Source: a virus
DNA length: 55,658 nt
Strand: one strand, 5' to 3'
IMG/VR virus record: IMGVR_UViG_3300009304_000001
Location: 1-55,658 of that record
Of the stretch, positions 1-55,658 are shown one piece after another. Each line of letters begins with the position of its first letter. The stretch's first letter is position 1. The position numbers were made by a program, and so were the translations under genes. The notes beneath the pieces are model-generated. The model was not told the DNA's origin and did not search any database. It saw nothing but the letters and a program-made list of their open reading frames with translations.

Positions 1-326
1 CAAAAGCCTTGCAAGAATATACAACCGAAGTCGAAGAGGGACTTGAAGAAGCTAAAGAGAAAGCCGCTAAAAATGGAGCTAAAGCTTTAAAGGCTACGAG
101 TCCTGTTGGACGTACCGGGAAGTATGCGAAGGGATGGCGAGCCAAAAAGGACGGGAAATCATGGGTAATCCACAATCCGACAAGATACCAGATAGCTCAC
201 CTACTTGAAAAAGGACACGCCAAAAAAGGTGGTGGACGGGTCAGCGCCATTGTCCACATAGCCCCTGTGGAGGAATCTACAATCAAAGAGTACGAGAAAG
301 AAGTCGAGAGGGTGATAAAAGGGTGA
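1..326 (+). CDS. HK97 gp10-like neck protein, 5' truncated by window edge
   Basis: The gene enters from the left edge; the reading frame is open from base 3. The visible 108 codons match the protein at 43159-43512 with three substitutions, so about 10 N-terminal residues are missing. The HK97-gp10 family covers neck or tail-completion proteins at the head-tail interface. Lys/Glu-rich helices surround a basic TSPVGRTGKYAKGW segment and a GHAKKGGGRV loop. Its stop overlaps the next start in a GTGA junction, as in translationally coupled morphogenesis operons. Confident as a family; the precise structural role is inferred from gene order. Confidence 0.85.
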   Translation, partial: KALQEYTTEVEEGLEEAKEKAAKNGAKALKATSPVGRTGKYAKGWRAKKDGKSWVIHNPTRYQIAHLLEKGHAKKGGGRVSAIVHIAPVEESTIKEYEKEVERVIKG

Positions 327-637
327 ATCTAGTTGAATTGAAAAGACTACTTGACGCTACAGGATTCCCTGTGGCTTATTCGCATTTTAACGAACAGAAA
401 GCCACACCTTTTATCACCTATCTTGTGACTTATTCATCGAATTTTCACGCAGACAACAAGGTTCATAAGAAAATTCATAATGCGGATATAGAACTTTATA
501 CGAATAAAAAAGACCTATCGGCAGAATCGATTCTTGAAAACATTCTTGATGAAAATTCAATTCCGTACGATACAATCGAAACATTTATCGAATCAGAAAA
601 GCTATTCCAAAAAATATATGAAATGAGGATGATTTAA
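323..637 (+). CDS. Putative tail terminator / tail completion protein
   Basis: A 104-residue protein starting at GTG inside the previous stop (GTGA overlap). It sits between the gp10-like protein and the major tail protein, where siphophages usually encode the tail terminator that caps the tail tube and joins it to the neck. Five residues differ from the prophage B copy at 43509-43823. I see no diagnostic motif. The assignment rests on synteny and size. Confidence 0.6.
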   Translation: MNLVELKRLLDATGFPVAYSHFNEQKATPFITYLVTYSSNFHADNKVHKKIHNADIELYTNKKDLSAESILENILDENSIPYDTIETFIESEKLFQKIYEMRMI

Positions 638-638
638 T

Positions 639-1256
639 ATGAATGAAAACAAAAATAAGTTATTGAAATTGGATTTACAACATTTCGGAAACAAGGTCAC
701 GTTTGGTTTACAAGATGTACATTATGCAACGTTTGAAGAGGTAGAAGGAGTGGTTACTTTTGACGCTCCATTACCAATTCCGGGTGGTGTGGAGTTAACA
801 ACGGATCCTCGTGGGGATATGGTTGAATTTTATGCAGACAACATGATCTACTATGCTGCATCAAACAACCAAGGATATGACGGCACGCTGACTATCGCTA
901 ACATTCCCGATCAATATTTGGTTGATGCACTTGGTGAAGAACTAGATGAAGAAGATGGAGTGTTAAACGAAATTGCCAACGCTACAGGAAAACCATTTGC
1001 GCTGTTATTTCAGTTCGAAGGCGATGTAAAGGCTGTGCGACATGTGATGTATAACTGTACCGCGAACCGTCCGACGATTGCGTCTTCCACTAAGACGAAC
1101 GCTACTGAACCAAACACGAACGCACTTACATTTGTATCGAGTCCTATTAAATTAGGCGGGAAACTAATGGTTAAGACAAAAACAACAGTGGCCACAAAAG
1201 AAGAAATTTACAGCGGATGGTATACAGAAGTTTATGAAAAGGTTCCAGGACTGTAA
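639..1256 (+). CDS. Major tail protein, phi13 family
   Basis: A 205-residue tail-tube subunit. The N terminus reads NKNKLLKLDLQHFG, an opening common to Gram-positive phage structural proteins, followed by the phi13-type body (VTFGLQDVHYATFEE, then DPRGDMVEFYADN). It would polymerise into hexameric rings around the tape measure. ATG start one base after the previous stop. Differences from the copy at 43825-44442 cluster at the C terminus (TTVATKEEIYSGW versus TTAATKEEVYEAW). Confidence 0.85.
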   Translation: MNENKNKLLKLDLQHFGNKVTFGLQDVHYATFEEVEGVVTFDAPLPIPGGVELTTDPRGDMVEFYADNMIYYAASNNQGYDGTLTIANIPDQYLVDALGEELDEEDGVLNEIANATGKPFALLFQFEGDVKAVRHVMYNCTANRPTIASSTKTNATEPNTNALTFVSSPIKLGGKLMVKTKTTVATKEEIYSGWYTEVYEKVPGL

Positions 1257-1274
1257 AGCTGAGGGGGAATTAAA

Positions 1275-1652
1275 GTGGAATCAATCATTAAATTAGGTGA
1301 AGAAGAAGTGCGCTTAAAGGCGAACGCGATTACTGCTATGCATTATAAAAATCAATTCAAGTCTGATATTTTAAAAGATACTTTATCTGCCATCGGTGGT
1401 ATAGAAGCGGTTATGCAGTTAAAAGATCTTGAAGATGCGACTGATTATCAAAAGTTGCAAACGATGATAAATAACATCGATACCGTATTGATTTATCAAC
1501 TTGTTTGGAGTTTTGCGAAAACCTCTGATAGAAATTTCATACCGTTTTATAAATGGATTGAAAATGCGTATCTGCCACCAGTTACAGAATTATTGTTAGA
1601 AGAAAACTTTGTGGAATTACTGATTGGGAACGTATATAGAAAAAAGCGGTAA
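1275..1652 (+). CDS. Tail assembly chaperone G (unshifted product)
   Basis: A 125-residue protein just after the major tail protein, the place of the lambda G analogue that helps load tail-tube subunits on the tape measure. GTG start behind a GAGGGGGAATTAAA Shine-Dalgarno. The last codons contain the slippery heptamer A AAA AAG (1640-1646) followed by CGG TAA, so the ordinary product ends in YRKKR. A -1 slip extends the protein (see the GT entry). The copy at 44462-44839 is close in sequence. Confidence 0.8.
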   Translation: MESIIKLGEEEVRLKANAITAMHYKNQFKSDILKDTLSAIGGIEAVMQLKDLEDATDYQKLQTMINNIDTVLIYQLVWSFAKTSDRNFIPFYKWIENAYLPPVTELLLEENFVELLIGNVYRKKR

Positions 1653-1867
1653 AGGCTACTGTTGAGAGCGCATCTGATGATGATGACGTGCTCTCAACAG
1701 AGTCTTTTTTTATGACTTGTAAACTTGTAAATCTAACACTTGATGATATGGAGTATATGACAATTGGCGAGTGCTTAGATTATGCCGAAAACTATATTTC
1801 ATTGAAGAGTGGAAAAACAGAATATAAAGCGCGTTCCGCTAAACAGGAAGACTTTAACACCTTTTAA
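1275..1867 (+). CDS. Tail assembly chaperone GT, -1 frameshift product
   Basis: If the ribosome slips back one base on A AAA AAG at 1640-1646, translation continues in an open frame to the TAA at 1865-1867. This adds about 73 residues, beginning AVKATVESASDDDD and ending KQEDFNTF. A G/GT pair made by -1 slippage is a conserved arrangement in siphophages; the GT form bridges tube subunits and tape measure. The extension has no Shine-Dalgarno of its own, and the same arrangement is kept in prophage B. Confidence 0.75.
1640..1702 (+). promoter_or_regulatory. Programmed -1 frameshift site with stem-loop
   Basis: The slippery heptamer AAAAAAG is followed after a short spacer by a long hairpin: CTGTTGAGAGC pairs with GCTCTCAACAG around a loop rich in GAT repeats. 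A run of seven T follows, so the same hairpin could also attenuate transcription. In prophage B the inner stem reads GCACATC/GATGTGC instead, with pairing kept on both sides, which supports an RNA structure. Confidence 0.75.
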
Positions 1868-1883
1868 ATTGGAGGCGAGGTGA

Positions 1884-4800
1884 TTGTCCAAAAGAATAAA
1901 AGGAATAACAATTGAGTTAGATGGCGATACGAAAGGTCTCGACAAAGCCCTAAAGGATGTAAATAAAGAATCAAGGGATCTGCAAAAAGAATTACGTGAC
2001 GTAGATAAACTACTAAAGTTTAATCCTAAAAATGTTGAATTATTAGCGCAAAAGAAAAAGCTATTAGCTGATCAAGTTGAAAATACAAAAAAGAAGCTAG
2101 ACCAATTAAAGCAGTCGCAAGAACAAGTCACGCAAGCTTTTAAAAATGGAGAAATAAGCGAAGAACAATATCGAGCATTTCAACGTGAAATCGCTGAAAC
2201 AGAATCTAAGTTAAAGCACTATGAAGGTCAGTTAAAAAGCGTAGATACTACCCAAAAGTCATTTGGCGAAAAGATGGCCGCATCAGGAAAATCTGTAAAA
2301 GAATTTGGTCAGAAAATGACGTCGGTCGGAAAAGAACTTTCGATGAAAGTCACTGCACCATTGGCGGCTATCGGTGGAGTAGCGGCTAAAATCGGCATGG
2401 ACTTTAAGGCGGGATTATCAGAAGTACAGGCGATTAGCGGTGCAACAGCGGAAGAGATTGGACAACTAGAAACGAAGTCAAGAGATTTAGGGTCAACCAC
2501 TAAATTTAGTGCCAAGCAAGTTACTGAAGGATTCAAGTATATGGCTTTAGCGGGTTGGGATGTCCAGCAATCTATGGATGGTATTGATGGCGTGCTCAAT
2601 CTTGCAGCTGCATCTGGTGAGGATTTGGCTGTAGTATCCGACATTTTAACTGATGCTATATCTGCATTTGGAGACGAGGCAGGAGATGCCGGGAGATATG
2701 CGGACGTTATGGCTGCAGCTGCATCAAATGCTAACACTGATGTCGCCGGACTCGGTCAAGCGTTTAAGATGGTTGGACCCGTTGCTGGTGCATTAGGTTA
2801 TAGCTTGGAAGATACATCAGTCGCGTTAGGTTTAATGGCGAATGCTGGTGTCAAAGGATCAAGCGCAGGTACCGCTTTACGTAGTGCGTTAACTAACTTA
2901 GTTAAACCGACAGCGGCAATGGAAAAAGAAATGAAGAACTTGGGTATAAACATCAAGGACTCTAACGGGGAAATGAAACCATTAGACGTGTTGCTTGGTG
3001 ATTTAAGAGGTTCTTTTGGAAAGTTGACTGATGATCAAAAAGCTTCATCAGCAGCAACGATATTCGGTAAGGAAGCAATGGCCGGTATGCTCGCAGTTAT
3101 TAATACTGGTGATGCTGATTTCAATAAGTTGTCAAAAGCTATTGAAAATAGTGATGGGGTCGCACAAGAGATGGCTGACACCATGCAGAATAATTTACAA
3201 GGAAAATTAACTAACCTTAAATCAGCATTAGAAGAGTTGGCCATTAAAATATTTGATGCGTTAGAACCTGCATTAGCTTGGCTTGTTGGTGCTTTCCAAT
3301 CCCTTGTGAATTGGCTTAACGGGTTGGATAAATCTACACAAACGGCAGTGGTGGCAATAGCCGCATTAGCTGCTGGAATAGGACCTCTCGCCGTGGTGCT
3401 AGGTACGATACTTACTATGGTTGGGGGATTTATGACTGTACTACCAACACTAATACCTCTGATCGTCGGATTGGCCGGACCCATAGCTATTGTTGTTGGA
3501 AGTTTGGTTGCGCTCGGAGTTGCGTTTGCGTTATTTAAAACAGATGCAGACGAAGCCTATAAATCGCAATTAGATTTAGCAGAGGGGAATTTAGAGTTAT
3601 CCGAATCGTACAAAGGTGTGCTGGAAGAACAATTGGAACAAATCGACAAAACGTCTGATTTAATCGAGAAAACCCAAGAGCAAATGGAGGCAACTGACAA
3701 ACTAGTAAATTCTTTCGAAGGTTTAATTGAGAAGTCCAAACTAACAACAGATGAATTCGGTGAATTTTTAACAGCGCAATCTGAATTGGAGAATACCAAA
3801 TCACCACAACGAATTGCAGAACTTGAAGAACGAATGGAAGGTCTTCGTAAAAAGTCAGGTTTATCTAAGGAGGAATTTGACAAGCTCCTGGTATCAAATA
3901 ACTTGCTGACAGAACAATTTCCAGAAGCTGGAACAGTCGTTGACGATTATGGAAATAAAATAGCGGATACAACTGGTAAATTACGTGAGATGACAAATGC
4001 GGAGCTTGAACGTATGGAACTCCAAGTTTACAATCAAATGGTTGAAGATTTACAGTCCGTTAATGGCGAGATAGATAACTATCAAAACTTACTTGGCGAG
4101 GTTGTTACGCTCGAAGATAGTATTCTTGCTAAGAAAAAAGAAATAGCTGGAATACAAGAGCAGGTTACCGCAAACGAACAAACCCAAAACGAAAACAACA
4201 CAAAGCTTTTAGAACTAAAAGAACTACAAAAAGATGCAGGCTTGAAAGAATGGTACAACTTAGAAAATCAAAAAGATCAGTTGAAGCTACAAAATTTTGA
4301 ATTAGATGGTAAGAATAAAAAGAACAGCAAAAACTTAGAAACCCTAGAATCTGCACTTTCCACAGAAGAGAAGGATCTAAAGGTGAAGCAGGAAAGTCGA
4401 GACATGATTGGCCAACAAATAGATAAAAATATGCAGAACCATGATGCATATACAAATATCCTTGGAACCCAATTCGATATAAATATCGAAAAAGGGAAAG
4501 AGAACCAGTCGATTGATAAAGCTATTGCTAAACGCAAAGAAGAAATCAAGCAATTACAAGATAAAATCGATAAAGAAGGTGACTCCAACGGAAAACTTAA
4601 AGAGGCGATTGGACACCTTACAACAGAAAATAGTCAACTAGAAGAAGCTAAAGGTAAGCTAGGAAATATTAACGGTACGCTCGACACACAAGTATCAAAA
4701 TATGACACAGCAAATAACAAGCTAGCAAAAGTAAATGCGAAGTTTACAGAAGCTGGTGGATTGACTGATGGCAACATCAAGAAAGCGGATGTTTGGAACG

Positions 4801-5393
4801 GGAAGTTAGATAAGAGTCACACAAAAGATGTCACTGTTAAAACCAACAAAGATCCCGACGAAGAAAATAAAAAGTGGAGTAGCCCAATAACTAAGATTAT
4901 TAGTTTCTTCACAAAAGGAAAGAAGCCGGATGCTTATGCGGAAGGAACAAATTATCACGGTGGCGGTCCCGCATTCGTTGGAGAAGAGGGTCCGGAGTTA
5001 GTGAAAATGGGTGGTAAAACACAGCTGATGAACTTTGGTTTGTATGATTTACCCGTAGGTGCAAAAGTATTTACTCATGAAGAATCTATGGGTATGCTAC
5101 GAAACGGATTAGTTGATGGCATTAGTCGTGGAGTTAACTTACAACGTAACTCGTCACAAGTTACAAAGGAAGATAGTAGAGGAAGTGCATCAGTATCAAA
5201 CCAAAATTCAAATATTGTTGGTGTTTTAACAGAACAAAATCGATTGCTGACCGAATTGGTATTATCTAACCGCAATATTGAAGCTAAGCCAGTTTTGTCA
5301 GAAGGAGACATCAGACGGTCCTACGATAAAATGGATGCTAAACAATCTAGTAAACATGAAGTATTCACGGGAAGACCAGGAGGGGCTACTTAA
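1884..5393 (+). CDS. Tape measure protein, TP901 family
   Basis: An 1169-residue protein that sets tail length and is thought to reach the host membrane on infection. TTG start behind GGAGGCGAGGTG. The N-terminal ~140 residues are Lys/Glu/Gln-rich coiled coil. The TP901-type core follows (SEVQAISGATAEEIGQLE, FMALAGWDV-type segments, many Ala/Gly stretches). Around residues 465-560 lie strong hydrophobic segments (VVAIAALAAGIGPLAVVLG and following). A second coiled coil spans roughly 570-1000, and the C-terminal EEGPELV region closes it. It matches the prophage B tape measure until about nt 5150, then diverges. Confidence 0.9.
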   Translation: MSKRIKGITIELDGDTKGLDKALKDVNKESRDLQKELRDVDKLLKFNPKNVELLAQKKKLLADQVENTKKKLDQLKQSQEQVTQAFKNGEISEEQYRAFQREIAETESKLKHYEGQLKSVDTTQKSFGEKMAASGKSVKEFGQKMTSVGKELSMKVTAPLAAIGGVAAKIGMDFKAGLSEVQAISGATAEEIGQLETKSRDLGSTTKFSAKQVTEGFKYMALAGWDVQQSMDGIDGVLNLAAASGEDLAVVSDILTDAISAFGDEAGDAGRYADVMAAAASNANTDVAGLGQAFKMVGPVAGALGYSLEDTSVALGLMANAGVKGSSAGTALRSALTNLVKPTAAMEKEMKNLGINIKDSNGEMKPLDVLLGDLRGSFGKLTDDQKASSAATIFGKEAMAGMLAVINTGDADFNKLSKAIENSDGVAQEMADTMQNNLQGKLTNLKSALEELAIKIFDALEPALAWLVGAFQSLVNWLNGLDKSTQTAVVAIAALAAGIGPLAVVLGTILTMVGGFMTVLPTLIPLIVGLAGPIAIVVGSLVALGVAFALFKTDADEAYKSQLDLAEGNLELSESYKGVLEEQLEQIDKTSDLIEKTQEQMEATDKLVNSFEGLIEKSKLTTDEFGEFLTAQSELENTKSPQRIAELEERMEGLRKKSGLSKEEFDKLLVSNNLLTEQFPEAGTVVDDYGNKIADTTGKLREMTNAELERMELQVYNQMVEDLQSVNGEIDNYQNLLGEVVTLEDSILAKKKEIAGIQEQVTANEQTQNENNTKLLELKELQKDAGLKEWYNLENQKDQLKLQNFELDGKNKKNSKNLETLESALSTEEKDLKVKQESRDMIGQQIDKNMQNHDAYTNILGTQFDINIEKGKENQSIDKAIAKRKEEIKQLQDKIDKEGDSNGKLKEAIGHLTTENSQLEEAKGKLGNINGTLDTQVSKYDTANNKLAKVNAKFTEAGGLTDGNIKKADVWNGKLDKSHTKDVTVKTNKDPDEENKKWSSPITKIISFFTKGKKPDAYAEGTNYHGGGPAFVGEEGPELVKMGGKTQLMNFGLYDLPVGAKVFTHEESMGMLRNGLVDGISRGVNLQRNSSQVTKEDSRGSASVSNQNSNIVGVLTEQNRLLTELVLSNRNIEAKPVLSEGDIRRSYDKMDAKQSSKHEVFTGRPGGAT

Positions 5394-6277
5394 TGAATGA
5401 TTACTTTAAAATATACGACATTAACTTTAATCTAGTTCCTCTGCCTGTAGATGATTTAGGATACGGTCTGGTTGGACTGGACCTATTTGTATCTTCAATC
5501 GGTCAAGAAATCACCGAACATAGTATACCAGGACTACCCGGAAACATTATTACAGGCGTTCGGGATGATGAACGGGATATAAGTATTAGCGCCATGATAC
5601 AAGCTATGAACCCCACAGACTATCGGTTGAAACGTGACCGGGTATTTTCTTTTTTTAGATCCTTGGGCTCTTTTTACGTTACGGAATCGCAACAAGGAAA
5701 TAAATTAATGAAAGTTAGGGTTATCGATAAATACAGAGCCGACCGACCATTGGGTTTTGGTACAGTCGCGGAAGTTGATATCCCATTAAAAATAGACGGT
5801 CAGCCTTACTGGGTGAGCCGTTTTAAAACATTGGATTTACACAACAACAATGGCATACCCGCAAACGGAAATTGGTCTTTCGGCATGGGAATCGAAGTAT
5901 CCCCCGATGAATTAATTTACGAATATGAAAATGTAAGTGAGTTCAATATTTTTAATGCAGGTATTCTTTTAAAGACAATACAAGAAAAGGACAATTGCCA
6001 AATAAAGATTAAAATAAAACAAAGCGTTACTAGTTTTATGCTATACGATGCCACAGGCTCTAAGTGGGAATATAATGCGGTAAAAGAAAGTGGCTGGGCT
6101 TTAAAGACTGGCGACGTAATAATATTTAATGGCCACGATATCCGGTTAAATAAAACTACGATAATGGAGAGAACAAATCGTTACTATCCTCTCATAAAAG
6201 AAGGCAGCAATAATTTTGAAATCGAGGGACTAACTCAATTTAAAGTAATTTTTGATTTCAGATTTAAGTATTACTAA
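5393..6277 (+). CDS. Distal tail protein (Dit)
   Basis: A 294-residue protein starting in the TAATG overlap with the tape-measure stop, behind AGGAGGGG. Position and size fit Dit, the hexameric hub that joins the tail tube to the tip and receptor-binding module. The N-terminal half has the usual strand-rich pattern (EHSIPGLPGNIITGVRDDER, then a DKYRADRPLGF segment). It is unrelated by eye to the prophage B Dit at 48508-49329, so the two phages change modules here. Confidence 0.75.
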   Translation: MNDYFKIYDINFNLVPLPVDDLGYGLVGLDLFVSSIGQEITEHSIPGLPGNIITGVRDDERDISISAMIQAMNPTDYRLKRDRVFSFFRSLGSFYVTESQQGNKLMKVRVIDKYRADRPLGFGTVAEVDIPLKIDGQPYWVSRFKTLDLHNNNGIPANGNWSFGMGIEVSPDELIYEYENVSEFNIFNAGILLKTIQEKDNCQIKIKIKQSVTSFMLYDATGSKWEYNAVKESGWALKTGDVIIFNGHDIRLNKTTIMERTNRYYPLIKEGSNNFEIEGLTQFKVIFDFRFKYY

Positions 6278-6290
6278 AGGGAGCGATGAT

Positions 6291-8858
6291 GTGAAGAGGC
6301 ATTTAATAGAAGGACCTGTAAATGATGAGATGTTGAACAAGCAAAATAGTAATTTCAAGGTGTTGTTTGATGAAGGGATTAGATCAGGATTAGATTCTAA
6401 AGATGCAAGAGAGAAAGCATTGCAGGCCCTTGTAGAATCAACGCTTGCAAAAGAAAACGCATTAGTAGCCAAGGGATTGGTTCAACAAATTATAGACGGG
6501 TCAATTGACACTAGCGCATTGAACACGAATATAGAACAAAGAATGAACGATTTAGAGGGGGAATATGCGCCGAAGTTAACGGAAGTTACTCAACGGTTGG
6601 AGGAAACTGCGAAAAAACTATTTTATTTTGAAGCACCAAAACAGCCAAGTTTTAACGCATTGGATGAAGGGCATATTTGGGACGGTATAAACAGAACGCA
6701 AGACGATTTCAGAAAAGAAATGATTGATCCTTTAGTTGCGACAGCGCCAGATTATGTTACGAAAACATTATTGGGTAAGGATACAAGCGGAACTTATGAT
6801 ATACACGAATATATTTTCGAGCCAGAAGAATATGAGCAGACTATCCTTCTAACAAGTGGGGTGCATGGCAGGGAAACCGTCCCAGTTTATTCTATATATC
6901 GTCTTATGCACTACCTAATCAATGAACCAGAAGTACACCCAGACATTCAGTATCTTAGAGAAAAGGTAAGGATATGTATTATTCCTGTTGTGAATCCGTG
7001 GGGTGGTTCTAATATAGTACCAGGAACAATATACAAAGTTTATGGAAACGTAAACGGTTCTAGTATAACAAGAAATGTACCGTTTGAGTGGGAACTTGCA
7101 GGAACGGCGAGGGGTACAGTTCCTTTTTCGGAAAATGAAGCTAAAATCATGTGGGATTGGATAACTAAATACAAGAATGTAGCTAGTTTTTATATGGATT
7201 TTCACACGAATTGGAGTTATTACGGCAGTCTGCCAGAGAAAGATGTGTGGGTTAACTTAACATGGCAAGACGAGTATGCAGCACCGGTCATTAAGCAAGT
7301 TAATTCCTATCTAAATAGCCGAGTTACAGAAAAGTACGGTAGAAGTTCCGTAGATGATACAGGAGTTACTACGGGAGTGGGTATGCGGTATTATGCCCAA
7401 TTTGGATGCAACATACCCGCCGCAACGATGGAGTATTGCGAAACCCGATTCGGGGGCAGGTTTGGCGGTTCGGTTGATATAACCGAACACCTAACACAAG
7501 CAGTTAACTTTATTTCATCGTTGTCCAAAGCGAATTTGTTAGAGTTAAGGAAGGAACGGGACAGTAATTTCAAGGCATTAAAATACATTAGTACTGAGAT
7601 CATGAACTTCCATTCCTTGAATGAGGATATAAACGCAGCTGATTTTAGCGATGAAGTACATGAAAAATACGATAGGTATGTAAGCACTCCTCCTAAAGGT
7701 ATTGAGGTCACGGAAAGTGTTTTGAGCAAAGATACATCCAACACATATGATATAAAATCATATACGTTCATGCCAGAAAGATATGAGAAGACACTGTTTT
7801 TGTATGCAGGACTATATAGTAGGTATGGTTTTAAAGAGGTCTTTGTTTTACAAAATTTGATTAAATACATTTACACATCAAAAGATTACGTCGCAGAACA
7901 GTTGAGGAATTATTATAGAATTATTGTGATTCCCGTAGTGGACGTAAGTAGGTTCAACAAGAGTATATCCAGCTATGATAATAACGGGATTCCAGATAGG
8001 GATGTTATTGCTTCGGATATAAGGATATTGACGAACGACTTTGATGCATTCACATTAAGCGAATCACGTGCGATAAAGAAGATAGTTGAAGCCAACGTGA
8101 TAGATACAAGTATTGATATAGGTTCACATTTTGGTTTAGCTGCTGCTTATGCGATAGATGAGTTAAATAACATTTATACCACTTTGTATAATGCTTCTAA
8201 GTATGCAGAAAAAATATTCAACCCTAGTGTTACAATTGGGGAATTCGGACTGATTTCAGACTTCACAGGTTACACCTCAAATATTCATTTGAAATACATG
8301 AGCAAGCACGTTATAGAGCCCGTATCTTTCCGAGTAGGAAGAGTACCTTTTGATAGGGGTACGCCGATATATAACGAAAACTTGGTTGAAATGCGAAGGT
8401 TTGCAGAGATTTTAATTAACTCATTATACCAGTACATGACCACTAATTTCAAAAAGACTTACAGTATCGAACCCGTAAACTTGGCAAAGCCTTTTTATAA
8501 CGATGATTGGGACTTGCATGCAAACGCCATTCTTTTAGAAGACAAGGAAACCCTAAAATTCACGCCTACTGCGTCATACCAAGAAAACGATCTGATCATC
8601 GACGTGGAAGAAGGCATGGAGTATTATGCTAGTTTTGACAAGATCATCCCTAACTCACCACAAGTTGCGTTGTTTGCTTTCAGGGTAACAGCGGATGGGA
8701 TTGTGGGTTCAAGCGTTGGGAATACAACAGGTAAAGAAATGATGTTTACTATACCAATCGGATACCCAAAAATAAAGTTGTCAGTTAGAAGTGTAGCTGC
8801 ACCATACGGAGAATCGTTCATTATAAAGGACATTAAATTATATAAAGTTAATAAGTAA
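6291..8858 (+). CDS. Tail protein with tandem M14 zinc-carboxypeptidase domains
   Basis: I place the start at GTG 6291 behind AAAGGGAG, giving 855 residues. After a coiled N-terminal part, residues ~160-400 form an M14 metallopeptidase domain: HGRE (His192, Glu195), DFHTN (His305) and TMEYCE (Glu381) fit the zinc ligands and general base. Residues ~450-720 repeat the fold (KDTSNTYDIKSYTF mirrors KDTSGTYDIHEYIF), but the HxxE site reads LYSRYGFKE, so this half looks inactive. A strand-rich C-terminal domain could bind sugar. The gene lies between Dit and Tal, where receptor-binding or wall-degrading tip proteins sit. A role in trimming peptidoglycan peptides is inferred. Confidence 0.75.
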   Translation: MKRHLIEGPVNDEMLNKQNSNFKVLFDEGIRSGLDSKDAREKALQALVESTLAKENALVAKGLVQQIIDGSIDTSALNTNIEQRMNDLEGEYAPKLTEVTQRLEETAKKLFYFEAPKQPSFNALDEGHIWDGINRTQDDFRKEMIDPLVATAPDYVTKTLLGKDTSGTYDIHEYIFEPEEYEQTILLTSGVHGRETVPVYSIYRLMHYLINEPEVHPDIQYLREKVRICIIPVVNPWGGSNIVPGTIYKVYGNVNGSSITRNVPFEWELAGTARGTVPFSENEAKIMWDWITKYKNVASFYMDFHTNWSYYGSLPEKDVWVNLTWQDEYAAPVIKQVNSYLNSRVTEKYGRSSVDDTGVTTGVGMRYYAQFGCNIPAATMEYCETRFGGRFGGSVDITEHLTQAVNFISSLSKANLLELRKERDSNFKALKYISTEIMNFHSLNEDINAADFSDEVHEKYDRYVSTPPKGIEVTESVLSKDTSNTYDIKSYTFMPERYEKTLFLYAGLYSRYGFKEVFVLQNLIKYIYTSKDYVAEQLRNYYRIIVIPVVDVSRFNKSISSYDNNGIPDRDVIASDIRILTNDFDAFTLSESRAIKKIVEANVIDTSIDIGSHFGLAAAYAIDELNNIYTTLYNASKYAEKIFNPSVTIGEFGLISDFTGYTSNIHLKYMSKHVIEPVSFRVGRVPFDRGTPIYNENLVEMRRFAEILINSLYQYMTTNFKKTYSIEPVNLAKPFYNDDWDLHANAILLEDKETLKFTPTASYQENDLIIDVEEGMEYYASFDKIIPNSPQVALFAFRVTADGIVGSSVGNTTGKEMMFTIPIGYPKIKLSVRSVAAPYGESFIIKDIKLYKVNK

Positions 8859-8862
8859 TCGG

Positions 8863-9182
8863 CATAGAAACCGTCCCATTATATTCTCTGTACATGTAGC
8901 TAATTTTAATAAGGATATTGATAACTACGATAAAATTGTAATATCGAATTGTAACATTCCAAGAAAGACGTGCAGTTAAAAATCATACTATTACTTTTAA
9001 AAAGGCTCTTATTAGAAATGAAAGCGTTGGTTTACATGGATGGAAAACAGACTAGATTGATGAAAAAATTGGTGGGTAACCTTTCGTGTTATAATAACTT
9101 CAGATACTATAGTGAAAATACAAGTGTCATTAGAAGTTTTGGGAAACCCTTTGAGAGAGTTCTGGTGAAAGCTTGCAAATAA
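8863..9182 (+). pseudogene. Decayed tail-tip gene remnant
   Basis: The 423 bases between the M14 gene and the ATP-grasp gene hold no intact gene. At 8863-8900 the translation G-I-E-T-V-P-L-Y-S-L-Y-M followed by a stop closely matches the GRETVPVYSIYRLM stretch after the catalytic histidine of the upstream M14 domain. Further on, short open pieces in different frames (DKIVISNCNI; NHTITFKKALIRNES) suggest a frameshifted tail-protein C terminus. A 70-codon frame at 8970-9182 looks fortuitous. I read this as remains of an earlier receptor-binding gene. Confidence 0.5.
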
Positions 9183-9281
9183 ATTAATTGTTGTCATAAT
9201 ATGGTTGGACGATGAGTTTACTGTAGACTTATAGAAACGACACGATTATTGTTTAGCTTTCACGAAGGGAAAATTAAAATA

Positions 9282-10343
9282 ATGAAAAACTTAATTAAAA
9301 AGCCTTATATTTTCTGGAGAGACAACAAAGCACCACTTCACCATTTTAGAGAAAAAGAAAAAAAGTCGGAAATTAAAATACCATTTGTAATAAAAACCAA
9401 AATGCTAAGAAAGGGCTTTCTTAGCGAATCATTTATCATTTATGACTTGATTAAAAACAATTCAAATGATTATTTACCAGATTTTCATCGATTAAAAACT
9501 TTATCGATAAACAAATCTTATTCATTAATTTTAGATGACAAATTAATTTTCGAATCAACATTTAAACATATATTAAGAATACCTGAAAGTTATTGTGTTA
9601 TAAAAAATGGGCAGTTTATGCCTGTTGGCAATAATAGTATTGTTGATACGAAATCTTTAATTGAATTCTTAAAGAATAAATCCGCCCTGGTACTCAAACC
9701 TGTAGATGGAGGTGGTGGTGTAGGGATTTACATTCTTAGATATTCTGAAAAAGGAATTACTATTAACGGAAAGCTCACTTCTCCTGGTGAAATAAACAAC
9801 CTCATATCGAAATGTAAGTATTTTTACATTAGTGAATTTATTGTACAAGGAGATTATGGTAACAATCTTTATCCTAATTCAATAAATACCTTAAGAGTAA
9901 TAACGATGAAAGATCCAGTAACGAATAAGGTATTCATCCCGATTGCAGTTCAAAGGATGGGAAACAAAACTTCTGAACCTGCAGATAATTGGACACAAGG
10001 CGGCTTAAGTGCTGAAGTTGATATGGAAACAGGTGTACTTAGTCAGGGAATATCCTATCCAGTAGACGGTAAATTAGAATGGCATTCTCATCATCCCTCT
10101 GGCAATCCCATTGAAGGATTGAAGGTGCCTCATTGGGAAGAAATTAAAAATAAGCTTATCTACGCTGCTGAATCTATTCATAATCTTAAATATGTGGGAT
10201 GGGATGTTGTTATCACTAGCGATGGGTTTATGGTTTTAGAGGGAAATAATTATTCAGATGTGAATTTGGTTCAAGTTCATCGTCCTCTATTAAAAGATGA
10301 TAGAACAAGACAGTTTTACAAACATTACAAAATTATTAAATAA
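9282..10343 (+). CDS. ATP-grasp enzyme, sugar-transfer-associated type (cargo gene)
   Basis: A 353-residue protein; I choose ATG 9282 over an upstream TTG because GAAGGGAAAA precedes it. The ATP-grasp core shows SALVLKPVDGGGGVGIYIL (Lys and Gly-rich loop for ATP), YISEFIVQGDYGNNLYPNS, INTLRVITM, and near the end a metal-binding GFMVLEGNNYSDVNLVQ. Such proteins accompany capsule or teichoic-type glycan genes and ligate carboxylates to amines. The gene is visibly more AT-rich than the tail genes around it and interrupts the tail operon, so it looks acquired. A role in altering the surface of the lysogen is inferred; the substrate is unknown. Confidence 0.7.
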   Translation: MKNLIKKPYIFWRDNKAPLHHFREKEKKSEIKIPFVIKTKMLRKGFLSESFIIYDLIKNNSNDYLPDFHRLKTLSINKSYSLILDDKLIFESTFKHILRIPESYCVIKNGQFMPVGNNSIVDTKSLIEFLKNKSALVLKPVDGGGGVGIYILRYSEKGITINGKLTSPGEINNLISKCKYFYISEFIVQGDYGNNLYPNSINTLRVITMKDPVTNKVFIPIAVQRMGNKTSEPADNWTQGGLSAEVDMETGVLSQGISYPVDGKLEWHSHHPSGNPIEGLKVPHWEEIKNKLIYAAESIHNLKYVGWDVVITSDGFMVLEGNNYSDVNLVQVHRPLLKDDRTRQFYKHYKIIK

Positions 10344-10380
10344 GTCATATAGGAACAGACTATTAAGTTAGGAATAAAGG

Positions 10381-10405
10381 AGGTATCTCCATCATCTTGT
10401 CGAAT
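10381..10405 (+). promoter_or_regulatory. Sigma-H-like promoter, cassette 1
   Basis: AGGTATCT, then 10 bases, then GTCGAAT, matching the Sigma-H pattern (AGGAWWT ... GAAT) at the same spacing as three other sites in this prophage. The downstream gene's ribosome site GAGGTGGGGG begins about 8 bases after the -10, so the leader would be very short. Confidence 0.5.
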
Positions 10406-10429
10406 GGTGATGAGGTGGGGGTGAAATAA

Positions 10430-10684
10430 TTGAAGTTTAATGATGAGAATTTAACTAAAATCGGTAATGCTTTAACCAAAAAAGGTAATGAAAGACCTTG
10501 CTCTTTCTGCGGGTCTAATGATTTGGTAATAGTTGATGAATTGATCCTCATGAAAAAATCTGATGAAGGGAATTTTCCAGTCATCGTTACTGGGTGTGGG
10601 GATTGCGGGAAAATTGAGACCTTTGCTGCAAACAGATTAGTCCCCGGGTTGTTACCTGGTGGAAAAGATGAGGAAGTTTTTTAA
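10430..10684 (+). CDS. Small zinc-ribbon protein, single-gene cassette
   Basis: An 84-residue protein with TTG start behind GAGGTGGGGGTG. Two CxxC knuckles (CSFCG near residue 24 and CGDCG near 57) form a likely zinc ribbon, ending in NRLVPGLLPG. It has its own Sigma-H-like promoter and a terminator on each side of the logic: it stands apart from the tail genes as an insertion between RBP and Tal. Function unknown; nucleic-acid or protein binding is possible. Confidence 0.65.
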   Translation: MKFNDENLTKIGNALTKKGNERPCSFCGSNDLVIVDELILMKKSDEGNFPVIVTGCGDCGKIETFAANRLVPGLLPGGKDEEVF

Positions 10685-10701
10685 AGAAATAAATACACAC
10701 T

Positions 10702-10729
10702 AGAACGTCCATATCGGGCGTTCTTTTTG
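10702..10729 (+). terminator. Intrinsic terminator after Zn-ribbon cassette
   Basis: GAACGTCC pairs with GGGCGTTC around ATATC and is followed by TTTTT. A very similar hairpin and trailing TTTTTGTATTGAAAG precede Tal in prophage B, marking the cassette boundary. Confidence 0.8.
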
Positions 10730-10754
10730 TATTGAAAGTTTATGCGGAAAGTAG

Positions 10755-12902
10755 GTGAACACAATAAACGGTCAAACATCAGTGTTTTTACTAGATTTAA
10801 AAGGTAAAGAATATCCAGCCATTGCAGAAGTAAACAGAAAGAAACGAGTGAACGGACAGCGTGAAATTACGTTGTCTTTTTTGTTTGATGAAATAAACAA
10901 GGACTTTCTGCACGATATTGAATACGGTTGGAAAATACTGTTCAAAGGTGAATGGTACACGATTATAAACCCGTCTTATGCACTCGATGGAGATAAGTTT
11001 TCCGTCGGTGTGGATGCTGTCCTATCATTTTTTGTTGATATGAACGGATATTATCTACAAGACGACGTAGAGGGGGTGTCGAAAACCCCGGCATCTTATT
11101 TTACAGCTTTATTCCAAGGGACTGGTTATAGCTATATACTAGCCGATAATCTAGCCGCCAACACATTAAGCTATCAAGCCAATCAAAGTAAAACAGAACG
11201 CTTTCTATACGGAGTTGATCGGTTTAAAGGTGAGTATGTAATCAGAGGTAAAGTCGCTTATATGCACGGGTTAATTGGCTCTGATAAGGATGTTATATTG
11301 CATGAGGATTTGAACATACAAGACGTATCGGTTGAAGTGGACGGGAGCGGATTTCATACCTGGGCAAAAGGATTCGGGAATAAAGACGATAGCGAAGAAG
11401 ACTCTGACTACAAGCTAGAAACAGATTATTTCATACCAGCATTAGTCGAAAAGTATGGTTGGATTGAAGGTCCTGCAATTAGGGATGGGTCTTATAAGGA
11501 TGAAACTAATTTAAAGGATGCAATTAAAAAACAAATAGAAAACAGCGCACCGACATCTACCACAGTCACCGCTGTTGATTTAAGCAATAACGGTTATCCA
11601 GAAATGCAGTTTGAAGAGGGCGACCGAGTATGGCTGTACGTCACTCTGCTGAAACAGAATCAACAAGTAAGAGTAGTAGAGATTGACGAGACTTTCGATT
11701 GGGAAGGTAATGTTATTGCTGTCCAATATACCATCGGAAACGAGGGTATTGCCACACGATATAAAACACAGCAGTATGATACGTTAAAAGATTTTCAAGA
11801 TATTTCATCTGGTCGGAAAACGCTAGAATTCAACTGGTTGCCAGAAGCTATAAAACGAGCAGCTGAAATAATAAACGGCAATATTGATAGTCTATTCCGT
11901 TATGGCGCGGGTGAGATCATCGGCATCAACACGGGTAATCCTAATGGCTATATGCGGTTTAATACGGATGGTATAGGGTTTAGTCGTGACGGTGGCAAGA
12001 CTTACCGAACAGCAATCACATATGAGGGTATTGTGGCTGATGCGATAGTTACAGGGACCTTGCGAAGCATACTCATTGAAGCCGTGGAGATATACGGTAG
12101 CTACATAAACGGCGGGACTATTGAAGGTACGAATATTAACGGTTCAACATTTACATCCAAGAAAACCGACAATGACTATATGACGATAAGCGGTTCGAGG
12201 TTGTTATCTTATGGCGTTCATAATCGTCAGTGGATGGGAGAAACCGGAAATAACATAGTTAAAATATTGATTGAACACGGGCAAGTCAGGGCGCGGAACG
12301 ATGATAAAAACTGGTCGCTGTACTTTAATGATTATGGATTATCCACATTCTCAGATGGTGATGGTGCAGGTTTTGATGGCGATGCATCGGGTGCGCTTGA
12401 ATTCCATAGTACAAGATATTCAGGCGGTGCATACCGAGGGCTAACAATTATGTCGGCTGGACGTTTAGCGCTTGAGTCTTCTAATCCAACAGGTAGCAGG
12501 ATCTATATAAACCCTAGGGGTGCGAGTGTTAGAATATCTGACATTGATGATAATTATTACAACATCGCAGCAGCAGGATTTAATCAGTCGAGCCGTACCA
12601 CTCAAAAAAGAAATATTAAAGTTCTAGAAGACGATGCATTAGGGATTATTAACTCTTTAAATATTAAAGAATACAAACGATTAACGAGTGGAGAATCTAC
12701 CGAACTAGATCAGTGGCAAGTAGGTATTTTAGTCGAAGAAGCACCCTATCAACTATTGGCTGATGGCGATAGCGTAGATGTCTACTCATATTTAAACTAT
12801 GTAGCTCGTGGACTACAACAACATTATGGTATAACCGCTATCCACGATGAAAGAATACAGGATTTAGAAATCAGATTAAATAAGTTAGAGGGAGTGGCTT
12901 AA
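10755..12902 (+). CDS. Tal / tail spike with C-terminal S74 intramolecular chaperone
   Basis: A 715-residue tail-tip protein starting at GTG behind GGAAAGTAG. The first ~370 residues have the Tal (prophage endopeptidase tail) hub character, e.g. FKGEWYTIINPSYALDGDKF and SGFHTWAKGFG. The middle (~400-600) is Gly/Asn-rich spike sequence (GSYINGGTIEGTNINGSTF). The last ~110 residues read SSRTTQKRNIKVLEDDALG and NIKEYKRL, typical of the self-cleaving S74 chaperone that assembles trimers and is then removed, with Ser as nucleophile. It ends in a short coiled coil. The prophage B Tal (53555 onward) is of another type. Confidence 0.8.
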   Translation: MNTINGQTSVFLLDLKGKEYPAIAEVNRKKRVNGQREITLSFLFDEINKDFLHDIEYGWKILFKGEWYTIINPSYALDGDKFSVGVDAVLSFFVDMNGYYLQDDVEGVSKTPASYFTALFQGTGYSYILADNLAANTLSYQANQSKTERFLYGVDRFKGEYVIRGKVAYMHGLIGSDKDVILHEDLNIQDVSVEVDGSGFHTWAKGFGNKDDSEEDSDYKLETDYFIPALVEKYGWIEGPAIRDGSYKDETNLKDAIKKQIENSAPTSTTVTAVDLSNNGYPEMQFEEGDRVWLYVTLLKQNQQVRVVEIDETFDWEGNVIAVQYTIGNEGIATRYKTQQYDTLKDFQDISSGRKTLEFNWLPEAIKRAAEIINGNIDSLFRYGAGEIIGINTGNPNGYMRFNTDGIGFSRDGGKTYRTAITYEGIVADAIVTGTLRSILIEAVEIYGSYINGGTIEGTNINGSTFTSKKTDNDYMTISGSRLLSYGVHNRQWMGETGNNIVKILIEHGQVRARNDDKNWSLYFNDYGLSTFSDGDGAGFDGDASGALEFHSTRYSGGAYRGLTIMSAGRLALESSNPTGSRIYINPRGASVRISDIDDNYYNIAAAGFNQSSRTTQKRNIKVLEDDALGIINSLNIKEYKRLTSGESTELDQWQVGILVEEAPYQLLADGDSVDVYSYLNYVARGLQQHYGITAIHDERIQDLEIRLNKLEGVA

Positions 12903-12905
12903 ATA

Positions 12906-13139
12906 ATGAATCCACAAGACGGACAAGGAACGCAATTAAATCCAGAGCATGTAATCAATTCACTATTGAATCAAAACTCAACATTATCACTTACTAGCGC
13001 ACAACTTAACGCGGTTATCATTGGGCAATCGGCGGCAATAGAAGATAAGGATAAACGCATCAAGGAACTAGAAATGGAAAACAAACAATTACACGAGGGC
13101 ACGGAAGGTGTTAAGAAAGAGGTGGAAAAGTATGGGTAA
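12906..13139 (+). CDS. Small coiled-coil protein, unknown
   Basis: A 77-residue protein 3 bases after Tal. Residues 1-45 are polar with a TSAQLNAVIIGQSAAI stretch; residues 46-77 form a Lys/Glu coiled coil (IEDKDKRIKELEMENKQL). It overlaps the next gene by 8 bases, so it belongs to the tail operon. Possibly an accessory tail-tip or assembly protein. Not recognised. Confidence 0.6.
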   Translation: MNPQDGQGTQLNPEHVINSLLNQNSTLSLTSAQLNAVIIGQSAAIEDKDKRIKELEMENKQLHEGTEGVKKEVEKYG

Positions 13140-13413
13140 AAACAAATTAAGTTTTTCTGAAACAGGAATATCCACATTCGAAAAAAGCGAATCGGATTTA
13201 ATTTTTAATGATGCAGGAATTTCGATTGTCGAAGAAGGGGTTTCAAGAAATCTTGTTTCGGCGACTGAGGGTGGTGGCTACGGGATCACATTGGGCACGT
13301 TATACGCACCCAAAGTGTTAGTTAGTGATTCTCTATTGGAACAATGCAGAGTCGCAACTATGGAAGAAGTGGCTAGCTACCATTCGATTAGAGCGAGTGG
13401 TTTCGTAAAGTAA
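13132..13413 (+). CDS. Unknown small tail-operon protein
   Basis: 93 residues from ATG 13132, chosen because AAAGAGGTGGAAAAGT lies just upstream. Contains two similar hydrophobic-acidic motifs (FSETGISTFEKSESDLIF and FNDAGISIVEEGVSRNLV) that look like an internal repeat. No known domain recognised. It is the last gene before the next cassette promoter. Confidence 0.55.
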   Translation: MGKNKLSFSETGISTFEKSESDLIFNDAGISIVEEGVSRNLVSATEGGGYGITLGTLYAPKVLVSDSLLEQCRVATMEEVASYHSIRASGFVK

Positions 13414-13419
13414 TAAAGA

Positions 13420-13445
13420 AGGATATTTTCCTCTTTTTGTCGAAT
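13420..13445 (+). promoter_or_regulatory. Sigma-H-like promoter, cassette 2
   Basis: AGGATAT and GTCGAAT are separated by one base more than in the other three sites. The Sigma-H -35 (AGGAWWT) and -10 (GAAT) elements are both clear. The ribosome site AAAGGAGG follows directly. Confidence 0.6.
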
Positions 13446-13466
13446 GGTGATGAAAGGAGGAATCGC

Positions 13467-13883
13467 ATGAATTGGGATTTAATCATCGGTTTAATTGTTG
13501 GTTTGTCTGGATCAATAATGACGTTGATTGGCACTATCGTTGCTAATAAACAAAACCACAAACATGAACTAGAGACAATTAAACAAAATCATGAACTCGA
13601 AAAAGATTTGATTCGACAAAATCATGAGCAAGAAATGCAGTTGTCTATTCAGAAATTCACCTTAGAAAATTCATTTAAAGAGTATGAATTGAGAACTAAA
13701 TTAGGTGAAGAAATTAATGCTCTTGGTGAAGAGTCTGTTAAACTTTACCCTTATGATATGTATCTAGTGTCTTACATGAAAATTGCCGAATATTTATCAA
13801 ATGATGAGAAAGATAGCGAATCATTAAGTATTTTATTATGGGATATGAGTTTAATTAAAGGCAAGTATAATGAATACAATTGA
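13467..13883 (+). CDS. Membrane-anchored coiled-coil cassette protein
   Basis: 138 residues from ATG 13467 behind AAAGGAGGAATCGC. An N-terminal transmembrane helix (LIIGLIVGLSGSIMTLIGTIV, residues ~4-24) is followed by His/Glu-rich imperfect repeats around KQNHKHELE, KQNHELEKD and RQNHEQEMQ, then a helical tail. Flanked by its own promoter and terminator. Function unknown. Membrane-anchored prophage cargo sometimes affects superinfection, but nothing here proves that. Confidence 0.6.
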   Translation: MNWDLIIGLIVGLSGSIMTLIGTIVANKQNHKHELETIKQNHELEKDLIRQNHEQEMQLSIQKFTLENSFKEYELRTKLGEEINALGEESVKLYPYDMYLVSYMKIAEYLSNDEKDSESLSILLWDMSLIKGKYNEYN

Positions 13884-13909
13884 ATCGACTAACCAAATAT
13901 TATTATTGA

Positions 13910-13935
13910 GAACGTCCACCCGGGCGTTCTTTTTG
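13910..13935 (+). terminator. Intrinsic terminator of cassette 2
   Basis: GAACGTCC-ACCC-GGGCGTTC, perfect 8-bp stem with one G-T type pair, then TTTTT. Nearly the same stem as at 10702. Confidence 0.85.
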
Positions 13936-13992
13936 TGTTTAACAAGAACTACCTTCATAATATTTAAATAAGGATATTATGGAGGGATTAAT

Positions 13993-14418
13993 ATGTTTGC
14001 AACAAGCTGTCAATTGGCAGGAACAGTATTGCTAGGGTATATGATAGCTTTTAGGAAAAGGGAAAAGATTATTGGTGATAGTTCAATTCAAGTTTGGGTA
14101 AGTCATGAAAAGCCAATGTTAGCTAAAGATAAGTGGATAGAAACCTACGGTTACAGAATCGGTTTTTTCTATATAATAGTAGGTTACTTACTAACCGTTA
14201 TCGAAAAGGAAATTAAAATACCTGTTTCTGGTGAGATTTTTTTAATTTGCTTTGTAGCTATTGTACTTTCAATTATCGGGATAGGCATTAGTGAAGGTTT
14301 AGGTAGTTGGAGGTTTAATAAAATGACTGTCGTAGAGTTTGCGGATAATGCTCCTGACGGAACTGTGATGATTGAATTTACCGAAGAAGAACTCGAGGAG
14401 AATAATAAAACATTGTAA
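13993..14418 (+). CDS. Small integral membrane protein, unknown
   Basis: A 141-residue protein with ATG behind TATGGAGGGATTAAT. Three hydrophobic segments: near residues 5-20, 55-72 (GFFYIIVGYLLTVI) and 80-100 (IFLICFVAIVLSIIGIGI). The C terminus is acidic (EFTEEELEENN). Between two terminators, so it may be a cargo gene; upstream I see no clear Sigma-H-type -10. Not recognised. Confidence 0.6.
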   Translation: MFATSCQLAGTVLLGYMIAFRKREKIIGDSSIQVWVSHEKPMLAKDKWIETYGYRIGFFYIIVGYLLTVIEKEIKIPVSGEIFLICFVAIVLSIIGIGISEGLGSWRFNKMTVVEFADNAPDGTVMIEFTEEELEENNKTL

Positions 14419-14446
14419 AGGGCGCCTATATTCGGCGTTCTTTTTG
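14419..14446 (+). terminator. Intrinsic terminator before lysis genes
   Basis: GGGCGCC pairs with GGCGTTC (two G-T pairs) and is followed by TTTTTG. It separates the membrane-protein gene from the lysis module. Confidence 0.7.
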
Positions 14447-14471
14447 TTTTCAATAAATAAGGAGGTGCGGG

Positions 14472-14732
14472 ATGCCGGATGAAAAGCAATGGTACACAAA
14501 CAAAGATTTATTTGAGCAAATCACGGCATTGCAAAGTGAGATGCTTATTACACGTACTACCATAAAAAAATACAACGGGCTTTACACTAAGTTAGCGGAT
14601 GTAAAAGAGGTTGTTGACGAAATGCAAGCGAAGCAAGAGGGCAGAAACTCCGTTGGTACTGCCATTAGGAATTGGGGCGGTTGGATATTTGGCTTAGCTT
14701 CGTTTTTAGTTTTACTATCAAAAATATTGTAA
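14472..14732 (+). CDS. XhlA-type hemolysin/lysis accessory protein
   Basis: 86 residues, ATG behind AAGGAGGTGCGGG. A helical, charged N-terminal two thirds (QITALQSEMLITRTTIKKY...) precedes one C-terminal transmembrane helix (GWIFGLASFLVLLSKIL), the XhlA layout. XhlA associates with the membrane and works with holin and endolysin in PBSX-like phages. It is directly followed by holin and amidase, which supports the call. Confidence 0.75.
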   Translation: MPDEKQWYTNKDLFEQITALQSEMLITRTTIKKYNGLYTKLADVKEVVDEMQAKQEGRNSVGTAIRNWGGWIFGLASFLVLLSKIL

Positions 14733-14742
14733 GGAGTGTTGA

Positions 14743-15012
14743 ATGATGGGTGAATTATTAAACGAATATATCGTACAGCAAGCACTGATTGTCATTCCAG
14801 TGCTTTTAATTTTGGGTAAAATCATTAAGGAGACGCCGAACATTAAGGATTGGCTGATACCTTATGTCTTGCTAGTTTTAGGAGTGGTTTTTGCGGTTGC
14901 ATTGATGGGTTTCCACGTGGATTCTTTCATTCAAGGGGTTTTGGTGAGTGGAGCGGCGGTCTTTGGAAATCAGTTGTATAAGCAAGCTACGGAGCAGGAG
15001 AGTGACGAGTAA
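14743..15012 (+). CDS. Holin, A118-like
   Basis: 89 residues with ATG behind AAGGAGTGTTGA. Two to three hydrophobic segments (ALIVIPVLLILGKII; WLIPYVLLVLGVVFAVALMGF; a weaker FIQGVLVSGAAVFGNQL) and a charged C terminus. The pattern fits the Listeria A118-type holin family, which permeabilises the membrane to release the endolysin. It lies between XhlA and the amidase. Confidence 0.8.
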   Translation: MMGELLNEYIVQQALIVIPVLLILGKIIKETPNIKDWLIPYVLLVLGVVFAVALMGFHVDSFIQGVLVSGAAVFGNQLYKQATEQESDE

Positions 15013-15059
15013 ATTGTTGCTCTTTTTTAATATGAAAAAATAGAGGGAGATTGATAGAT

Positions 15060-16091
15060 ATGGTTAAAATAGCATTAGACGCAGGACACGGTATTCATAC
15101 AGCAGGAAAAAGAACGCCTGCAGGTGAACGAGAGTGGACATTTAACAATAAAGTAGTCTTGGCCGCAATTGCGAAATTAAAAACATACGATAACGTTCAG
15201 ATTCTGCGCCTTGACGATCCGACAGGTAATAACGACGTACCATTAATTACGCGAACCAACAAGGCTAATTCTTGGGGTGCCGATGTATTGGTGTCTGCCC
15301 ATCATAACGCTCATATGGGTGTCTGGGGTGACCATGGTGGAGCAGAAACATATGTGCACCCAACAGGCAGACGAGCATCGTATGATTTAGCGAACATCGT
15401 ACAACCATTGATTACTAAGGCAATGGGATTGCGTAATCGAGGGGTTAAGCAGTTAAATCTCCACATGGTTCGGGAATCAAACATGGCGGCTATATTGACC
15501 GAGGGTGGCTTTATGGATAGCACAATGGACATTGATGCATTACGTTCGGATACTAAATTAAAAGCGCAAGGCGTGGCGATTGCAGAGGGGTTGGCAGTTT
15601 ATTATAAATTAAAACCTAAGACTGGATCAGCGGCAAAACCTAAACCTTCTACTCCTGCACCAAAGCCAACTCCAAAACCGTCAACTGGCAATCTTGGACT
15701 AGTCGATTGGATGAAAGATAACAAAATGGATTCTAGTTTTTCGAGTCGAGCAAAGTTATACGGTGCTGGATATAAAGGTACAGCGGCACAAAATACAGCA
15801 TTGTTAAGCAAGTTGCAAAATAATACCGTAAGTAAACCGGCAGCTAAACCTAAGCCAGTCGCAATAAAGAACACAGTCACTTTACCAAGGACTGCCAAAA
15901 CATGGCGTACATACAAACTTAATGTACAGCCTGTTAAAGCTAACAGCGACTGGTCACTCACTCCAAGCGCATTTGGTGGATTAACATATACAATATTAGG
16001 GAGACCCTACGCTAACGTCGTGACAATCTATACGGGCCGTGGTAAACGTAATATCTTTGTTGGACCTGGTACCGGAGCAGTAATTAAATAA
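15060..16091 (+). CDS. Endolysin: N-acetylmuramoyl-L-alanine amidase (Amidase_3)
   Basis: 343 residues from ATG 15060 behind GAGGGAGATTGATAG. The N-terminal domain (~1-175) has the zinc amidase motifs DAGHG (His10), SAHHNAH and LTEGGFMD with the catalytic Glu; it cleaves the bond between MurNAc and L-Ala. A Pro/Lys-rich linker (~183-205) leads to a short wall-binding-like module (NLGLVDWMKDNKMDSSF ... KGTAAQNTALLSKL) and a C-terminal strand-rich domain. The 3' part from codon 167 is duplicated downstream. The intact gene lies in the first repeat junction, so lysis function should be preserved. Confidence 0.9.
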   Translation: MVKIALDAGHGIHTAGKRTPAGEREWTFNNKVVLAAIAKLKTYDNVQILRLDDPTGNNDVPLITRTNKANSWGADVLVSAHHNAHMGVWGDHGGAETYVHPTGRRASYDLANIVQPLITKAMGLRNRGVKQLNLHMVRESNMAAILTEGGFMDSTMDIDALRSDTKLKAQGVAIAEGLAVYYKLKPKTGSAAKPKPSTPAPKPTPKPSTGNLGLVDWMKDNKMDSSFSSRAKLYGAGYKGTAAQNTALLSKLQNNTVSKPAAKPKPVAIKNTVTLPRTAKTWRTYKLNVQPVKANSDWSLTPSAFGGLTYTILGRPYANVVTIYTGRGKRNIFVGPGTGAVIK

Positions 16092-16122
16092 GGGTTGATT
16101 TAATTATCTGTTATTGTACAAG

Positions 16123-16166
16123 AAAAGGCGTCTACTCATTAATTTGAGCGGTTGCCTTTTTTATTT
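16123..16166 (+). terminator. Terminator after endolysin
   Basis: AAAAGGC pairs with GCCTTTT, with partial pairing of ACTCA with TGAG inside, followed by a T run. A second copy lies at 17589-17632. Confidence 0.65.
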
Positions 16167-16176
16167 TGAAAATTAA

Positions 16177-16201
16177 AAGATATTACATCCTCTTGTCGAA
16201 G
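16177..16201 (+). promoter_or_regulatory. Sigma-H-like promoter, cassette 3
   Basis: AAGATATT and GTCGAAG at the spacing of the other cassette promoters; weaker, since the -35 has AAGA and the -10 ends in G. Duplicated at 17643-17667. It heads a broken gene. Confidence 0.4.
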
Positions 16202-16226
16202 GGAATTAATACAGGAGGGGGATTAT

Positions 16227-16400
16227 ATGAAAAAATCGGTTTAAATAGAGTTTAAAACCGGGCAAGACACGCAGTTTGAAACTGACACAAATATACTTTT
16301 ACTAGAGCCCGTGAATATTAATGGTGCCAAAATGGTTATGACCAAAGATGAGTATGGCATTAATCTTGGACAAGTTAAAAAGTGGAATCGTTCAAGTTGA
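16227..16400 (+). pseudogene. Broken small cassette gene, copy 1
   Basis: ATG behind AGGAGGGGG opens a 58-codon frame with one premature TAA at codon 6; after it the frame stays open (IEFKTGQDTQFETDTNILL ... GINLGQVKKWNRSS). The single stop in an otherwise clean frame shows a gene lost by a point mutation before the duplication, because both copies share it. Function unknown. Re-initiation downstream is possible but I see no good start. Confidence 0.65.
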
Positions 16401-16445
16401 TCATGGGAAAATTGCCGAAATCGTTAATCCGTGAATTGTAATTTA

Positions 16446-16488
16446 AAGGGCGACACTCGTGAGGAATCTCATTGGGGATGCCTTTTTT
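16446..16488 (+). terminator. Terminator of cassette 3
   Basis: AAAGGGCGACACTC ... GGGGATGCCTTTTTT forms an imperfect stem followed by T's, resembling the better one at 19750. Second copy at 17912-17954. Confidence 0.5.
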
Positions 16489-16552
16489 ATTCCAATCAGG
16501 AGAATATAAAACTGACTGATAAGCTTCTCAAATCACCAGTACTATGATACGG

Positions 16553-16568
16553 TAGTATACATATACTA
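16553..16568 (+). promoter_or_regulatory. Palindrome upstream of truncated toxin, copy 1
   Basis: TAGTATA-CA-TATACTA, 7-bp arms. The right arm contains TATACT, a plausible -10. It lies 16 bases before the toxin ATG, so it could be an operator for autoregulation. Copy 2 (18019-18034) heads the complete toxin operon. Confidence 0.5.
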
Positions 16569-16583
16569 TATTTATAGGAATGA

Positions 16584-17027
16584 ATGCAAATGGAGTTTAT
16601 TGGGTATCATGGTACTGCAGAGTCAGTTCACAGGCTTTTAGATGGAGATAAATTAAGAAGAAAAAAATTTCAATATGGTGCATTGCCTGGCGATTTGGGG
16701 ACAGGAACATACTTCTTCAAAGATGACCCGGCGTTAGCTTATGCCTTCGCCAGTAAGGTTAGTTCTTCTTCGATTAGTGTGATCGAGGGAAATATCGCGG
16801 TAAAGGTTGAAGAAGTACTTGATTTAAATGATCCTGAATCATTGCATTTTTTTAACGAATTTAAATGGAAAATGCTTGACCAAGTTAAGAAAACCTTTGG
16901 AAATCTCAGGGGGCGTAGGGATTGTATTGATGGAATAGTTATTAATCAAATGGTAAGATTAGCAAAGAGTAAAGATAATCAGACACTGAAATTGGTTATC
17001 AGAGACACATATACACAGACAGATTAA
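16584..17027 (+). pseudogene. Truncated ADP-ribosyltransferase-like toxin (duplication fragment)
   Basis: Identical to the first 146 residues of the protein at 18050-18613, then one different residue and a stop created at the duplication join (CAG ACA GAT TAA). It keeps YHGT and GTGTYFF but loses the C-terminal 40 residues with GTELCVIDESIV, where the third conserved strand and acidic residue of this fold would be. It still has promoter region and start, so a truncated, probably inactive protein could be made. No antitoxin or chaperone gene follows this copy. Confidence 0.8.
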
Positions 17028-17557
17028 AAGCGCAAGGCGTGGCGATTGCAGAGGGGTTGGCAGTTTATTATAAATTAAAACCTAAGACTGGATCAGCGGC
17101 AAAACCTAAACCTTCTACTCCTGCACCAAAGCCAACTCCAAAACCGTCAACTGGCAATCTTGGACTAGTCGATTGGATGAAAGATAACAAAATGGATTCT
17201 AGTTTTTCGAGTCGAGCAAAGTTATACGGTGCTGGATATAAAGGTACAGCGGCACAAAATACAGCATTGTTAAGCAAGTTGCAAAATAATACCGTAAGTA
17301 AACCGGCAGCTAAACCTAAGCCAGTCGCAATAAAGAACACAGTCACTTTACCAAGGACTGCCAAAACATGGCGTACATACAAACTTAATGTACAGCCTGT
17401 TAAAGCTAACAGCGACTGGTCACTCACTCCAAGCGCATTTGGTGGATTAACATATACAATATTAGGGAGACCCTACGCTAACGTCGTGACAATCTATACG
17501 GGCCGTGGTAAACGTAATATCTTTGTTGGACCTGGTACCGGAGCAGTAATTAAATAA
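17023..17557 (+). pseudogene. Endolysin C-terminal fragment (wall-binding part)
   Basis: A duplicated 3' end of the amidase gene fused in a new context. It lacks the catalytic domain and keeps the linker, the wall-binding-like module and the C-terminal domain. A GTG at 17039 could start it in frame but no Shine-Dalgarno is apparent. Expression as a free wall-binding domain is possible, but it is more simply a relic of the duplication. Confidence 0.8.
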
Positions 17558-17588
17558 GGGTTGATTTAATTATCTGTTATTGTACAAG

Positions 17589-17632
17589 AAAAGGCGTCTA
17601 CTCATTAATTTGAGCGGTTGCCTTTTTTATTT
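17589..17632 (+). terminator. Terminator, duplicate of 16123-16166
   Basis: Identical hairpin and T run 1466 bases downstream of copy 1, after the endolysin fragment. Confidence 0.6.
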
Positions 17633-17642
17633 TGAAAATTAA

Positions 17643-17667
17643 AAGATATTACATCCTCTTGTCGAAG
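17643..17667 (+). promoter_or_regulatory. Sigma-H-like promoter, duplicate of cassette 3
   Basis: Second copy of the AAGATATT ... GTCGAAG site, upstream of the second broken cassette gene. Confidence 0.4.
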
Positions 17668-17692
17668 GGAATTAATACAGGAGGGGGATTAT

Positions 17693-17866
17693 ATGAAAAA
17701 ATCGGTTTAAATAGAGTTTAAAACCGGGCAAGACACGCAGTTTGAAACTGACACAAATATACTTTTACTAGAGCCCGTGAATATTAATGGTGCCAAAATG
17801 GTTATGACCAAAGATGAGTATGGCATTAATCTTGGACAAGTTAAAAAGTGGAATCGTTCAAGTTGA
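17693..17866 (+). pseudogene. Broken small cassette gene, copy 2
   Basis: Same frame with the same TAA at codon 6 as the copy at 16227-16400. Confidence 0.65.
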
Positions 17867-17911
17867 TCATGGGAAAATTGCCGAAATCGTTAATCCGTGA
17901 ATTGTAATTTA

Positions 17912-17954
17912 AAGGGCGACACTCGTGAGGAATCTCATTGGGGATGCCTTTTTT
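17912..17954 (+). terminator. Terminator, duplicate of 16446-16488
   Basis: Second copy of the imperfect stem and T run; it would insulate the toxin operon from upstream transcription. Confidence 0.5.
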
Positions 17955-18018
17955 ATTCCAATCAGGAGAATATAAAACTGACTGATAAGCTTCTCAAATC
18001 ACCAGTACTATGATACGG

Positions 18019-18034
18019 TAGTATACATATACTA
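18019..18034 (+). promoter_or_regulatory. Candidate promoter/operator of the toxin-antitoxin-chaperone operon
   Basis: TAGTATA-CA-TATACTA, 7-bp arms overlapping a possible -10 (TATACT), 16 bases before the toxin ATG. TA operons are commonly repressed by antitoxin bound to such palindromes; this is inference. I see no convincing -35. Confidence 0.5.
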
Positions 18035-18049
18035 TATTTATAGGAATGA

Positions 18050-18613
18050 ATGCAAATGGAGTTTATTGGGTATCATGGTACTGCAGAGTCAGTTCACAGG
18101 CTTTTAGATGGAGATAAATTAAGAAGAAAAAAATTTCAATATGGTGCATTGCCTGGCGATTTGGGGACAGGAACATACTTCTTCAAAGATGACCCGGCGT
18201 TAGCTTATGCCTTCGCCAGTAAGGTTAGTTCTTCTTCGATTAGTGTGATCGAGGGAAATATCGCGGTAAAGGTTGAAGAAGTACTTGATTTAAATGATCC
18301 TGAATCATTGCATTTTTTTAACGAATTTAAATGGAAAATGCTTGACCAAGTTAAGAAAACCTTTGGAAATCTCAGGGGGCGTAGGGATTGTATTGATGGA
18401 ATAGTTATTAATCAAATGGTAAGATTAGCAAAGAGTAAAGATAATCAGACACTGAAATTGGTTATCAGAGACACATATACACAGACAGAGGATTATTCAT
18501 ACGAAAAGAACGGAAGGGAAAGATACTTTATTTCGAACTTTCCTAACGGAACTGAATTATGTGTGATTGACGAATCGATTGTGCAGAGAGGTGTGAGTTA
18601 TAATGGGGTTTAA
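18050..18613 (+). CDS. ADP-ribosyltransferase-like toxin of a TAC operon
   Basis: 187 residues. Features of the ART/PARP fold: YHGT with His9 near the N terminus, then LGTGTYFFKDDPALAYAFA with Tyr43, and a C-terminal GTELCVIDESIV strand with Glu169, giving an H-Y-E-like set. Such enzymes move ADP-ribose from NAD+ onto protein, DNA or RNA. The stop overlaps the next start by 11 bases, and a SecB-like gene follows, so I read it as toxin of a toxin-antitoxin-chaperone system; E. coli CmdT is also an ART with this partner set. The target is unknown. A weak AGGAA precedes ATG 18050; ATG 18056 is an alternative. Confidence 0.7.
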   Translation: MQMEFIGYHGTAESVHRLLDGDKLRRKKFQYGALPGDLGTGTYFFKDDPALAYAFASKVSSSSISVIEGNIAVKVEEVLDLNDPESLHFFNEFKWKMLDQVKKTFGNLRGRRDCIDGIVINQMVRLAKSKDNQTLKLVIRDTYTQTEDYSYEKNGRERYFISNFPNGTELCVIDESIVQRGVSYNGV

Positions 18614-18953
18614 ATTTAAAAATGATGTAAATTTTTATATCGATTCATTAACGCCGGAGATGTTAAAGGAAACTTTTGAAGAATATGGGTTTACACTAGA
18701 GGATGAGGAAAAGTCTGTTAAGGTGAAACATGGATTTATTCGTCAAATCAGTCCAATTCCAGCCATAAAAGATTTAATTTATTCAGGGTCTAATGTGATA
18801 ATGAATACGTCGCCCTATACAGTAGTTGTTGGGGGACTCGACATTTCTGAAACTGTCAGTTTTTCTAAAATGACAGAGGTTGAAAGTCATCCATTGTCAG
18901 CTAGATTCGAGCGGATGAATATTGGTCAAATTAATTTAACAGGGGTTAGTTAA
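18603..18953 (+). CDS. Putative antitoxin of TAC operon
   Basis: 116 residues, starting inside the toxin gene (11-base overlap, so translation is coupled). I do not recognise a family. N-terminal half is acidic and helical (SLTPEMLKETFEEYGFTLED); then a strand region with SPYTVVVGGLDISETVSF; the end is a flexible tail (SARFERMNIGQINLTGVS). In known TAC systems the antitoxin carries a C-terminal chaperone-addiction segment that the SecB-like protein binds; this tail is a candidate. Assignment rests on position between toxin and chaperone. Confidence 0.55.
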   Translation: MGFKFKNDVNFYIDSLTPEMLKETFEEYGFTLEDEEKSVKVKHGFIRQISPIPAIKDLIYSGSNVIMNTSPYTVVVGGLDISETVSFSKMTEVESHPLSARFERMNIGQINLTGVS

Positions 18954-18955
18954 CT

Positions 18956-19375
18956 ATGAAGCAGAAAGATATAATAGAATTTTTAGAAGTTAAAATTGTT
19001 AGTACTATTTTTGAGATTAACGATAATTATGAAAGTCCAAAAGGTCATAAAATCAATTACGAAATGAATTTCGTGCCAGAATTTTTTATTAATAAGGATG
19101 ATGAAAAAGATGGTTTGGTTAGTTTGAAAGCTACCTTTTTCGATGAGAATTTTGAAGAGAATAATGAACCTTTTTTCTTGAAACTAGAAGTAAGAGGCCA
19201 TTTCGTATCTAAAGATGATAAGCCACTTAGAGAGTATTCGATTAACTGTCTGAATATAATGGTTCCTTATGTAAGAAGCTATGTTACTACTTTTACTGCC
19301 TTGGCAGGAATGGAACCCGTGAACTTTCCACCAATAAACATTTATGATATGTTGATGGAAACAGAAAATGATTAA
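18956..19375 (+). CDS. SecB-like chaperone of TAC operon
   Basis: 139 residues, ATG two bases after the antitoxin stop. The C-terminal half has SecB signatures: FFLKLEVRGHF (residues 73-83), then CLNIMVPYVRSYVTTF (98-113) and PVNFPPINIYDML (121-133), equivalent to the FPYAR and PPIN/PVNF segments of SecB. Bacillota generally lack the export SecB, so a solitary one next to a toxin points to antitoxin protection: it would hold the antitoxin folded until phage proteins compete for it. A terminator follows at once, so the operon has three genes. Confidence 0.75.
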   Translation: MKQKDIIEFLEVKIVSTIFEINDNYESPKGHKINYEMNFVPEFFINKDDEKDGLVSLKATFFDENFEENNEPFFLKLEVRGHFVSKDDKPLREYSINCLNIMVPYVRSYVTTFTALAGMEPVNFPPINIYDMLMETEND

Positions 19376-19387
19376 ATATAAATTTTG

Positions 19388-19413
19388 AAGCATCTCACCC
19401 GAGGTGCTTTTTA
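19388..19413 (+). terminator. Terminator of TAC operon
   Basis: AAGCATCTC-ACCC-GAGGTGCTT with one G-T pair, then TTTATTTG. Confidence 0.8.
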
Positions 19414-19429
19414 TTTGTCCAATTATAAA

Positions 19430-19454
19430 AGGATATTTAGTCCGCGTGTCGAAT
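19430..19454 (+). promoter_or_regulatory. Sigma-H-like promoter, cassette 4
   Basis: AGGATAT at the -35 and GTCGAAT at the -10, with spacing like the spoVG promoter of B. subtilis. GGCGGGGGGG ribosome site follows. Confidence 0.6.
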
Positions 19455-19477
19455 CTTGTTGGCGGGGGGGATAAATA

Positions 19478-19744
19478 TTGAATTGCCTAAAATGCGGAAT
19501 ACCATTTGGTGAAGATGAAGTATTCATGATTAAAGAGGATGAAGTTGAACCAATCTGCGACGGCTGTGATGTATCAGGTGACATATATTTAATTACATAT
19601 AACAAAGAAGAGTTTGCGGTCCAAGCACAAAGTCAAGAAGAATCTCTGAAGAAGTGGGAAGCTTATGTACGATGGATGGAACTTGCTGTGCCGAATGAAA
19701 AACCAACCGTAAAGAAGGTAAAGTATTTCTTGCAATCTGACTAA
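19478..19744 (+). CDS. Small zinc-ribbon cassette protein
   Basis: 88 residues from TTG behind a long G run. CLKCG (3-7) and CDGCD (28-32) make a likely zinc ribbon near the N terminus; the rest is helical and charged (FAVQAQSQEESLKKWEAYVRW). Own promoter and a strong terminator; last gene of prophage A before the att site. Not recognised. Confidence 0.6.
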   Translation: MNCLKCGIPFGEDEVFMIKEDEVEPICDGCDVSGDIYLITYNKEEFAVQAQSQEESLKKWEAYVRWMELAVPNEKPTVKKVKYFLQSD

Positions 19745-19749
19745 TAAAC

Positions 19750-19799
19750 AAAAGGCGTCACTCGTGAGGATTTAATCTCACTGAGTGGCGCCTTTTTTA
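19750..19799 (+). terminator. Strong terminator at the right end of prophage A
   Basis: AAAAGGCGTCACTC pairs with GAGTGGCGCCTTTT around a loop that itself holds GTGAG/CTCAC; then T's. It shields the att/integrase region. Confidence 0.9.
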
Positions 19800-19812
19800 T
19801 TTGTATTTCCGT

Positions 19813-20015
19813 GGCATGATTATCGGCATGATTTAACTTAATTTATACGCTAAATAAGGTTTTCTGTATTAGTGTAAAACGTGCATAACATGCGTATAAG
19901 TTAACTTGTTAATGCGGTCATGATACTCTTAATAGACTCCCACCGTCTCCATTATATGCCGCTAACCGTTGACTCAACAGCGGTTGTAAAACAGTGGCAT
20001 AGTAATGGCATGATT
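19813..20015. other. Prophage junction / att region with ssrA-like core
   Basis: Core AGACTCCCACCGTCTCCATTA (19934-19954), shown here in one short run of 21 only by position, resembles the T-arm and acceptor end of Bacillales tmRNA (CCGTCTCCA). Paired repeats flank it: GGCATGATT at 19813 and 19825, and GGCATAGTA/GGCATGATT at 19996 and 20007, likely integrase arm sites. The place, between lysis genes of one phage and int of the next, is where attP lies in Gram-positive temperate phages. The ssrA reading is from memory of tmRNA sequences. Confidence 0.6.
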
Positions 20016-20021
20016 TTAGCT

Positions 20022-21101
20022 TTATTTCGTTTCAAACTGTATAATTTGAGTAGGCTTGAAGTCGTCCTCCATCCGGAGCACGGCTTCTTTTTCTGTTGTC
20101 GGATATAAATGGCTGTACGTGTTTAATGTAGTTGCAACATCGCTGTGCCCAAGTCTCGCGGCAACGACTGAAATAATGGTATCCCTATTTATTAAATACG
20201 ATGCGTGCGAATGTCTGAAATCATGCAGCCGTATTCGCTTCACTCCAGACGCCTTGATATATTTATCATAGGCTCTATCAAGCGTTGACGTGGGAATGCT
20301 TTCAGTAAATTCACCGAAGACAACATATGTCATTTTAGGCTTAGCATTTGTTTTCAAACGGTCCAACAATCGCATTACGTGATTCGGCATATATAACTTA
20401 CGCCTTGATGCCGGGGTTTTTGGAGTTGTCACTATTCGATTGTATTCGGTTTTATCCACATTGATTGTATTGCTTTCGAAATCAACATCTCCCCAAGTGA
20501 GCGCGAGCAATTCACCCTTCCGCATACCACTATAGTAGAGTGTCATAAACAATGCGTAATATAACGGATCATCAACATGCTTGATAAACTCTTTAAATTC
20601 ATCTAATATCCAGTAATTCATATGCTTATCCTCTTCCATATCCACATTACCGGCAATAGTTGCTGGATTATCTTTCGCATATTCCTGTCTGATCGCAAAT
20701 TTAAACGTTTGGCCCAACACCGTGTGAAGCTTTTTAACGTGAGAAGCGGCGTAAAGATCTATTATATCGTCTTGATAACGTGTCACATCACGGGATCTTA
20801 TAGCTGTTATGGCCTTATCTCCAAATTCGGGAATAAGGTGGACCCGAAGTATGCTTTCTATTTTGTTATAAGATGATTTCTTCCGCCTTTTTTCATACCA
20901 CCTTAAATATTCTTTCGCTACATACTCAAATGAAACCCCGTCATGCATCGCTACGTTTTCAATCGCTATAGCCTCTGCTTTTAATGCTTGTCCTTCCGTT
21001 TTGAATCCACGTCCTTTAATCTGTCTGGTGTCGCCATTGGGTAACGTGACTGTTTTAGCGTAAAACCATGTGCCTTGTTTTTCGTCTTTATATGCTGGCA
21101 C
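20022..21101 (-). CDS. int: Site-specific tyrosine integrase
   Basis: 359 residues, GTG start behind AAAGGAATG on the minus strand. N-terminal AP2-like arm-binding domain (~1-55), SAM-like core-binding domain (~58-150), catalytic domain (~165-345). Catalytic set: Arg194 (GMRKGELL), Lys228, His293 and Arg296 (HDFRHSH), His319 (LGHSD), Tyr329 (LNTYSHL). It would recombine attP with the chromosomal site; the core lies about 70 bases beyond its 3' end, as usual for these phages. Complete and apparently functional. Confidence 0.93.
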   Translation of the reverse strand: MPAYKDEKQGTWFYAKTVTLPNGDTRQIKGRGFKTEGQALKAEAIAIENVAMHDGVSFEYVAKEYLRWYEKRRKKSSYNKIESILRVHLIPEFGDKAITAIRSRDVTRYQDDIIDLYAASHVKKLHTVLGQTFKFAIRQEYAKDNPATIAGNVDMEEDKHMNYWILDEFKEFIKHVDDPLYYALFMTLYYSGMRKGELLALTWGDVDFESNTINVDKTEYNRIVTTPKTPASRRKLYMPNHVMRLLDRLKTNAKPKMTYVVFGEFTESIPTSTLDRAYDKYIKASGVKRIRLHDFRHSHASYLINRDTIISVVAARLGHSDVATTLNTYSHLYPTTEKEAVLRMEDDFKPTQIIQFETK

Positions 21102-21128
21102 TCACAATCATTCCTTTCTTATTATAGT

Positions 21129-21168
21129 AAAGAGCAGACAATCCGTATGAGGATGCTGCTCTTTTTTT
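21129..21168. terminator. Hairpin between repressor and integrase
   Basis: AAAGAGCAG pairs with CTGCTCTTT; on the plus strand seven T follow. Since both flanking genes are on the minus strand, it would best stop plus-strand readthrough toward the repressor gene; on the minus strand its T tract is weak. Confidence 0.55.
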
Positions 21169-21184
21169 AATTGCTAGCTAGGAA

Positions 21185-21826
21185 TTAAAGTTCTTGCGTA
21201 AAACGGATTGCTTTTCCAATAATTCGTGCGGGATTATCTTCAGTAATAATGATTGGTTCGTGTGCTCTATTTATTGGCATTAATAAAACTGTATCGCCTT
21301 GACGTGTTACTTTCTTCAACGTAACTTCTGTATCTCCATTTACTAATACCGCCGCTATCTCTCCGTACTCAACTTCACTCTGCTCTCTTATAAGTACGTG
21401 GGAGCCGTTCGGTATTGTTGGTTCCATGCTATCGCCTTTCGCTTCAAGGTAGTAAACTGTGCCGCTTGGTAGCAGGTCTGACGATTCATCACGATAACCG
21501 CTTATGTTTTCTTCAGCTAGTATCGGATCTCCACAGGCGATTATGCCAAGGATTGGAACTCTAACCATTTTCGAAGATGCTTCAATTAGATTTGTTGGCC
21601 TGTGTTCTGTTAAAGCAGAACGCCCAACGTTGAAGTAGTCAGCCATGAGCTGTAGGTTTTTTAATCCTGGATACCTTTTTCCGTTAAGCCAGCTTGAAAC
21701 TGTGGTTTCTGCTATACCTAAATCCCTTGCCATATCCGCTTGCTTAATCCTTTTAAGGTCCAATAAACCTTGAATGTTTTCGGATAAAACTTCTCGTTGG
21801 CGTGTAACTGTTATGTCTTCCTTCAT
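21185..21826 (-). CDS. CI-like repressor with S24 autoprotease domain
   Basis: 213 residues from ATG 21826, chosen because GAGAGGAGGG lies just upstream. XRE helix-turn-helix at ~15-70 (KQADMARDLGIAETTVSSWL). The S24 peptidase half has a Cys98-Gly99 cleavage point (IIACGDP), Ser133 (GDSMEP) and Lys171 (TLKKV). It would keep the lysogenic state and be cleaved by RecA-stimulated autoproteolysis after DNA damage. It is divergent from cro, with operators in between. Confidence 0.93.
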   Translation of the reverse strand: MKEDITVTRQREVLSENIQGLLDLKRIKQADMARDLGIAETTVSSWLNGKRYPGLKNLQLMADYFNVGRSALTEHRPTNLIEASSKMVRVPILGIIACGDPILAEENISGYRDESSDLLPSGTVYYLEAKGDSMEPTIPNGSHVLIREQSEVEYGEIAAVLVNGDTEVTLKKVTRQGDTVLLMPINRAHEPIIITEDNPARIIGKAIRFTQEL

Positions 21827-21849
21827 TAACAACCCTCCTCTCAACTCTT

Positions 21850-21938
21850 ATATTACACATATAGTGCAGAAATTGCAACACTTATTTAAAGAAATGTGCA
21901 CTTTATGTGTTGACTCTGCACTTAAAGTGTAGTATTGT
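21850..21938. promoter_or_regulatory. Divergent immunity promoters and operators
   Basis: Rightward: TTGACT (21910-21915), 17 bases, TATTGT (21933-21938), toward cro. Leftward: TTGCAA (21873-21878), 17 bases, TAATAT (21850-21855 complement), toward the repressor. Operators of form TGCACTTWAAGTGTA: 21917-21931 fills the rightward spacer, 21897-21911 overlaps its -35 region exactly 20 bases away, and 21854-21868 (inverted, weaker) sits in the leftward spacer. A fourth is at 22196-22210. Confidence 0.8.
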
Positions 21939-21970
21939 TTATATATCGACAAAGAAAGGAGGTTTACTAC

Positions 21971-22180
21971 ATGCAACAACATATGGATTTAAGTTTAAAG
22001 GCGGCTAGAGTCGAAAAAGGTTTTACTCAAGACGCATTAGCTGAAAAGTTAGGCGTATCAAAGAGAACTATAGTTAGCTGGGAAAATGGTGAGGTGGAAA
22101 TTAAGCCTTACGTGATTTACTCCCTAGCTTATGTATTCCAAATGGATTCTGACTTTCTTAGGGTCCCTGATCAAAAGTAA
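21971..22180 (+). CDS. Cro-like XRE regulator
   Basis: 69 residues from ATG 21971 behind AAAGGAGGTTTACTAC. A compact helix-turn-helix (RVEKGFTQDALAEKLGVSKRTIVSWENG) occupies nearly the whole protein. First gene of the rightward early transcript, so it should act as Cro, repressing at the shared operators. One more operator lies immediately after its stop. Confidence 0.85.
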   Translation: MQQHMDLSLKAARVEKGFTQDALAEKLGVSKRTIVSWENGEVEIKPYVIYSLAYVFQMDSDFLRVPDQK

Positions 22181-22195
22181 TTTTTTGTTCTGTAC

Positions 22196-22210
22196 TGCAC
22201 TTTAAGTGTA
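22196..22210 (+). promoter_or_regulatory. Downstream repressor operator
   Basis: TGCACTTTAAGTGTA, the best palindrome of the set, 16 bases past the cro stop. It could block early transcription by roadblock or regulate a promoter for the next HTH gene. Confidence 0.7.
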
Positions 22211-22311
22211 GTTTAGAACTTTAATATACAACCATCAAAGGTTGGCTAGGGAATGGACAAGAAATACCTAACAAAAATCGAATGGCATTCCAATAATTGG
22301 AGGCGTAAATC

Positions 22312-22512
22312 ATGCATCATCATCTATTTATCGCTCGCCGTGAGCGACGACTAAAGCAAAAAGATGTTGCGGCGTTGCTGGACATACACCCAGTCACGTA
22401 TAACAAAAAAGAAAACGGTAAATCAGAATTTGAATTAAAGGAAGCGTTCTTTTTAGCGGAATACTTCGAAACCACTGTCGATAATTTATTTTCCAAGGAT
22501 GTGACGATGTGA
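22312..22512 (+). CDS. Second XRE-type HTH protein
   Basis: 66 residues, ATG behind GGAGGCGTAAATC. HTH: RRERRLKQKDVAALLDIHPV, then YNKKENGKSEFELKEAFFLA. Probably an early regulator or antirepressor partner. It may be under the operator at 22196. Confidence 0.75.
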   Translation: MHHHLFIARRERRLKQKDVAALLDIHPVTYNKKENGKSEFELKEAFFLAEYFETTVDNLFSKDVTM

Positions 22513-22625
22513 AAGCGGTGAATGAATTCTTTTTCGGTGAAGAACGCATCCATATATCAGATGCAATTTGGTTTTACGGAACGATAGTAACAATTACCGT
22601 CGTTGGATTGATCGTGGTGTTGTGA
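22509..22625 (+). CDS. Small single-pass membrane peptide
   Basis: 38 residues (GTG start in a 4-base overlap with the preceding stop) with a transmembrane helix, WFYGTIVTITVVGLIVVL. Orphan; function unknown. Coding is supported by the tight overlap. Confidence 0.5.
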   Translation: MKAVNEFFFGEERIHISDAIWFYGTIVTITVVGLIVVL

Positions 22626-22647
22626 AATTAAGGATTGAGGTGTACTC

Positions 22648-22740
22648 GTGGTTACGAAACAATACAGTATTTTAATGGGAAGTTTGATAGGTGCGTGTTA
22701 TGTCGCTTTAATTGTTATCGCATTTATTGAAAAAATGTGA
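22648..22740 (+). CDS. Small membrane peptide
   Basis: 30 residues with GTG behind GAGGTGTACTC; a single hydrophobic helix, ILMGSLIGACYVALIVIAFI. Second tiny membrane peptide in a row. Short, so coding is uncertain. Confidence 0.4.
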   Translation: MVTKQYSILMGSLIGACYVALIVIAFIEKM

Positions 22741-22755
22741 GGGGAGGTTTCATAG

Positions 22756-22971
22756 GTGAATGAAGATCACTATCAAAGAGTACTTGCACACTTACCAACA
22801 TGGCGACCGACGCGGATCAATCCGAAGTTTGTCACATCGAACATCATGGATATAACGGATGTGGAAGCGATTAAAAGCGGCAAGCGGAACATTGTTGGAT
22901 TCAAAGAAGCGTATGAGATTTATGAACGGTTGAAGAAGGAAAATAAATTACCGGAAGGCGGGAGGAAATGA
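22756..22971 (+). CDS. Unknown early protein
   Basis: 71 residues, GTG behind GGGGAGGTTTCATAG. Not recognised; a basic first half (RVLAHLPTWRPTRINPKF) and helical second half. Overlaps the next gene by four bases. Confidence 0.55.
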   Translation: MNEDHYQRVLAHLPTWRPTRINPKFVTSNIMDITDVEAIKSGKRNIVGFKEAYEIYERLKKENKLPEGGRK

Positions 22972-23243
22972 CAAGAAAATTACCTGTTGGTGTGCATGAT
23001 TCAAAAGGTGGTGGATTTCGATCGATTATCACAGTTAACGGAAAACAGTTTCATCTTGGTGTGTTCGATGATGTCGAAACGGCTGCCATGGTCCGGAAAC
23101 AATCTAAAAAAATGACTGACGAGTTAATAAGCAGGTTGGGTAAAACCGAATTTATTGAGGTTCCAGTACCCGAATATATTATTGTGGCGCGTCCATCGAT
23201 TTGGAGTCGATTCAAGAAATGGTGGGGGAAAGAGCGTGAGTAA
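22968..23243 (+). CDS. AP2-like DNA-binding protein
   Basis: 91 residues starting in an ATGA overlap. Residues ~5-45 read GVHDSKGGGFRSIITVNGKQ-FHLGVFDDVETAA, the three-stranded sheet plus helix of AP2-type domains known from phage integrases and HNH nucleases. The basic, Trp-rich end (WSRFKKWWGK) may aid DNA or membrane contact. Free AP2 modules in phages are of unknown role; DNA binding is a fair inference. Confidence 0.6.
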   Translation: MTRKLPVGVHDSKGGGFRSIITVNGKQFHLGVFDDVETAAMVRKQSKKMTDELISRLGKTEFIEVPVPEYIIVARPSIWSRFKKWWGKERE

Positions 23244-23439
23244 AGAACCTGGAAGCATTCTAAAAATCAAGCTTTCAAACGGCAAGGAAGAAATACACCA
23301 TAAAAACATTGCGGATCAACTCTATGAATCTTTCATGAACGGACTAGATGAATACTACTTTAGCTTTCATGATGAAAACTTGTCTATCCATTACCAACGC
23401 GGATATGTAAGTAAAATAATTTACCTTCGGGAAAGATGA
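23236..23439 (+). CDS. Unknown early protein
   Basis: 67 residues; GTG 23236 is preferred because GGGGGAAAGAGC is upstream and the overlap with the previous stop is eight bases. Contains NGKEEIHHKNIADQLYESF and a short strand-rich C terminus. Followed by an inverted repeat AGCCACT/AGTGGCT at 23442-23461. Not recognised. Confidence 0.5.
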   Translation: MSKEPGSILKIKLSNGKEEIHHKNIADQLYESFMNGLDEYYFSFHDENLSIHYQRGYVSKIIYLRER

Positions 23440-23522
23440 AAAGCCACTCTGCAAAGTGGCTAATCTAAAATACTAACATCGTCATTATAACACGAATGAC
23501 ACAACGGTAAGGAGGAAAAAGT

Positions 23523-24374
23523 ATGTCAAACAACATTATAAGAGTCGAAAAGAACTCTAATTACGTTGTGATGAATCGGACAGCTCTACAGGATAAAAAC
23601 TTGAGTTGGAAAGCGAAAGGTATTATGGCTCACATGCTATCGATGCCAGATGATTGGGTGTTCTACATGAGCGAGATATTAAAGTATTCGACCGATGGAG
23701 AAGCGTCGTTTAGATCTGGATTCAAAGAATTAACTGATAGAGGCTATGTAAAACGGTTTCCAGTAAGGGAAGGTAGCCGAATAGTTAGTTGGAAAACGGT
23801 TGTTTATGAAAGTCCTCTACTTAGCGGTTTTCAACAAGTAGAGAACCTAGATGTAGGAAGTCAAGAAGTAGAAAGTCTAGATGTAGATAATCGCAAGCTA
23901 CTAAGTACTGATCTTGAACTAAGTACTGAAAGTGAACTAAGTAATGATAAAACTAATTCTTTTCGTGGTCTGTACGACCACTACTTAACCAAAGGTATTG
24001 TAATTCACAATAAAGTTACAGGGCCTATGAAATCAGCAGCTAATGCAAGAATGAAAGATTACTCGTACGAACAATTAGTACAAGCCATTGATAACTACGC
24101 AGTAATCTATAACGGTGATAAATATTGGTTTAACACTAAATATGGATTTGCAGACTTAATGAGAGATAAAGATATTCGAAAATTCATTGACGATGCAGAT
24201 CCCTTTACTAACTTCGCACAAAATGACATATGGAAACGAGGCGGAAGCAATGGAATCGATAGGCGAGGTAATCCAAAAGATGATGCAGTCAAATCCAAAG
24301 TTGAGACAACGAATGAAAGACGCAAAAGAATCGCTGGAATCGAACCCTATAGAAATCCTGACGACCCCATCTGA
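23523..24374 (+). CDS. Replication initiator / replisome organiser
   Basis: 283 residues, ATG behind AAGGAGGAAAAAGT. N-terminal winged-helix-like domain (NYVVMNRTALQDKNLSWKAK, then LKYSTDGEASFRSGF), a variable linker, and a helical C-terminal domain (PMKSAANARMKDYSYEQL ... YWFNTKYGFADLM) typical of phage initiation proteins. Directly upstream of, and overlapping by 125 bases, a DnaC/DnaI-like loader. It should bind the phage origin and recruit the host helicase; an origin, often inside such genes, may lie in its Asn/Ser-poor repeat-rich middle (repeated CTAGATGTAG at 23843-23888). Confidence 0.75.
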   Translation: MSNNIIRVEKNSNYVVMNRTALQDKNLSWKAKGIMAHMLSMPDDWVFYMSEILKYSTDGEASFRSGFKELTDRGYVKRFPVREGSRIVSWKTVVYESPLLSGFQQVENLDVGSQEVESLDVDNRKLLSTDLELSTESELSNDKTNSFRGLYDHYLTKGIVIHNKVTGPMKSAANARMKDYSYEQLVQAIDNYAVIYNGDKYWFNTKYGFADLMRDKDIRKFIDDADPFTNFAQNDIWKRGGSNGIDRRGNPKDDAVKSKVETTNERRKRIAGIEPYRNPDDPI

Positions 24375-25185
24375 CAAGTGTCCGTATCATAAGTGCGACG
24401 GGAAAGGCTGGATTTGGATTAAGGATTGGTCGTTGAGAGGGAACAAAGACAAGTTCGATGATAGTGGCTCGCTATTAAAAGATGAATGGCTGGAGCAATG
24501 CGATTGTCTTGAGCAACTAGTAAAACAGCGAGAGATAGACAGGATACTAGACTTGTCGAATGTGCCGCCGGTCTTTCATAACTCAACTGTAGCCTCGTAT
24601 CGTGTCGAGAAATACAAAACAGAAGAAAGTCGTCAGATAGCCCAAATAGCTAAACTAGCTGCAGGTAACTATGTAACTAATTTTGAAGCGATAAAAGAGA
24701 GTGGAAAAGGATTATATCTTTACAGCGATATTAAAGGTTCAGGAAAGACCAGGTTAGCTTCCAGTATTGCTAACGCACTGGTAAAGGTTCACGGTGCGGA
24801 TCTAGCGTTCATAAAATCAGCTGACATAATCGCACAAGTTCAAAACACGTTCAACAAGGATGCAACAACAACTAGACGTGACGTTATCGCAACATTTAGA
24901 GAAGTAGAGTTGCTGATTATAGATGATTTGGCAATAAAAGATGCAACTGTATTTGAAGAAGGCATACTTTACGACATTCTAGATTATCGAATGGAAAACA
25001 ATAAACTAACAATCTTCACGTCTAACGTAACTATAGAAGAGTTAGAGAAAACCTATCCCGGCGGCCGTGTAAATAAGCGTGTCAACAAAATGGCCATACA
25101 GATAAATCTTCCAGAAGAGTCAATAAGGGACGATGAGGCGGAGTCGGAAAACGAAGAGCTCGAAAAGATTCTGTTTAAAAAATAA
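24250..25185 (+). CDS. DnaC/DnaI-like helicase loader ATPase
   Basis: 311 residues; ATG 24250 follows GAGGCGGAAGC, giving an overlap with the initiator gene. A Zn-type knuckle CPYHKCDGKGW ... CDC near residues 45-90, Walker A GSGKT (from Gly163), Walker B LLIIDDLA, and sensor-type ILYDILDYRMEN. AAA+ loaders hand the replicative helicase to the phage origin. Start codon choice is uncertain, since other in-frame ATGs exist upstream. Confidence 0.85.
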   Translation: MESIGEVIQKMMQSNPKLRQRMKDAKESLESNPIEILTTPSDKCPYHKCDGKGWIWIKDWSLRGNKDKFDDSGSLLKDEWLEQCDCLEQLVKQREIDRILDLSNVPPVFHNSTVASYRVEKYKTEESRQIAQIAKLAAGNYVTNFEAIKESGKGLYLYSDIKGSGKTRLASSIANALVKVHGADLAFIKSADIIAQVQNTFNKDATTTRRDVIATFREVELLIIDDLAIKDATVFEEGILYDILDYRMENNKLTIFTSNVTIEELEKTYPGGRVNKRVNKMAIQINLPEESIRDDEAESENEELEKILFKK

Positions 25186-25194
25186 GAAGGGGTG

Positions 25195-25635
25195 ATGGCC
25201 ATCACTATCGGCTACAGTAAGGCGCAACAAATTGGAAAACGTTTTATACCAAAACAAAAAGACCGTACCAAAATCACGAAAAAGGAATATGACAAGGCTA
25301 TTGAAGAATTTGGCTCACGTTGTCATTGTGGCGCAACAAATATCGAAATGCATCACATTAAATTACGTTCCGACAGCGGAAAAGGTACATACAGAAACCT
25401 AATACCGTTATGCGGAGCTCACCACAGGCTAACTCATACCAGCAACCAACTGTTACAAGGTTATCAAAACATGCGTATAACAGCATACGGAGAATATTAC
25501 TGGTGCGACAAATACGATTTATTCAAATTAGGACTGATTGAAGATCCTAACGAAGAAGAATTTGAAGCCTTTATGAAGTGTCAAGAATATGGCGAAGTAG
25601 AAATAATTGAACCGACACACAAATTCCCATTTTGA
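25195..25635 (+). CDS. HNH nuclease-like protein
   Basis: 146 residues, ATG after AAGAAGGGGTG. HNH/Zn features: RCHCGATNIEMHHI and LCGAHHRLTH. Lies between helicase loader and SSB, so a role in recombination, DNA nicking or as a mobile homing-type element is possible; no intron is seen. Distinct from the HNH next to terminase. Confidence 0.75.
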   Translation: MAITIGYSKAQQIGKRFIPKQKDRTKITKKEYDKAIEEFGSRCHCGATNIEMHHIKLRSDSGKGTYRNLIPLCGAHHRLTHTSNQLLQGYQNMRITAYGEYYWCDKYDLFKLGLIEDPNEEEFEAFMKCQEYGEVEIIEPTHKFPF

Positions 25636-25654
25636 GAAAGGTTGAGGACAAGCA

Positions 25655-26095
25655 ATGGCAATAAATAATGTAGTACTGGTAGGTCGAATGACAAAGGATC
25701 CTGAACTTAAATACACGCAAGGCGGTGTAGCGGTCACTCGTTTCACGCTTGCAGTAAATAGGCCATTCACTAACCAACAAGGTCAACGAGAAGCTGACTT
25801 CGTGAATTGTGTAACTTGGAGGAAACAGGCGGAGAATACAGCGAACTTTTTAAGGAAAGGCAGTCTTGCTGGAATTGAAGGCCGAATACAAACGAGTAAC
25901 TTCGAAGGTAAGGACGGGAATCGTGTATTCATGACTGAGGTTGTTGTGGAATCAGTGCAATTCCTTGAACCTAAAAAAGATAATCAGTCGCCATCGCCTA
26001 ATGTGCCACCGCAAAATGACCAACAGTACAGCAATCAAAATAATCAGCAGCCAAACGAGCCAATGACAGTAAGCGATGATGATCTGCCATTTTAG
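25655..26095 (+). CDS. ssb: Single-stranded DNA-binding protein
   Basis: 146 residues. OB-fold SSB start [33 protein letters not shown], and the acidic tip DDDLPF that recruits partner proteins. A Gln/Asn/Pro-rich linker joins them. Works with the phage replication module. Confidence 0.95.
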
Positions 26096-26138
26096 CTCCT
26101 GATATTAAAGACATAAATTAAGAAAGCGAGCGGTCAGA

Positions 26139-26813
26139 ATGGAGAAGTTAATAAATGGCGTACTTCTTACGAGGGAAACTGTCCTCGTTGAGCACGAAGG
26201 CTTGGTTCATGTGCAGTGTCGAAAATTAAAACACTGGGCAAAATCACTTGGTCACGATTACGAAGATATTGAATCGGTTGGAAACATTGGGTTGATTAAC
26301 GCATTTGATCGATTCGACAGCGTTGGGTATGATAATCGGTTTTCAACATTCGCAACACCGCAGATATGGGGAGAAATTCAAAAGTATCTATCGCATAGCG
26401 ACGATGGCATCCGTTATACAAGAAACATTAAGGAAACGGCTCACAAAATCAAAAGGTTGGAACTAGAAGACTTATCCGTTGATGAAATTGCGAAGGAACT
26501 GAAAGTAACGGTGGGCAGAGTTGGTTGGGCGTTAGATTACCTCAAAAATGGTAGTCCGGCACGTTTAGATAAATTAATAGGTGACGAGGAAAACGAGTTT
26601 TCAGGATTGTTTGGTGCACCAGACGACAAAACAGGGATATACGTAAGTGAATTTTTGAACACGCTTTCTACCCTAGAGAGGGATATAACAATTCAGTTAA
26701 TGGCAGGTGTTAGCGGTAGTGACATTGCTAGAATGCGTGGGTGTGGAGCTAACCATGTGGGAAATGTACGTAAGAGAGTAAGAGAGAAATACGGTGTTTA
26801 CTCTAATCTATGA
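26139..26813 (+). CDS. Phage-encoded sigma-70 family factor
   Basis: 224 residues. Region 2 at ~40-85 (DYEDIESVGNIGLINAFDRF, FSTFATPQIWGEIQKYL), region 3 at ~105-130 (DLSVDEIAKELKVTVGRV), region 4 at ~170-220 (LSTLERDITIQLM, then SGSDIARMRGCGANHVGNV). The layout resembles the Bacillus SigB/F/G group. It may direct RNA polymerase to phage middle or late genes, or to the cassette promoters; this is inferred. A RinA-type activator is also present, so control may be in two steps. Confidence 0.8.
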   Translation: MEKLINGVLLTRETVLVEHEGLVHVQCRKLKHWAKSLGHDYEDIESVGNIGLINAFDRFDSVGYDNRFSTFATPQIWGEIQKYLSHSDDGIRYTRNIKETAHKIKRLELEDLSVDEIAKELKVTVGRVGWALDYLKNGSPARLDKLIGDEENEFSGLFGAPDDKTGIYVSEFLNTLSTLERDITIQLMAGVSGSDIARMRGCGANHVGNVRKRVREKYGVYSNL

Positions 26814-26835
26814 AACTTTGAAAGAGGGATGACAA

Positions 26836-27006
26836 ATGGAAAGACATCTTATTAATCAGTTGGTGCTTGCCGCCCGTCAGTGTCAACAATTCGGCGGTAA
26901 AAAATACGAATTACAGTTTGAATCGTTTTTGAATCAATTACAGATGCTCACTAGAACAAGCCGTGAAGAAGCGGTGGATCTTGTAGTTGCAGATTTAGGA
27001 GGGTGA
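26836..27006 (+). CDS. Unknown small protein
   Basis: 56 residues, ATG behind GAAAGAGGGATGAC. Helical and Gln-rich (LVLAARQCQQFGGKKYELQF). Follows the sigma gene closely and may be coupled to it. Not recognised. Confidence 0.5.
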   Translation: MERHLINQLVLAARQCQQFGGKKYELQFESFLNQLQMLTRTSREEAVDLVVADLGG

Positions 27007-27010
27007 GCGA

Positions 27011-27226
27011 TTGAGTTTTTACATCTATGAAACTCAATTCAATTCGAAACCGGAACGTCAATGTATCGAATGTGAAGCGGTCATGTTTGAAGGATACATC
27101 GAAGAAGAATCAGGACGTACCTGGTGCGATGATTCTTGCTTGCGAAAGGTATTCACGAAACAAGAACAGGAAGAAGCCTATAACGAAGAGGGCGGCGGTC
27201 TTTATTGGACTGTATGGGACGACTGA
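27011..27226 (+). CDS. Small Cys-rich Zn-binding protein
   Basis: 71 residues, TTG behind GGAGGGTGAGCG. CIECEAVMFEG and WCDDSC provide four Cys of a ribbon or treble-clef type. Followed by another mini Zn protein. Function unknown. Confidence 0.55.
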   Translation: MSFYIYETQFNSKPERQCIECEAVMFEGYIEEESGRTWCDDSCLRKVFTKQEQEEAYNEEGGGLYWTVWDD

Positions 27227-27241
27227 AGGGAGGGACAAGCG

Positions 27242-27382
27242 ATGAAAATTAAAACTGTAGGCATTTGCGCTAATCCAACATGCGAAAAGTCTATATTCAA
27301 AGGCAATCGAATTTGGAGAAAAGGGTCTGATCAGTATTGTCATAGCAAATGTCTAATTACTTCATTCGGAAAAGTTAAGTGA
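27242..27382 (+). CDS. Mini zinc-finger protein
   Basis: 46 residues, ATG behind GGGAGGGACAAGC. Motif CANPTC ... YCHSKC gives a compact zinc knuckle, similar in layout to the preceding protein. Overlaps the next start (GTGA). Confidence 0.5.
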   Translation: MKIKTVGICANPTCEKSIFKGNRIWRKGSDQYCHSKCLITSFGKVK

Positions 27383-27798
27383 GTAAAGAAATTGAAAACT
27401 ATGAAAATGCACATGCCAAATACATTCGAGAAATACAAGAACTGGACAATCGAATGGATAGCCTATCACCCTATGAAATCGCAAAACTAGAATATGTCTA
27501 CACCAAAGCGGAGCGGCAAGCCTGGGTGATTACCGCCTATCATAAAAAGAATCAAAAATACTATGAAGGCATGGCAGAGATTAAGCAGGGACAAGCCTAT
27601 CAACAAGCTAGAAACGCAGGTAAATCCGGAACTGATGCTCAATACCTAAGCCGCATTACAAAAGGTGAAATGTTATGTAAGGCATCAATTCATGAAGGCG
27701 ATTATGTTTCATGGCGAGGGATTGCTCAAACATACGAAAGGGCTGCACATGCGCTGAAAGATGTCATGAAAGCCATTGAAGCGCAAGGTGGCCATTAA
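27379..27798 (+). CDS. Unknown helical early protein
   Basis: 139 residues, GTG in a four-base overlap. Mostly helical with many Tyr/Gln/Lys (ENAHAKYIREIQELDNRMDS; YEGMAEIKQGQAYQQARNA). Not recognised. Confidence 0.55.
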   Translation: MSKEIENYENAHAKYIREIQELDNRMDSLSPYEIAKLEYVYTKAERQAWVITAYHKKNQKYYEGMAEIKQGQAYQQARNAGKSGTDAQYLSRITKGEMLCKASIHEGDYVSWRGIAQTYERAAHALKDVMKAIEAQGGH

Positions 27799-27818
27799 AA
27801 AGAAGGGTGGAAAATCAG

Positions 27819-28217
27819 ATGAACATGATTAAATTATCGGAATTTGCAGGGGGAGCAGTTGATGAACGTTTCAACATCGAACTAAAAGAGGTGTTGGAAA
27901 ACATGCAGGACCTAAACACTGATCCACTCAAAAACAGGTCGATAACGTTGAAAATAACACTCAAAGGGAACGCAGACAGAAACTTATCAAGTGTACTCGT
28001 AGATGCGAAAAGCACCATTGTTCCAGCAGACGGGATTTCAGCTACTTTAATATTAGATCGTGACGAAAAAGGAAGTCCAGTGGCGGCAGAGTTGAAGAGC
28101 GGTATACCTGGTCAATCGTTCATTAGTGATAGCGGAGAAATACTAGACGACAAAGGCCAGACAGTAATGACGGAAGAGGAAATAAGGCAAGCAACAAAAT
28201 TGGTTAACTTTAAATAA
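27819..28217 (+). CDS. Unknown phage protein paired with DUF2303-like gene
   Basis: 132 residues from ATG 27819 (RBS AAGAAGGGTGG). Strand-rich middle (NRSITLKITLKGNADRNLSS) and an acidic C terminus. It precedes 28244-28954 in what looks like a fixed pair in phage genomes; I recognise neither by certain family. Confidence 0.5.
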   Translation: MNMIKLSEFAGGAVDERFNIELKEVLENMQDLNTDPLKNRSITLKITLKGNADRNLSSVLVDAKSTIVPADGISATLILDRDEKGSPVAAELKSGIPGQSFISDSGEILDDKGQTVMTEEEIRQATKLVNFK

Positions 28218-28243
28218 ACTAAAAACAGAAATGGGGAAATTAC

Positions 28244-28954
28244 ATGTTAAAAGAATTAATCGATTACCTAATCAATCTATCACGTCCTGAAATTGTAGAG
28301 CAAGGTGGAAAAACATATTCAACGCACAACTTGAACCAGCTAGACCGGGAGCAACCAGTTGATGCAATCAATATCCGAAGCCTTTCGGGTCTAGTGGATT
28401 ATATCAAGTCCAACTTTGACCATGAACGCGAGGTAATGATTCATGTCGAATCGCCTACTAAAGTAAGAGTTTTTGATCCGCTGAATGATGTGAACGACCG
28501 CAGAACATACGTAAAGGCGGAGGCAATGCTTCCAAGTATCACATTTGAACGACATATGAATCGTGAGGAATTTAATATCATGCTGCAGGCTTGTTTCGTT
28601 AATAACGATCATAAGGAAAAAGTCTTGAAGTTCATTGGCTCACTTGTCGAAGATAACTCAGTTATTCAAGATGATGATGGGATTTCACAAAAGGTTACAG
28701 CGAAAACAGGAATCGCAAGTTTGGGATTATCAGAAGTTCCGAATCCAGTAGGGTTGAAGCCTTTCCGTACATTCGTAGAAGTTGCCCAACCGGAATCAGA
28801 ATTTGTGCTTAGGTTACGTGAGGGTGGTAAGGCCGGATTGTTTGAAGCGGACGGCGGCGCTTGGGAATTAAACGCAATGCAAAACATTAAAGAATATTTC
28901 AAAGAAGAATTAAAAGATCTAATCGAAAGCGGCAAAGTAATCATCGTCGCTTAA
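28244..28954 (+). CDS. DUF2303-like phage protein
   Basis: 236 residues, ATG behind AAATGGGGAAATTAC. Sequence such as FRTFVEVAQPESEFVLRLRE and LFEADGGAWELNAMQNIKEY resembles DUF2303-type early phage proteins of unknown role. Mixed alpha/beta. It ends the first early block, with a short hairpin GGTCGGGG...CGGCCC-type just after (28971-28984). Confidence 0.5.
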   Translation: MLKELIDYLINLSRPEIVEQGGKTYSTHNLNQLDREQPVDAINIRSLSGLVDYIKSNFDHEREVMIHVESPTKVRVFDPLNDVNDRRTYVKAEAMLPSITFERHMNREEFNIMLQACFVNNDHKEKVLKFIGSLVEDNSVIQDDDGISQKVTAKTGIASLGLSEVPNPVGLKPFRTFVEVAQPESEFVLRLREGGKAGLFEADGGAWELNAMQNIKEYFKEELKDLIESGKVIIVA

Positions 28955-29005
28955 ATAAAAGGGTCGGGGTAACACTCGGCCCATCTTTTTAAACGGAGGG
29001 ATGGC

Positions 29006-29134
29006 GTGGACAACAATAAACCGTGGTGGTTCTTGTATAGGCGAGAAGGATTTCAAAAGGTTTATCTCTATGAGCAATGTTGGGGGAAAGAGCTAACTAG
29101 AAGGTTAAAAGCAGGTTGGAGGGTTATTGAGTGA
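29006..29134 (+). CDS. Small unknown protein
   Basis: 42 residues, GTG behind ACGGAGGGATGGC. Trp/Arg/Lys-rich (DNNKPWWFLYRREGFQKVYL). Overlaps the next start by four bases. Unknown. Confidence 0.45.
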   Translation: MDNNKPWWFLYRREGFQKVYLYEQCWGKELTRRLKAGWRVIE

Positions 29135-29385
29135 CAGACTACGAATTAAAACTAGCGAATGCATTAAGCGAAGAAATAAGGGAAATGGAATTATTCTTGC
29201 GTGCTGCCGAAAGAGTGTGGACGGGAAAGATAGTGAAGGAAACAACCAAGTATATACTCAAATCCCATCCGTACGGCGCGTTAAAGGAAAGGGAATTTGA
29301 GTTAGATACAGATTTGAAAAATAAGGTGTTGGAATTATTAAGGGATGAATTGTTGGAGAAGAAATACCAGTTAAAGAATATATAG
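29131..29385 (+). CDS. Unknown helical protein
   Basis: 84 residues, GTG in a GTGA overlap. Glu/Lys/Leu-rich helical protein (ANALSEEIREMELFLRAAER). Not recognised. Confidence 0.5.
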   Translation: MTDYELKLANALSEEIREMELFLRAAERVWTGKIVKETTKYILKSHPYGALKEREFELDTDLKNKVLELLRDELLEKKYQLKNI

Positions 29386-29398
29386 GGTGGGTGAAATA

Positions 29399-29641
29399 AT
29401 GACTGACCAAATGACATTGGATGAACTAATGATGCCAGAGTTGATACTTTGCTCATTGAGCGAGGGGTATCACTGGATAAGGATCACTCAGGGATGTACA
29501 CCAGTTGAATTTATAGAGTGTGTCCAATTTAAAATGGATGGATACGATTACATTTATGAAAACACGCCATTGAAAGATGAAATCATTTCAGCGTTTGAAG
29601 GAACGGTTAGATCCATACCGTTTGCTTTCGGACAACAGTAA
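29399..29641 (+). CDS. Unknown small acidic protein
   Basis: 80 residues, ATG 29399 behind GGGTGGGTGAAAT. MTDQMTLDELMMPELILCSL is hydrophobic-acidic; ends in SIPFAFGQQ. Not recognised. Confidence 0.5.
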   Translation: MTDQMTLDELMMPELILCSLSEGYHWIRITQGCTPVEFIECVQFKMDGYDYIYENTPLKDEIISAFEGTVRSIPFAFGQQ

Positions 29642-29683
29642 ATATGTGCAGCATTACTTAAAAATATTTAAGGAGTGAGGAGT

Positions 29684-29962
29684 ATGTCATATTTTACGAT
29701 TCCAATCAATGCAGGGTCAGAAGAAGAGCGTGCCAGTAGAATCGCTGAAAATGAATCGAGGGGTTTCGAATTAGTAAAGACTTTTGAGCGCGAAAAAGAA
29801 CATAAGAGTTGGGGGAATCACGGATATCGAGTCGGTAATGAAGCGGTCTTCAAATATGCAGGAAGTGATCTGTCTAAACAATATTGTGCAATCATGCGGC
29901 GTTGCAATATCCAGTACTTGAAACAGAAGGCGGCGCAATCAGTCGAGACTGTAAGTAGTTGA
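29684..29962 (+). CDS. Unknown small protein
   Basis: 92 residues from ATG 29684 (AAGGAGTGAGGAGT). Basic-acidic helical half (NAGSEEERASRIAENESRGF) then EHKSWGNHGYRVGNEAVFKY. Not recognised. Confidence 0.5.
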   Translation: MSYFTIPINAGSEEERASRIAENESRGFELVKTFEREKEHKSWGNHGYRVGNEAVFKYAGSDLSKQYCAIMRRCNIQYLKQKAAQSVETVSS

Positions 29963-29997
29963 CACAAAAGGTTGAATAGAAAAGGGAGGACGATCAA

Positions 29998-30573
29998 GTG
30001 AAGGACGACATACAGTTTCTGAAAGATTTGCAGGACGAATTAAAAACACAGGACACAGACCACCAAGCCGCTCCCCGATACTGGGGGATTATGAATTACA
30101 GAATTGTACCCGGCAATGAGGATTACGATGATTGCCATATATCTTATTTCTATAACGATGGCGACCATACGGAATTTGTTAGTGTCGAAAACTTGAAGGA
30201 ATTTATAGCGGATTACTTCTTAGATGAAATCCAAGAATATTTGGATGTTGAAGGTATTGCCGACCTAAAATGGCTATTGAACGAAGATGGAACAACTCTA
30301 GTAGATTTGTGGGAATTCGTCACCGATAACATGAACGAAAGCGGACACTTCAATGAATGTCCAGTTACGGAAGAAAGTTTTATCGTGACTAGTGCTATGT
30401 TTCTTACAAAGGCAGAAGCTAAAAAACACCTTGAATTAAATCACTACCACTATTCGTCAAAGGCTCACACCTATGCAATGACAGCGTGGAGAGCGCCAAA
30501 GGTCGAGAGGTTGTTGGGGTTATTAGAATCGTTTGATTGGGTTGCGGTCGAAAAACTAATGAACGACTGTTAA
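29998..30573 (+). CDS. Unknown early protein
   Basis: 191 residues, GTG behind AAGGGAGGACGATCAA. Strongly acidic and aromatic (DYDDCHISYFYNDGDHTEF) with a helical C-terminal half (AHTYAMTAWRAPKVERLLGL). Not recognised. Confidence 0.55.
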   Translation: MKDDIQFLKDLQDELKTQDTDHQAAPRYWGIMNYRIVPGNEDYDDCHISYFYNDGDHTEFVSVENLKEFIADYFLDEIQEYLDVEGIADLKWLLNEDGTTLVDLWEFVTDNMNESGHFNECPVTEESFIVTSAMFLTKAEAKKHLELNHYHYSSKAHTYAMTAWRAPKVERLLGLLESFDWVAVEKLMNDC

Positions 30574-30589
30574 ACAGTACGAAGAAGGG

Positions 30590-30763
30590 GTGGGAGCGAT
30601 TAACAAGAAAGAATTTAAAGTCACATTAAAGTGGTTATGGTATTGGCCAGTAATTCGATACCATATGAAGAAAACCCTTAAAATCAATCCTAAGCATCAA
30701 GCTATCCTTAATTACCACTACGAAAAAGTTCAACATTATCACGAAAAAGTAACTAAGCACTAA
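30590..30763 (+). CDS. Small basic protein
   Basis: 57 residues if GTG 30590 is used; the RBS-like GAAGGGGTGGGAG better suits an ATT at 30599, so the start is uncertain. Lys/His/Tyr-rich (VTLKWLWYWPVIRYHMKK; HEKVTKH). Possibly RNA- or membrane-binding. Coding is only moderately supported. Confidence 0.35.
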   Translation: MGAINKKEFKVTLKWLWYWPVIRYHMKKTLKINPKHQAILNYHYEKVQHYHEKVTKH

Positions 30764-30858
30764 TTCAACAGTACGAAGATAAGGTTGACCAATCAGACGA
30801 ATTAATTACAAGTTCGATTATAAGAACGAAGTCCTTTAAAAGAAGGGTGTGAAGAGTA

Positions 30859-31233
30859 TTGAAGAAAGGCGATCAATTAATCTATCAACCCGGCATATGG
30901 CAGCAACTAGTCACCGTGGAGCACATCGGGAAGGAATCCGGAGCAACTTATATTCAGACGAGCGGTAACTCCGGATACTCTTCGGAATTTAAGGTGCCGA
31001 CAGCAGAAGACTTAATCAGGCATCAAGAGATAGAGGTTACACGCTCGGTTATTGCAGAAATAAAAGTTTGTTACCGTTGCCAAATAGAAATCGATCAAGG
31101 TTGGATTATAGAAAGGTCGATAGAAGATGTTAATGGTTATTGCTCATATGGATGTGGAACTAAAGCAGGAATATCTTCAACAGCCTTTATCAGAAATGCC
31201 TATTATTCGACCATAAGGCGGAACGTATTATAA
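30859..31233 (+). CDS. Protein with C-terminal Zn knuckle
   Basis: 124 residues, TTG behind GAAGGGTGTGAAGAGTA. An SH3-like strand region (IYQPGIWQQLVTVEHIGKES) and CYRCQIEIDQGWI plus CSYGCG. Unknown role. Confidence 0.5.
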   Translation: MKKGDQLIYQPGIWQQLVTVEHIGKESGATYIQTSGNSGYSSEFKVPTAEDLIRHQEIEVTRSVIAEIKVCYRCQIEIDQGWIIERSIEDVNGYCSYGCGTKAGISSTAFIRNAYYSTIRRNVL

Positions 31234-31318
31234 AAAGACTTAATAAATCAATAACTTAACACTAATCAACAAGTATTTAGTCTATTAAAATACTTACTTA
31301 TGAAAGGGTTGGTATAGA

Positions 31319-31609
31319 GTGCCGGATGAAAAGGGCTTTGGTATTGAATATTACACGCATAAAGAAAAACAACGGGCATTGGACGAAGCCGCAATGACGG
31401 ATGCAGAAAGAATTGCAACGATTAAGCAATATGTAGAAGTATCACTAATGAACAATATACACCCAATATTAAATCAGGAAGAACTAATATATCTACTCGA
31501 TCAAGCAGGCGACACTAAGTTGAGAACAGATGTAGATATAGCCTTACGGAACTTTAGGAAGGGTCGTACTAACCAAGGAATAACCATACTAAGCAAAGCG
31601 ATTGAGTAG
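31319..31609 (+). CDS. Unknown early protein
   Basis: 96 residues, GTG behind GAAAGGGTTGGTATAGA. Helical (EAAMTDAERIATIKQYVEVS; LRNFRKGRTNQGITILSKAI). Not recognised. Confidence 0.5.
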   Translation: MPDEKGFGIEYYTHKEKQRALDEAAMTDAERIATIKQYVEVSLMNNIHPILNQEELIYLLDQAGDTKLRTDVDIALRNFRKGRTNQGITILSKAIE

Positions 31610-31635
31610 TCATTGGAATATCAAGGGGGCGAAGT

Positions 31636-31983
31636 TTGGTGGAAAGTAAACTTGGACAACTAGATCGGATAAAGGTGAACGCTTCTGTAGGTACTCAAGA
31701 ATTTAAGTGGGCAACTATAGAAAGCGTAGATGGATTAAGGGAAGGTGACTTTCTCTGGTTAATCGAACAAGCGGAACGCAAGCGATCCCTAGAAATAGAA
31801 AGGCAGGATAAACGATTGGCAAGTAAAGTTAAATCGACGTTATCGAAAGAGACGGAAGAAAAAAACACGCAACTAGAAGACAAGTTGAATTACGTTAAAA
31901 AACTAGTTGAATCGAATAGGACCGGTCACGCAATCAAGTTCGATTTAAAAATGAGTTTAAGGGGGATGCAGAATGACAACTGA
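31636..31983 (+). CDS. Unknown charged protein
   Basis: 115 residues; TTG 31636 behind AAGGGGGCGAAG (GTG 31639 also possible). Basic coiled-coil body (LASKVKSTLSKETEEKNTQL). Overlaps the next gene by 11 bases. Not recognised. Confidence 0.5.
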   Translation: MVESKLGQLDRIKVNASVGTQEFKWATIESVDGLREGDFLWLIEQAERKRSLEIERQDKRLASKVKSTLSKETEEKNTQLEDKLNYVKKLVESNRTGHAIKFDLKMSLRGMQNDN

Positions 31984-32341
31984 TTTATTGAAATCCATGA
32001 TAGCGCACTACAAAGAAACAGGGTCCAGAGTCGACGAAGTCCTTTTTCAAGAGGTAATGAAAGTCGTTGGGCAGGTGAAGGAACTGGATGATGCGGCATA
32101 CGGATTGAGTGAAACGTTGCGACAGGAGCTAGGTCACAGCGTGAAATTAAGTGGGCGGATTGAATCGGCGGAAGCTGTAATAAACTTCTATGCGAACCCA
32201 ACGATTTATGACCTACAGAGTGGCAAAGGCGGAACGTTGTTCGTTGAAATTGAAAGAGACAAAGGACGTAGAGCACGTACTTATCTAGGGAGGGAGAACA
32301 GTGAAGACAAAAAGACTAAAGGTGCTGCTCGAAATAGATGA
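31973..32341 (+). CDS. Unknown early protein
   Basis: 122 residues, ATG behind AGGGGGATGCAGA. Helical with SETLRQELGHSVKLSGRIES and a basic C terminus; overlaps the following gene by 41 bases. Not recognised. Confidence 0.5.
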   Translation: MTTDLLKSMIAHYKETGSRVDEVLFQEVMKVVGQVKELDDAAYGLSETLRQELGHSVKLSGRIESAEAVINFYANPTIYDLQSGKGGTLFVEIERDKGRRARTYLGRENSEDKKTKGAARNR

Positions 32342-32654
32342 ACTGAACAAAGAGCGGTGTGAAGCGTGTATCGAATCAGATGCTAAGGGCTCTGATTGTG
32401 AATGTGATGCCGCCGAATCGATACGTAAATTAGGCGATAAGCTATTGAGTTATACAAAGCCAAGAAACGAACAGGAATGGAAGCTGTTAAATGAATTAAA
32501 GTTTGAAGATATGACAACGGATCACTATGTGAAGATAAGAGAAGCAGGAATAAAAGATGTGGCTATGCGTGAGAAGTTAGGTGTAACTGTAGCAATGCTT
32601 TATAACTGGAAAAAAGATAACGGTCTAATAGCGAAAAGGAGTGTCGGTGTATGA
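32301..32654 (+). CDS. HTH-containing early protein
   Basis: 117 residues, GTG behind AGGGAGGGAGAACA. Cys-rich N terminus (RCEACIESDAKGSDCECDA) and a C-terminal helix-turn-helix-like segment (IKDVAMREKLGVTVAMLYNW) of the kind in DNA-binding phage proteins. Gene overlaps both neighbours, suggesting coupling. Confidence 0.55.
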   Translation: MKTKRLKVLLEIDELNKERCEACIESDAKGSDCECDAAESIRKLGDKLLSYTKPRNEQEWKLLNELKFEDMTTDHYVKIREAGIKDVAMREKLGVTVAMLYNWKKDNGLIAKRSVGV

Positions 32655-33259
32655 ATATAGCAAAAATGGTTTTACTGCAGAAGGATCTTGACGAAGTGAT
32701 AAACAAGAATCACCCGATTGGATTAAACGAAAATAGAACGGCCAATAAGATTACAGCATTAGTAGTGGAGTTGGCGGAGTTTGCAAATGAAGCTAGGTTC
32801 TTTAAGTACTGGAGCGAAGACACGGAGCCAAGAACGGAAGTCAGACATTACGCTAGAAATTCAGGAAAGTACCTACCAAACTATATAACTACAAATCCGA
32901 TGCTTGAAGAATACGTTGATAGTGTTCATTTCTTTTTATCAGTTGCAATTGATAAGGGATGGGAGAAAGCGTTGTATGTACCAGAAGAGAATTTGATTAA
33001 GTTAGATGAAAAGGGCTTTCCGGGCGGAATTACAGAAGCGTATAACGGTGTAATTTACAACTTGATGAAATCTCAATACGAAGGCAATGCAAAATACAAA
33101 GGTGAACACTACAGATCATCAGAAAACTTCTTTAACGAGGCATGGTTCCTGTTTATGGCCATAGGTCAAGTAGGTTACGGATTTACGGAAGAGGACATTG
33201 AGGCGGCGTACATCCTTAAAAATGAAGAGAATCATTCTAGACAAAATAACAACTACTAG
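32651..33259 (+). CDS. Dimeric dUTPase (all-alpha NTP pyrophosphatase)
   Basis: 202 residues. Helical dUTPase_2-type protein: LVVELAEFANEARFFKYWSE and EEYVDSVHFFLSVAIDKGW carry the Glu/Asp motifs binding Mg2+ and dUTP. It would lower dUTP during phage replication. ATG overlaps the preceding stop (ATGA). Confidence 0.85.
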   Translation: MNIAKMVLLQKDLDEVINKNHPIGLNENRTANKITALVVELAEFANEARFFKYWSEDTEPRTEVRHYARNSGKYLPNYITTNPMLEEYVDSVHFFLSVAIDKGWEKALYVPEENLIKLDEKGFPGGITEAYNGVIYNLMKSQYEGNAKYKGEHYRSSENFFNEAWFLFMAIGQVGYGFTEEDIEAAYILKNEENHSRQNNNY

Positions 33260-33270
33260 GGGGATTGGAT

Positions 33271-33429
33271 ATGGTGACTATAAAAGAAGAAAAGGTGTGT
33301 ATCGAATGCAAGAAAGATCTAAATAGATATTGGGGCCGTAACTTCTGTAAGAACTGTCTTGGTGAACTATTAAATGCACAACGGCGTGAGGACGATGCAC
33401 GCGAGTTGCTGAAAAAGGAGAAACTATGA
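33271..33429 (+). CDS. Mini zinc-ribbon protein
   Basis: 52 residues, ATG behind AGGGGGATTGGAT. CIECKKDL ... FCKNCLGEL is a four-Cys ribbon followed by a charged helix. Overlaps the next start by four bases. Confidence 0.55.
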   Translation: MVTIKEEKVCIECKKDLNRYWGRNFCKNCLGELLNAQRREDDARELLKKEKL

Positions 33430-33563
33430 ACAAAGAAGAACGGGACGAATTGATAGCAGTGCTGCTTATGTGGAGTAACTGGAATAAAGCGGCACTGGAA
33501 AGCTTGAGCAATCGAAAGTTACTGGAAGAATACGACCGATACAACAGAATGACTAAGGGGTGA
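33426..33563 (+). CDS. Small helical protein
   Basis: 45 residues in an ATGA overlap. MNKEERDELIAVLLMWSNW: helical, acidic then basic. Unknown. Confidence 0.45.
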   Translation: MNKEERDELIAVLLMWSNWNKAALESLSNRKLLEEYDRYNRMTKG

Positions 33564-33567
33564 AAGC

Positions 33568-33999
33568 GTGACGATCAATTCAAAGCCGGAGAAACTACGC
33601 AGAGGTACTGTTCAACACATAGAAGCAGAACTATATGATTATCACGATACGCTTAAAAGAATCAAAGAACGCCGTGACGAGTTACTACATGGATCACCTT
33701 CGGAGGAATTGGTAGGTGGCAGAAGTAATATACCATCTGACCCAACAGGTAGTGTCGTGTCCCAGCTAATGGCTGATAAGCAACTACAAGAATTAGAGCG
33801 TATAGCAGCAGCTGTTGAACATGTTTATAATATGTGCGATGAACAGCGTAGAAAGTTAATCCGCCTCAAGTATTGGACAAGGCCACAAACTAGATCATGG
33901 GAAGGCATAGCACAAGAGATTCCAACGAGTCGAGCAACTTCATTCCGATGGCGTGATGAAATCATTCAAGCGATTGGGGAAGTGTTGGGGTGGCGGTAA
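33568..33999 (+). CDS. RinA-family late transcription activator
   Basis: 143 residues, GTG behind AAGGGGTGAAAGC. N-terminal coiled coil with EAELYDYHDTLKRIKERRDE, then an HTH-type C-terminal half (EQRRKLIRLKYWTRP, SWEGIAQEIPTSRATSFRWR). RinA-like proteins activate the packaging and structural operon in staphylococcal and related phages; here it lies upstream of terminase, with the candidate ncRNA between them. Confidence 0.8.
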   Translation: MTINSKPEKLRRGTVQHIEAELYDYHDTLKRIKERRDELLHGSPSEELVGGRSNIPSDPTGSVVSQLMADKQLQELERIAAAVEHVYNMCDEQRRKLIRLKYWTRPQTRSWEGIAQEIPTSRATSFRWRDEIIQAIGEVLGWR

Positions 34000-34032
34000 G
34001 TAGTTGACACAAAATGTGAAGGAGGAAGTAAT

Positions 34033-34338
34033 TTGAAGCTAAATAATAGTTACACAAATAGAGGTTTCGGTCTTATCGAATTTGTAGATAGGTATGGCGA
34101 CAAGTGTAGTATTCAAAAGTCCTCGCTTGCAACAGAAGATGCAATTTGGTTCGGAATTGATGATGCAAGCCCGAAGATTATGGCATCTAAAACAAAGGAA
34201 GGTGGAAATGGATGGGTTCCATATGTAATACCTAAAGATGTTTTATTTTCGACAAGAATGCATCTGACGCAAGAGCAGGTAAAAGAATTGTTGCCGATAC
34301 TTCAAGAGTTCGCAAAAACAGGGGAGCTGCCAGATTAA
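34033..34338 (+). CDS. Conserved phage protein of unknown function
   Basis: 101 residues, TTG behind AAGGAGGAAGTAAT. A common phage orphan type: NRGFGLIEFVDRYGDKCSIQ and MHLTQEQVKELLPILQEF. Function unknown; not structural by position. Confidence 0.6.
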   Translation: MKLNNSYTNRGFGLIEFVDRYGDKCSIQKSSLATEDAIWFGIDDASPKIMASKTKEGGNGWVPYVIPKDVLFSTRMHLTQEQVKELLPILQEFAKTGELPD

Positions 34339-34400
34339 CGTTAATCAGCAGTACGATCAAGTAGCGTACTCAACATACAGGGAGAAGGGAGGTAGAAAAT

Positions 34401-34502
34401 ATGTTCAAGTGCTTCTTTAAAGGTCACAATTGGTTCATAACAAGTAAGTGGTTAAGCGGTAATAGTTACATGTGTACCCGCTGCGGTAAAGAAAAGATTT
34501 GA
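34401..34502 (+). CDS. DUF1660-like mini protein
   Basis: 33 residues, ATG behind GGGAGGTAGAAAAT. KCFFKGHNW ... CTRCGKEKI is the DUF1660 pattern (CxxxGHxW plus CxxCGK). Unknown function. Confidence 0.6.
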   Translation: MFKCFFKGHNWFITSKWLSGNSYMCTRCGKEKI

Positions 34503-34549
34503 TCGAATATCCAGTTCTAATATAATAAGACTATTATGAGACTTTCGAC

Positions 34550-35215
34550 GTGCCTAAATGGGTTATGGTGATAACGTGGTAGTAAATCAACAGAGCGTTA
34601 CCACAAGAGGCGGCGTAGATACGTTGCAAAGGTTGCGGTACATACCGATTGACAACCGACAAAGCAAGGATGCACATAAAAAGCGGCGTAGGTTAGCCGG
34701 CATCAAAAATACAAAGTAAGTTTATGACTAGAAGACGGTGGCCCGTTGTACAGGCGTGGGAGTTTGTGCAACGAACTGTCTTGTTCACAAGGCATACGCA
34801 GTCGCATCGGTTAATCACAGTTAAGATTGACTACATTACTATGGTAGCGGCGCGATAGTCTCGATACGAAGGAGCCGATTACAACGGGTGTGGAAGCCCA
34901 GCGTGAAAGACCTCTTAATCTAAACGACATCACTGATCTGATGCGGTAAAAATCGGAAAGTAGTAATGCTATTACGGGTAGGGCCTGTGGATACGCGGAT
35001 AATACTTTCCGGTTATTGTTTATGTAAGAAGTCAGCCTGTAAAGTCTAGGAGTAATCGAGGTTATGGGCTGAGTTGTTATATAAAATACAGGTACATAAA
35101 GGTGGTGGGTCATTCTTGAAGTCTCGTGTAAACGTCAATAGGCGATATGCCGGAGGGGAAAGGTGATCCATACATCTACGAACTATCGTTTAAATAGTGA
35201 GCCGAATCCTGTATC
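34550..35215 (+). ncRNA. Candidate large structured phage RNA (ROOL/GOLLD-like)
   Basis: About 730 bases between the DUF1660-like and lipoprotein genes carry no believable gene; frames are broken, with one spurious minus-strand ORF. Perfect stems are seen: GTGGTA/TACCAC (34576/34599), GGTTGCGGTA with TACCG and CAACC (34631-34657), GACGGT plus CGTTGTAC with GTGCAACG and ACTGTC (34734-34780), CGGAAAGTA/TACTTTCCG (34954/35003) enclosing GTAAT/ATTAC, CAGCC/GGCTG (35033/35067), ATACAGG/CCTGTAT (35086/35208). The density of pairing and the place upstream of terminase fit large phage RNAs. The exact family and ends are undetermined. Confidence 0.6.
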
Positions 35216-35236
35216 ATTGAATCAAATGGTATAGGA

Positions 35237-35749
35237 GTGATTTTTATTAAACGGTTAATGATTATTTTATTAGGTGTTATGTTGTTGTCGGCATGCGGGG
35301 ATAACGAATACGAAAAAGAATTAAAGGAAGCAGAAAAAGGATTAGAGGAATCTAAAGCGGAGTCAGAAAGAATCTCAGAACAAATAGGAGTAACAGAGGA
35401 TGATCCCGTGGATGAATCGATTAGCATATCAGCGGAAGAAGTTGCTGAACTTATAGCACATGAAGCTCTAGGCGAAGGTGATACCATAACAGATGTAATT
35501 ATTTACGATGGAGAAATCAAAGCGGTTATAGAAATATCAGATGATGCTATCATTAGCGATAAAAGTCTTCTTGCTGAATCAATATACTCTCGTGCAGGGG
35601 ACGCTCTTCTTGAACATGAAGGTTGGGATGTGCTGACGGTAGAGTTTGTGGATGTCGGTGAAGTATCTATGCAGCGCAACGAAAAGGAATCAAACGAATA
35701 TGGAATGGATTATTTCCCGCTTGAAAAGATAATAGGTCAACTGGAATAA
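35237..35749 (+). CDS. Prophage lipoprotein
   Basis: 170 residues if GTG 35237 is used; AGGAGTG lies nearer an ATT at 35246, so the start may differ. Signal peptide with basic start and LLGVMLLSAC lipobox (Cys21), so it is anchored in the outer leaflet of the membrane. Then an acidic coiled coil (KELKEAEKGLEESKAESER) and an alpha/beta domain. Own terminator. Prophage lipoproteins often serve superinfection exclusion, which is only a suggestion here. Confidence 0.65.
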   Translation: MIFIKRLMIILLGVMLLSACGDNEYEKELKEAEKGLEESKAESERISEQIGVTEDDPVDESISISAEEVAELIAHEALGEGDTITDVIIYDGEIKAVIEISDDAIISDKSLLAESIYSRAGDALLEHEGWDVLTVEFVDVGEVSMQRNEKESNEYGMDYFPLEKIIGQLE

Positions 35750-35756
35750 TAATCTA

Positions 35757-35791
35757 TTAGACACTTACTTAATTGTAGGTGTCTTTTTATT
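35757..35791 (+). terminator. Terminator after lipoprotein
   Basis: GACACTTAC-TTAATT-GTAGGTGTC with one G-T pair, then TTTTTATT. Confidence 0.85.
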
Positions 35792-35813
35792 ATTGGAAAA
35801 GGAGATGAACGAT

Positions 35814-36197
35814 ATGGAAATCAACCGCATTGAGCATAGTTGTATGAGGTGCCAAGCAAGATTTACTTTAGATGAACAAAACTGCGTGGATGGAATGAAC
35901 TGTCCAATATGTGGAGGTCCCATAAGAATTACAGGTTTTGAAACTGAAACGTTAATCGTTGACGGTGAACCGATTAAGGAACCAGCATTGCTTACGATCG
36001 AATTAGAAAGTGAAACATCGGTACCAAAAGTATTCTATAAAGGCGAAGAGATAACTGATAAGGTAAGTGTTAGCTTTGATTGGGAAACTGATACAGATGT
36101 TATGGGTGGATTATCTTATGCCATTGAGCATCGCGAGAAAGGTTCATACCCAGTATCGAACAGGATAGAGCGCAGAGTTAAAGGGCATTCGTTTTAA
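35814..36197 (+). CDS. Zinc-ribbon protein, unknown
   Basis: 127 residues from ATG 35814 behind AAAAGGAGATGAACG. CMRCQARF and CPICGG near the N terminus form a ribbon; the rest has strands (LTIELESETSVPKVFYKGEE). First gene after a terminator in the pre-packaging block. Not recognised. Confidence 0.55.
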   Translation: MEINRIEHSCMRCQARFTLDEQNCVDGMNCPICGGPIRITGFETETLIVDGEPIKEPALLTIELESETSVPKVFYKGEEITDKVSVSFDWETDTDVMGGLSYAIEHREKGSYPVSNRIERRVKGHSF

Positions 36198-36218
36198 TTA
36201 AGGTAGGGGGTATACACA

Positions 36219-36611
36219 TTGGATAACTTCACATGCAACATATGTGCAACAGACTTAACAACCGAATCGATTCAAATAGAAAAAGTAAATGAGATTGATG
36301 TTGCTTATGTTGTTTGTCATGAGTGCGATAACCGTTTCAACTTAATGTTTGATAGTCGTGAAACTTTAAGAATCAAAAAGAAAATCAAAAAGGTAAAAGA
36401 AATTGAAAACTATCTGCAATTGGTTTTGTATCGAGAGATGATGATTGTAGAGGATGACTACTACAAGCAAGAGTATGACAGCCTATCACGAGAAGAGAAG
36501 GACTTAATCGGTGGCTATCAAAGTAATGTTGATAAGCAAAAGATTAAAGAGTACAACAAGATAATTAAAGAGCGGCGATATAATTTTAAAGATCTAACGG
36601 AATTATTGTAA
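36219..36611 (+). CDS. Zinc-ribbon protein, unknown
   Basis: 130 residues, TTG behind AGGTAGGGGGTATACAC. CNICATDL and CHECDNRF, then a Lys-rich helix and acidic end. Directly abuts the HNH gene. Not recognised. Confidence 0.55.
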   Translation: MDNFTCNICATDLTTESIQIEKVNEIDVAYVVCHECDNRFNLMFDSRETLRIKKKIKKVKEIENYLQLVLYREMMIVEDDYYKQEYDSLSREEKDLIGGYQSNVDKQKIKEYNKIIKERRYNFKDLTELL

Positions 36612-36926
36612 ATGTTTTATAAAACAAAACGATGGACCAGCAAACGATTAGTTATCCTACGGCGTGATGAGTACCTATGCAGAGAGTGCAAGCGGTTCGG
36701 CAAGACGACGCAAGCCAACACAGTTCATCATGTGCTACCGCTTGAACAGCACCCAGAGTACAGGTTGACCAACGCTAACCTACTGAGCCTGTGCGGTACG
36801 TGTCACAACAAGATGCACGATAGATTGACCAATGAATTAACAGATACAGGTACGGCATGGGTGGAGCGTGTGGGATTACAGAAGGTATCCCCCCCTCCTA
36901 AAAACGATTTTTTTATAAAAACATAG
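36612..36926 (+). CDS. HNH endonuclease (packaging-associated)
   Basis: 104 residues. CRECKRFGK, VHHVLPLEQHPE, then LLSLCGTCHNKMH give the HNH/Zn site. HNH proteins encoded next to terminase in HK97-like phages are needed for specific terminase cleavage. ATG is one base after the previous stop. Confidence 0.85.
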   Translation: MFYKTKRWTSKRLVILRRDEYLCRECKRFGKTTQANTVHHVLPLEQHPEYRLTNANLLSLCGTCHNKMHDRLTNELTDTGTAWVERVGLQKVSPPPKNDFFIKT

Positions 36927-36927
36927 A

Positions 36928-36976
36928 CCGGAGAGTGGAGACTCTTCCAATAGTGCGGGTCTCCGGAAAACTTTTT
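36928..36976 (+). terminator. Stem-loop between HNH and terminase
   Basis: CCGGAGA and TCTCCGG enclose an inner AGAGT/ACTCT stem, followed by AAAACTTTTTT. It could end or attenuate transcription or expose the terS ribosome site. Confidence 0.5.
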
Positions 36977-36991
36977 TGAGGTGGTGAAAAC

Positions 36992-37342
36992 ATGACAAGA
37001 CGAATAACGTCGCAAGAAACTATTAAGCGAAGAACGATTAGAGACATGAAAGATTTAGGGGTTCATAAGCCACAGTACAATAGACTTATTGATATTTATG
37101 CAGGCTTGATTCATCAGTATTTAATTGCCGTTGCCGACTTCGAAGATAGTGATTTTGCATACGAAACCGAAACGGCTGCAGGCAATCCAAAGAAGTCGGG
37201 AATCGTCAGCACGATGGAAAACTTGCGAAAAGACATACTCCAGTATTCTGATCGTTTATGTTTGAACCCGAAGAGTTTTGGAGACCGAAAAAGTGAAGAC
37301 GGGAATACATCCTCTCTTGCGGATATATTGAGGAATTCTTGA
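36992..37342 (+). CDS. terS: Terminase small subunit, P27 family
   Basis: 116 residues with ATG behind GAGGTGGTGAAAAC. P27-type: basic N terminus, YNRLIDIYAGLIHQYLIAV, then GIVSTMENLRKDILQYSDRL. It recognises phage DNA for packaging. Four-base overlap (TTGA) with the large subunit. Confidence 0.85.
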   Translation: MTRRITSQETIKRRTIRDMKDLGVHKPQYNRLIDIYAGLIHQYLIAVADFEDSDFAYETETAAGNPKKSGIVSTMENLRKDILQYSDRLCLNPKSFGDRKSEDGNTSSLADILRNS

Positions 37343-39093
37343 CTAAAGCTTTTAAAAACTATGACGCAGTAATGGAGTATGCAAATAGCGTTGTGGAAAA
37401 ACGTAAGTTAGCAAACAGGGAAACTATTCAGATGTGCCAAAGATTTTTGGACGACTTGAAGAATCCCATTTATGAATTCAAACCAAAAGATGCGGAGTTC
37501 GTTATTCGCATTATCGAAAAAACATTTGTTCATGATAAAGGAGAACGGCTTGATGGAACGCCATTGCTAGGACAACCTTTCATATTAGAACCTTGGCAGA
37601 AATTTATTATCTATAATTTGCTAGGTTTTTTTCATAAAGATACAATCATGCGGCGCTTCAAAGAGGCGTTTATTTTTTTGCCAAGAAAGAACGGTAAAAC
37701 AAGATTTGTCGCTGCTCTTTCGTGGGCCTTAGCATTGTTGGAAAGGCGTTCCGGTTCAACTATATATATTGTTGGTGCAGCACTTAGACAAGCCAGGCAA
37801 TCATTTGAGTTTATTAATTTTAATTTGAAGAAGATGGGCGAAGCGGATAATTTTAGAGTTAGGGACAACAACCAAGAATCTTCCATTGTGGGCGACTTGG
37901 GCGATGGTTCATTACACATTGAAGCACTAGCAGCTAACCCCGATAAACAAGATAGTTTGAACTGTAACATTGCCATAGCCGATGAATTGCACTCATATAA
38001 ACGTGCCACTCAGTACAACGTAATTAAAGAAGCCATGAAAGCTTATACAAATAAGTTAATGATTGGCATAACGACAGCTGGAGATAATCAAAACAGCTTT
38101 TGTTATCATCGTTTGGTTTATTGCCAAAAGATATTAGACCGAACAGTAACGGATGAACAGTACTTTGTGTTTATTGCAAAGGCGGACCAAGATCAAGAGG
38201 GAAATGTAGATTATACTTGTGCGAAAGAACACGAAAAGGCGAATCCTAACTATGGAATAACGATAAGACCGGATGACATTATGAACGATGCACTACAGGC
38301 ACAAAATGATCCGCAACAACGAAAAGACTTCCTTGCTAAATCATTAGATATTTATACAAGCGCAATGAACGCCTACTTTAATATAGACGAGTTCAGAATG
38401 TCTGATATAGCTGTTGAAAATGAATTAGGTTTAGCAGGGTTAAAGCTGAATGAAAAATTAAAGAAATTAGCTAGATTGAAAATTGATTGGTATGGCGGTG
38501 CGGATTTATCAAAGCGGCATGATTTGACTGCCACTGCTTTATACGGCACTTATAAAGACATTGATATAGTTATCAGTCATGCATTTTTCCCAATCGTTGC
38601 AGCTACTGAAAAAGCAGATGATGACAACATTCCATTATTCGGTTGGAAGGATGACGGGTTTTTAACTATGGCTAACAATCCCGTAATTAGTTATCAAGAC
38701 GTTGTGAAATGGTTTATTAATATGCGGAAAGTCGGATTTAAAATCCATAGTACTGGCTTTGATAAGAAGTTTGGTCGTGAGTTCATCCTGGAAATGAAGA
38801 AGAACAACTTTAAGATTGAGGATGCGCCGCAATACTTCCACTTGAAATCAGAAGGTTTCAGACGTATTGAAACTAAGGCGAAAGAAAAGCGGTTTTACTA
38901 TCTAGGTTCAGAAGCATTTGAGTACTGTACGCAGAACGTAAGAGCGATTGAGCAGACAGACGATGCAATCAAGTATGAAAAAATATTAGATACGCAAAGA
39001 ATCGATGTATTTGATGCATCGGTTTTTTCTGCTATGCAAATGTTGAAAACGTTGGAAAAATCGAAGACTGCTAGGCAATGGTTGGATAGTTAG
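37339..39093 (+). CDS. terL: Terminase large subunit
   Basis: 584 residues, TTG start. ATPase Walker A RKNGKT (from ~residue 116) after FIFL, Walker B NIAIADELHS, and a C-terminal nuclease region (LKIDWYGGADLSKRHDLTAT). It drives DNA translocation and cuts concatemers. Full length. Confidence 0.93.
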   Translation: MTKAFKNYDAVMEYANSVVEKRKLANRETIQMCQRFLDDLKNPIYEFKPKDAEFVIRIIEKTFVHDKGERLDGTPLLGQPFILEPWQKFIIYNLLGFFHKDTIMRRFKEAFIFLPRKNGKTRFVAALSWALALLERRSGSTIYIVGAALRQARQSFEFINFNLKKMGEADNFRVRDNNQESSIVGDLGDGSLHIEALAANPDKQDSLNCNIAIADELHSYKRATQYNVIKEAMKAYTNKLMIGITTAGDNQNSFCYHRLVYCQKILDRTVTDEQYFVFIAKADQDQEGNVDYTCAKEHEKANPNYGITIRPDDIMNDALQAQNDPQQRKDFLAKSLDIYTSAMNAYFNIDEFRMSDIAVENELGLAGLKLNEKLKKLARLKIDWYGGADLSKRHDLTATALYGTYKDIDIVISHAFFPIVAATEKADDDNIPLFGWKDDGFLTMANNPVISYQDVVKWFINMRKVGFKIHSTGFDKKFGREFILEMKKNNFKIEDAPQYFHLKSEGFRRIETKAKEKRFYYLGSEAFEYCTQNVRAIEQTDDAIKYEKILDTQRIDVFDASVFSAMQMLKTLEKSKTARQWLDS

Positions 39094-39095
39094 GG

Positions 39096-39308
39096 GTGAG
39101 TGAATTGTGGAAGATTAGAAGATACCTAATTAAGAAGTTAGTAGGTAGGCAAACGATCGTCATGAATCTAACTTTGCTATCGAGAACAGAAGCATTCAAA
39201 ACAACGGATTTAGATTTATTGATTAGAGGTCACCATAAAAAGCATGTAATAGAAAATGTAACTATTAGAAATTCGGACAGAAGCGAGATGGAAGAGTTGA
39301 GCAGTTGA
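39096..39308 (+). CDS. Small unknown protein between terL and portal
   Basis: 70 residues, GTG behind GGGGTGAG. Basic N terminus (WKIRRYLIKKLVGRQ) and LRIRNSD-like end. Such small genes between terminase and portal are common; no role known to me. Confidence 0.5.
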   Translation: MSELWKIRRYLIKKLVGRQTIVMNLTLLSRTEAFKTTDLDLLIRGHHKKHVIENVTIRNSDRSEMEELSS

Positions 39309-39322
39309 AGGGCGGTGAATAA

Positions 39323-40498
39323 ATGAAGTTTTTCGATAGATTTAGAAGGCGGTCAAAGAGCGTTACACAAATACCATTTGCTTTCGGCAATGTGGACACG
39401 CCGGGCTACACAAGATTATCAGACAATCCAGACGTCAGAATAGCGGTCGATAAGATTGCTGATTTAGTTTCCAATATGACCATTCATCTTATGGAGAATA
39501 CAGACGAGGGCGACAAGCGACTAAAAAATGAGTTGTCTCGAAAGATTGATATTGAGCCGCATCGTCACATGACCCGAAAAGGTTGGGTGCATAAAATCGT
39601 TACGGATATGCTGTTGCATGGCGATGGTAACTCCATTGTCCACATCGGGGTTGATTCCGACACTGGACTGGTTGATGATCTAAAACCATTCCCAATGTCG
39701 GCGGTGAATTATGAAGATGTGGATGGAGATTATCGTATCAATTACAACGGTGATATATTCCATCCGGACGAGGTTATACATTTCGTTATCAATCCTAACC
39801 CGAATCAACCATATCGCGGTACAGGCTATCGTGTGTTGCTGAGGGATATCATCAAGAATCTATCACAAGCAGACAAGACAAAGAATAGTTTCATGAGTGG
39901 TGAGTATATGCCGTCATTAATTTTGTCAGTTGATGCGATGAACGATGAACTAGCAAGCGAAGAAGGTCGGGAAAAGATACTCGATAAATATGTTTCTGAA
40001 TCGGGTAGTGGTCGGAAGCCTTGGGTGTTACCTGCAGACTTGATTAAAGTTGAACAAGTTAAACCGCTATCCCTCAAAGACATTGCGATTATCGAGGGTG
40101 TGGAATTGGATAAGAAGACGGTAGCTGGGCTCATTGGAGTGCCGGCCTTTTTCTTGGGCGTTGGTGAGTTTGATAAAGAAGAATATAACAACTTTATTAA
40201 TACGAGGATATTTTCAATCGGTCAAATTATATCCCAAACATTGACGCGTGACTTGTTGTATTCTCCGAATTGGTTTTTCCGCCTGAATCCTCGAAGTCTC
40301 TTTAGTTACGATTTAACCGAAATGGTGACAGCGGGAACAATGATGGTTGACCGTAACTCTATGCGGCGAAATGAATTAAGGGATTGGATAGGTCTTGATC
40401 CCGATGCAGAGATGAATGAGCTGATTATATTAGAAAACTATATCCCTGCTCAAATGCTAGGCAAGCAAGGCAAATTGAATGGTGGTGACGATGATTGA
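39323..40498 (+). CDS. Portal protein, HK97 family
   Basis: 391 residues, ATG behind GAAGGGCGGTGAATAA. Portal pattern: GDGNSIVHIGVDSDT, IHFVINPNPNQPYRGTGYR, and VAGLIGVPAFFLGVGEF near ~280. Forms the dodecameric vertex through which DNA passes. Overlaps a tiny downstream frame. Confidence 0.93.
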   Translation: MKFFDRFRRRSKSVTQIPFAFGNVDTPGYTRLSDNPDVRIAVDKIADLVSNMTIHLMENTDEGDKRLKNELSRKIDIEPHRHMTRKGWVHKIVTDMLLHGDGNSIVHIGVDSDTGLVDDLKPFPMSAVNYEDVDGDYRINYNGDIFHPDEVIHFVINPNPNQPYRGTGYRVLLRDIIKNLSQADKTKNSFMSGEYMPSLILSVDAMNDELASEEGREKILDKYVSESGSGRKPWVLPADLIKVEQVKPLSLKDIAIIEGVELDKKTVAGLIGVPAFFLGVGEFDKEEYNNFINTRIFSIGQIISQTLTRDLLYSPNWFFRLNPRSLFSYDLTEMVTAGTMMVDRNSMRRNELRDWIGLDPDAEMNELIILENYIPAQMLGKQGKLNGGDDD

Positions 40499-40620
40499 TG
40501 TTTGTATTTATGATTGTTGTGTTTTCACTGCTTTTGATTTGTTCAAACGTAGGAAATAGTTCTGATTGGATGTATAGGAAATCTAAAGGTGCACAGAGAG
40601 GTGGTGAAAACGATGAATAA
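40498..40620 (+). CDS. Tiny membrane peptide after portal
   Basis: 40 residues starting in the TGATG overlap with the portal stop, ending eight bases inside the protease gene. Hydrophobic first half (FVFMIVVFSLLLICSNV) then polar. Overlaps on both sides suggest a translated frame, but it is short. Confidence 0.4.
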   Translation: MFVFMIVVFSLLLICSNVGNSSDWMYRKSKGAQRGGENDE

Positions 40621-41185
40621 GAAACGCCGTATGCACTTCACGTCTGATTTAAAGACGCGTGATAGTGACAACGAAAACGAAGCGGTTATTGAAGGTTACT
40701 TTGTTGTCTATGATGAGGAAACTGAATTGTGGCCAGGAGCATTTGAAGAAATAGCGCCAGGTGCATTGCTTAATAGCTTGCGAGATAACGATGTAATTTG
40801 TTTGGACAACCATGATTCTCGAATGGTTTTAGGTAGTGTTGCAAGCGACACGCTCGAATTGAAATCAGACAGCGCTGGATTGTGGGGGAAAGTCGTAATC
40901 GACCTTGAAGATCCTAACGCAAAGTCAGCATACAGAAAAGTTCAGACAGGTAAAGTTCGCGGTTGTTCGTTCGGCTTTATTCCTACTAAAGAAGAGCTGG
41001 AAGAACGAGAAGACGGAACACTTAAATGGCGAGTTACAGAAGCCGAATTGGTGGAGGTTTCAATTACAGCTTTTCCCGCCTATCCACAGACGGACATTGC
41101 GGCGCGTGAAAAAGACGTTGAAGCAATCAAGAAACAAAAGTTAGACCAAAGAAAAAAACAACTAAAGGAGCGGATGAAGAAATGA
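40613..41185 (+). CDS. Prohead (capsid maturation) protease
   Basis: 190 residues from ATG 40613 (GAGAGGTGGTGAAAACG). HK97-type serine protease: LDNHDSRMVLGS supplies His, VRGCSFGF the Ser, and EVSITAFPAYPQTDI closes the fold. It cleaves the capsid N-terminal delta domain during maturation. Confidence 0.9.
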   Translation: MNKKRRMHFTSDLKTRDSDNENEAVIEGYFVVYDEETELWPGAFEEIAPGALLNSLRDNDVICLDNHDSRMVLGSVASDTLELKSDSAGLWGKVVIDLEDPNAKSAYRKVQTGKVRGCSFGFIPTKEELEEREDGTLKWRVTEAELVEVSITAFPAYPQTDIAAREKDVEAIKKQKLDQRKKQLKERMKK

Positions 41186-42354
41186 ATCCAGTATTAATTG
41201 GTGCAAAACTAAATTTAAAGCGTAAAGCTCTATCAACATTGGAGGAACGTATCGCAGAACTACTTATTAAGCGCGAAGAACTAGAAACATCTATTGAAGG
41301 TATCGAAACAGAGGACGACTTAACCGCTGTTGAAGCAAGCGTTACAGAAAACGATGATGCAATCAAAGAGGTGGAAGGTGAAAAGTCTACACTCGAAGAG
41401 GAAATCGTTGAGCTAGAGGGAGAACTTGAAGCATCGAACCGAAAAAAACCAAAAGCAGGGGGCAAACGAAATATGGCGAACCAAGTAGAAACGCGCGAAG
41501 CGATTAACGATTTTGTACGATCTAAAGGAAATATGCATGAACGAGCAGGATTCACGTCTGTTGAGGGTGGCGCACTGATTCCTGAGGAATTGCTACCGGC
41601 TAAAAACGAACTAGTTGATACGCTCGACTTAACTCAGTACGTTCGCAAAGTTCCAGTAAATAGCGGTTCCGGAAAGTATCCAGTAATCAGCAAGTCTAAT
41701 GGCAAGTTCGTATCTGTTGAAGAGTTAGCAGCTAACCCGGAGCTAGCACACCCAACATTTACAGAAGTTAACTATGACATTACAACTTACCGTGGTTATG
41801 TGCCTGTATCACAGGAAGTTATTGACGATGCAGACTATGACGTTACTGGAATGATCGCAGAAGATATTAAAGATCAAGAGCAAAATACGAAGAACGAACA
41901 GATTGCAGCTATCTTCAAGACAGCTACAGCTAAGGCAGTTACTGGACTAGACGGAATCATCACTATGTTTAACAAGGACTTCAAGCGTGTGTACAACACC
42001 CGTGCGTTTGTATCATCATCACTTTATAACGTGCTAGACCTAATGAAAGACAGAAATGGTCGCTACTTGCTACAGGACGACATCACAGTCGCATCGGGTA
42101 AACGTATCAAGGGTAAAGAAGTTGTGGTCCTTGATGATGAGGTTATCGGAACTAGTGAGGGTGAATTGGTTGGATTCTTTGGTGATGCTCATGAGTTTAT
42201 TACACTATTTGACCGCAAGCAAGCATCTGTTAAGTGGATTGATAACAATATTTATGGTCAATTACTAGCAGGATTTGTACGCTTTGACGTTAAATCAGTC
42301 GATAGCGCAGCAGGATTCTATGTCACGTTCACGGCAGATGTACCAGAACTTTAA
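41182..42354 (+). CDS. Major capsid protein, HK97 fold
   Basis: 390 residues. Residues 1-~95 are a Glu/Leu/Lys coiled coil (delta scaffold), with a likely cleavage region near KPKAGGKRNMANQ. The body contains ALIPEELLPAKNELVDTLDL, VPVNSGSGKYPVI and GMIAEDIKDQEQNTKNEQIA. ATG in an ATGA overlap with the protease. Capsid proteins trigger some TAC defence systems, which makes this gene a useful candidate trigger for the neighbouring prophage's operon (inference). Confidence 0.95.
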   Translation: MNPVLIGAKLNLKRKALSTLEERIAELLIKREELETSIEGIETEDDLTAVEASVTENDDAIKEVEGEKSTLEEEIVELEGELEASNRKKPKAGGKRNMANQVETREAINDFVRSKGNMHERAGFTSVEGGALIPEELLPAKNELVDTLDLTQYVRKVPVNSGSGKYPVISKSNGKFVSVEELAANPELAHPTFTEVNYDITTYRGYVPVSQEVIDDADYDVTGMIAEDIKDQEQNTKNEQIAAIFKTATAKAVTGLDGIITMFNKDFKRVYNTRAFVSSSLYNVLDLMKDRNGRYLLQDDITVASGKRIKGKEVVVLDDEVIGTSEGELVGFFGDAHEFITLFDRKQASVKWIDNNIYGQLLAGFVRFDVKSVDSAAGFYVTFTADVPEL

Positions 42355-42378
42355 TATAAACAGAAAGGAATGATAGTC

Positions 42379-42561
42379 ATGAAATACGAAGTCATTGAAA
42401 AATTCCGCGACACGCAGGATAAGAATCATATTTACGAAGTGGGAAAAAAGTATCCCCATAAAGGTAAGGTGAACAAGGAGCGTGCTGAAGAATTAGCGGG
42501 CACGTCCAATAAATATGGTCGTGCATTCATCAAAGAAGTTGATAGCGGTGGAGAAGAGTGA
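42379..42561 (+). CDS. Small unknown capsid-module protein
   Basis: 60 residues from ATG 42379 behind AGAAAGGAATGATAGT. Basic and compact (KYEVIEKFRDTQDKNHIYEV; GKVNKERAEELAGTS). It lies right after the capsid gene, so a head decoration or accessory role is possible. Not recognised. Confidence 0.55.
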   Translation: MKYEVIEKFRDTQDKNHIYEVGKKYPHKGKVNKERAEELAGTSNKYGRAFIKEVDSGGEE

Positions 42562-42871
42562 ATTTATTGCAACGGCATTAGAATTAACTAAAGCGCGTCT
42601 CGGAATTAGTACAACTATCCGGGATGCGCTTTTAAGTAATGCGGTTGAATCCGTTGTGGAAGAGTTGGAGGTCGAAAAGGGAATTGTCGTTAATTACGAT
42701 AGTTCTTTGCACCTCGATTTCGTTAAGGATTACGCAACGTGGCGTTATCAATCTGTTAATTCTACAGAAGTAATTCTTACTAATCACACGCTACCTATGC
42801 CACGTCACCTGCAATACAGGTTGCATAATTTGGTGATTAAAGAACACGTAAAGAGTGATGTCGATGTATAA
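42548..42871 (+). CDS. Head-tail connector protein
   Basis: 107 residues; GTG 42548 is the likeliest in-frame start, overlapping the previous gene by 14 bases, with only a weak ribosome site. Helical: TALELTKARLGISTTIRDAL and VVEELEVEKGIVVNY, as in gp6-type connectors that add to the portal after packaging. Confidence 0.65.
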   Translation: MEKSEFIATALELTKARLGISTTIRDALLSNAVESVVEELEVEKGIVVNYDSSLHLDFVKDYATWRYQSVNSTEVILTNHTLPMPRHLQYRLHNLVIKEHVKSDVDV

Positions 42872-43169
42872 CAATGAACTAGAATTACTCAGAGAAGGTT
42901 ATACCGAAGATGAACTCGGTAATCAAATTCCTTCCAATGTTAAAAGGTCTATTCTATGTAAAGTTAACTCGATTGGAAGAAGTGAGTTCTACTCTGCTGC
43001 ATCTTCAAATTTAAGGCCCGAAATCGTATTTACTATCCACAAATATGAATATGAGAACGAAAGGAAAGTTATTTTCGAAGAGCAACAATATTCCGTGTTA
43101 CGTACCTATGCAACAGGAATTGAAGAGTTGGAGCTGACTTGTGAAAGGGTTGGTGCCGATGTCCATTAA
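42864..43169 (+). CDS. Head closure / head-tail joining protein
   Basis: 101 residues from ATG 42864 (or 104 from 42855). Strand-rich: LCKVNSIGRSEFYSAASSNL, then VIFEEQQYSVLRTYATGIEE, pattern of head-tail adaptors. It overlaps the connector stop and the gp10-like start. Confidence 0.75.
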   Translation: MYNNELELLREGYTEDELGNQIPSNVKRSILCKVNSIGRSEFYSAASSNLRPEIVFTIHKYEYENERKVIFEEQQYSVLRTYATGIEELELTCERVGADVH

Positions 43170-43512
43170 TTTTGCTGACGAAATCACAAAAGCCTTGCAA
43201 GAATATACAACCGAAGTCGAAGAGGGACTTGAAGAAGCTAAAGAGAAAGCCGCTAAAAATGGAGCTAAAGCTTTAAAGGCTACGAGTCCTGTTGGACGTA
43301 CCGGGAAGTATGCAAAGGGATGGCGAGCCAAAAAGGACGGTAAATCATGGGTGATCCATAATGCGACAAGATACCAGATAGCTCACCTACTTGAAAAAGG
43401 ACACGCCAAAAAAGGTGGTGGACGTGTCAGTGGTACTGTCCATATAGCCCCTGTGGAGGAATCAACAATCAAAGAGTACGAGAAAGAAGTCGAGAGGGTG
43501 ATAAAAGGGTGA
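43159..43512 (+). CDS. HK97 gp10-like neck protein
   Basis: 117 residues. ATG 43159 chosen: AAAGGG lies about 9 bases before it and the overlap with the previous stop is 11 bases. Nearly identical to the partial gene at the window start (three residue differences). Confidence 0.8.
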   Translation: MSINFADEITKALQEYTTEVEEGLEEAKEKAAKNGAKALKATSPVGRTGKYAKGWRAKKDGKSWVIHNATRYQIAHLLEKGHAKKGGGRVSGTVHIAPVEESTIKEYEKEVERVIKG

Positions 43513-43823
43513 ATCTAGTTGAATTGAAAAGACTACTTGACGCTACAGGATTCCCTGTGGCTTATTCGCATTTTAGCGAACAGAAAGCAGCACCTTTTAT
43601 CACCTATCTTGTGACTTATTCATCGAACTTTCACGCAGATAACAAGGTTCATAAGAAAATTCAAAATGCGGATATAGAACTTTATACGAATAAAAAAGAC
43701 CTTTCGGCTGAATTGATTCTTGAAAACCTTCTTGATGAAAATTCAATTCCGTACGATACAATCGAAACATTTATCGAATCAGAAAAGCTATTCCAAAAAA
43801 TATATGAAATGAGGATGATTTAA
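43509..43823 (+). CDS. Putative tail terminator
   Basis: 104 residues, GTGA overlap. Same gene as 323-637 with five substitutions; function by order between gp10-like and major tail protein. Confidence 0.6.
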   Translation: MNLVELKRLLDATGFPVAYSHFSEQKAAPFITYLVTYSSNFHADNKVHKKIQNADIELYTNKKDLSAELILENLLDENSIPYDTIETFIESEKLFQKIYEMRMI

Positions 43824-43824
43824 T

Positions 43825-44442
43825 ATGAATGAAAATAAAAATAAGTTATTGAAATTAGATTTACAACACTTCGGAAACAAAGTTACTTTTGGTTTACAAG
43901 ATGTACATTATGCAACGTTTGAAGAGGTAGAAGGTGTGGTTACTTTTGACGCTCCAATACCAATTCCCGGTGGTGTGGAGTTAACAACGGATCCGCGTGG
44001 GGATATGGTCGAATTTTATGCAGACAACATGATCTACTACGCTGCATCAAACAACCAAGGATATGACGGTACACTGACTATCGCTAACATTCCTGACCAG
44101 TATTTGGTTGATGCACTAGGCGAAGAGTTAGATGAAGAAGACGGAGTGTTAAACGAAATTGCGAACGCTACAGGAAAACCATTTGCACTATTATTTCAGT
44201 TCGAAGGTGATGTAAAAGCTGTGCGACACGTGATGTATAACTGTACTGCGAACCGTCCGACGATTGCTTCTACCACTAAAACAAGTGCGGCTGAACCAAA
44301 CACGAACGCACTTACGTTTGTATCGAGTCCGATTAAATTAGGTGGGAAACTAATGGTTAAGACAAAAACGACAGCGGCGACAAAAGAAGAAGTTTACGAA
44401 GCCTGGTATGCAGCAGTTTATGAAAAGGTTCCAGGACTTTAA
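43825..44442 (+). CDS. Major tail protein, phi13 family
   Basis: 205 residues, counterpart of 639-1256. The N-terminal 150 residues are almost unchanged; substitutions gather near ASTTKTSAAEP and the C terminus. Confidence 0.85.
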   Translation: MNENKNKLLKLDLQHFGNKVTFGLQDVHYATFEEVEGVVTFDAPIPIPGGVELTTDPRGDMVEFYADNMIYYAASNNQGYDGTLTIANIPDQYLVDALGEELDEEDGVLNEIANATGKPFALLFQFEGDVKAVRHVMYNCTANRPTIASTTKTSAAEPNTNALTFVSSPIKLGGKLMVKTKTTAATKEEVYEAWYAAVYEKVPGL

Positions 44443-44461
44443 AAGTTGAGGGGGAATTAAA

Positions 44462-44839
44462 GTGGAATCAATCATTAAACTAGGCGATGAAGAAGTGCGC
44501 TTGAAGGCGAACGCAATTACCGCTATGCATTATAAAAACCAATTTAAGTCTGATATTTTAAAAGATACTTTGGAAGCTATCGGTGGTATCGAAGCGATTA
44601 TGCAATTGAGAGATCTTGAAGAAGCGACTGATTATCAAAAGTTACAAACGATGATAAACACCATAGATACCGTATTGATTTATCAACTTGTTTGGAGTTT
44701 CGCGAAAACCTGTGATAGAAATTTCGTTCCGTTTTATCAATGGATTGAAAATGCAGATTTACCACCAGTAACAGAATTATTGTTAGAAGAAAATTTTGTA
44801 GAATTACTGATCGGGAACGTATATAGAAAAAAGCGATAA
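44462..44839 (+). CDS. Tail assembly chaperone G
   Basis: 125 residues, GTG behind GAGGGGGAATTAAA. Ends in a slippery A AAA AAG at 44827-44833 followed by CGA TAA. Confidence 0.8.
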   Translation: MESIIKLGDEEVRLKANAITAMHYKNQFKSDILKDTLEAIGGIEAIMQLRDLEEATDYQKLQTMINTIDTVLIYQLVWSFAKTCDRNFVPFYQWIENADLPPVTELLLEENFVELLIGNVYRKKR

Positions 44840-45054
44840 AGGCTACTGTTGAGGGCACATCTGATGATGAAGATGTGCTTACAACAGAGTCTTTTTTTAT
44901 GACTTGTAAACTTGTAAATCTCACGCTTGGAGATATGGAGTTTATGACAATTGGCGAGTGCTTAGATTACGCCGATAACTACATATCTTTGAAAAATGGA
45001 AAAACAGAAGATAAAGCACGTACTGCTAAACAGGAAGACTTTAACACCTTTTAA
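44462..45054 (+). CDS. Tail assembly chaperone GT (-1 frameshift product)
   Basis: After slipping at 44827-44833 the -1 frame is open to TAA at 45052-45054, adding about 73 residues (start AIKATVEGTSDDED, end KQEDFNTF). Both prophages keep the same extension length, which argues for selection on the shifted frame. Confidence 0.75.
44827..44889 (+). promoter_or_regulatory. Programmed -1 frameshift site, prophage B
   Basis: Heptamer AAAAAAG, then a stem CTGTTG/CAACAG with inner GCACATC/GATGTGC, then TTTTTTT. Paired substitutions relative to prophage A keep the stem. Confidence 0.75.
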
Positions 45055-45070
45055 ATTGGAGGCGAGGTGA

Positions 45071-48000
45071 TTGTCCAAAAGAATAAAAGGAATAACAATT
45101 GAATTAGATGGTGATACGAAAGGTCTTGACAAGGCGTTAAAGGATGTAAATAAAGAGTCAAGGGATCTACAGAAAGAACTTCGCGATGTGGACAAGTTAC
45201 TTAAATTTAACCCTAAAAACGTTGAGTTGCTTGCCCAAAAGAAGAAGTTACTAGCTGATCAAGTTGAAAACACTAAAAAGAAATTAGATCAATTAAAGCA
45301 ATCACAAGAACAAGTGACACAAGCCTTTAAAAATGGAGAAATAAGTGAAGAACAGTATCGAGCATTTCAACGTGAAATTGCTGAAACCGAATCTAAGTTA
45401 AAACATTATGAAGGTCAGTTGAAAAGCGTTGATTCTACACAAAAGTCATTTGGCGATAAGATGGCCGCATCGGGGAAATCTGTAAAAGAGTTTGGTCAAG
45501 GTATGACCTCGGTTGGTAAAGAATTATCAATGAAGGTTACCGCACCACTGGTAGCGATTGCTGGTGTAGCGAGTAAAATAGGCATGGACTTTAAGGCGGG
45601 AATGTCAGAAGTTCAAGCTATATCAGGTGCTACTGGAGAAGAGTTAGCACAGTTAGAAACAAAAGCTCGGGAGTTAGGTTCATCCACAAAGTTTAGCGCA
45701 AAAGAAGTTTCTGAGGGATTCAAGTATATGGCTTTAGCGGGTTGGGATGTCAAACAATCTATGGATGGTATTGATGGCGTGCTCAATCTTGCTGCCGCAT
45801 CCGGTGAGGATTTGGCTTTAGTATCCGACATTTTAACTGATGCTATATCTGCATTTGGAGATGAAGCAAGCGACGCGGGAAGGTATGCCGATGTTATGGC
45901 TGCTGCTGCATCAAATGCTAACACTGATGTCGCCGGACTTGGAGAAGCCTTTAAAATGGTCGCTCCTGTTGCTGGGGCACTTGGTTATAGCCTGGAAGAT
46001 ACATCAGTCGCGTTAGGTTTAATGGCGAACGCTGGTGTCAAAGGATCAAGCGCGGGTACCGCTTTACGTAGCTCATTAACCAACATGGTTAAACCAACAA
46101 AGGCTATGAATAAAGAAATGAAAAAGCTAGGTATCGAAATCAAAGACAGTAACGGCGAGATGAAGCCGCTAGACGTGTTACTTGGAGATTTGCGTTCATC
46201 ATTCAGCACATTAACAGCTGATCAAAAAGCTTCTTCTGCTGCTACTATTTTCGGTAAGGAAGCAATGGCGGGGATGCTTGCAGTTATTAACGCAAGTGAT
46301 GCCGACTTCAATAAGCTGTCAAATGCTATTGAAAATAGTGACGGGGTCGCACAAGAGATGGCTGACACCATGCAGAATAACTTACAAGGTAAATTAACTA
46401 ACCTTAAATCAGCATTAGAAGAGTTGGCCATTAAAATATTTGATGCGTTAGAACCTGCATTGTCTTGGCTTGTTGGTGCTTTCCAAACTCTCGTGAATTG
46501 GCTTAACGGGTTGGATAAGTCTACACAAACGGCAGTGGTGGCAATAGCGGCATTAGCTGCTGGAATAGGCCCCCTTGCCGTGGTGCTAGGTACGATACTT
46601 ACTATGGTTGGAGGATTTATGACTGTGCTACCCACGTTAATACCATTAATCGTAGGCTTGGCCGGTCCTATCGCTATTGTTGTTGGCGGTTTGGTTGCAC
46701 TAGGTGTAGCTTATGCGTTACTGAAAACAGATGCGGATAAAGCGTATAAATCGCAACAAAAAATGGCTGAACAGAATTTGGAATTAGCGGAATCCCATAC
46801 AGAAGTACTGGAAGAGCAATTGGAACAATCCGACGCAACAGCCGATTTAATCGCAAAAACTCAAGAACAGATGGAAGCTACAGACGAATTAGTTACGTCC
46901 TTTGAAAAATTAATCGAAAAATCAAAGTTGACAACAGATGAATTCGGTGAGTTTTTAACGTTGCAGTCAGAGTTAGAAAACACAAAATCACCACAGCGGA
47001 TTGCTGAACTCGAAGAACGTATGGAAGGATTGCGTAAGAAGTCCGGGCTGTCAAAAGAAGAGTTTAATAAACTTCTTGAATCGAATAGCTTGCTGATAGA
47101 ACAATTTCCAGAGGCCGGGTCAGTCGTTGACGATTATGGAAATAAGATTGCCGATACGACAGGCAAGTTACGTGATATGACACAAGCGGAACTTGAGCGT
47201 ATGGAGTTACAAATATACAACCAAATGATTGAAGATTTACAAGCGGTAAACGGTGAAATAGACAATTATCAAAACCTACTAGGCGAAGTTGTTGAGTTGG
47301 AAGATAGTGTCCTAAGTAAGAAGAAGGAAATTGCAGGAATACAGGAACAAGTTACTGCGAATGAGCAGGTACAAAATGAAAATAACGCCAAACTTTTAGA
47401 GTTAAAAGAACTACAGAAAGATGCAAGTTTAAAAGAATGGTACAACTTAGAAAATCAAAAAGACCAGTTGAAATTACAAAACTTCGAATTAGATGGCAAG
47501 AACACAAAGCATGGTAAAAACTTAGAGGTCTTGGACGCAACGCTTTCCACAGAAGAAAAGACGCTAGTTGAAAAACAAAAGCAACGAGATATGATAGGCG
47601 AATTGATTGATAAAAACAGCACGAATTTTGATAGTTACTCAAAAATCCTTGGTACTCAATTCGATATCAACATTGAAAAAGGAAAAGAGAATGAGTCGAT
47701 TGATAAAGCAATCGCCAAACGCAATGAAGAAATTAAACAGCTAGAAACCAAAATCAGCAAAGAAGGCGACTCTAACGGAAAAATAAAAGAGGCAATTGGT
47801 CACTTGAAAACCGAAAACGGTCAACTTGAAGATGCAAAGGGTAAGTTGGGTGATATTAACGGTTCGCTCGATACGCAAGTTGGAAAATACGACATAGCAA
47901 ATAATAAGTTAGCTAAAGTTAACGGTAAATTCCAAGAATCAGGCGGATTGACTGATACTAATATCAAAAAAGCTGACATCTGGAATGGGAAACTAGACAA

Positions 48001-48511
48001 AAACCACAAAAAAGATGTCACTGTCAAAACCAACAAAGATCCCGACGAAGAAAACAAAAAGTGGAGTAGCCCAATAACTAAAATTATTAGTTTCTTTACA
48101 AAGGGTAAAAAACCAGACGCTTACGCAGAAGGGACAAACTATCATGGTGGTGGTTCGGCCTTTATTGGTGAAGAAGGTCCAGAGCTAGTCAAAATAGGAA
48201 GCAAAATGCAATTGATGGACTACGGTCTGTACGATTTGCCGGTTGGAACTAAAGTTTATACGCATGAAGAGTCTATGGGAATGTTACGCAACGGGTTAGT
48301 TGACGGCATTAGTCGTGGAGTGAATTTGCAACGTAATTCTACAAAAAACTCAAGTGTGGATGATATGAATAATCAACAATCGCAGGTAGTCAATCGACCG
48401 GCTCCGATTAATGTAGCCACAATGATTGTGCGAGAAGAAGCGGACATCAAGAAGGTTGCCCGTGAGTTGCACAGATTACAAAAAGGAAATCAAAGGGTGG
48501 TGCTCGGATGA
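45071..48511 (+). CDS. Tape measure protein, TP901 family
   Basis: 1146 residues, TTG behind GGAGGCGAGGTG. Same domain order as 1884-5393: coiled coil, TP901 core, transmembrane stretch around 465-560, second coiled coil. The last ~60 residues differ (INVATMIVREEADIKKVARE), starting after GISRGVNLQRNS. Confidence 0.9.
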   Translation: MSKRIKGITIELDGDTKGLDKALKDVNKESRDLQKELRDVDKLLKFNPKNVELLAQKKKLLADQVENTKKKLDQLKQSQEQVTQAFKNGEISEEQYRAFQREIAETESKLKHYEGQLKSVDSTQKSFGDKMAASGKSVKEFGQGMTSVGKELSMKVTAPLVAIAGVASKIGMDFKAGMSEVQAISGATGEELAQLETKARELGSSTKFSAKEVSEGFKYMALAGWDVKQSMDGIDGVLNLAAASGEDLALVSDILTDAISAFGDEASDAGRYADVMAAAASNANTDVAGLGEAFKMVAPVAGALGYSLEDTSVALGLMANAGVKGSSAGTALRSSLTNMVKPTKAMNKEMKKLGIEIKDSNGEMKPLDVLLGDLRSSFSTLTADQKASSAATIFGKEAMAGMLAVINASDADFNKLSNAIENSDGVAQEMADTMQNNLQGKLTNLKSALEELAIKIFDALEPALSWLVGAFQTLVNWLNGLDKSTQTAVVAIAALAAGIGPLAVVLGTILTMVGGFMTVLPTLIPLIVGLAGPIAIVVGGLVALGVAYALLKTDADKAYKSQQKMAEQNLELAESHTEVLEEQLEQSDATADLIAKTQEQMEATDELVTSFEKLIEKSKLTTDEFGEFLTLQSELENTKSPQRIAELEERMEGLRKKSGLSKEEFNKLLESNSLLIEQFPEAGSVVDDYGNKIADTTGKLRDMTQAELERMELQIYNQMIEDLQAVNGEIDNYQNLLGEVVELEDSVLSKKKEIAGIQEQVTANEQVQNENNAKLLELKELQKDASLKEWYNLENQKDQLKLQNFELDGKNTKHGKNLEVLDATLSTEEKTLVEKQKQRDMIGELIDKNSTNFDSYSKILGTQFDINIEKGKENESIDKAIAKRNEEIKQLETKISKEGDSNGKIKEAIGHLKTENGQLEDAKGKLGDINGSLDTQVGKYDIANNKLAKVNGKFQESGGLTDTNIKKADIWNGKLDKNHKKDVTVKTNKDPDEENKKWSSPITKIISFFTKGKKPDAYAEGTNYHGGGSAFIGEEGPELVKIGSKMQLMDYGLYDLPVGTKVYTHEESMGMLRNGLVDGISRGVNLQRNSTKNSSVDDMNNQQSQVVNRPAPINVATMIVREEADIKKVARELHRLQKGNQRVVLG

Positions 48512-49329
48512 TGAATGAAACTGATGTTTATTTCGATAATGTGGAAGTCGGGGATTTAAACGTTTCTCTATTGGAGAATCATGAGCACCCTCTACTTTCA
48601 GGTACACGAGATAACATCATAACGATACCAGAGGTGGCGGGCGCGATTGATTACGGCGGCACATTAGAGCCGATTGCGTTCAATCTACCAATGGGATTTT
48701 TGAGAAAGAATCGAATGGAATTACAGTGGACGGTTAGGCAAGTTAAAGCATTATTGATTGATGGTAATGGTAAGCCGAAAACTTTTAAATTGAAATTCGG
48801 TTATGAACCCGATAAATATTATAATGTTCGGTACTCGGGCGGTATACCGATTGATAGGTTAATAGCTAAAATTGGTCAGTTTAATTTACCGCTCATTTGC
48901 TACGATGGACACGCCTTATCAGTCGCCATGAATGACGAGGTCACTTGGGGCAGTACGGTGATACCTTTTGCTTCTGATTTCACTATGGGTCATATGGGTG
49001 ACGGTGCAAAGACATTTACGGGTAACGGCTCGACAATCATTAATGTAACGGGCGACAACTTACGCCCAGTTCTTCACGTAACAGGAAGTGGAACCAACGT
49101 AAGTATTAAGTGGGGCGGAAAAACACTCACTTTAGGAACGCTTGCGAACGCGACCTGGGCGATTGATTTAAAAGAGTTTGAGGTCACAAAAGACGGATCA
49201 AACGCGATGCATCTTATTAAAGGGGATTGGCTCAACATGGATTTAATGCAAGGAGATAACACGGTCACGGTAAATGGTAGCGGGTTAAATTTAACCGTCA
49301 GCTTCCAGTTCCGTGACCTATTTTATTAA
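48508..49329 (+). CDS. Distal tail protein (Dit), second type
   Basis: 273 residues, ATG in the GGATGATG overlap with the tape-measure stop. Strand-rich with RKNRMELQWTVRQVKALLID and a later galectin-like C-terminal region (FTGNGSTIINVTGDNLRPVL). Holds the Dit position but shares no visible similarity with the prophage A Dit. Confidence 0.75.
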   Translation: MMNETDVYFDNVEVGDLNVSLLENHEHPLLSGTRDNIITIPEVAGAIDYGGTLEPIAFNLPMGFLRKNRMELQWTVRQVKALLIDGNGKPKTFKLKFGYEPDKYYNVRYSGGIPIDRLIAKIGQFNLPLICYDGHALSVAMNDEVTWGSTVIPFASDFTMGHMGDGAKTFTGNGSTIINVTGDNLRPVLHVTGSGTNVSIKWGGKTLTLGTLANATWAIDLKEFEVTKDGSNAMHLIKGDWLNMDLMQGDNTVTVNGSGLNLTVSFQFRDLFY

Positions 49330-49349
49330 ATGAAGGATGGTGGGTGATA

Positions 49350-51854
49350 ATGCCGACAGAAAAGATAAATTACACAGACCCGCTACGTGTGGGTACTGAT
49401 AAAATAAATAAAGCCATTGAAGATGTTAATACGTTTCAGAAACAAATTGACGATATCGACGTCGAAGTCGGTGAGGATGCAGTTGGCAACGAAAACTTGA
49501 AAAAGAAAGCAGTCAAGCCTGTAAACACTACCTTTTTTACGCAAACTAAAAATTTGTTTAACGGGGAGTATGACAATGTAAAATTGAGTGGCGGGGCTGA
49601 CTATCTATTCGCGTCTAAACCGGATGCATCTGCACCAGAGAGAACCGGCATAATCCCAATAAACTCCGGCACCACTTATACAGTTACAGTATTCGATGAA
49701 GAGTTATCTGATGCGCTTCGGATTGCGGGGTCATCTAATCTGCCGAGCGAAGAGGACTATAACGCTAACGGTCAGTATCTCCTTGACACTTTCGTAACAG
49801 CACAAGGCTCCACTGGTTTAAAGACACACACTTTCACGAGTTCAGCAACTGATAACTTTCTTTTTGTTTTAGTGTCAACCGAAGGAAAAGCGCCCCGTTT
49901 ACAAGTTGAAGAAGGGGGAGCCTCCTCAGAGTATAGTGATCCGTACTACTTTGACTCCAAGTACATCAAAGGTATTGGAAATTTAGAGGACGCAAACGTA
50001 TCCGATGTAAAAAACAAAGCTTTTGAAACAGTAAAAGAAAGACTTGACGACAGCGAAGAGGAGTTTGCAGATTTCGCAGATTTTAAAATAACTAATTTAA
50101 TCAAGAACGGTGACTTTAATAAAGGTGTAAACGAGTGGGTAAATTTAATGGGAGTGACGGTAGAGGACAGTAAAGCGAAAATATCTATTGCATCAGGGAT
50201 TTCTCTACAGCAACCCGTTAATTTAGTAGTTGGGCACAAATATTACGTCAGCTTGCTGCATCAAGCGGTTGCTGTCGAGCGTGGAATACACCTAACTTTA
50301 CGAAATGCATCAACGCTTATAAACCCCGCATTGCTATCTTTACCTAGCGGCTCAACGGGTGAGTCAAAGCACAGCATCATATTTGATGTTAGTGCAACCG
50401 CAACCTCTATAGGATTTTCAAGAGAGGGTACATCAACAACGGGACATCACACCGTGGATAATGTAATATTGATTGACTTAACAGAAGCTTTCGGTGCGGG
50501 TAACGAACCTAAGACTCTTGGCGTCATTGAAGACCTAGTCAATATCTACAACGGTTATTTTAACGATACTAAGACGTTGGGGAATAAGGGGTTTTCGAAT
50601 TACCTTTTAAACAGGACGCAAGATATTCAAGTTGATTCACACAAGAGTATTTATGAAGAGTTGCGAGGAAACATATATCAACGTGACTTTCGTGTGGAAA
50701 AGTTATTTAAAAGAAGTGACGCGACGGTTGCTATAGGTGATGCAACTTTAACTGACGTAACAAGTACGGAATACCTAAAAAACAACACAAGCGCTTTAAA
50801 AATGACTGTGAATAGTCCGGTTAATATAAGGTTGGATTTCCCTTTGGCGAAGCCTATTAACTTGTATAGACGGACGTTTGGTTTAAATTTCTATCTCCCG
50901 ACGGAATCAGGACTAACTCCAAGAACAGCTAAATTCAACATGTTAGCGGTTTATTTAACTACACCGGGCGGAGAGTATATCATTTATCCGGAGCAGGGAG
51001 CGCGTAGATACCCCGGGTGGAACGTAATTACTGGAAGTCCTTTTGCATCCAACTCGTCCAGTACGGCAACCGAAGAAGATTTGAAGACGGTAACTAAAAT
51101 ACGCATAAGCTTAAACGCCAACCCCGCCGTCACGGAACCCTATGATATATACTTTGACTCTTTGACGTCGTGGGACGAGATACGCACACCGACAGTCCGT
51201 TTAGAGTTTGATGATGCTTTAACTTCTGTATATCAAAATGCTTTTCCTTTAATGGCGGAAAGAGGGATGCGCGGTGCAACGCATGTAATAACAAAGAGCG
51301 TTGCGAATCCAGAGCCTCTTGTGTATGCATTGCCTAATCAACTTATGAGAATGCACGATGTCGGATGGGATATATGTTCGCATACAGTCAATCACCCCTA
51401 CCTTTCAGAAATAACGTTAGAAGAAGCTAAGTTTGAACTAGAACAATCTCAAAAGGATTTACTTAATATGGGGGTCAGAAACGGCGCTCAATTCTTTATC
51501 TCGCCTTACGGTGATAACACGATAGAGGTAGTAGAACACGCTAAAAAGTTTTACGCCAATTATCGCATGACAGGATACAGGCACGCAGGTACAGGCGTTA
51601 TGCCAGAAGACCCTTACGGAATGGATGCTATAAATGCCGGGAGTAGAGGCTTGGATGGCGTCATCTCATTAATTGATAAGGCGGTGGAGTTTGGCGGACA
51701 CTTACCTTTGATGTGGCATGGTGAAATCGGAGAAACATGGGGTGGTATCCGTTGGGAAACTGGAGAATACAAGGATATGCTCGATTATTTAATTGAGCAA
51801 AATGTAAAAGTCGTAACGTATAGTGATCAGTTTCCGGGAACGCAGATTAGGTGA
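49350..51854 (+). CDS. Tail protein with C-terminal NodB polysaccharide deacetylase
   Basis: 834 residues from ATG 49350 behind AAGGATGGTGGGTGATA. N-terminal and middle parts are strand-rich with carbohydrate-binding character (~200-390 and ~440-600, e.g. NLIKNGDFNKGVNEWVNL). Residues ~612-834 are a NodB domain: EFDDA (Asp621/622), HTVNHP (His678, His682) and FISPYG, giving the Asp-His-His metal site. It would remove acetyl groups from peptidoglycan or another glycan at the tail tip. It takes the place of the M14 gene of prophage A, between Dit and Tal. Confidence 0.8.
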   Translation: MPTEKINYTDPLRVGTDKINKAIEDVNTFQKQIDDIDVEVGEDAVGNENLKKKAVKPVNTTFFTQTKNLFNGEYDNVKLSGGADYLFASKPDASAPERTGIIPINSGTTYTVTVFDEELSDALRIAGSSNLPSEEDYNANGQYLLDTFVTAQGSTGLKTHTFTSSATDNFLFVLVSTEGKAPRLQVEEGGASSEYSDPYYFDSKYIKGIGNLEDANVSDVKNKAFETVKERLDDSEEEFADFADFKITNLIKNGDFNKGVNEWVNLMGVTVEDSKAKISIASGISLQQPVNLVVGHKYYVSLLHQAVAVERGIHLTLRNASTLINPALLSLPSGSTGESKHSIIFDVSATATSIGFSREGTSTTGHHTVDNVILIDLTEAFGAGNEPKTLGVIEDLVNIYNGYFNDTKTLGNKGFSNYLLNRTQDIQVDSHKSIYEELRGNIYQRDFRVEKLFKRSDATVAIGDATLTDVTSTEYLKNNTSALKMTVNSPVNIRLDFPLAKPINLYRRTFGLNFYLPTESGLTPRTAKFNMLAVYLTTPGGEYIIYPEQGARRYPGWNVITGSPFASNSSSTATEEDLKTVTKIRISLNANPAVTEPYDIYFDSLTSWDEIRTPTVRLEFDDALTSVYQNAFPLMAERGMRGATHVITKSVANPEPLVYALPNQLMRMHDVGWDICSHTVNHPYLSEITLEEAKFELEQSQKDLLNMGVRNGAQFFISPYGDNTIEVVEHAKKFYANYRMTGYRHAGTGVMPEDPYGMDAINAGSRGLDGVISLIDKAVEFGGHLPLMWHGEIGETWGGIRWETGEYKDMLDYLIEQNVKVVTYSDQFPGTQIR

Positions 51855-51875
51855 AATCAAATCGAGTTGAAAGTC

Positions 51876-51900
51876 GAGACCAATTGAGGTCTATTTTTTA
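51876..51900 (+). terminator. Terminator after NodB tail gene
   Basis: AGACC-AATTGA-GGTCT followed by ATTTTTT. Confidence 0.7.
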
Positions 51901-51933
51901 TGACTTAAATAAGTATTATTAGGAGGGTTGCTA

Positions 51934-52086
51934 ATGAACAAGAAACCAAACGCAGTGTCGGAAAAAGTGCTGTCTTATAAAGATCTTACGGATATGGCGA
52001 GAATCAGCATACCTATTTTCTCCATCACACACACCCATAGATGGTCTGATGGTCAAGTTATTAAGAAGGTTCATAACGTGAATTGA
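51934..52086 (+). CDS. Small unknown protein
   Basis: 50 residues, ATG behind AGGAGGGTTGCTA. Helical N-terminal half (NAVSEKVLSYKDLTDMARIS) and HTHRWSDGQ. Between the NodB gene and the antisense cargo gene. Unknown. Confidence 0.5.
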   Translation: MNKKPNAVSEKVLSYKDLTDMARISIPIFSITHTHRWSDGQVIKKVHNVN

Positions 52087-52135
52087 TTATCAGTAGGGGA
52101 AGTGGAGGGATAACGCAAAAAAAGAAAGCGAATGA

Positions 52136-53368
52136 TTAAACTACATTCGCTTTCTTTCTGTGTTTGTAAAATAAGCCGACCGCCATAATCAAAATCAAGA
52201 AAATGAAAACTCCTGCTCTTTGTCTTGTGGAGTCGCCACCGTATTCGTACCCTAAAACAGTAGCATGCACAAGTATCGGAATGATGAACACCCACATTTT
52301 CGACCTGAGTTCTTTGTCTTTAAAAAACTTAATTAAAAATAAGAGAATTGAGAAAGAAAGTAGTAAAAAGACTACTGAGTCAAAAAGCAAGATGGTGTAT
52401 GTGCTGTAATCCAAGATTACGTTCCAAGGCAACGGGGCGAAGAAGAATTTAGATAGAGTTTTACCTAGCGTTACTAATACTCCAAACTCTAGCATGCCTT
52501 TCCCGTATGCCATAGATTTATCGAAATATATGGAAACAGAAGGCATGGCGAGGATTGCAATAAAGAATAAACTAACACCGGCTATGCTTAAAAACTTAAA
52601 CAACTTGCTTGTTTTTTTACGACTGATAAAAACCATTTCAAAAAGGACGGCTAATAAGAATGCGAAACCTGCATAGATTCGAACAGTAAATAACGCGAGA
52701 CTTAGTAGTATTGCTATGTATGGCCGCTGTTTAACTCTTAAAAAGTAAATAATCAATGCGCCTAAAAAGATAACAGTAGAATCTTTTAATATGAAACTAC
52801 CAAAAAGAGTTAGATTCAAACTCAGGGAACTGAAAACCAAAGTGAAAAGTGCTATCCTTTTGCCAAAGTCCATAAGGAAGACCTTATATAAAAGCACTAT
52901 GGATATGGAAATCAAAAGGGTATTAAAAAATAATATCGATTCGGGAGTTCCGACAAGAAAATAAGGAATTAACATGGAATAATAATGCCCGACATGAAGA
53001 GTACTGGCAACGACTTGGATATTTGATATGCTGAAATCTCCAGCAGATATCAAATTATTCAAATGTAATAAGTAGTTATGGCTATCAGGAAAAATGATAA
53101 TGTCGTTTCCTAACGAATAGGCGTACAAAATAACCAGTTTCGACAAAAAAACAACAAAAGAAAAAACTTTCACCTTAACGTCTATCTTAAAATTATAAAT
53201 GAACATTAAAAATATAAGAGTCAGTGTTATTAAGAAAGTAGTTTCTCTGATCCCTGTAGTCGTGGAGGTAAAGAGAATCCACATCAAAATAGTTAAAGTA
53301 AGTACGTAAAAAAAGATAACTGCTAGGTTTAGATTTATTTTATTATTACCGCGTATGGCTTGTTGCAT
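52136..53368 (-). CDS. Multi-spanning membrane protein, cargo gene
   Basis: 410 residues from ATG 53368, chosen because AAAGGGGGTGCGGT precedes it; about ten or more transmembrane helices (ILMWILFTSTTTGI-type segments, ITLTLIFLMFIYNF, LLLSLALFTVRIYAGF). A loop NDIIIFPDSHNYLLHLNN between helices and a basic cytosolic end fit polymer-forming or glycosyl-transferring membrane enzymes of the Wzy/GT39-like class, but no motif is decisive. It lies antisense in the tail operon, between RBP and Tal, with AT-rich sequence, so it was probably acquired and may change the cell surface of the lysogen. Confidence 0.6.
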   Translation of the reverse strand: MQQAIRGNNKINLNLAVIFFYVLTLTILMWILFTSTTTGIRETTFLITLTLIFLMFIYNFKIDVKVKVFSFVVFLSKLVILYAYSLGNDIIIFPDSHNYLLHLNNLISAGDFSISNIQVVASTLHVGHYYSMLIPYFLVGTPESILFFNTLLISISIVLLYKVFLMDFGKRIALFTLVFSSLSLNLTLFGSFILKDSTVIFLGALIIYFLRVKQRPYIAILLSLALFTVRIYAGFAFLLAVLFEMVFISRKKTSKLFKFLSIAGVSLFFIAILAMPSVSIYFDKSMAYGKGMLEFGVLVTLGKTLSKFFFAPLPWNVILDYSTYTILLFDSVVFLLLSFSILLFLIKFFKDKELRSKMWVFIIPILVHATVLGYEYGGDSTRQRAGVFIFLILIMAVGLFYKHRKKANVV

Positions 53369-53506
53369 ACCGCACCCCCTTTCAACGATTATACCCGAAG
53401 GGGAAATATTAGCAATGGAGCAAAACATTTTTTGGTGGTGATTCGTCGCAGTTGGAACATAATGTTGATTAGTACAATATGCAAGTAATTTAATAATATC
53501 TAACCA

Positions 53507-53533
53507 AGAACATCCATAATGGGTGCTCTTTTT
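53507..53533 (+). terminator. Terminator before Tal
   Basis: GAACATCC-ATAAT-GGGTGCTC stem (one mismatch, one G-T pair) and TTTTT. Related in sequence to 10702-10729, at the same place relative to Tal. Confidence 0.7.
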
Positions 53534-53554
53534 GTATTGAAAGGAGTTGATAGT

Positions 53555-55658
53555 TTGCATCCTCAAGTACTAGACCTAAACAACAACTTAATTGCAATTC
53601 TAGATAAAGCACATAAAATCGGCTACACGAAAATTAAAAACAACCTGTGGACCTGTCAATTTACAATGCCGATAAACGACAAGAAAAACGAACACATTAA
53701 TCCAAAGTTTCACATTGATTTATACGACCACGACAGAAGAATTGGAAGGTTTATTGTCAATCCGAAACGCACGTTTAAAACAGAATCCACAAATGAAATC
53801 ACCTACCATTGCGAGCACGTTTTGAGTTTATTACACTCAGACGTGCTTTTTGGTTACCATCAATGGTCGAATTTTACAACAGTACGGGTGCTTACGGATT
53901 TATTTAAAGAGCAAGAAATCAAACATTGGAAACTTGGCGAGGTAGCGTTCACTCGTTATTTCCATTACGGCTGGGAAAACGATGACAGTCTTCTAAACGC
54001 TATCATGAGCGTGCCTAATTATTTCGACGTTCCATTTATGTGGACTTGGGATGATTCTTCATATCCATTTACACTTAATCTAGTTGAACCATCTAACGTG
54101 CCAGTGGATGTTATAGCAAGCGGTAAAAATCTAAAGGGAATCGAAGTAGAAGAGGACCCAACAAATATCGTGACACGAATTTATCCACTCGGGTTTGGCG
54201 AGGGAGTTAACCAGTTAAACATTAAGAAGATTAACGGCGGTAAACCCTACCTACAAGATAATGCAGCGGTTGCCGCATATGGCATTCACAAGCGTATTTG
54301 GGTGGATTTGAGATTCGAAGATGTTGAGTCTCTTAAAGCAAGTGGACAAGCGATACTCGACAAGTATAAACAACCCTTAAAATCGATTGCGATTGATTGT
54401 CGAGATTATACGTTGTTCGAGCGTAAAAGAAAACGGGAGCTTATGGCCGAGTATGATGTGGGTGACGTTTTACTCGTTCACGATCAAGACTTGAATATAA
54501 ATGAAGAAATCCGACTGGAGAAAATAGTCAAGAGTGATATTTACGGCGCACCACAAGATATTCAGTTGGAGTTAGGTCATGTATTCGATGATATTTCTAC
54601 AACGTTCACGGATATGCAAAAGAAACAATTGGTGAATGATACTTATTCGCAAGGTGCAACAAATATCGATAGCCATAGTTTTGCTGACAACTGTGATGCA
54701 AATTACCCGGCAATCATACGCTTCCCGATTCCAGACGATGTGGTCAATATTAATGAAATGTCATTAACGTTTGAGACTACCAATTATCGTGCTTATTCCA
54801 AGGCGATTGAGGGCGGTGGTGCCATTGTTAGTTCAACAGCAAGCGGTGGATCAACAACGCAAACATCTAGTGCAGGTGGAGCGACAACTCAAACATCAAG
54901 CGCAGGTGGAGCGACAACACGCACATCAAGTAGTGGAGGGGGCACTACGGCAACTAGTACAAGCGGTGGGGGTGTGGCTAAGTCTACAGCTTCTGGTGGA
55001 GGTAGTTCACAAACTTCCAGCAGTGGGGGCAGTAGTTCACCGACATCTTCGGCGGGTGGCGATCATCGTCACGTCATGTTTATGCCTTTCGGTACAGGGG
55101 AACTGGCGGCACCTGAAAGGATTCTCCAAGCGGTCGGCGGTAATATAGGTGTTAAAACAGACGCCACTTCATTGTCAACGTATGGTTCTAGTGGGAATCA
55201 CTCGCATAACGTATCAGTCCCAAGTCATACGCACAGCGTAACTATCCCGGCACATTCACATAGCTTCGATGTTCCGAATCATAGCCACGGGGTCACTATC
55301 CCGAATCATACACACGATACGGTTATACCGTCACATACACACGATACGGTCATACCATCTCACACGCATGAAACGGTCATACCTGCACATACGCACGAAA
55401 TAACGCTACCCGATCATATTCACGAAATTAAACATGGGATTTACGAATTTGGCACATTACCATCATCAGTACAAATAACAGTGGACGGTGTAGTTGTCCC
55501 ATTGACGGCTTTAAGTGGTGATCGTATTGATTTGATACCTTATCTTCAAAAGGATTCAAGCGGTAAAATTCAACGCGGAAGGTACGCTGAAATCATCGTC
55601 AAGCCTAATAATCTTGCGCGAATCAATGCGACAGTGTCCAGTAGGCTATTCATCCAGT
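53555..55658 (+). CDS. Tal / tail spike, runs off window
   Basis: At least 701 residues, TTG behind AAGGAGTTGATAG, no stop before the window end. Residues 1-~370 form a phage tail hub (CQFTMPINDKKNEHINPKFH; VIASGKNLKGIEVEEDPTN; IYPLGFGEGVN), the Tal type of phi-SPP1-like phages. From ~425 to 502 come seven Ser/Thr/Gly decads, then an HxH repeat block (residues ~549-623), then a strand-rich tail (GTLPSSVQITVDGVVVPLTA). This is a longer spike than in prophage A, without the S74 end visible so far. Confidence 0.8.
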   Translation, partial: MHPQVLDLNNNLIAILDKAHKIGYTKIKNNLWTCQFTMPINDKKNEHINPKFHIDLYDHDRRIGRFIVNPKRTFKTESTNEITYHCEHVLSLLHSDVLFGYHQWSNFTTVRVLTDLFKEQEIKHWKLGEVAFTRYFHYGWENDDSLLNAIMSVPNYFDVPFMWTWDDSSYPFTLNLVEPSNVPVDVIASGKNLKGIEVEEDPTNIVTRIYPLGFGEGVNQLNIKKINGGKPYLQDNAAVAAYGIHKRIWVDLRFEDVESLKASGQAILDKYKQPLKSIAIDCRDYTLFERKRKRELMAEYDVGDVLLVHDQDLNINEEIRLEKIVKSDIYGAPQDIQLELGHVFDDISTTFTDMQKKQLVNDTYSQGATNIDSHSFADNCDANYPAIIRFPIPDDVVNINEMSLTFETTNYRAYSKAIEGGGAIVSSTASGGSTTQTSSAGGATTQTSSAGGATTRTSSSGGGTTATSTSGGGVAKSTASGGGSSQTSSSGGSSSPTSSAGGDHRHVMFMPFGTGELAAPERILQAVGGNIGVKTDATSLSTYGSSGNHSHNVSVPSHTHSVTIPAHSHSFDVPNHSHGVTIPNHTHDTVIPSHTHDTVIPSHTHETVIPAHTHEITLPDHIHEIKHGIYEFGTLPSSVQITVDGVVVPLTALSGDRIDLIPYLQKDSSGKIQRGRYAEIIVKPNNLARINATVSSRLFIQ
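54826..55062 (+). repeat. Seven-fold Ser/Thr/Gly decad repeat in Tal
   Basis: Codons for units such as ASGGSTTQTS, SAGGATTQTS, SAGGATTRTS, SSGGGTTATS, each 10 residues. Likely a flexible or glycosylatable stalk between hub and needle. The number of units could vary by slippage. Confidence 0.75.
55199..55423 (+). repeat. Nine HxH 9-residue repeats in Tal
   Basis: HSH/HTH/HIH motifs recur at exactly 27-base spacing (first at 55199, ninth at 55415); units like HTHDTVIPS and HTHETVIPA alternate with a Pro turn. HxH motifs in the T4 gp37 tip coordinate metal along a trimer axis, so the same is likely here. Confidence 0.8.

Follow-up and report, generated by a model that had tools for sequence, protein, structure and literature searches.

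The window that we analysed, a stretch of 55,658 nucleotides of viral DNA, contains a RinA-type regulator gene followed by two small ORFs, a stretch at positions 34503 to 35236, a small lipoprotein-like gene and the packaging genes (Table 1). These ~730 bases had been described as gene-free in an earlier, sequence-only reading, and we confirmed that neither strand carries a convincing gene between the ORFs at 34401-34502 and 35237-35749. The stretch holds short ORFs only, the largest of which, an antisense ORF of 100 amino acids, has no significant relative among the loci that we fetched. A search for an unrecognized coding sequence returned a single ORF with relatives, a CxxC fragment of 21 residues at 34617-34692 that is also present in locus L148, and a coding gene in the stretch was rejected. 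A tRNA search of 34503-35236 found none, and a tRNA or tmRNA identity was rejected as well. Nucleotide searches of annotated phages and plasmids gave no direct relatives. The late-promoter-like sequence in Table 1 was recognized by aligning it by eye with its counterparts, and the likeness is weak. Another candidate promoter, with the consensus TTGATC-16-TATAAT and located at 34499-34526, is of a kind that occurs at chance level. The 5' arm of the terminator-like hairpin holds CCTGTAT, which is able to pair instead with ATACAGG at 35086-35092. In the lipoprotein-like ORF (region 35237-35260), AGGAG is the best ribosome site, and the codon to which it points is an ATT near 35248 and not the listed GTG.

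Table 1. Features in and around the gene-free stretch (positions in the window)
Feature	Position	Strand	Evidence
RinA-type late transcription regulator gene	33568..33999	+	phrog_36 transcriptional regulator, E 2.5e-24
Late-promoter-like sequence TTTCGACG-N18-TGATAA	34543..34574	+	resembles TTTTGRC-N18-TGATATTGT 5' of the element in L081, L082 and L086
Variable leader region with a stable fold and hardly any relatives	34588..35085	+	z -3.3 for 34533-35080
Strongest hairpin, 18-nt arms 83% complementary	34948..35017	+	local z -6.4 for 34950-35099
Conserved RNA element (113 nt)	35094..35206	+	R1 match 93.1 bits, E 3.8e-15; R2 81.2 bits
16-codon leader ORF, TTG start, ending at TGA inside the core	35116..35166	+	ORF ending at the same TGA in 27/37 elements
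16S-tail-complementary purine-rich core GGAGGGGAAAGGUGAUCC	35152..35169	+	-24.3 kcal/mol with 16S tail vs shuffled mean -9.1
H-type pseudoknot: S1 ACG/CGU, L1 A, S2 ACUAU/AUAGU, L3 UUAA	35178..35198	+	covariation
Terminator-like hairpin 3' of the element, with an overlap into the 5' part of the leader of the next gene	35207..35236	+	chance frequency (2 found, 1.8 expected)
Small lipoprotein-like gene directly 3' of the stretch	35237..35749	+	weak PHROG lipoprotein match
HNH-TerS-TerL packaging genes	36612..39093	+	Pfam HNH, Terminase_4, TerL_ATPase, TerL_nuclease

The stretch folds beyond chance, and does so on the plus strand only (z about -5). Its plus strand folds to -227.1 kcal/mol (z -5.5), and separate shuffles gave z -4.8 for the plus strand and -0.3 for the minus strand; ten coding stretches of 734 nt from the same phage, taken as controls, ranged from -1.9 to +2.1. 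The signal is uneven, as sliding windows place it mainly at 34950-35099 (z -6.4) and 35100-35249 (z -3.4) and find it weak at 34500-34900. The sequence-only reading had stressed many perfect stems. The helices that it quoted exist (CCCGTTGTA/TACAACGGG, 9 bp; CATTACTA/TAGTAATG and TTTATGTA/TACATAAA, 8 bp each), but their abundance does not stand out, with 29 exact 7-mer inverted pairs against about 25 expected over about 900 bases. Because perfect stems of 7 to 9 bp occur at about the chance number, the list of stems is not in itself evidence for structure; the total fold is. A proposed long-range closure, ATACAGG/CCTGTAT, is indeed present at 35086-35092 and 35208-35214, flanking the conserved element, but relatives have not kept it. 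The idea that it is a conserved basal stem was rejected, as flanks paired over 4.6 bp with their own partners and over 4.2 bp when crossed.

The same reading had suggested that the stretch is a large phage RNA such as ROOL or GOLLD, or else an undescribed class. What it has in common with ROOL and GOLLD is that it is structured, free of genes and part of a phage late region. Unlike them, it has a conserved unit of only ~110 nt that is cis-acting in position, and no covariance model matched: a search of the window against 4227 Rfam models, at the gathering score and even at E<=5, assigned no family to the stretch or to the element. The ROOL or GOLLD identity therefore fell away. The idea of an undescribed structured RNA class holds for the 3' 113 nt, which have homologs, strong covariation and no Rfam family, but this conserved unit covers only about one-sixth of the stretch. 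It came to light through RinA homologs in viral contigs, which led to loci L081, L082/L083 and L086, each with an element of ~100 nt similar to window positions 35094-35206. A covariance model (R1) built from the window, L081, L082 and L086 recovered, over 89 loci, only its four source sequences and L083, whose sequence is the same as that of L082. Over Psychrobacillus family genomes, R1 found the element in 17 of 261 and a second model (R2) in 25 of 261, and R2 also found it in one genome beyond these (G371). Ten further viral-contig loci carry it, some of them copies of the same prophages. A first pattern search of genome contigs gave 12 chance matches and a single real one (L106). Among 397 other Bacillota genomes none had the element, in a search whose fast filters lose some weak matches. 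The existence of the family is near certain, and it adds to the known structured RNAs one that is missing from Rfam. One prophage (L143) carries three copies within 2.5 kb, at 5260-5357, 5452-5559 and 7696-7798; the middle copy has lost the 16S-complementary core described below and kept the knot-like end.

Comparative alignment for compensatory changes, the check that had been suggested for the stretch, revealed a covarying two-stem pseudoknot at the 3' end of the element. Its consensus reads [AG]UCU, S1 (3 bp), A or UU, S2 (4-6 bp), S1', UUAA/UUAU/UUAC and S2'. The two stems interleave and carry the compensatory changes expected of an H-type pseudoknot. Across the four sequences aligned first, every one of the 52 cells is paired and six pairs differ on both sides, a result that no shuffle matches. 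Among 32 sequences S1 is paired in 99% of cells, with C-G, G-C, U-A and A-U pairs all represented, and the covariation score is 0.616 compared to 0.248 in shuffled sequences and at most 0.19 in slid registers. Of 38 unique elements, 32 have a perfect knot of this architecture, compared to 7% of shuffled tails, with 14 S1 and 15 S2 pairings represented. Examples are ACG A ACUAU CGU UUAA AUAGU in the window, CGC A AUCAU GCG UUAA AUGAU in L086 and GCG UU GGUUGC U CGC UUAU GUAACC in L158. This covariation is direct evidence for a function at the RNA level.

The ~500 nt upstream of the element behave differently and are best seen as a variable, phage-specific structured leader region. A blast search with 34588-35085 gave no matches, and the only relatives of this region are two short collinear pieces in L148. 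A DNA search of the family genomes returned only matches of 23-28 nt, which we judged to be chance, and a 20-base motif common to the upstream part and L148 was absent from viral contigs. At the same place other phages have a degenerate tRNA-like sequence (L081/L106), a different structured stretch (L082) or small genes. The tRNA-like sequence, at L081:10176-10270 and identical in L106, resembles tRNA-Leu, lies between a late terminator and the element, and is not called by ARAGORN. One large ornate noncoding RNA of ~650 nt, of an undescribed class and with 35094-35206 as merely its 3' domain, would account for the strand-specific stability over the whole stretch, and the closure helix and a second knot-like motif at 34932-34957 could be read in its favour. 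We consider it improbable: the upstream part has almost no homologs, the closure shows no conservation, and the 3' element of other phages stands alone, lacking the upstream part, as a leader element of ~100 nt. The second motif is at chance level and was rejected, as shuffles give up to 7 matches of the same score class. One of the two L148 pieces, a further point against a single large RNA, reads as part of a CxxC peptide, window 34617-34692 against L148 6424-6362 (IRCKGCGTYRLT.. against IRCKDCGIDRLT..), without an obvious start codon; this is possibly a gene remnant or a case of an unusual start.

Just 5' of the knot, nearly every member of the family has a purine-rich core, AAAGG(N0-4)GGUGAUCC, that is the complement of the 16S rRNA 3' tail. 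The duplex has a mean energy of -21.1 kcal/mol, compared to -7.0 for shuffled cores, and 32 of 33 elements beat nearly all of their own shuffles in 16S pairing; for the ribosome sites of the phage's own genes the median is -11.6 and the best value -16.7 kcal/mol. The tail sequence that we used, GGATCACCTCCTTTCT, occurs ten times in the one family genome in which it was confirmed. Changes in the GTGATCC part of the core are nearly all C>T or A>G, and pairing with the fixed 16S partner is kept in 25 of 27 cells. Since the search pattern had preselected positions 1-6 of GTGATCC, the unbiased figure is that for position 7, where pairing is kept in 16 of 17. The complementarity to the 16S rRNA 3' end is that of a STAB-SD, and start codons within 16 nt after the core are depleted (6 of 37 elements, with 14.7 expected). 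Translation could start at the GTG of the core itself, though only a short spacer lies between it and AAAGG. ORFs that end at the core TGA are often leaders of 12 codons with a TTG or GTG start, and in some phages a small gene of 50-77 codons. The knot starts about 10-11 nt after the TGA of the leader. As the frame or the stop is lost in some elements, the conserved layer is RNA rather than peptide.

STAB-SD and 5' polypurine stabilizers of Gram-positive late or abundant mRNAs, known from cry3A of Bacillus thuringiensis and from phage SP82, share with the element a Shine-Dalgarno-like core that is complementary to the 16S rRNA 3' end and is not positioned for initiation (PMC4113751, PMC3997798, PMC7509114). 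The cry3A STAB-SD is described as able to pair with 16S rRNA without directing initiation, and the bound 30S subunit as blocking RNase J1 (PMC4113751, PMC3997798). In SP82, mutations of the ribosome site shorten the mRNA half-life (PMC7509114). The element differs in its longer pairing, which covers the whole tail, in its covarying pseudoknot, leader ORF and operon-internal position, and in that stabilization is only predicted for it. Compact viral RNA knots can stop RNase J1 in vitro (PMC5760640), and viral exonuclease-resistant RNAs, as compact knots able to stop 5'-3' exonucleases including this one, are in this respect alike, the element's own resistance being a prediction. Because the element combines STAB-SD-like and knot features, the best-supported model is start-less docking of a 30S subunit at a site that a pseudoknot locks. 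We hold it tentatively and from sequence, at a little under an even chance: the element would be a cis-acting, STAB-SD-like 30S docking site that, with its pseudoknot, protects or boosts late mRNA. Downstream of a phage-specific structured leader of ~500 nt, the leader ORF, or in some phages a small gene, would end on a core that pairs with the whole 16S rRNA 3' tail. A 30S subunit would dock there, and the knot would keep the mRNA out of the ribosome's channel. The parked subunit and the knot together could then form a barrier to the 5'-3' exonuclease RNase J1 and stabilize what lies downstream (the terminase message, or that of scaffold and capsid) once a long polycistronic transcript has been processed, and the element may perhaps also load ribosomes for the downstream late message. 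A bolder claim, which we regard as doubtful, is that of a new class of phage RNA in which 30S capture by near-complete pairing with the 16S tail and a pseudoknot lock create a ribosome-dependent exonuclease barrier at the head of late transcription units. If true, it would be a bacterial functional counterpart of viral exonuclease-resistant RNAs.

Several points argue against the docking model, the possible GTG start in the core among them. The element is often operon internal, so that a role as a 5' barrier would need upstream cleavage, and the conservation of the leader ORF also fits translational coupling. This is the strongest rival, if an unlikely one: ribosomes of the leader or small gene would stop at the core TGA, be retained by 16S pairing and the knot, and restart ~45-130 nt downstream, which would set the stoichiometry of late proteins. 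In its favour, 27 of 37 elements have an ORF that ends exactly at the core TGA, and these ORFs include small genes of 50-77 codons, unrelated to each other, in L128, L164 and L165, but in the other 10 the frame or the stop is lost while core and knot remain. Moreover, the next gene, at times separated from the element by GP20-b, is served by a more distant ribosome site of its own. Coupling could also act together with a 30S docking site.

The element recurs in two contexts, either preceding HNH-TerS-TerL, which is the arrangement in the window, or lying between the gene of a MuF-like protein and scaffold-capsid genes (assigned by Pfam Phage_Mu_F, Phage_scaffold and Phage_cap_E). The late genes of phages are carried on very long messages, although a phage needs much more capsid and scaffold than terminase or portal. 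With a conserved, covarying element of unusually strong 16S pairing and scarce start codons placed exactly at such borders, differential stability or ribosome loading can be tested directly in Gram-positive phages. In two prophages (L130/L151 and L178), GP20-b (RF03003) lies immediately 3' of the element. It too is a candidate cis-regulatory RNA, directly 5' of phage scaffold (Gp20) genes, but it has a separate sequence and model and matches neither the element nor the window. As it adjoins the element in these prophages, the element stands at a site already suspected of cis-regulation, yet is not GP20-b. A series of knot-like sequences follows the element 5' of scaffold genes at L151:5263-5328 and L178:5359-5423 and in L144, L146, L155 and L172 (e.g., CGTC..GACG-TTAA, CGTGG ACGATAC CCACG..CGT and, in L172, CGCGG ACAATA CCGCG..TGT). 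The Rfam threshold for GP20-b is reached by only two of this series, so that the motif looks broader than its model.

The position of a conserved knot beside a ribosome-docking site, just 5' of structural genes, resembles the pseudoknot operators of ribosomal proteins. S15 traps the 30S subunit on its own mRNA at a pseudoknot, and the rpsO/S15 entrapment operators likewise have theirs at the docking site. The element might then be an operator: its knot would be bound by a protein of the phage (scaffold, terminase or regulator) or by a ribosomal protein of the host, which would regulate the genes downstream. We find this quite unlikely, as the stem sequences vary freely while pairing is kept, so that a binder must read shape and loops, and the downstream genes differ between the two contexts. 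Neither with these operators nor with the viral exonuclease-resistant RNAs does the element share a sequence relation, a known protein partner or a demonstrated ring fold. Several elements lie 5-25 nt 3' of an intrinsic terminator in the late leader, as might a put-like or EAR-like processive antitermination RNA that lets RNA polymerase pass late-operon terminators. This we regard as very improbable: put- and EAR-type RNAs lie 5' of the terminators that they override, many elements lie 3' of the late-leader terminators surveyed, and the 16S complementarity would be left unexplained. In L082, L148, L152 and L176 a hairpin, GTCACATCC..GGGTGTGGCTTTTTATTA, recurs between successive small genes of the late leader, 5' of the element, as if each small gene had its own terminator.

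A few further observations concern the window and its relatives. Many terminase relatives in viral contigs (L001-L003, L008, L011, L040 and L044) start ~380-415 bases 5' of TerL, which suggests a cos site between HNH and TerS, near 36.9 kb. A cos site inside 34503-35236 was rejected, as the contigs of relatives tend to begin ~400 bases before TerL. Positions 639-5393 and 43825-48511 of the window contain two diverged copies of a tail module, which runs from the major tail protein to the tape measure; tandem prophages or a joined assembly would look like this. At ~15.5-18.6 kb there is a near-identical tandem repeat of ~1.47 kb (amidase C terminus and an intergenic stretch; 16584-17027 and 18050-18613), which is possibly an assembly artefact.
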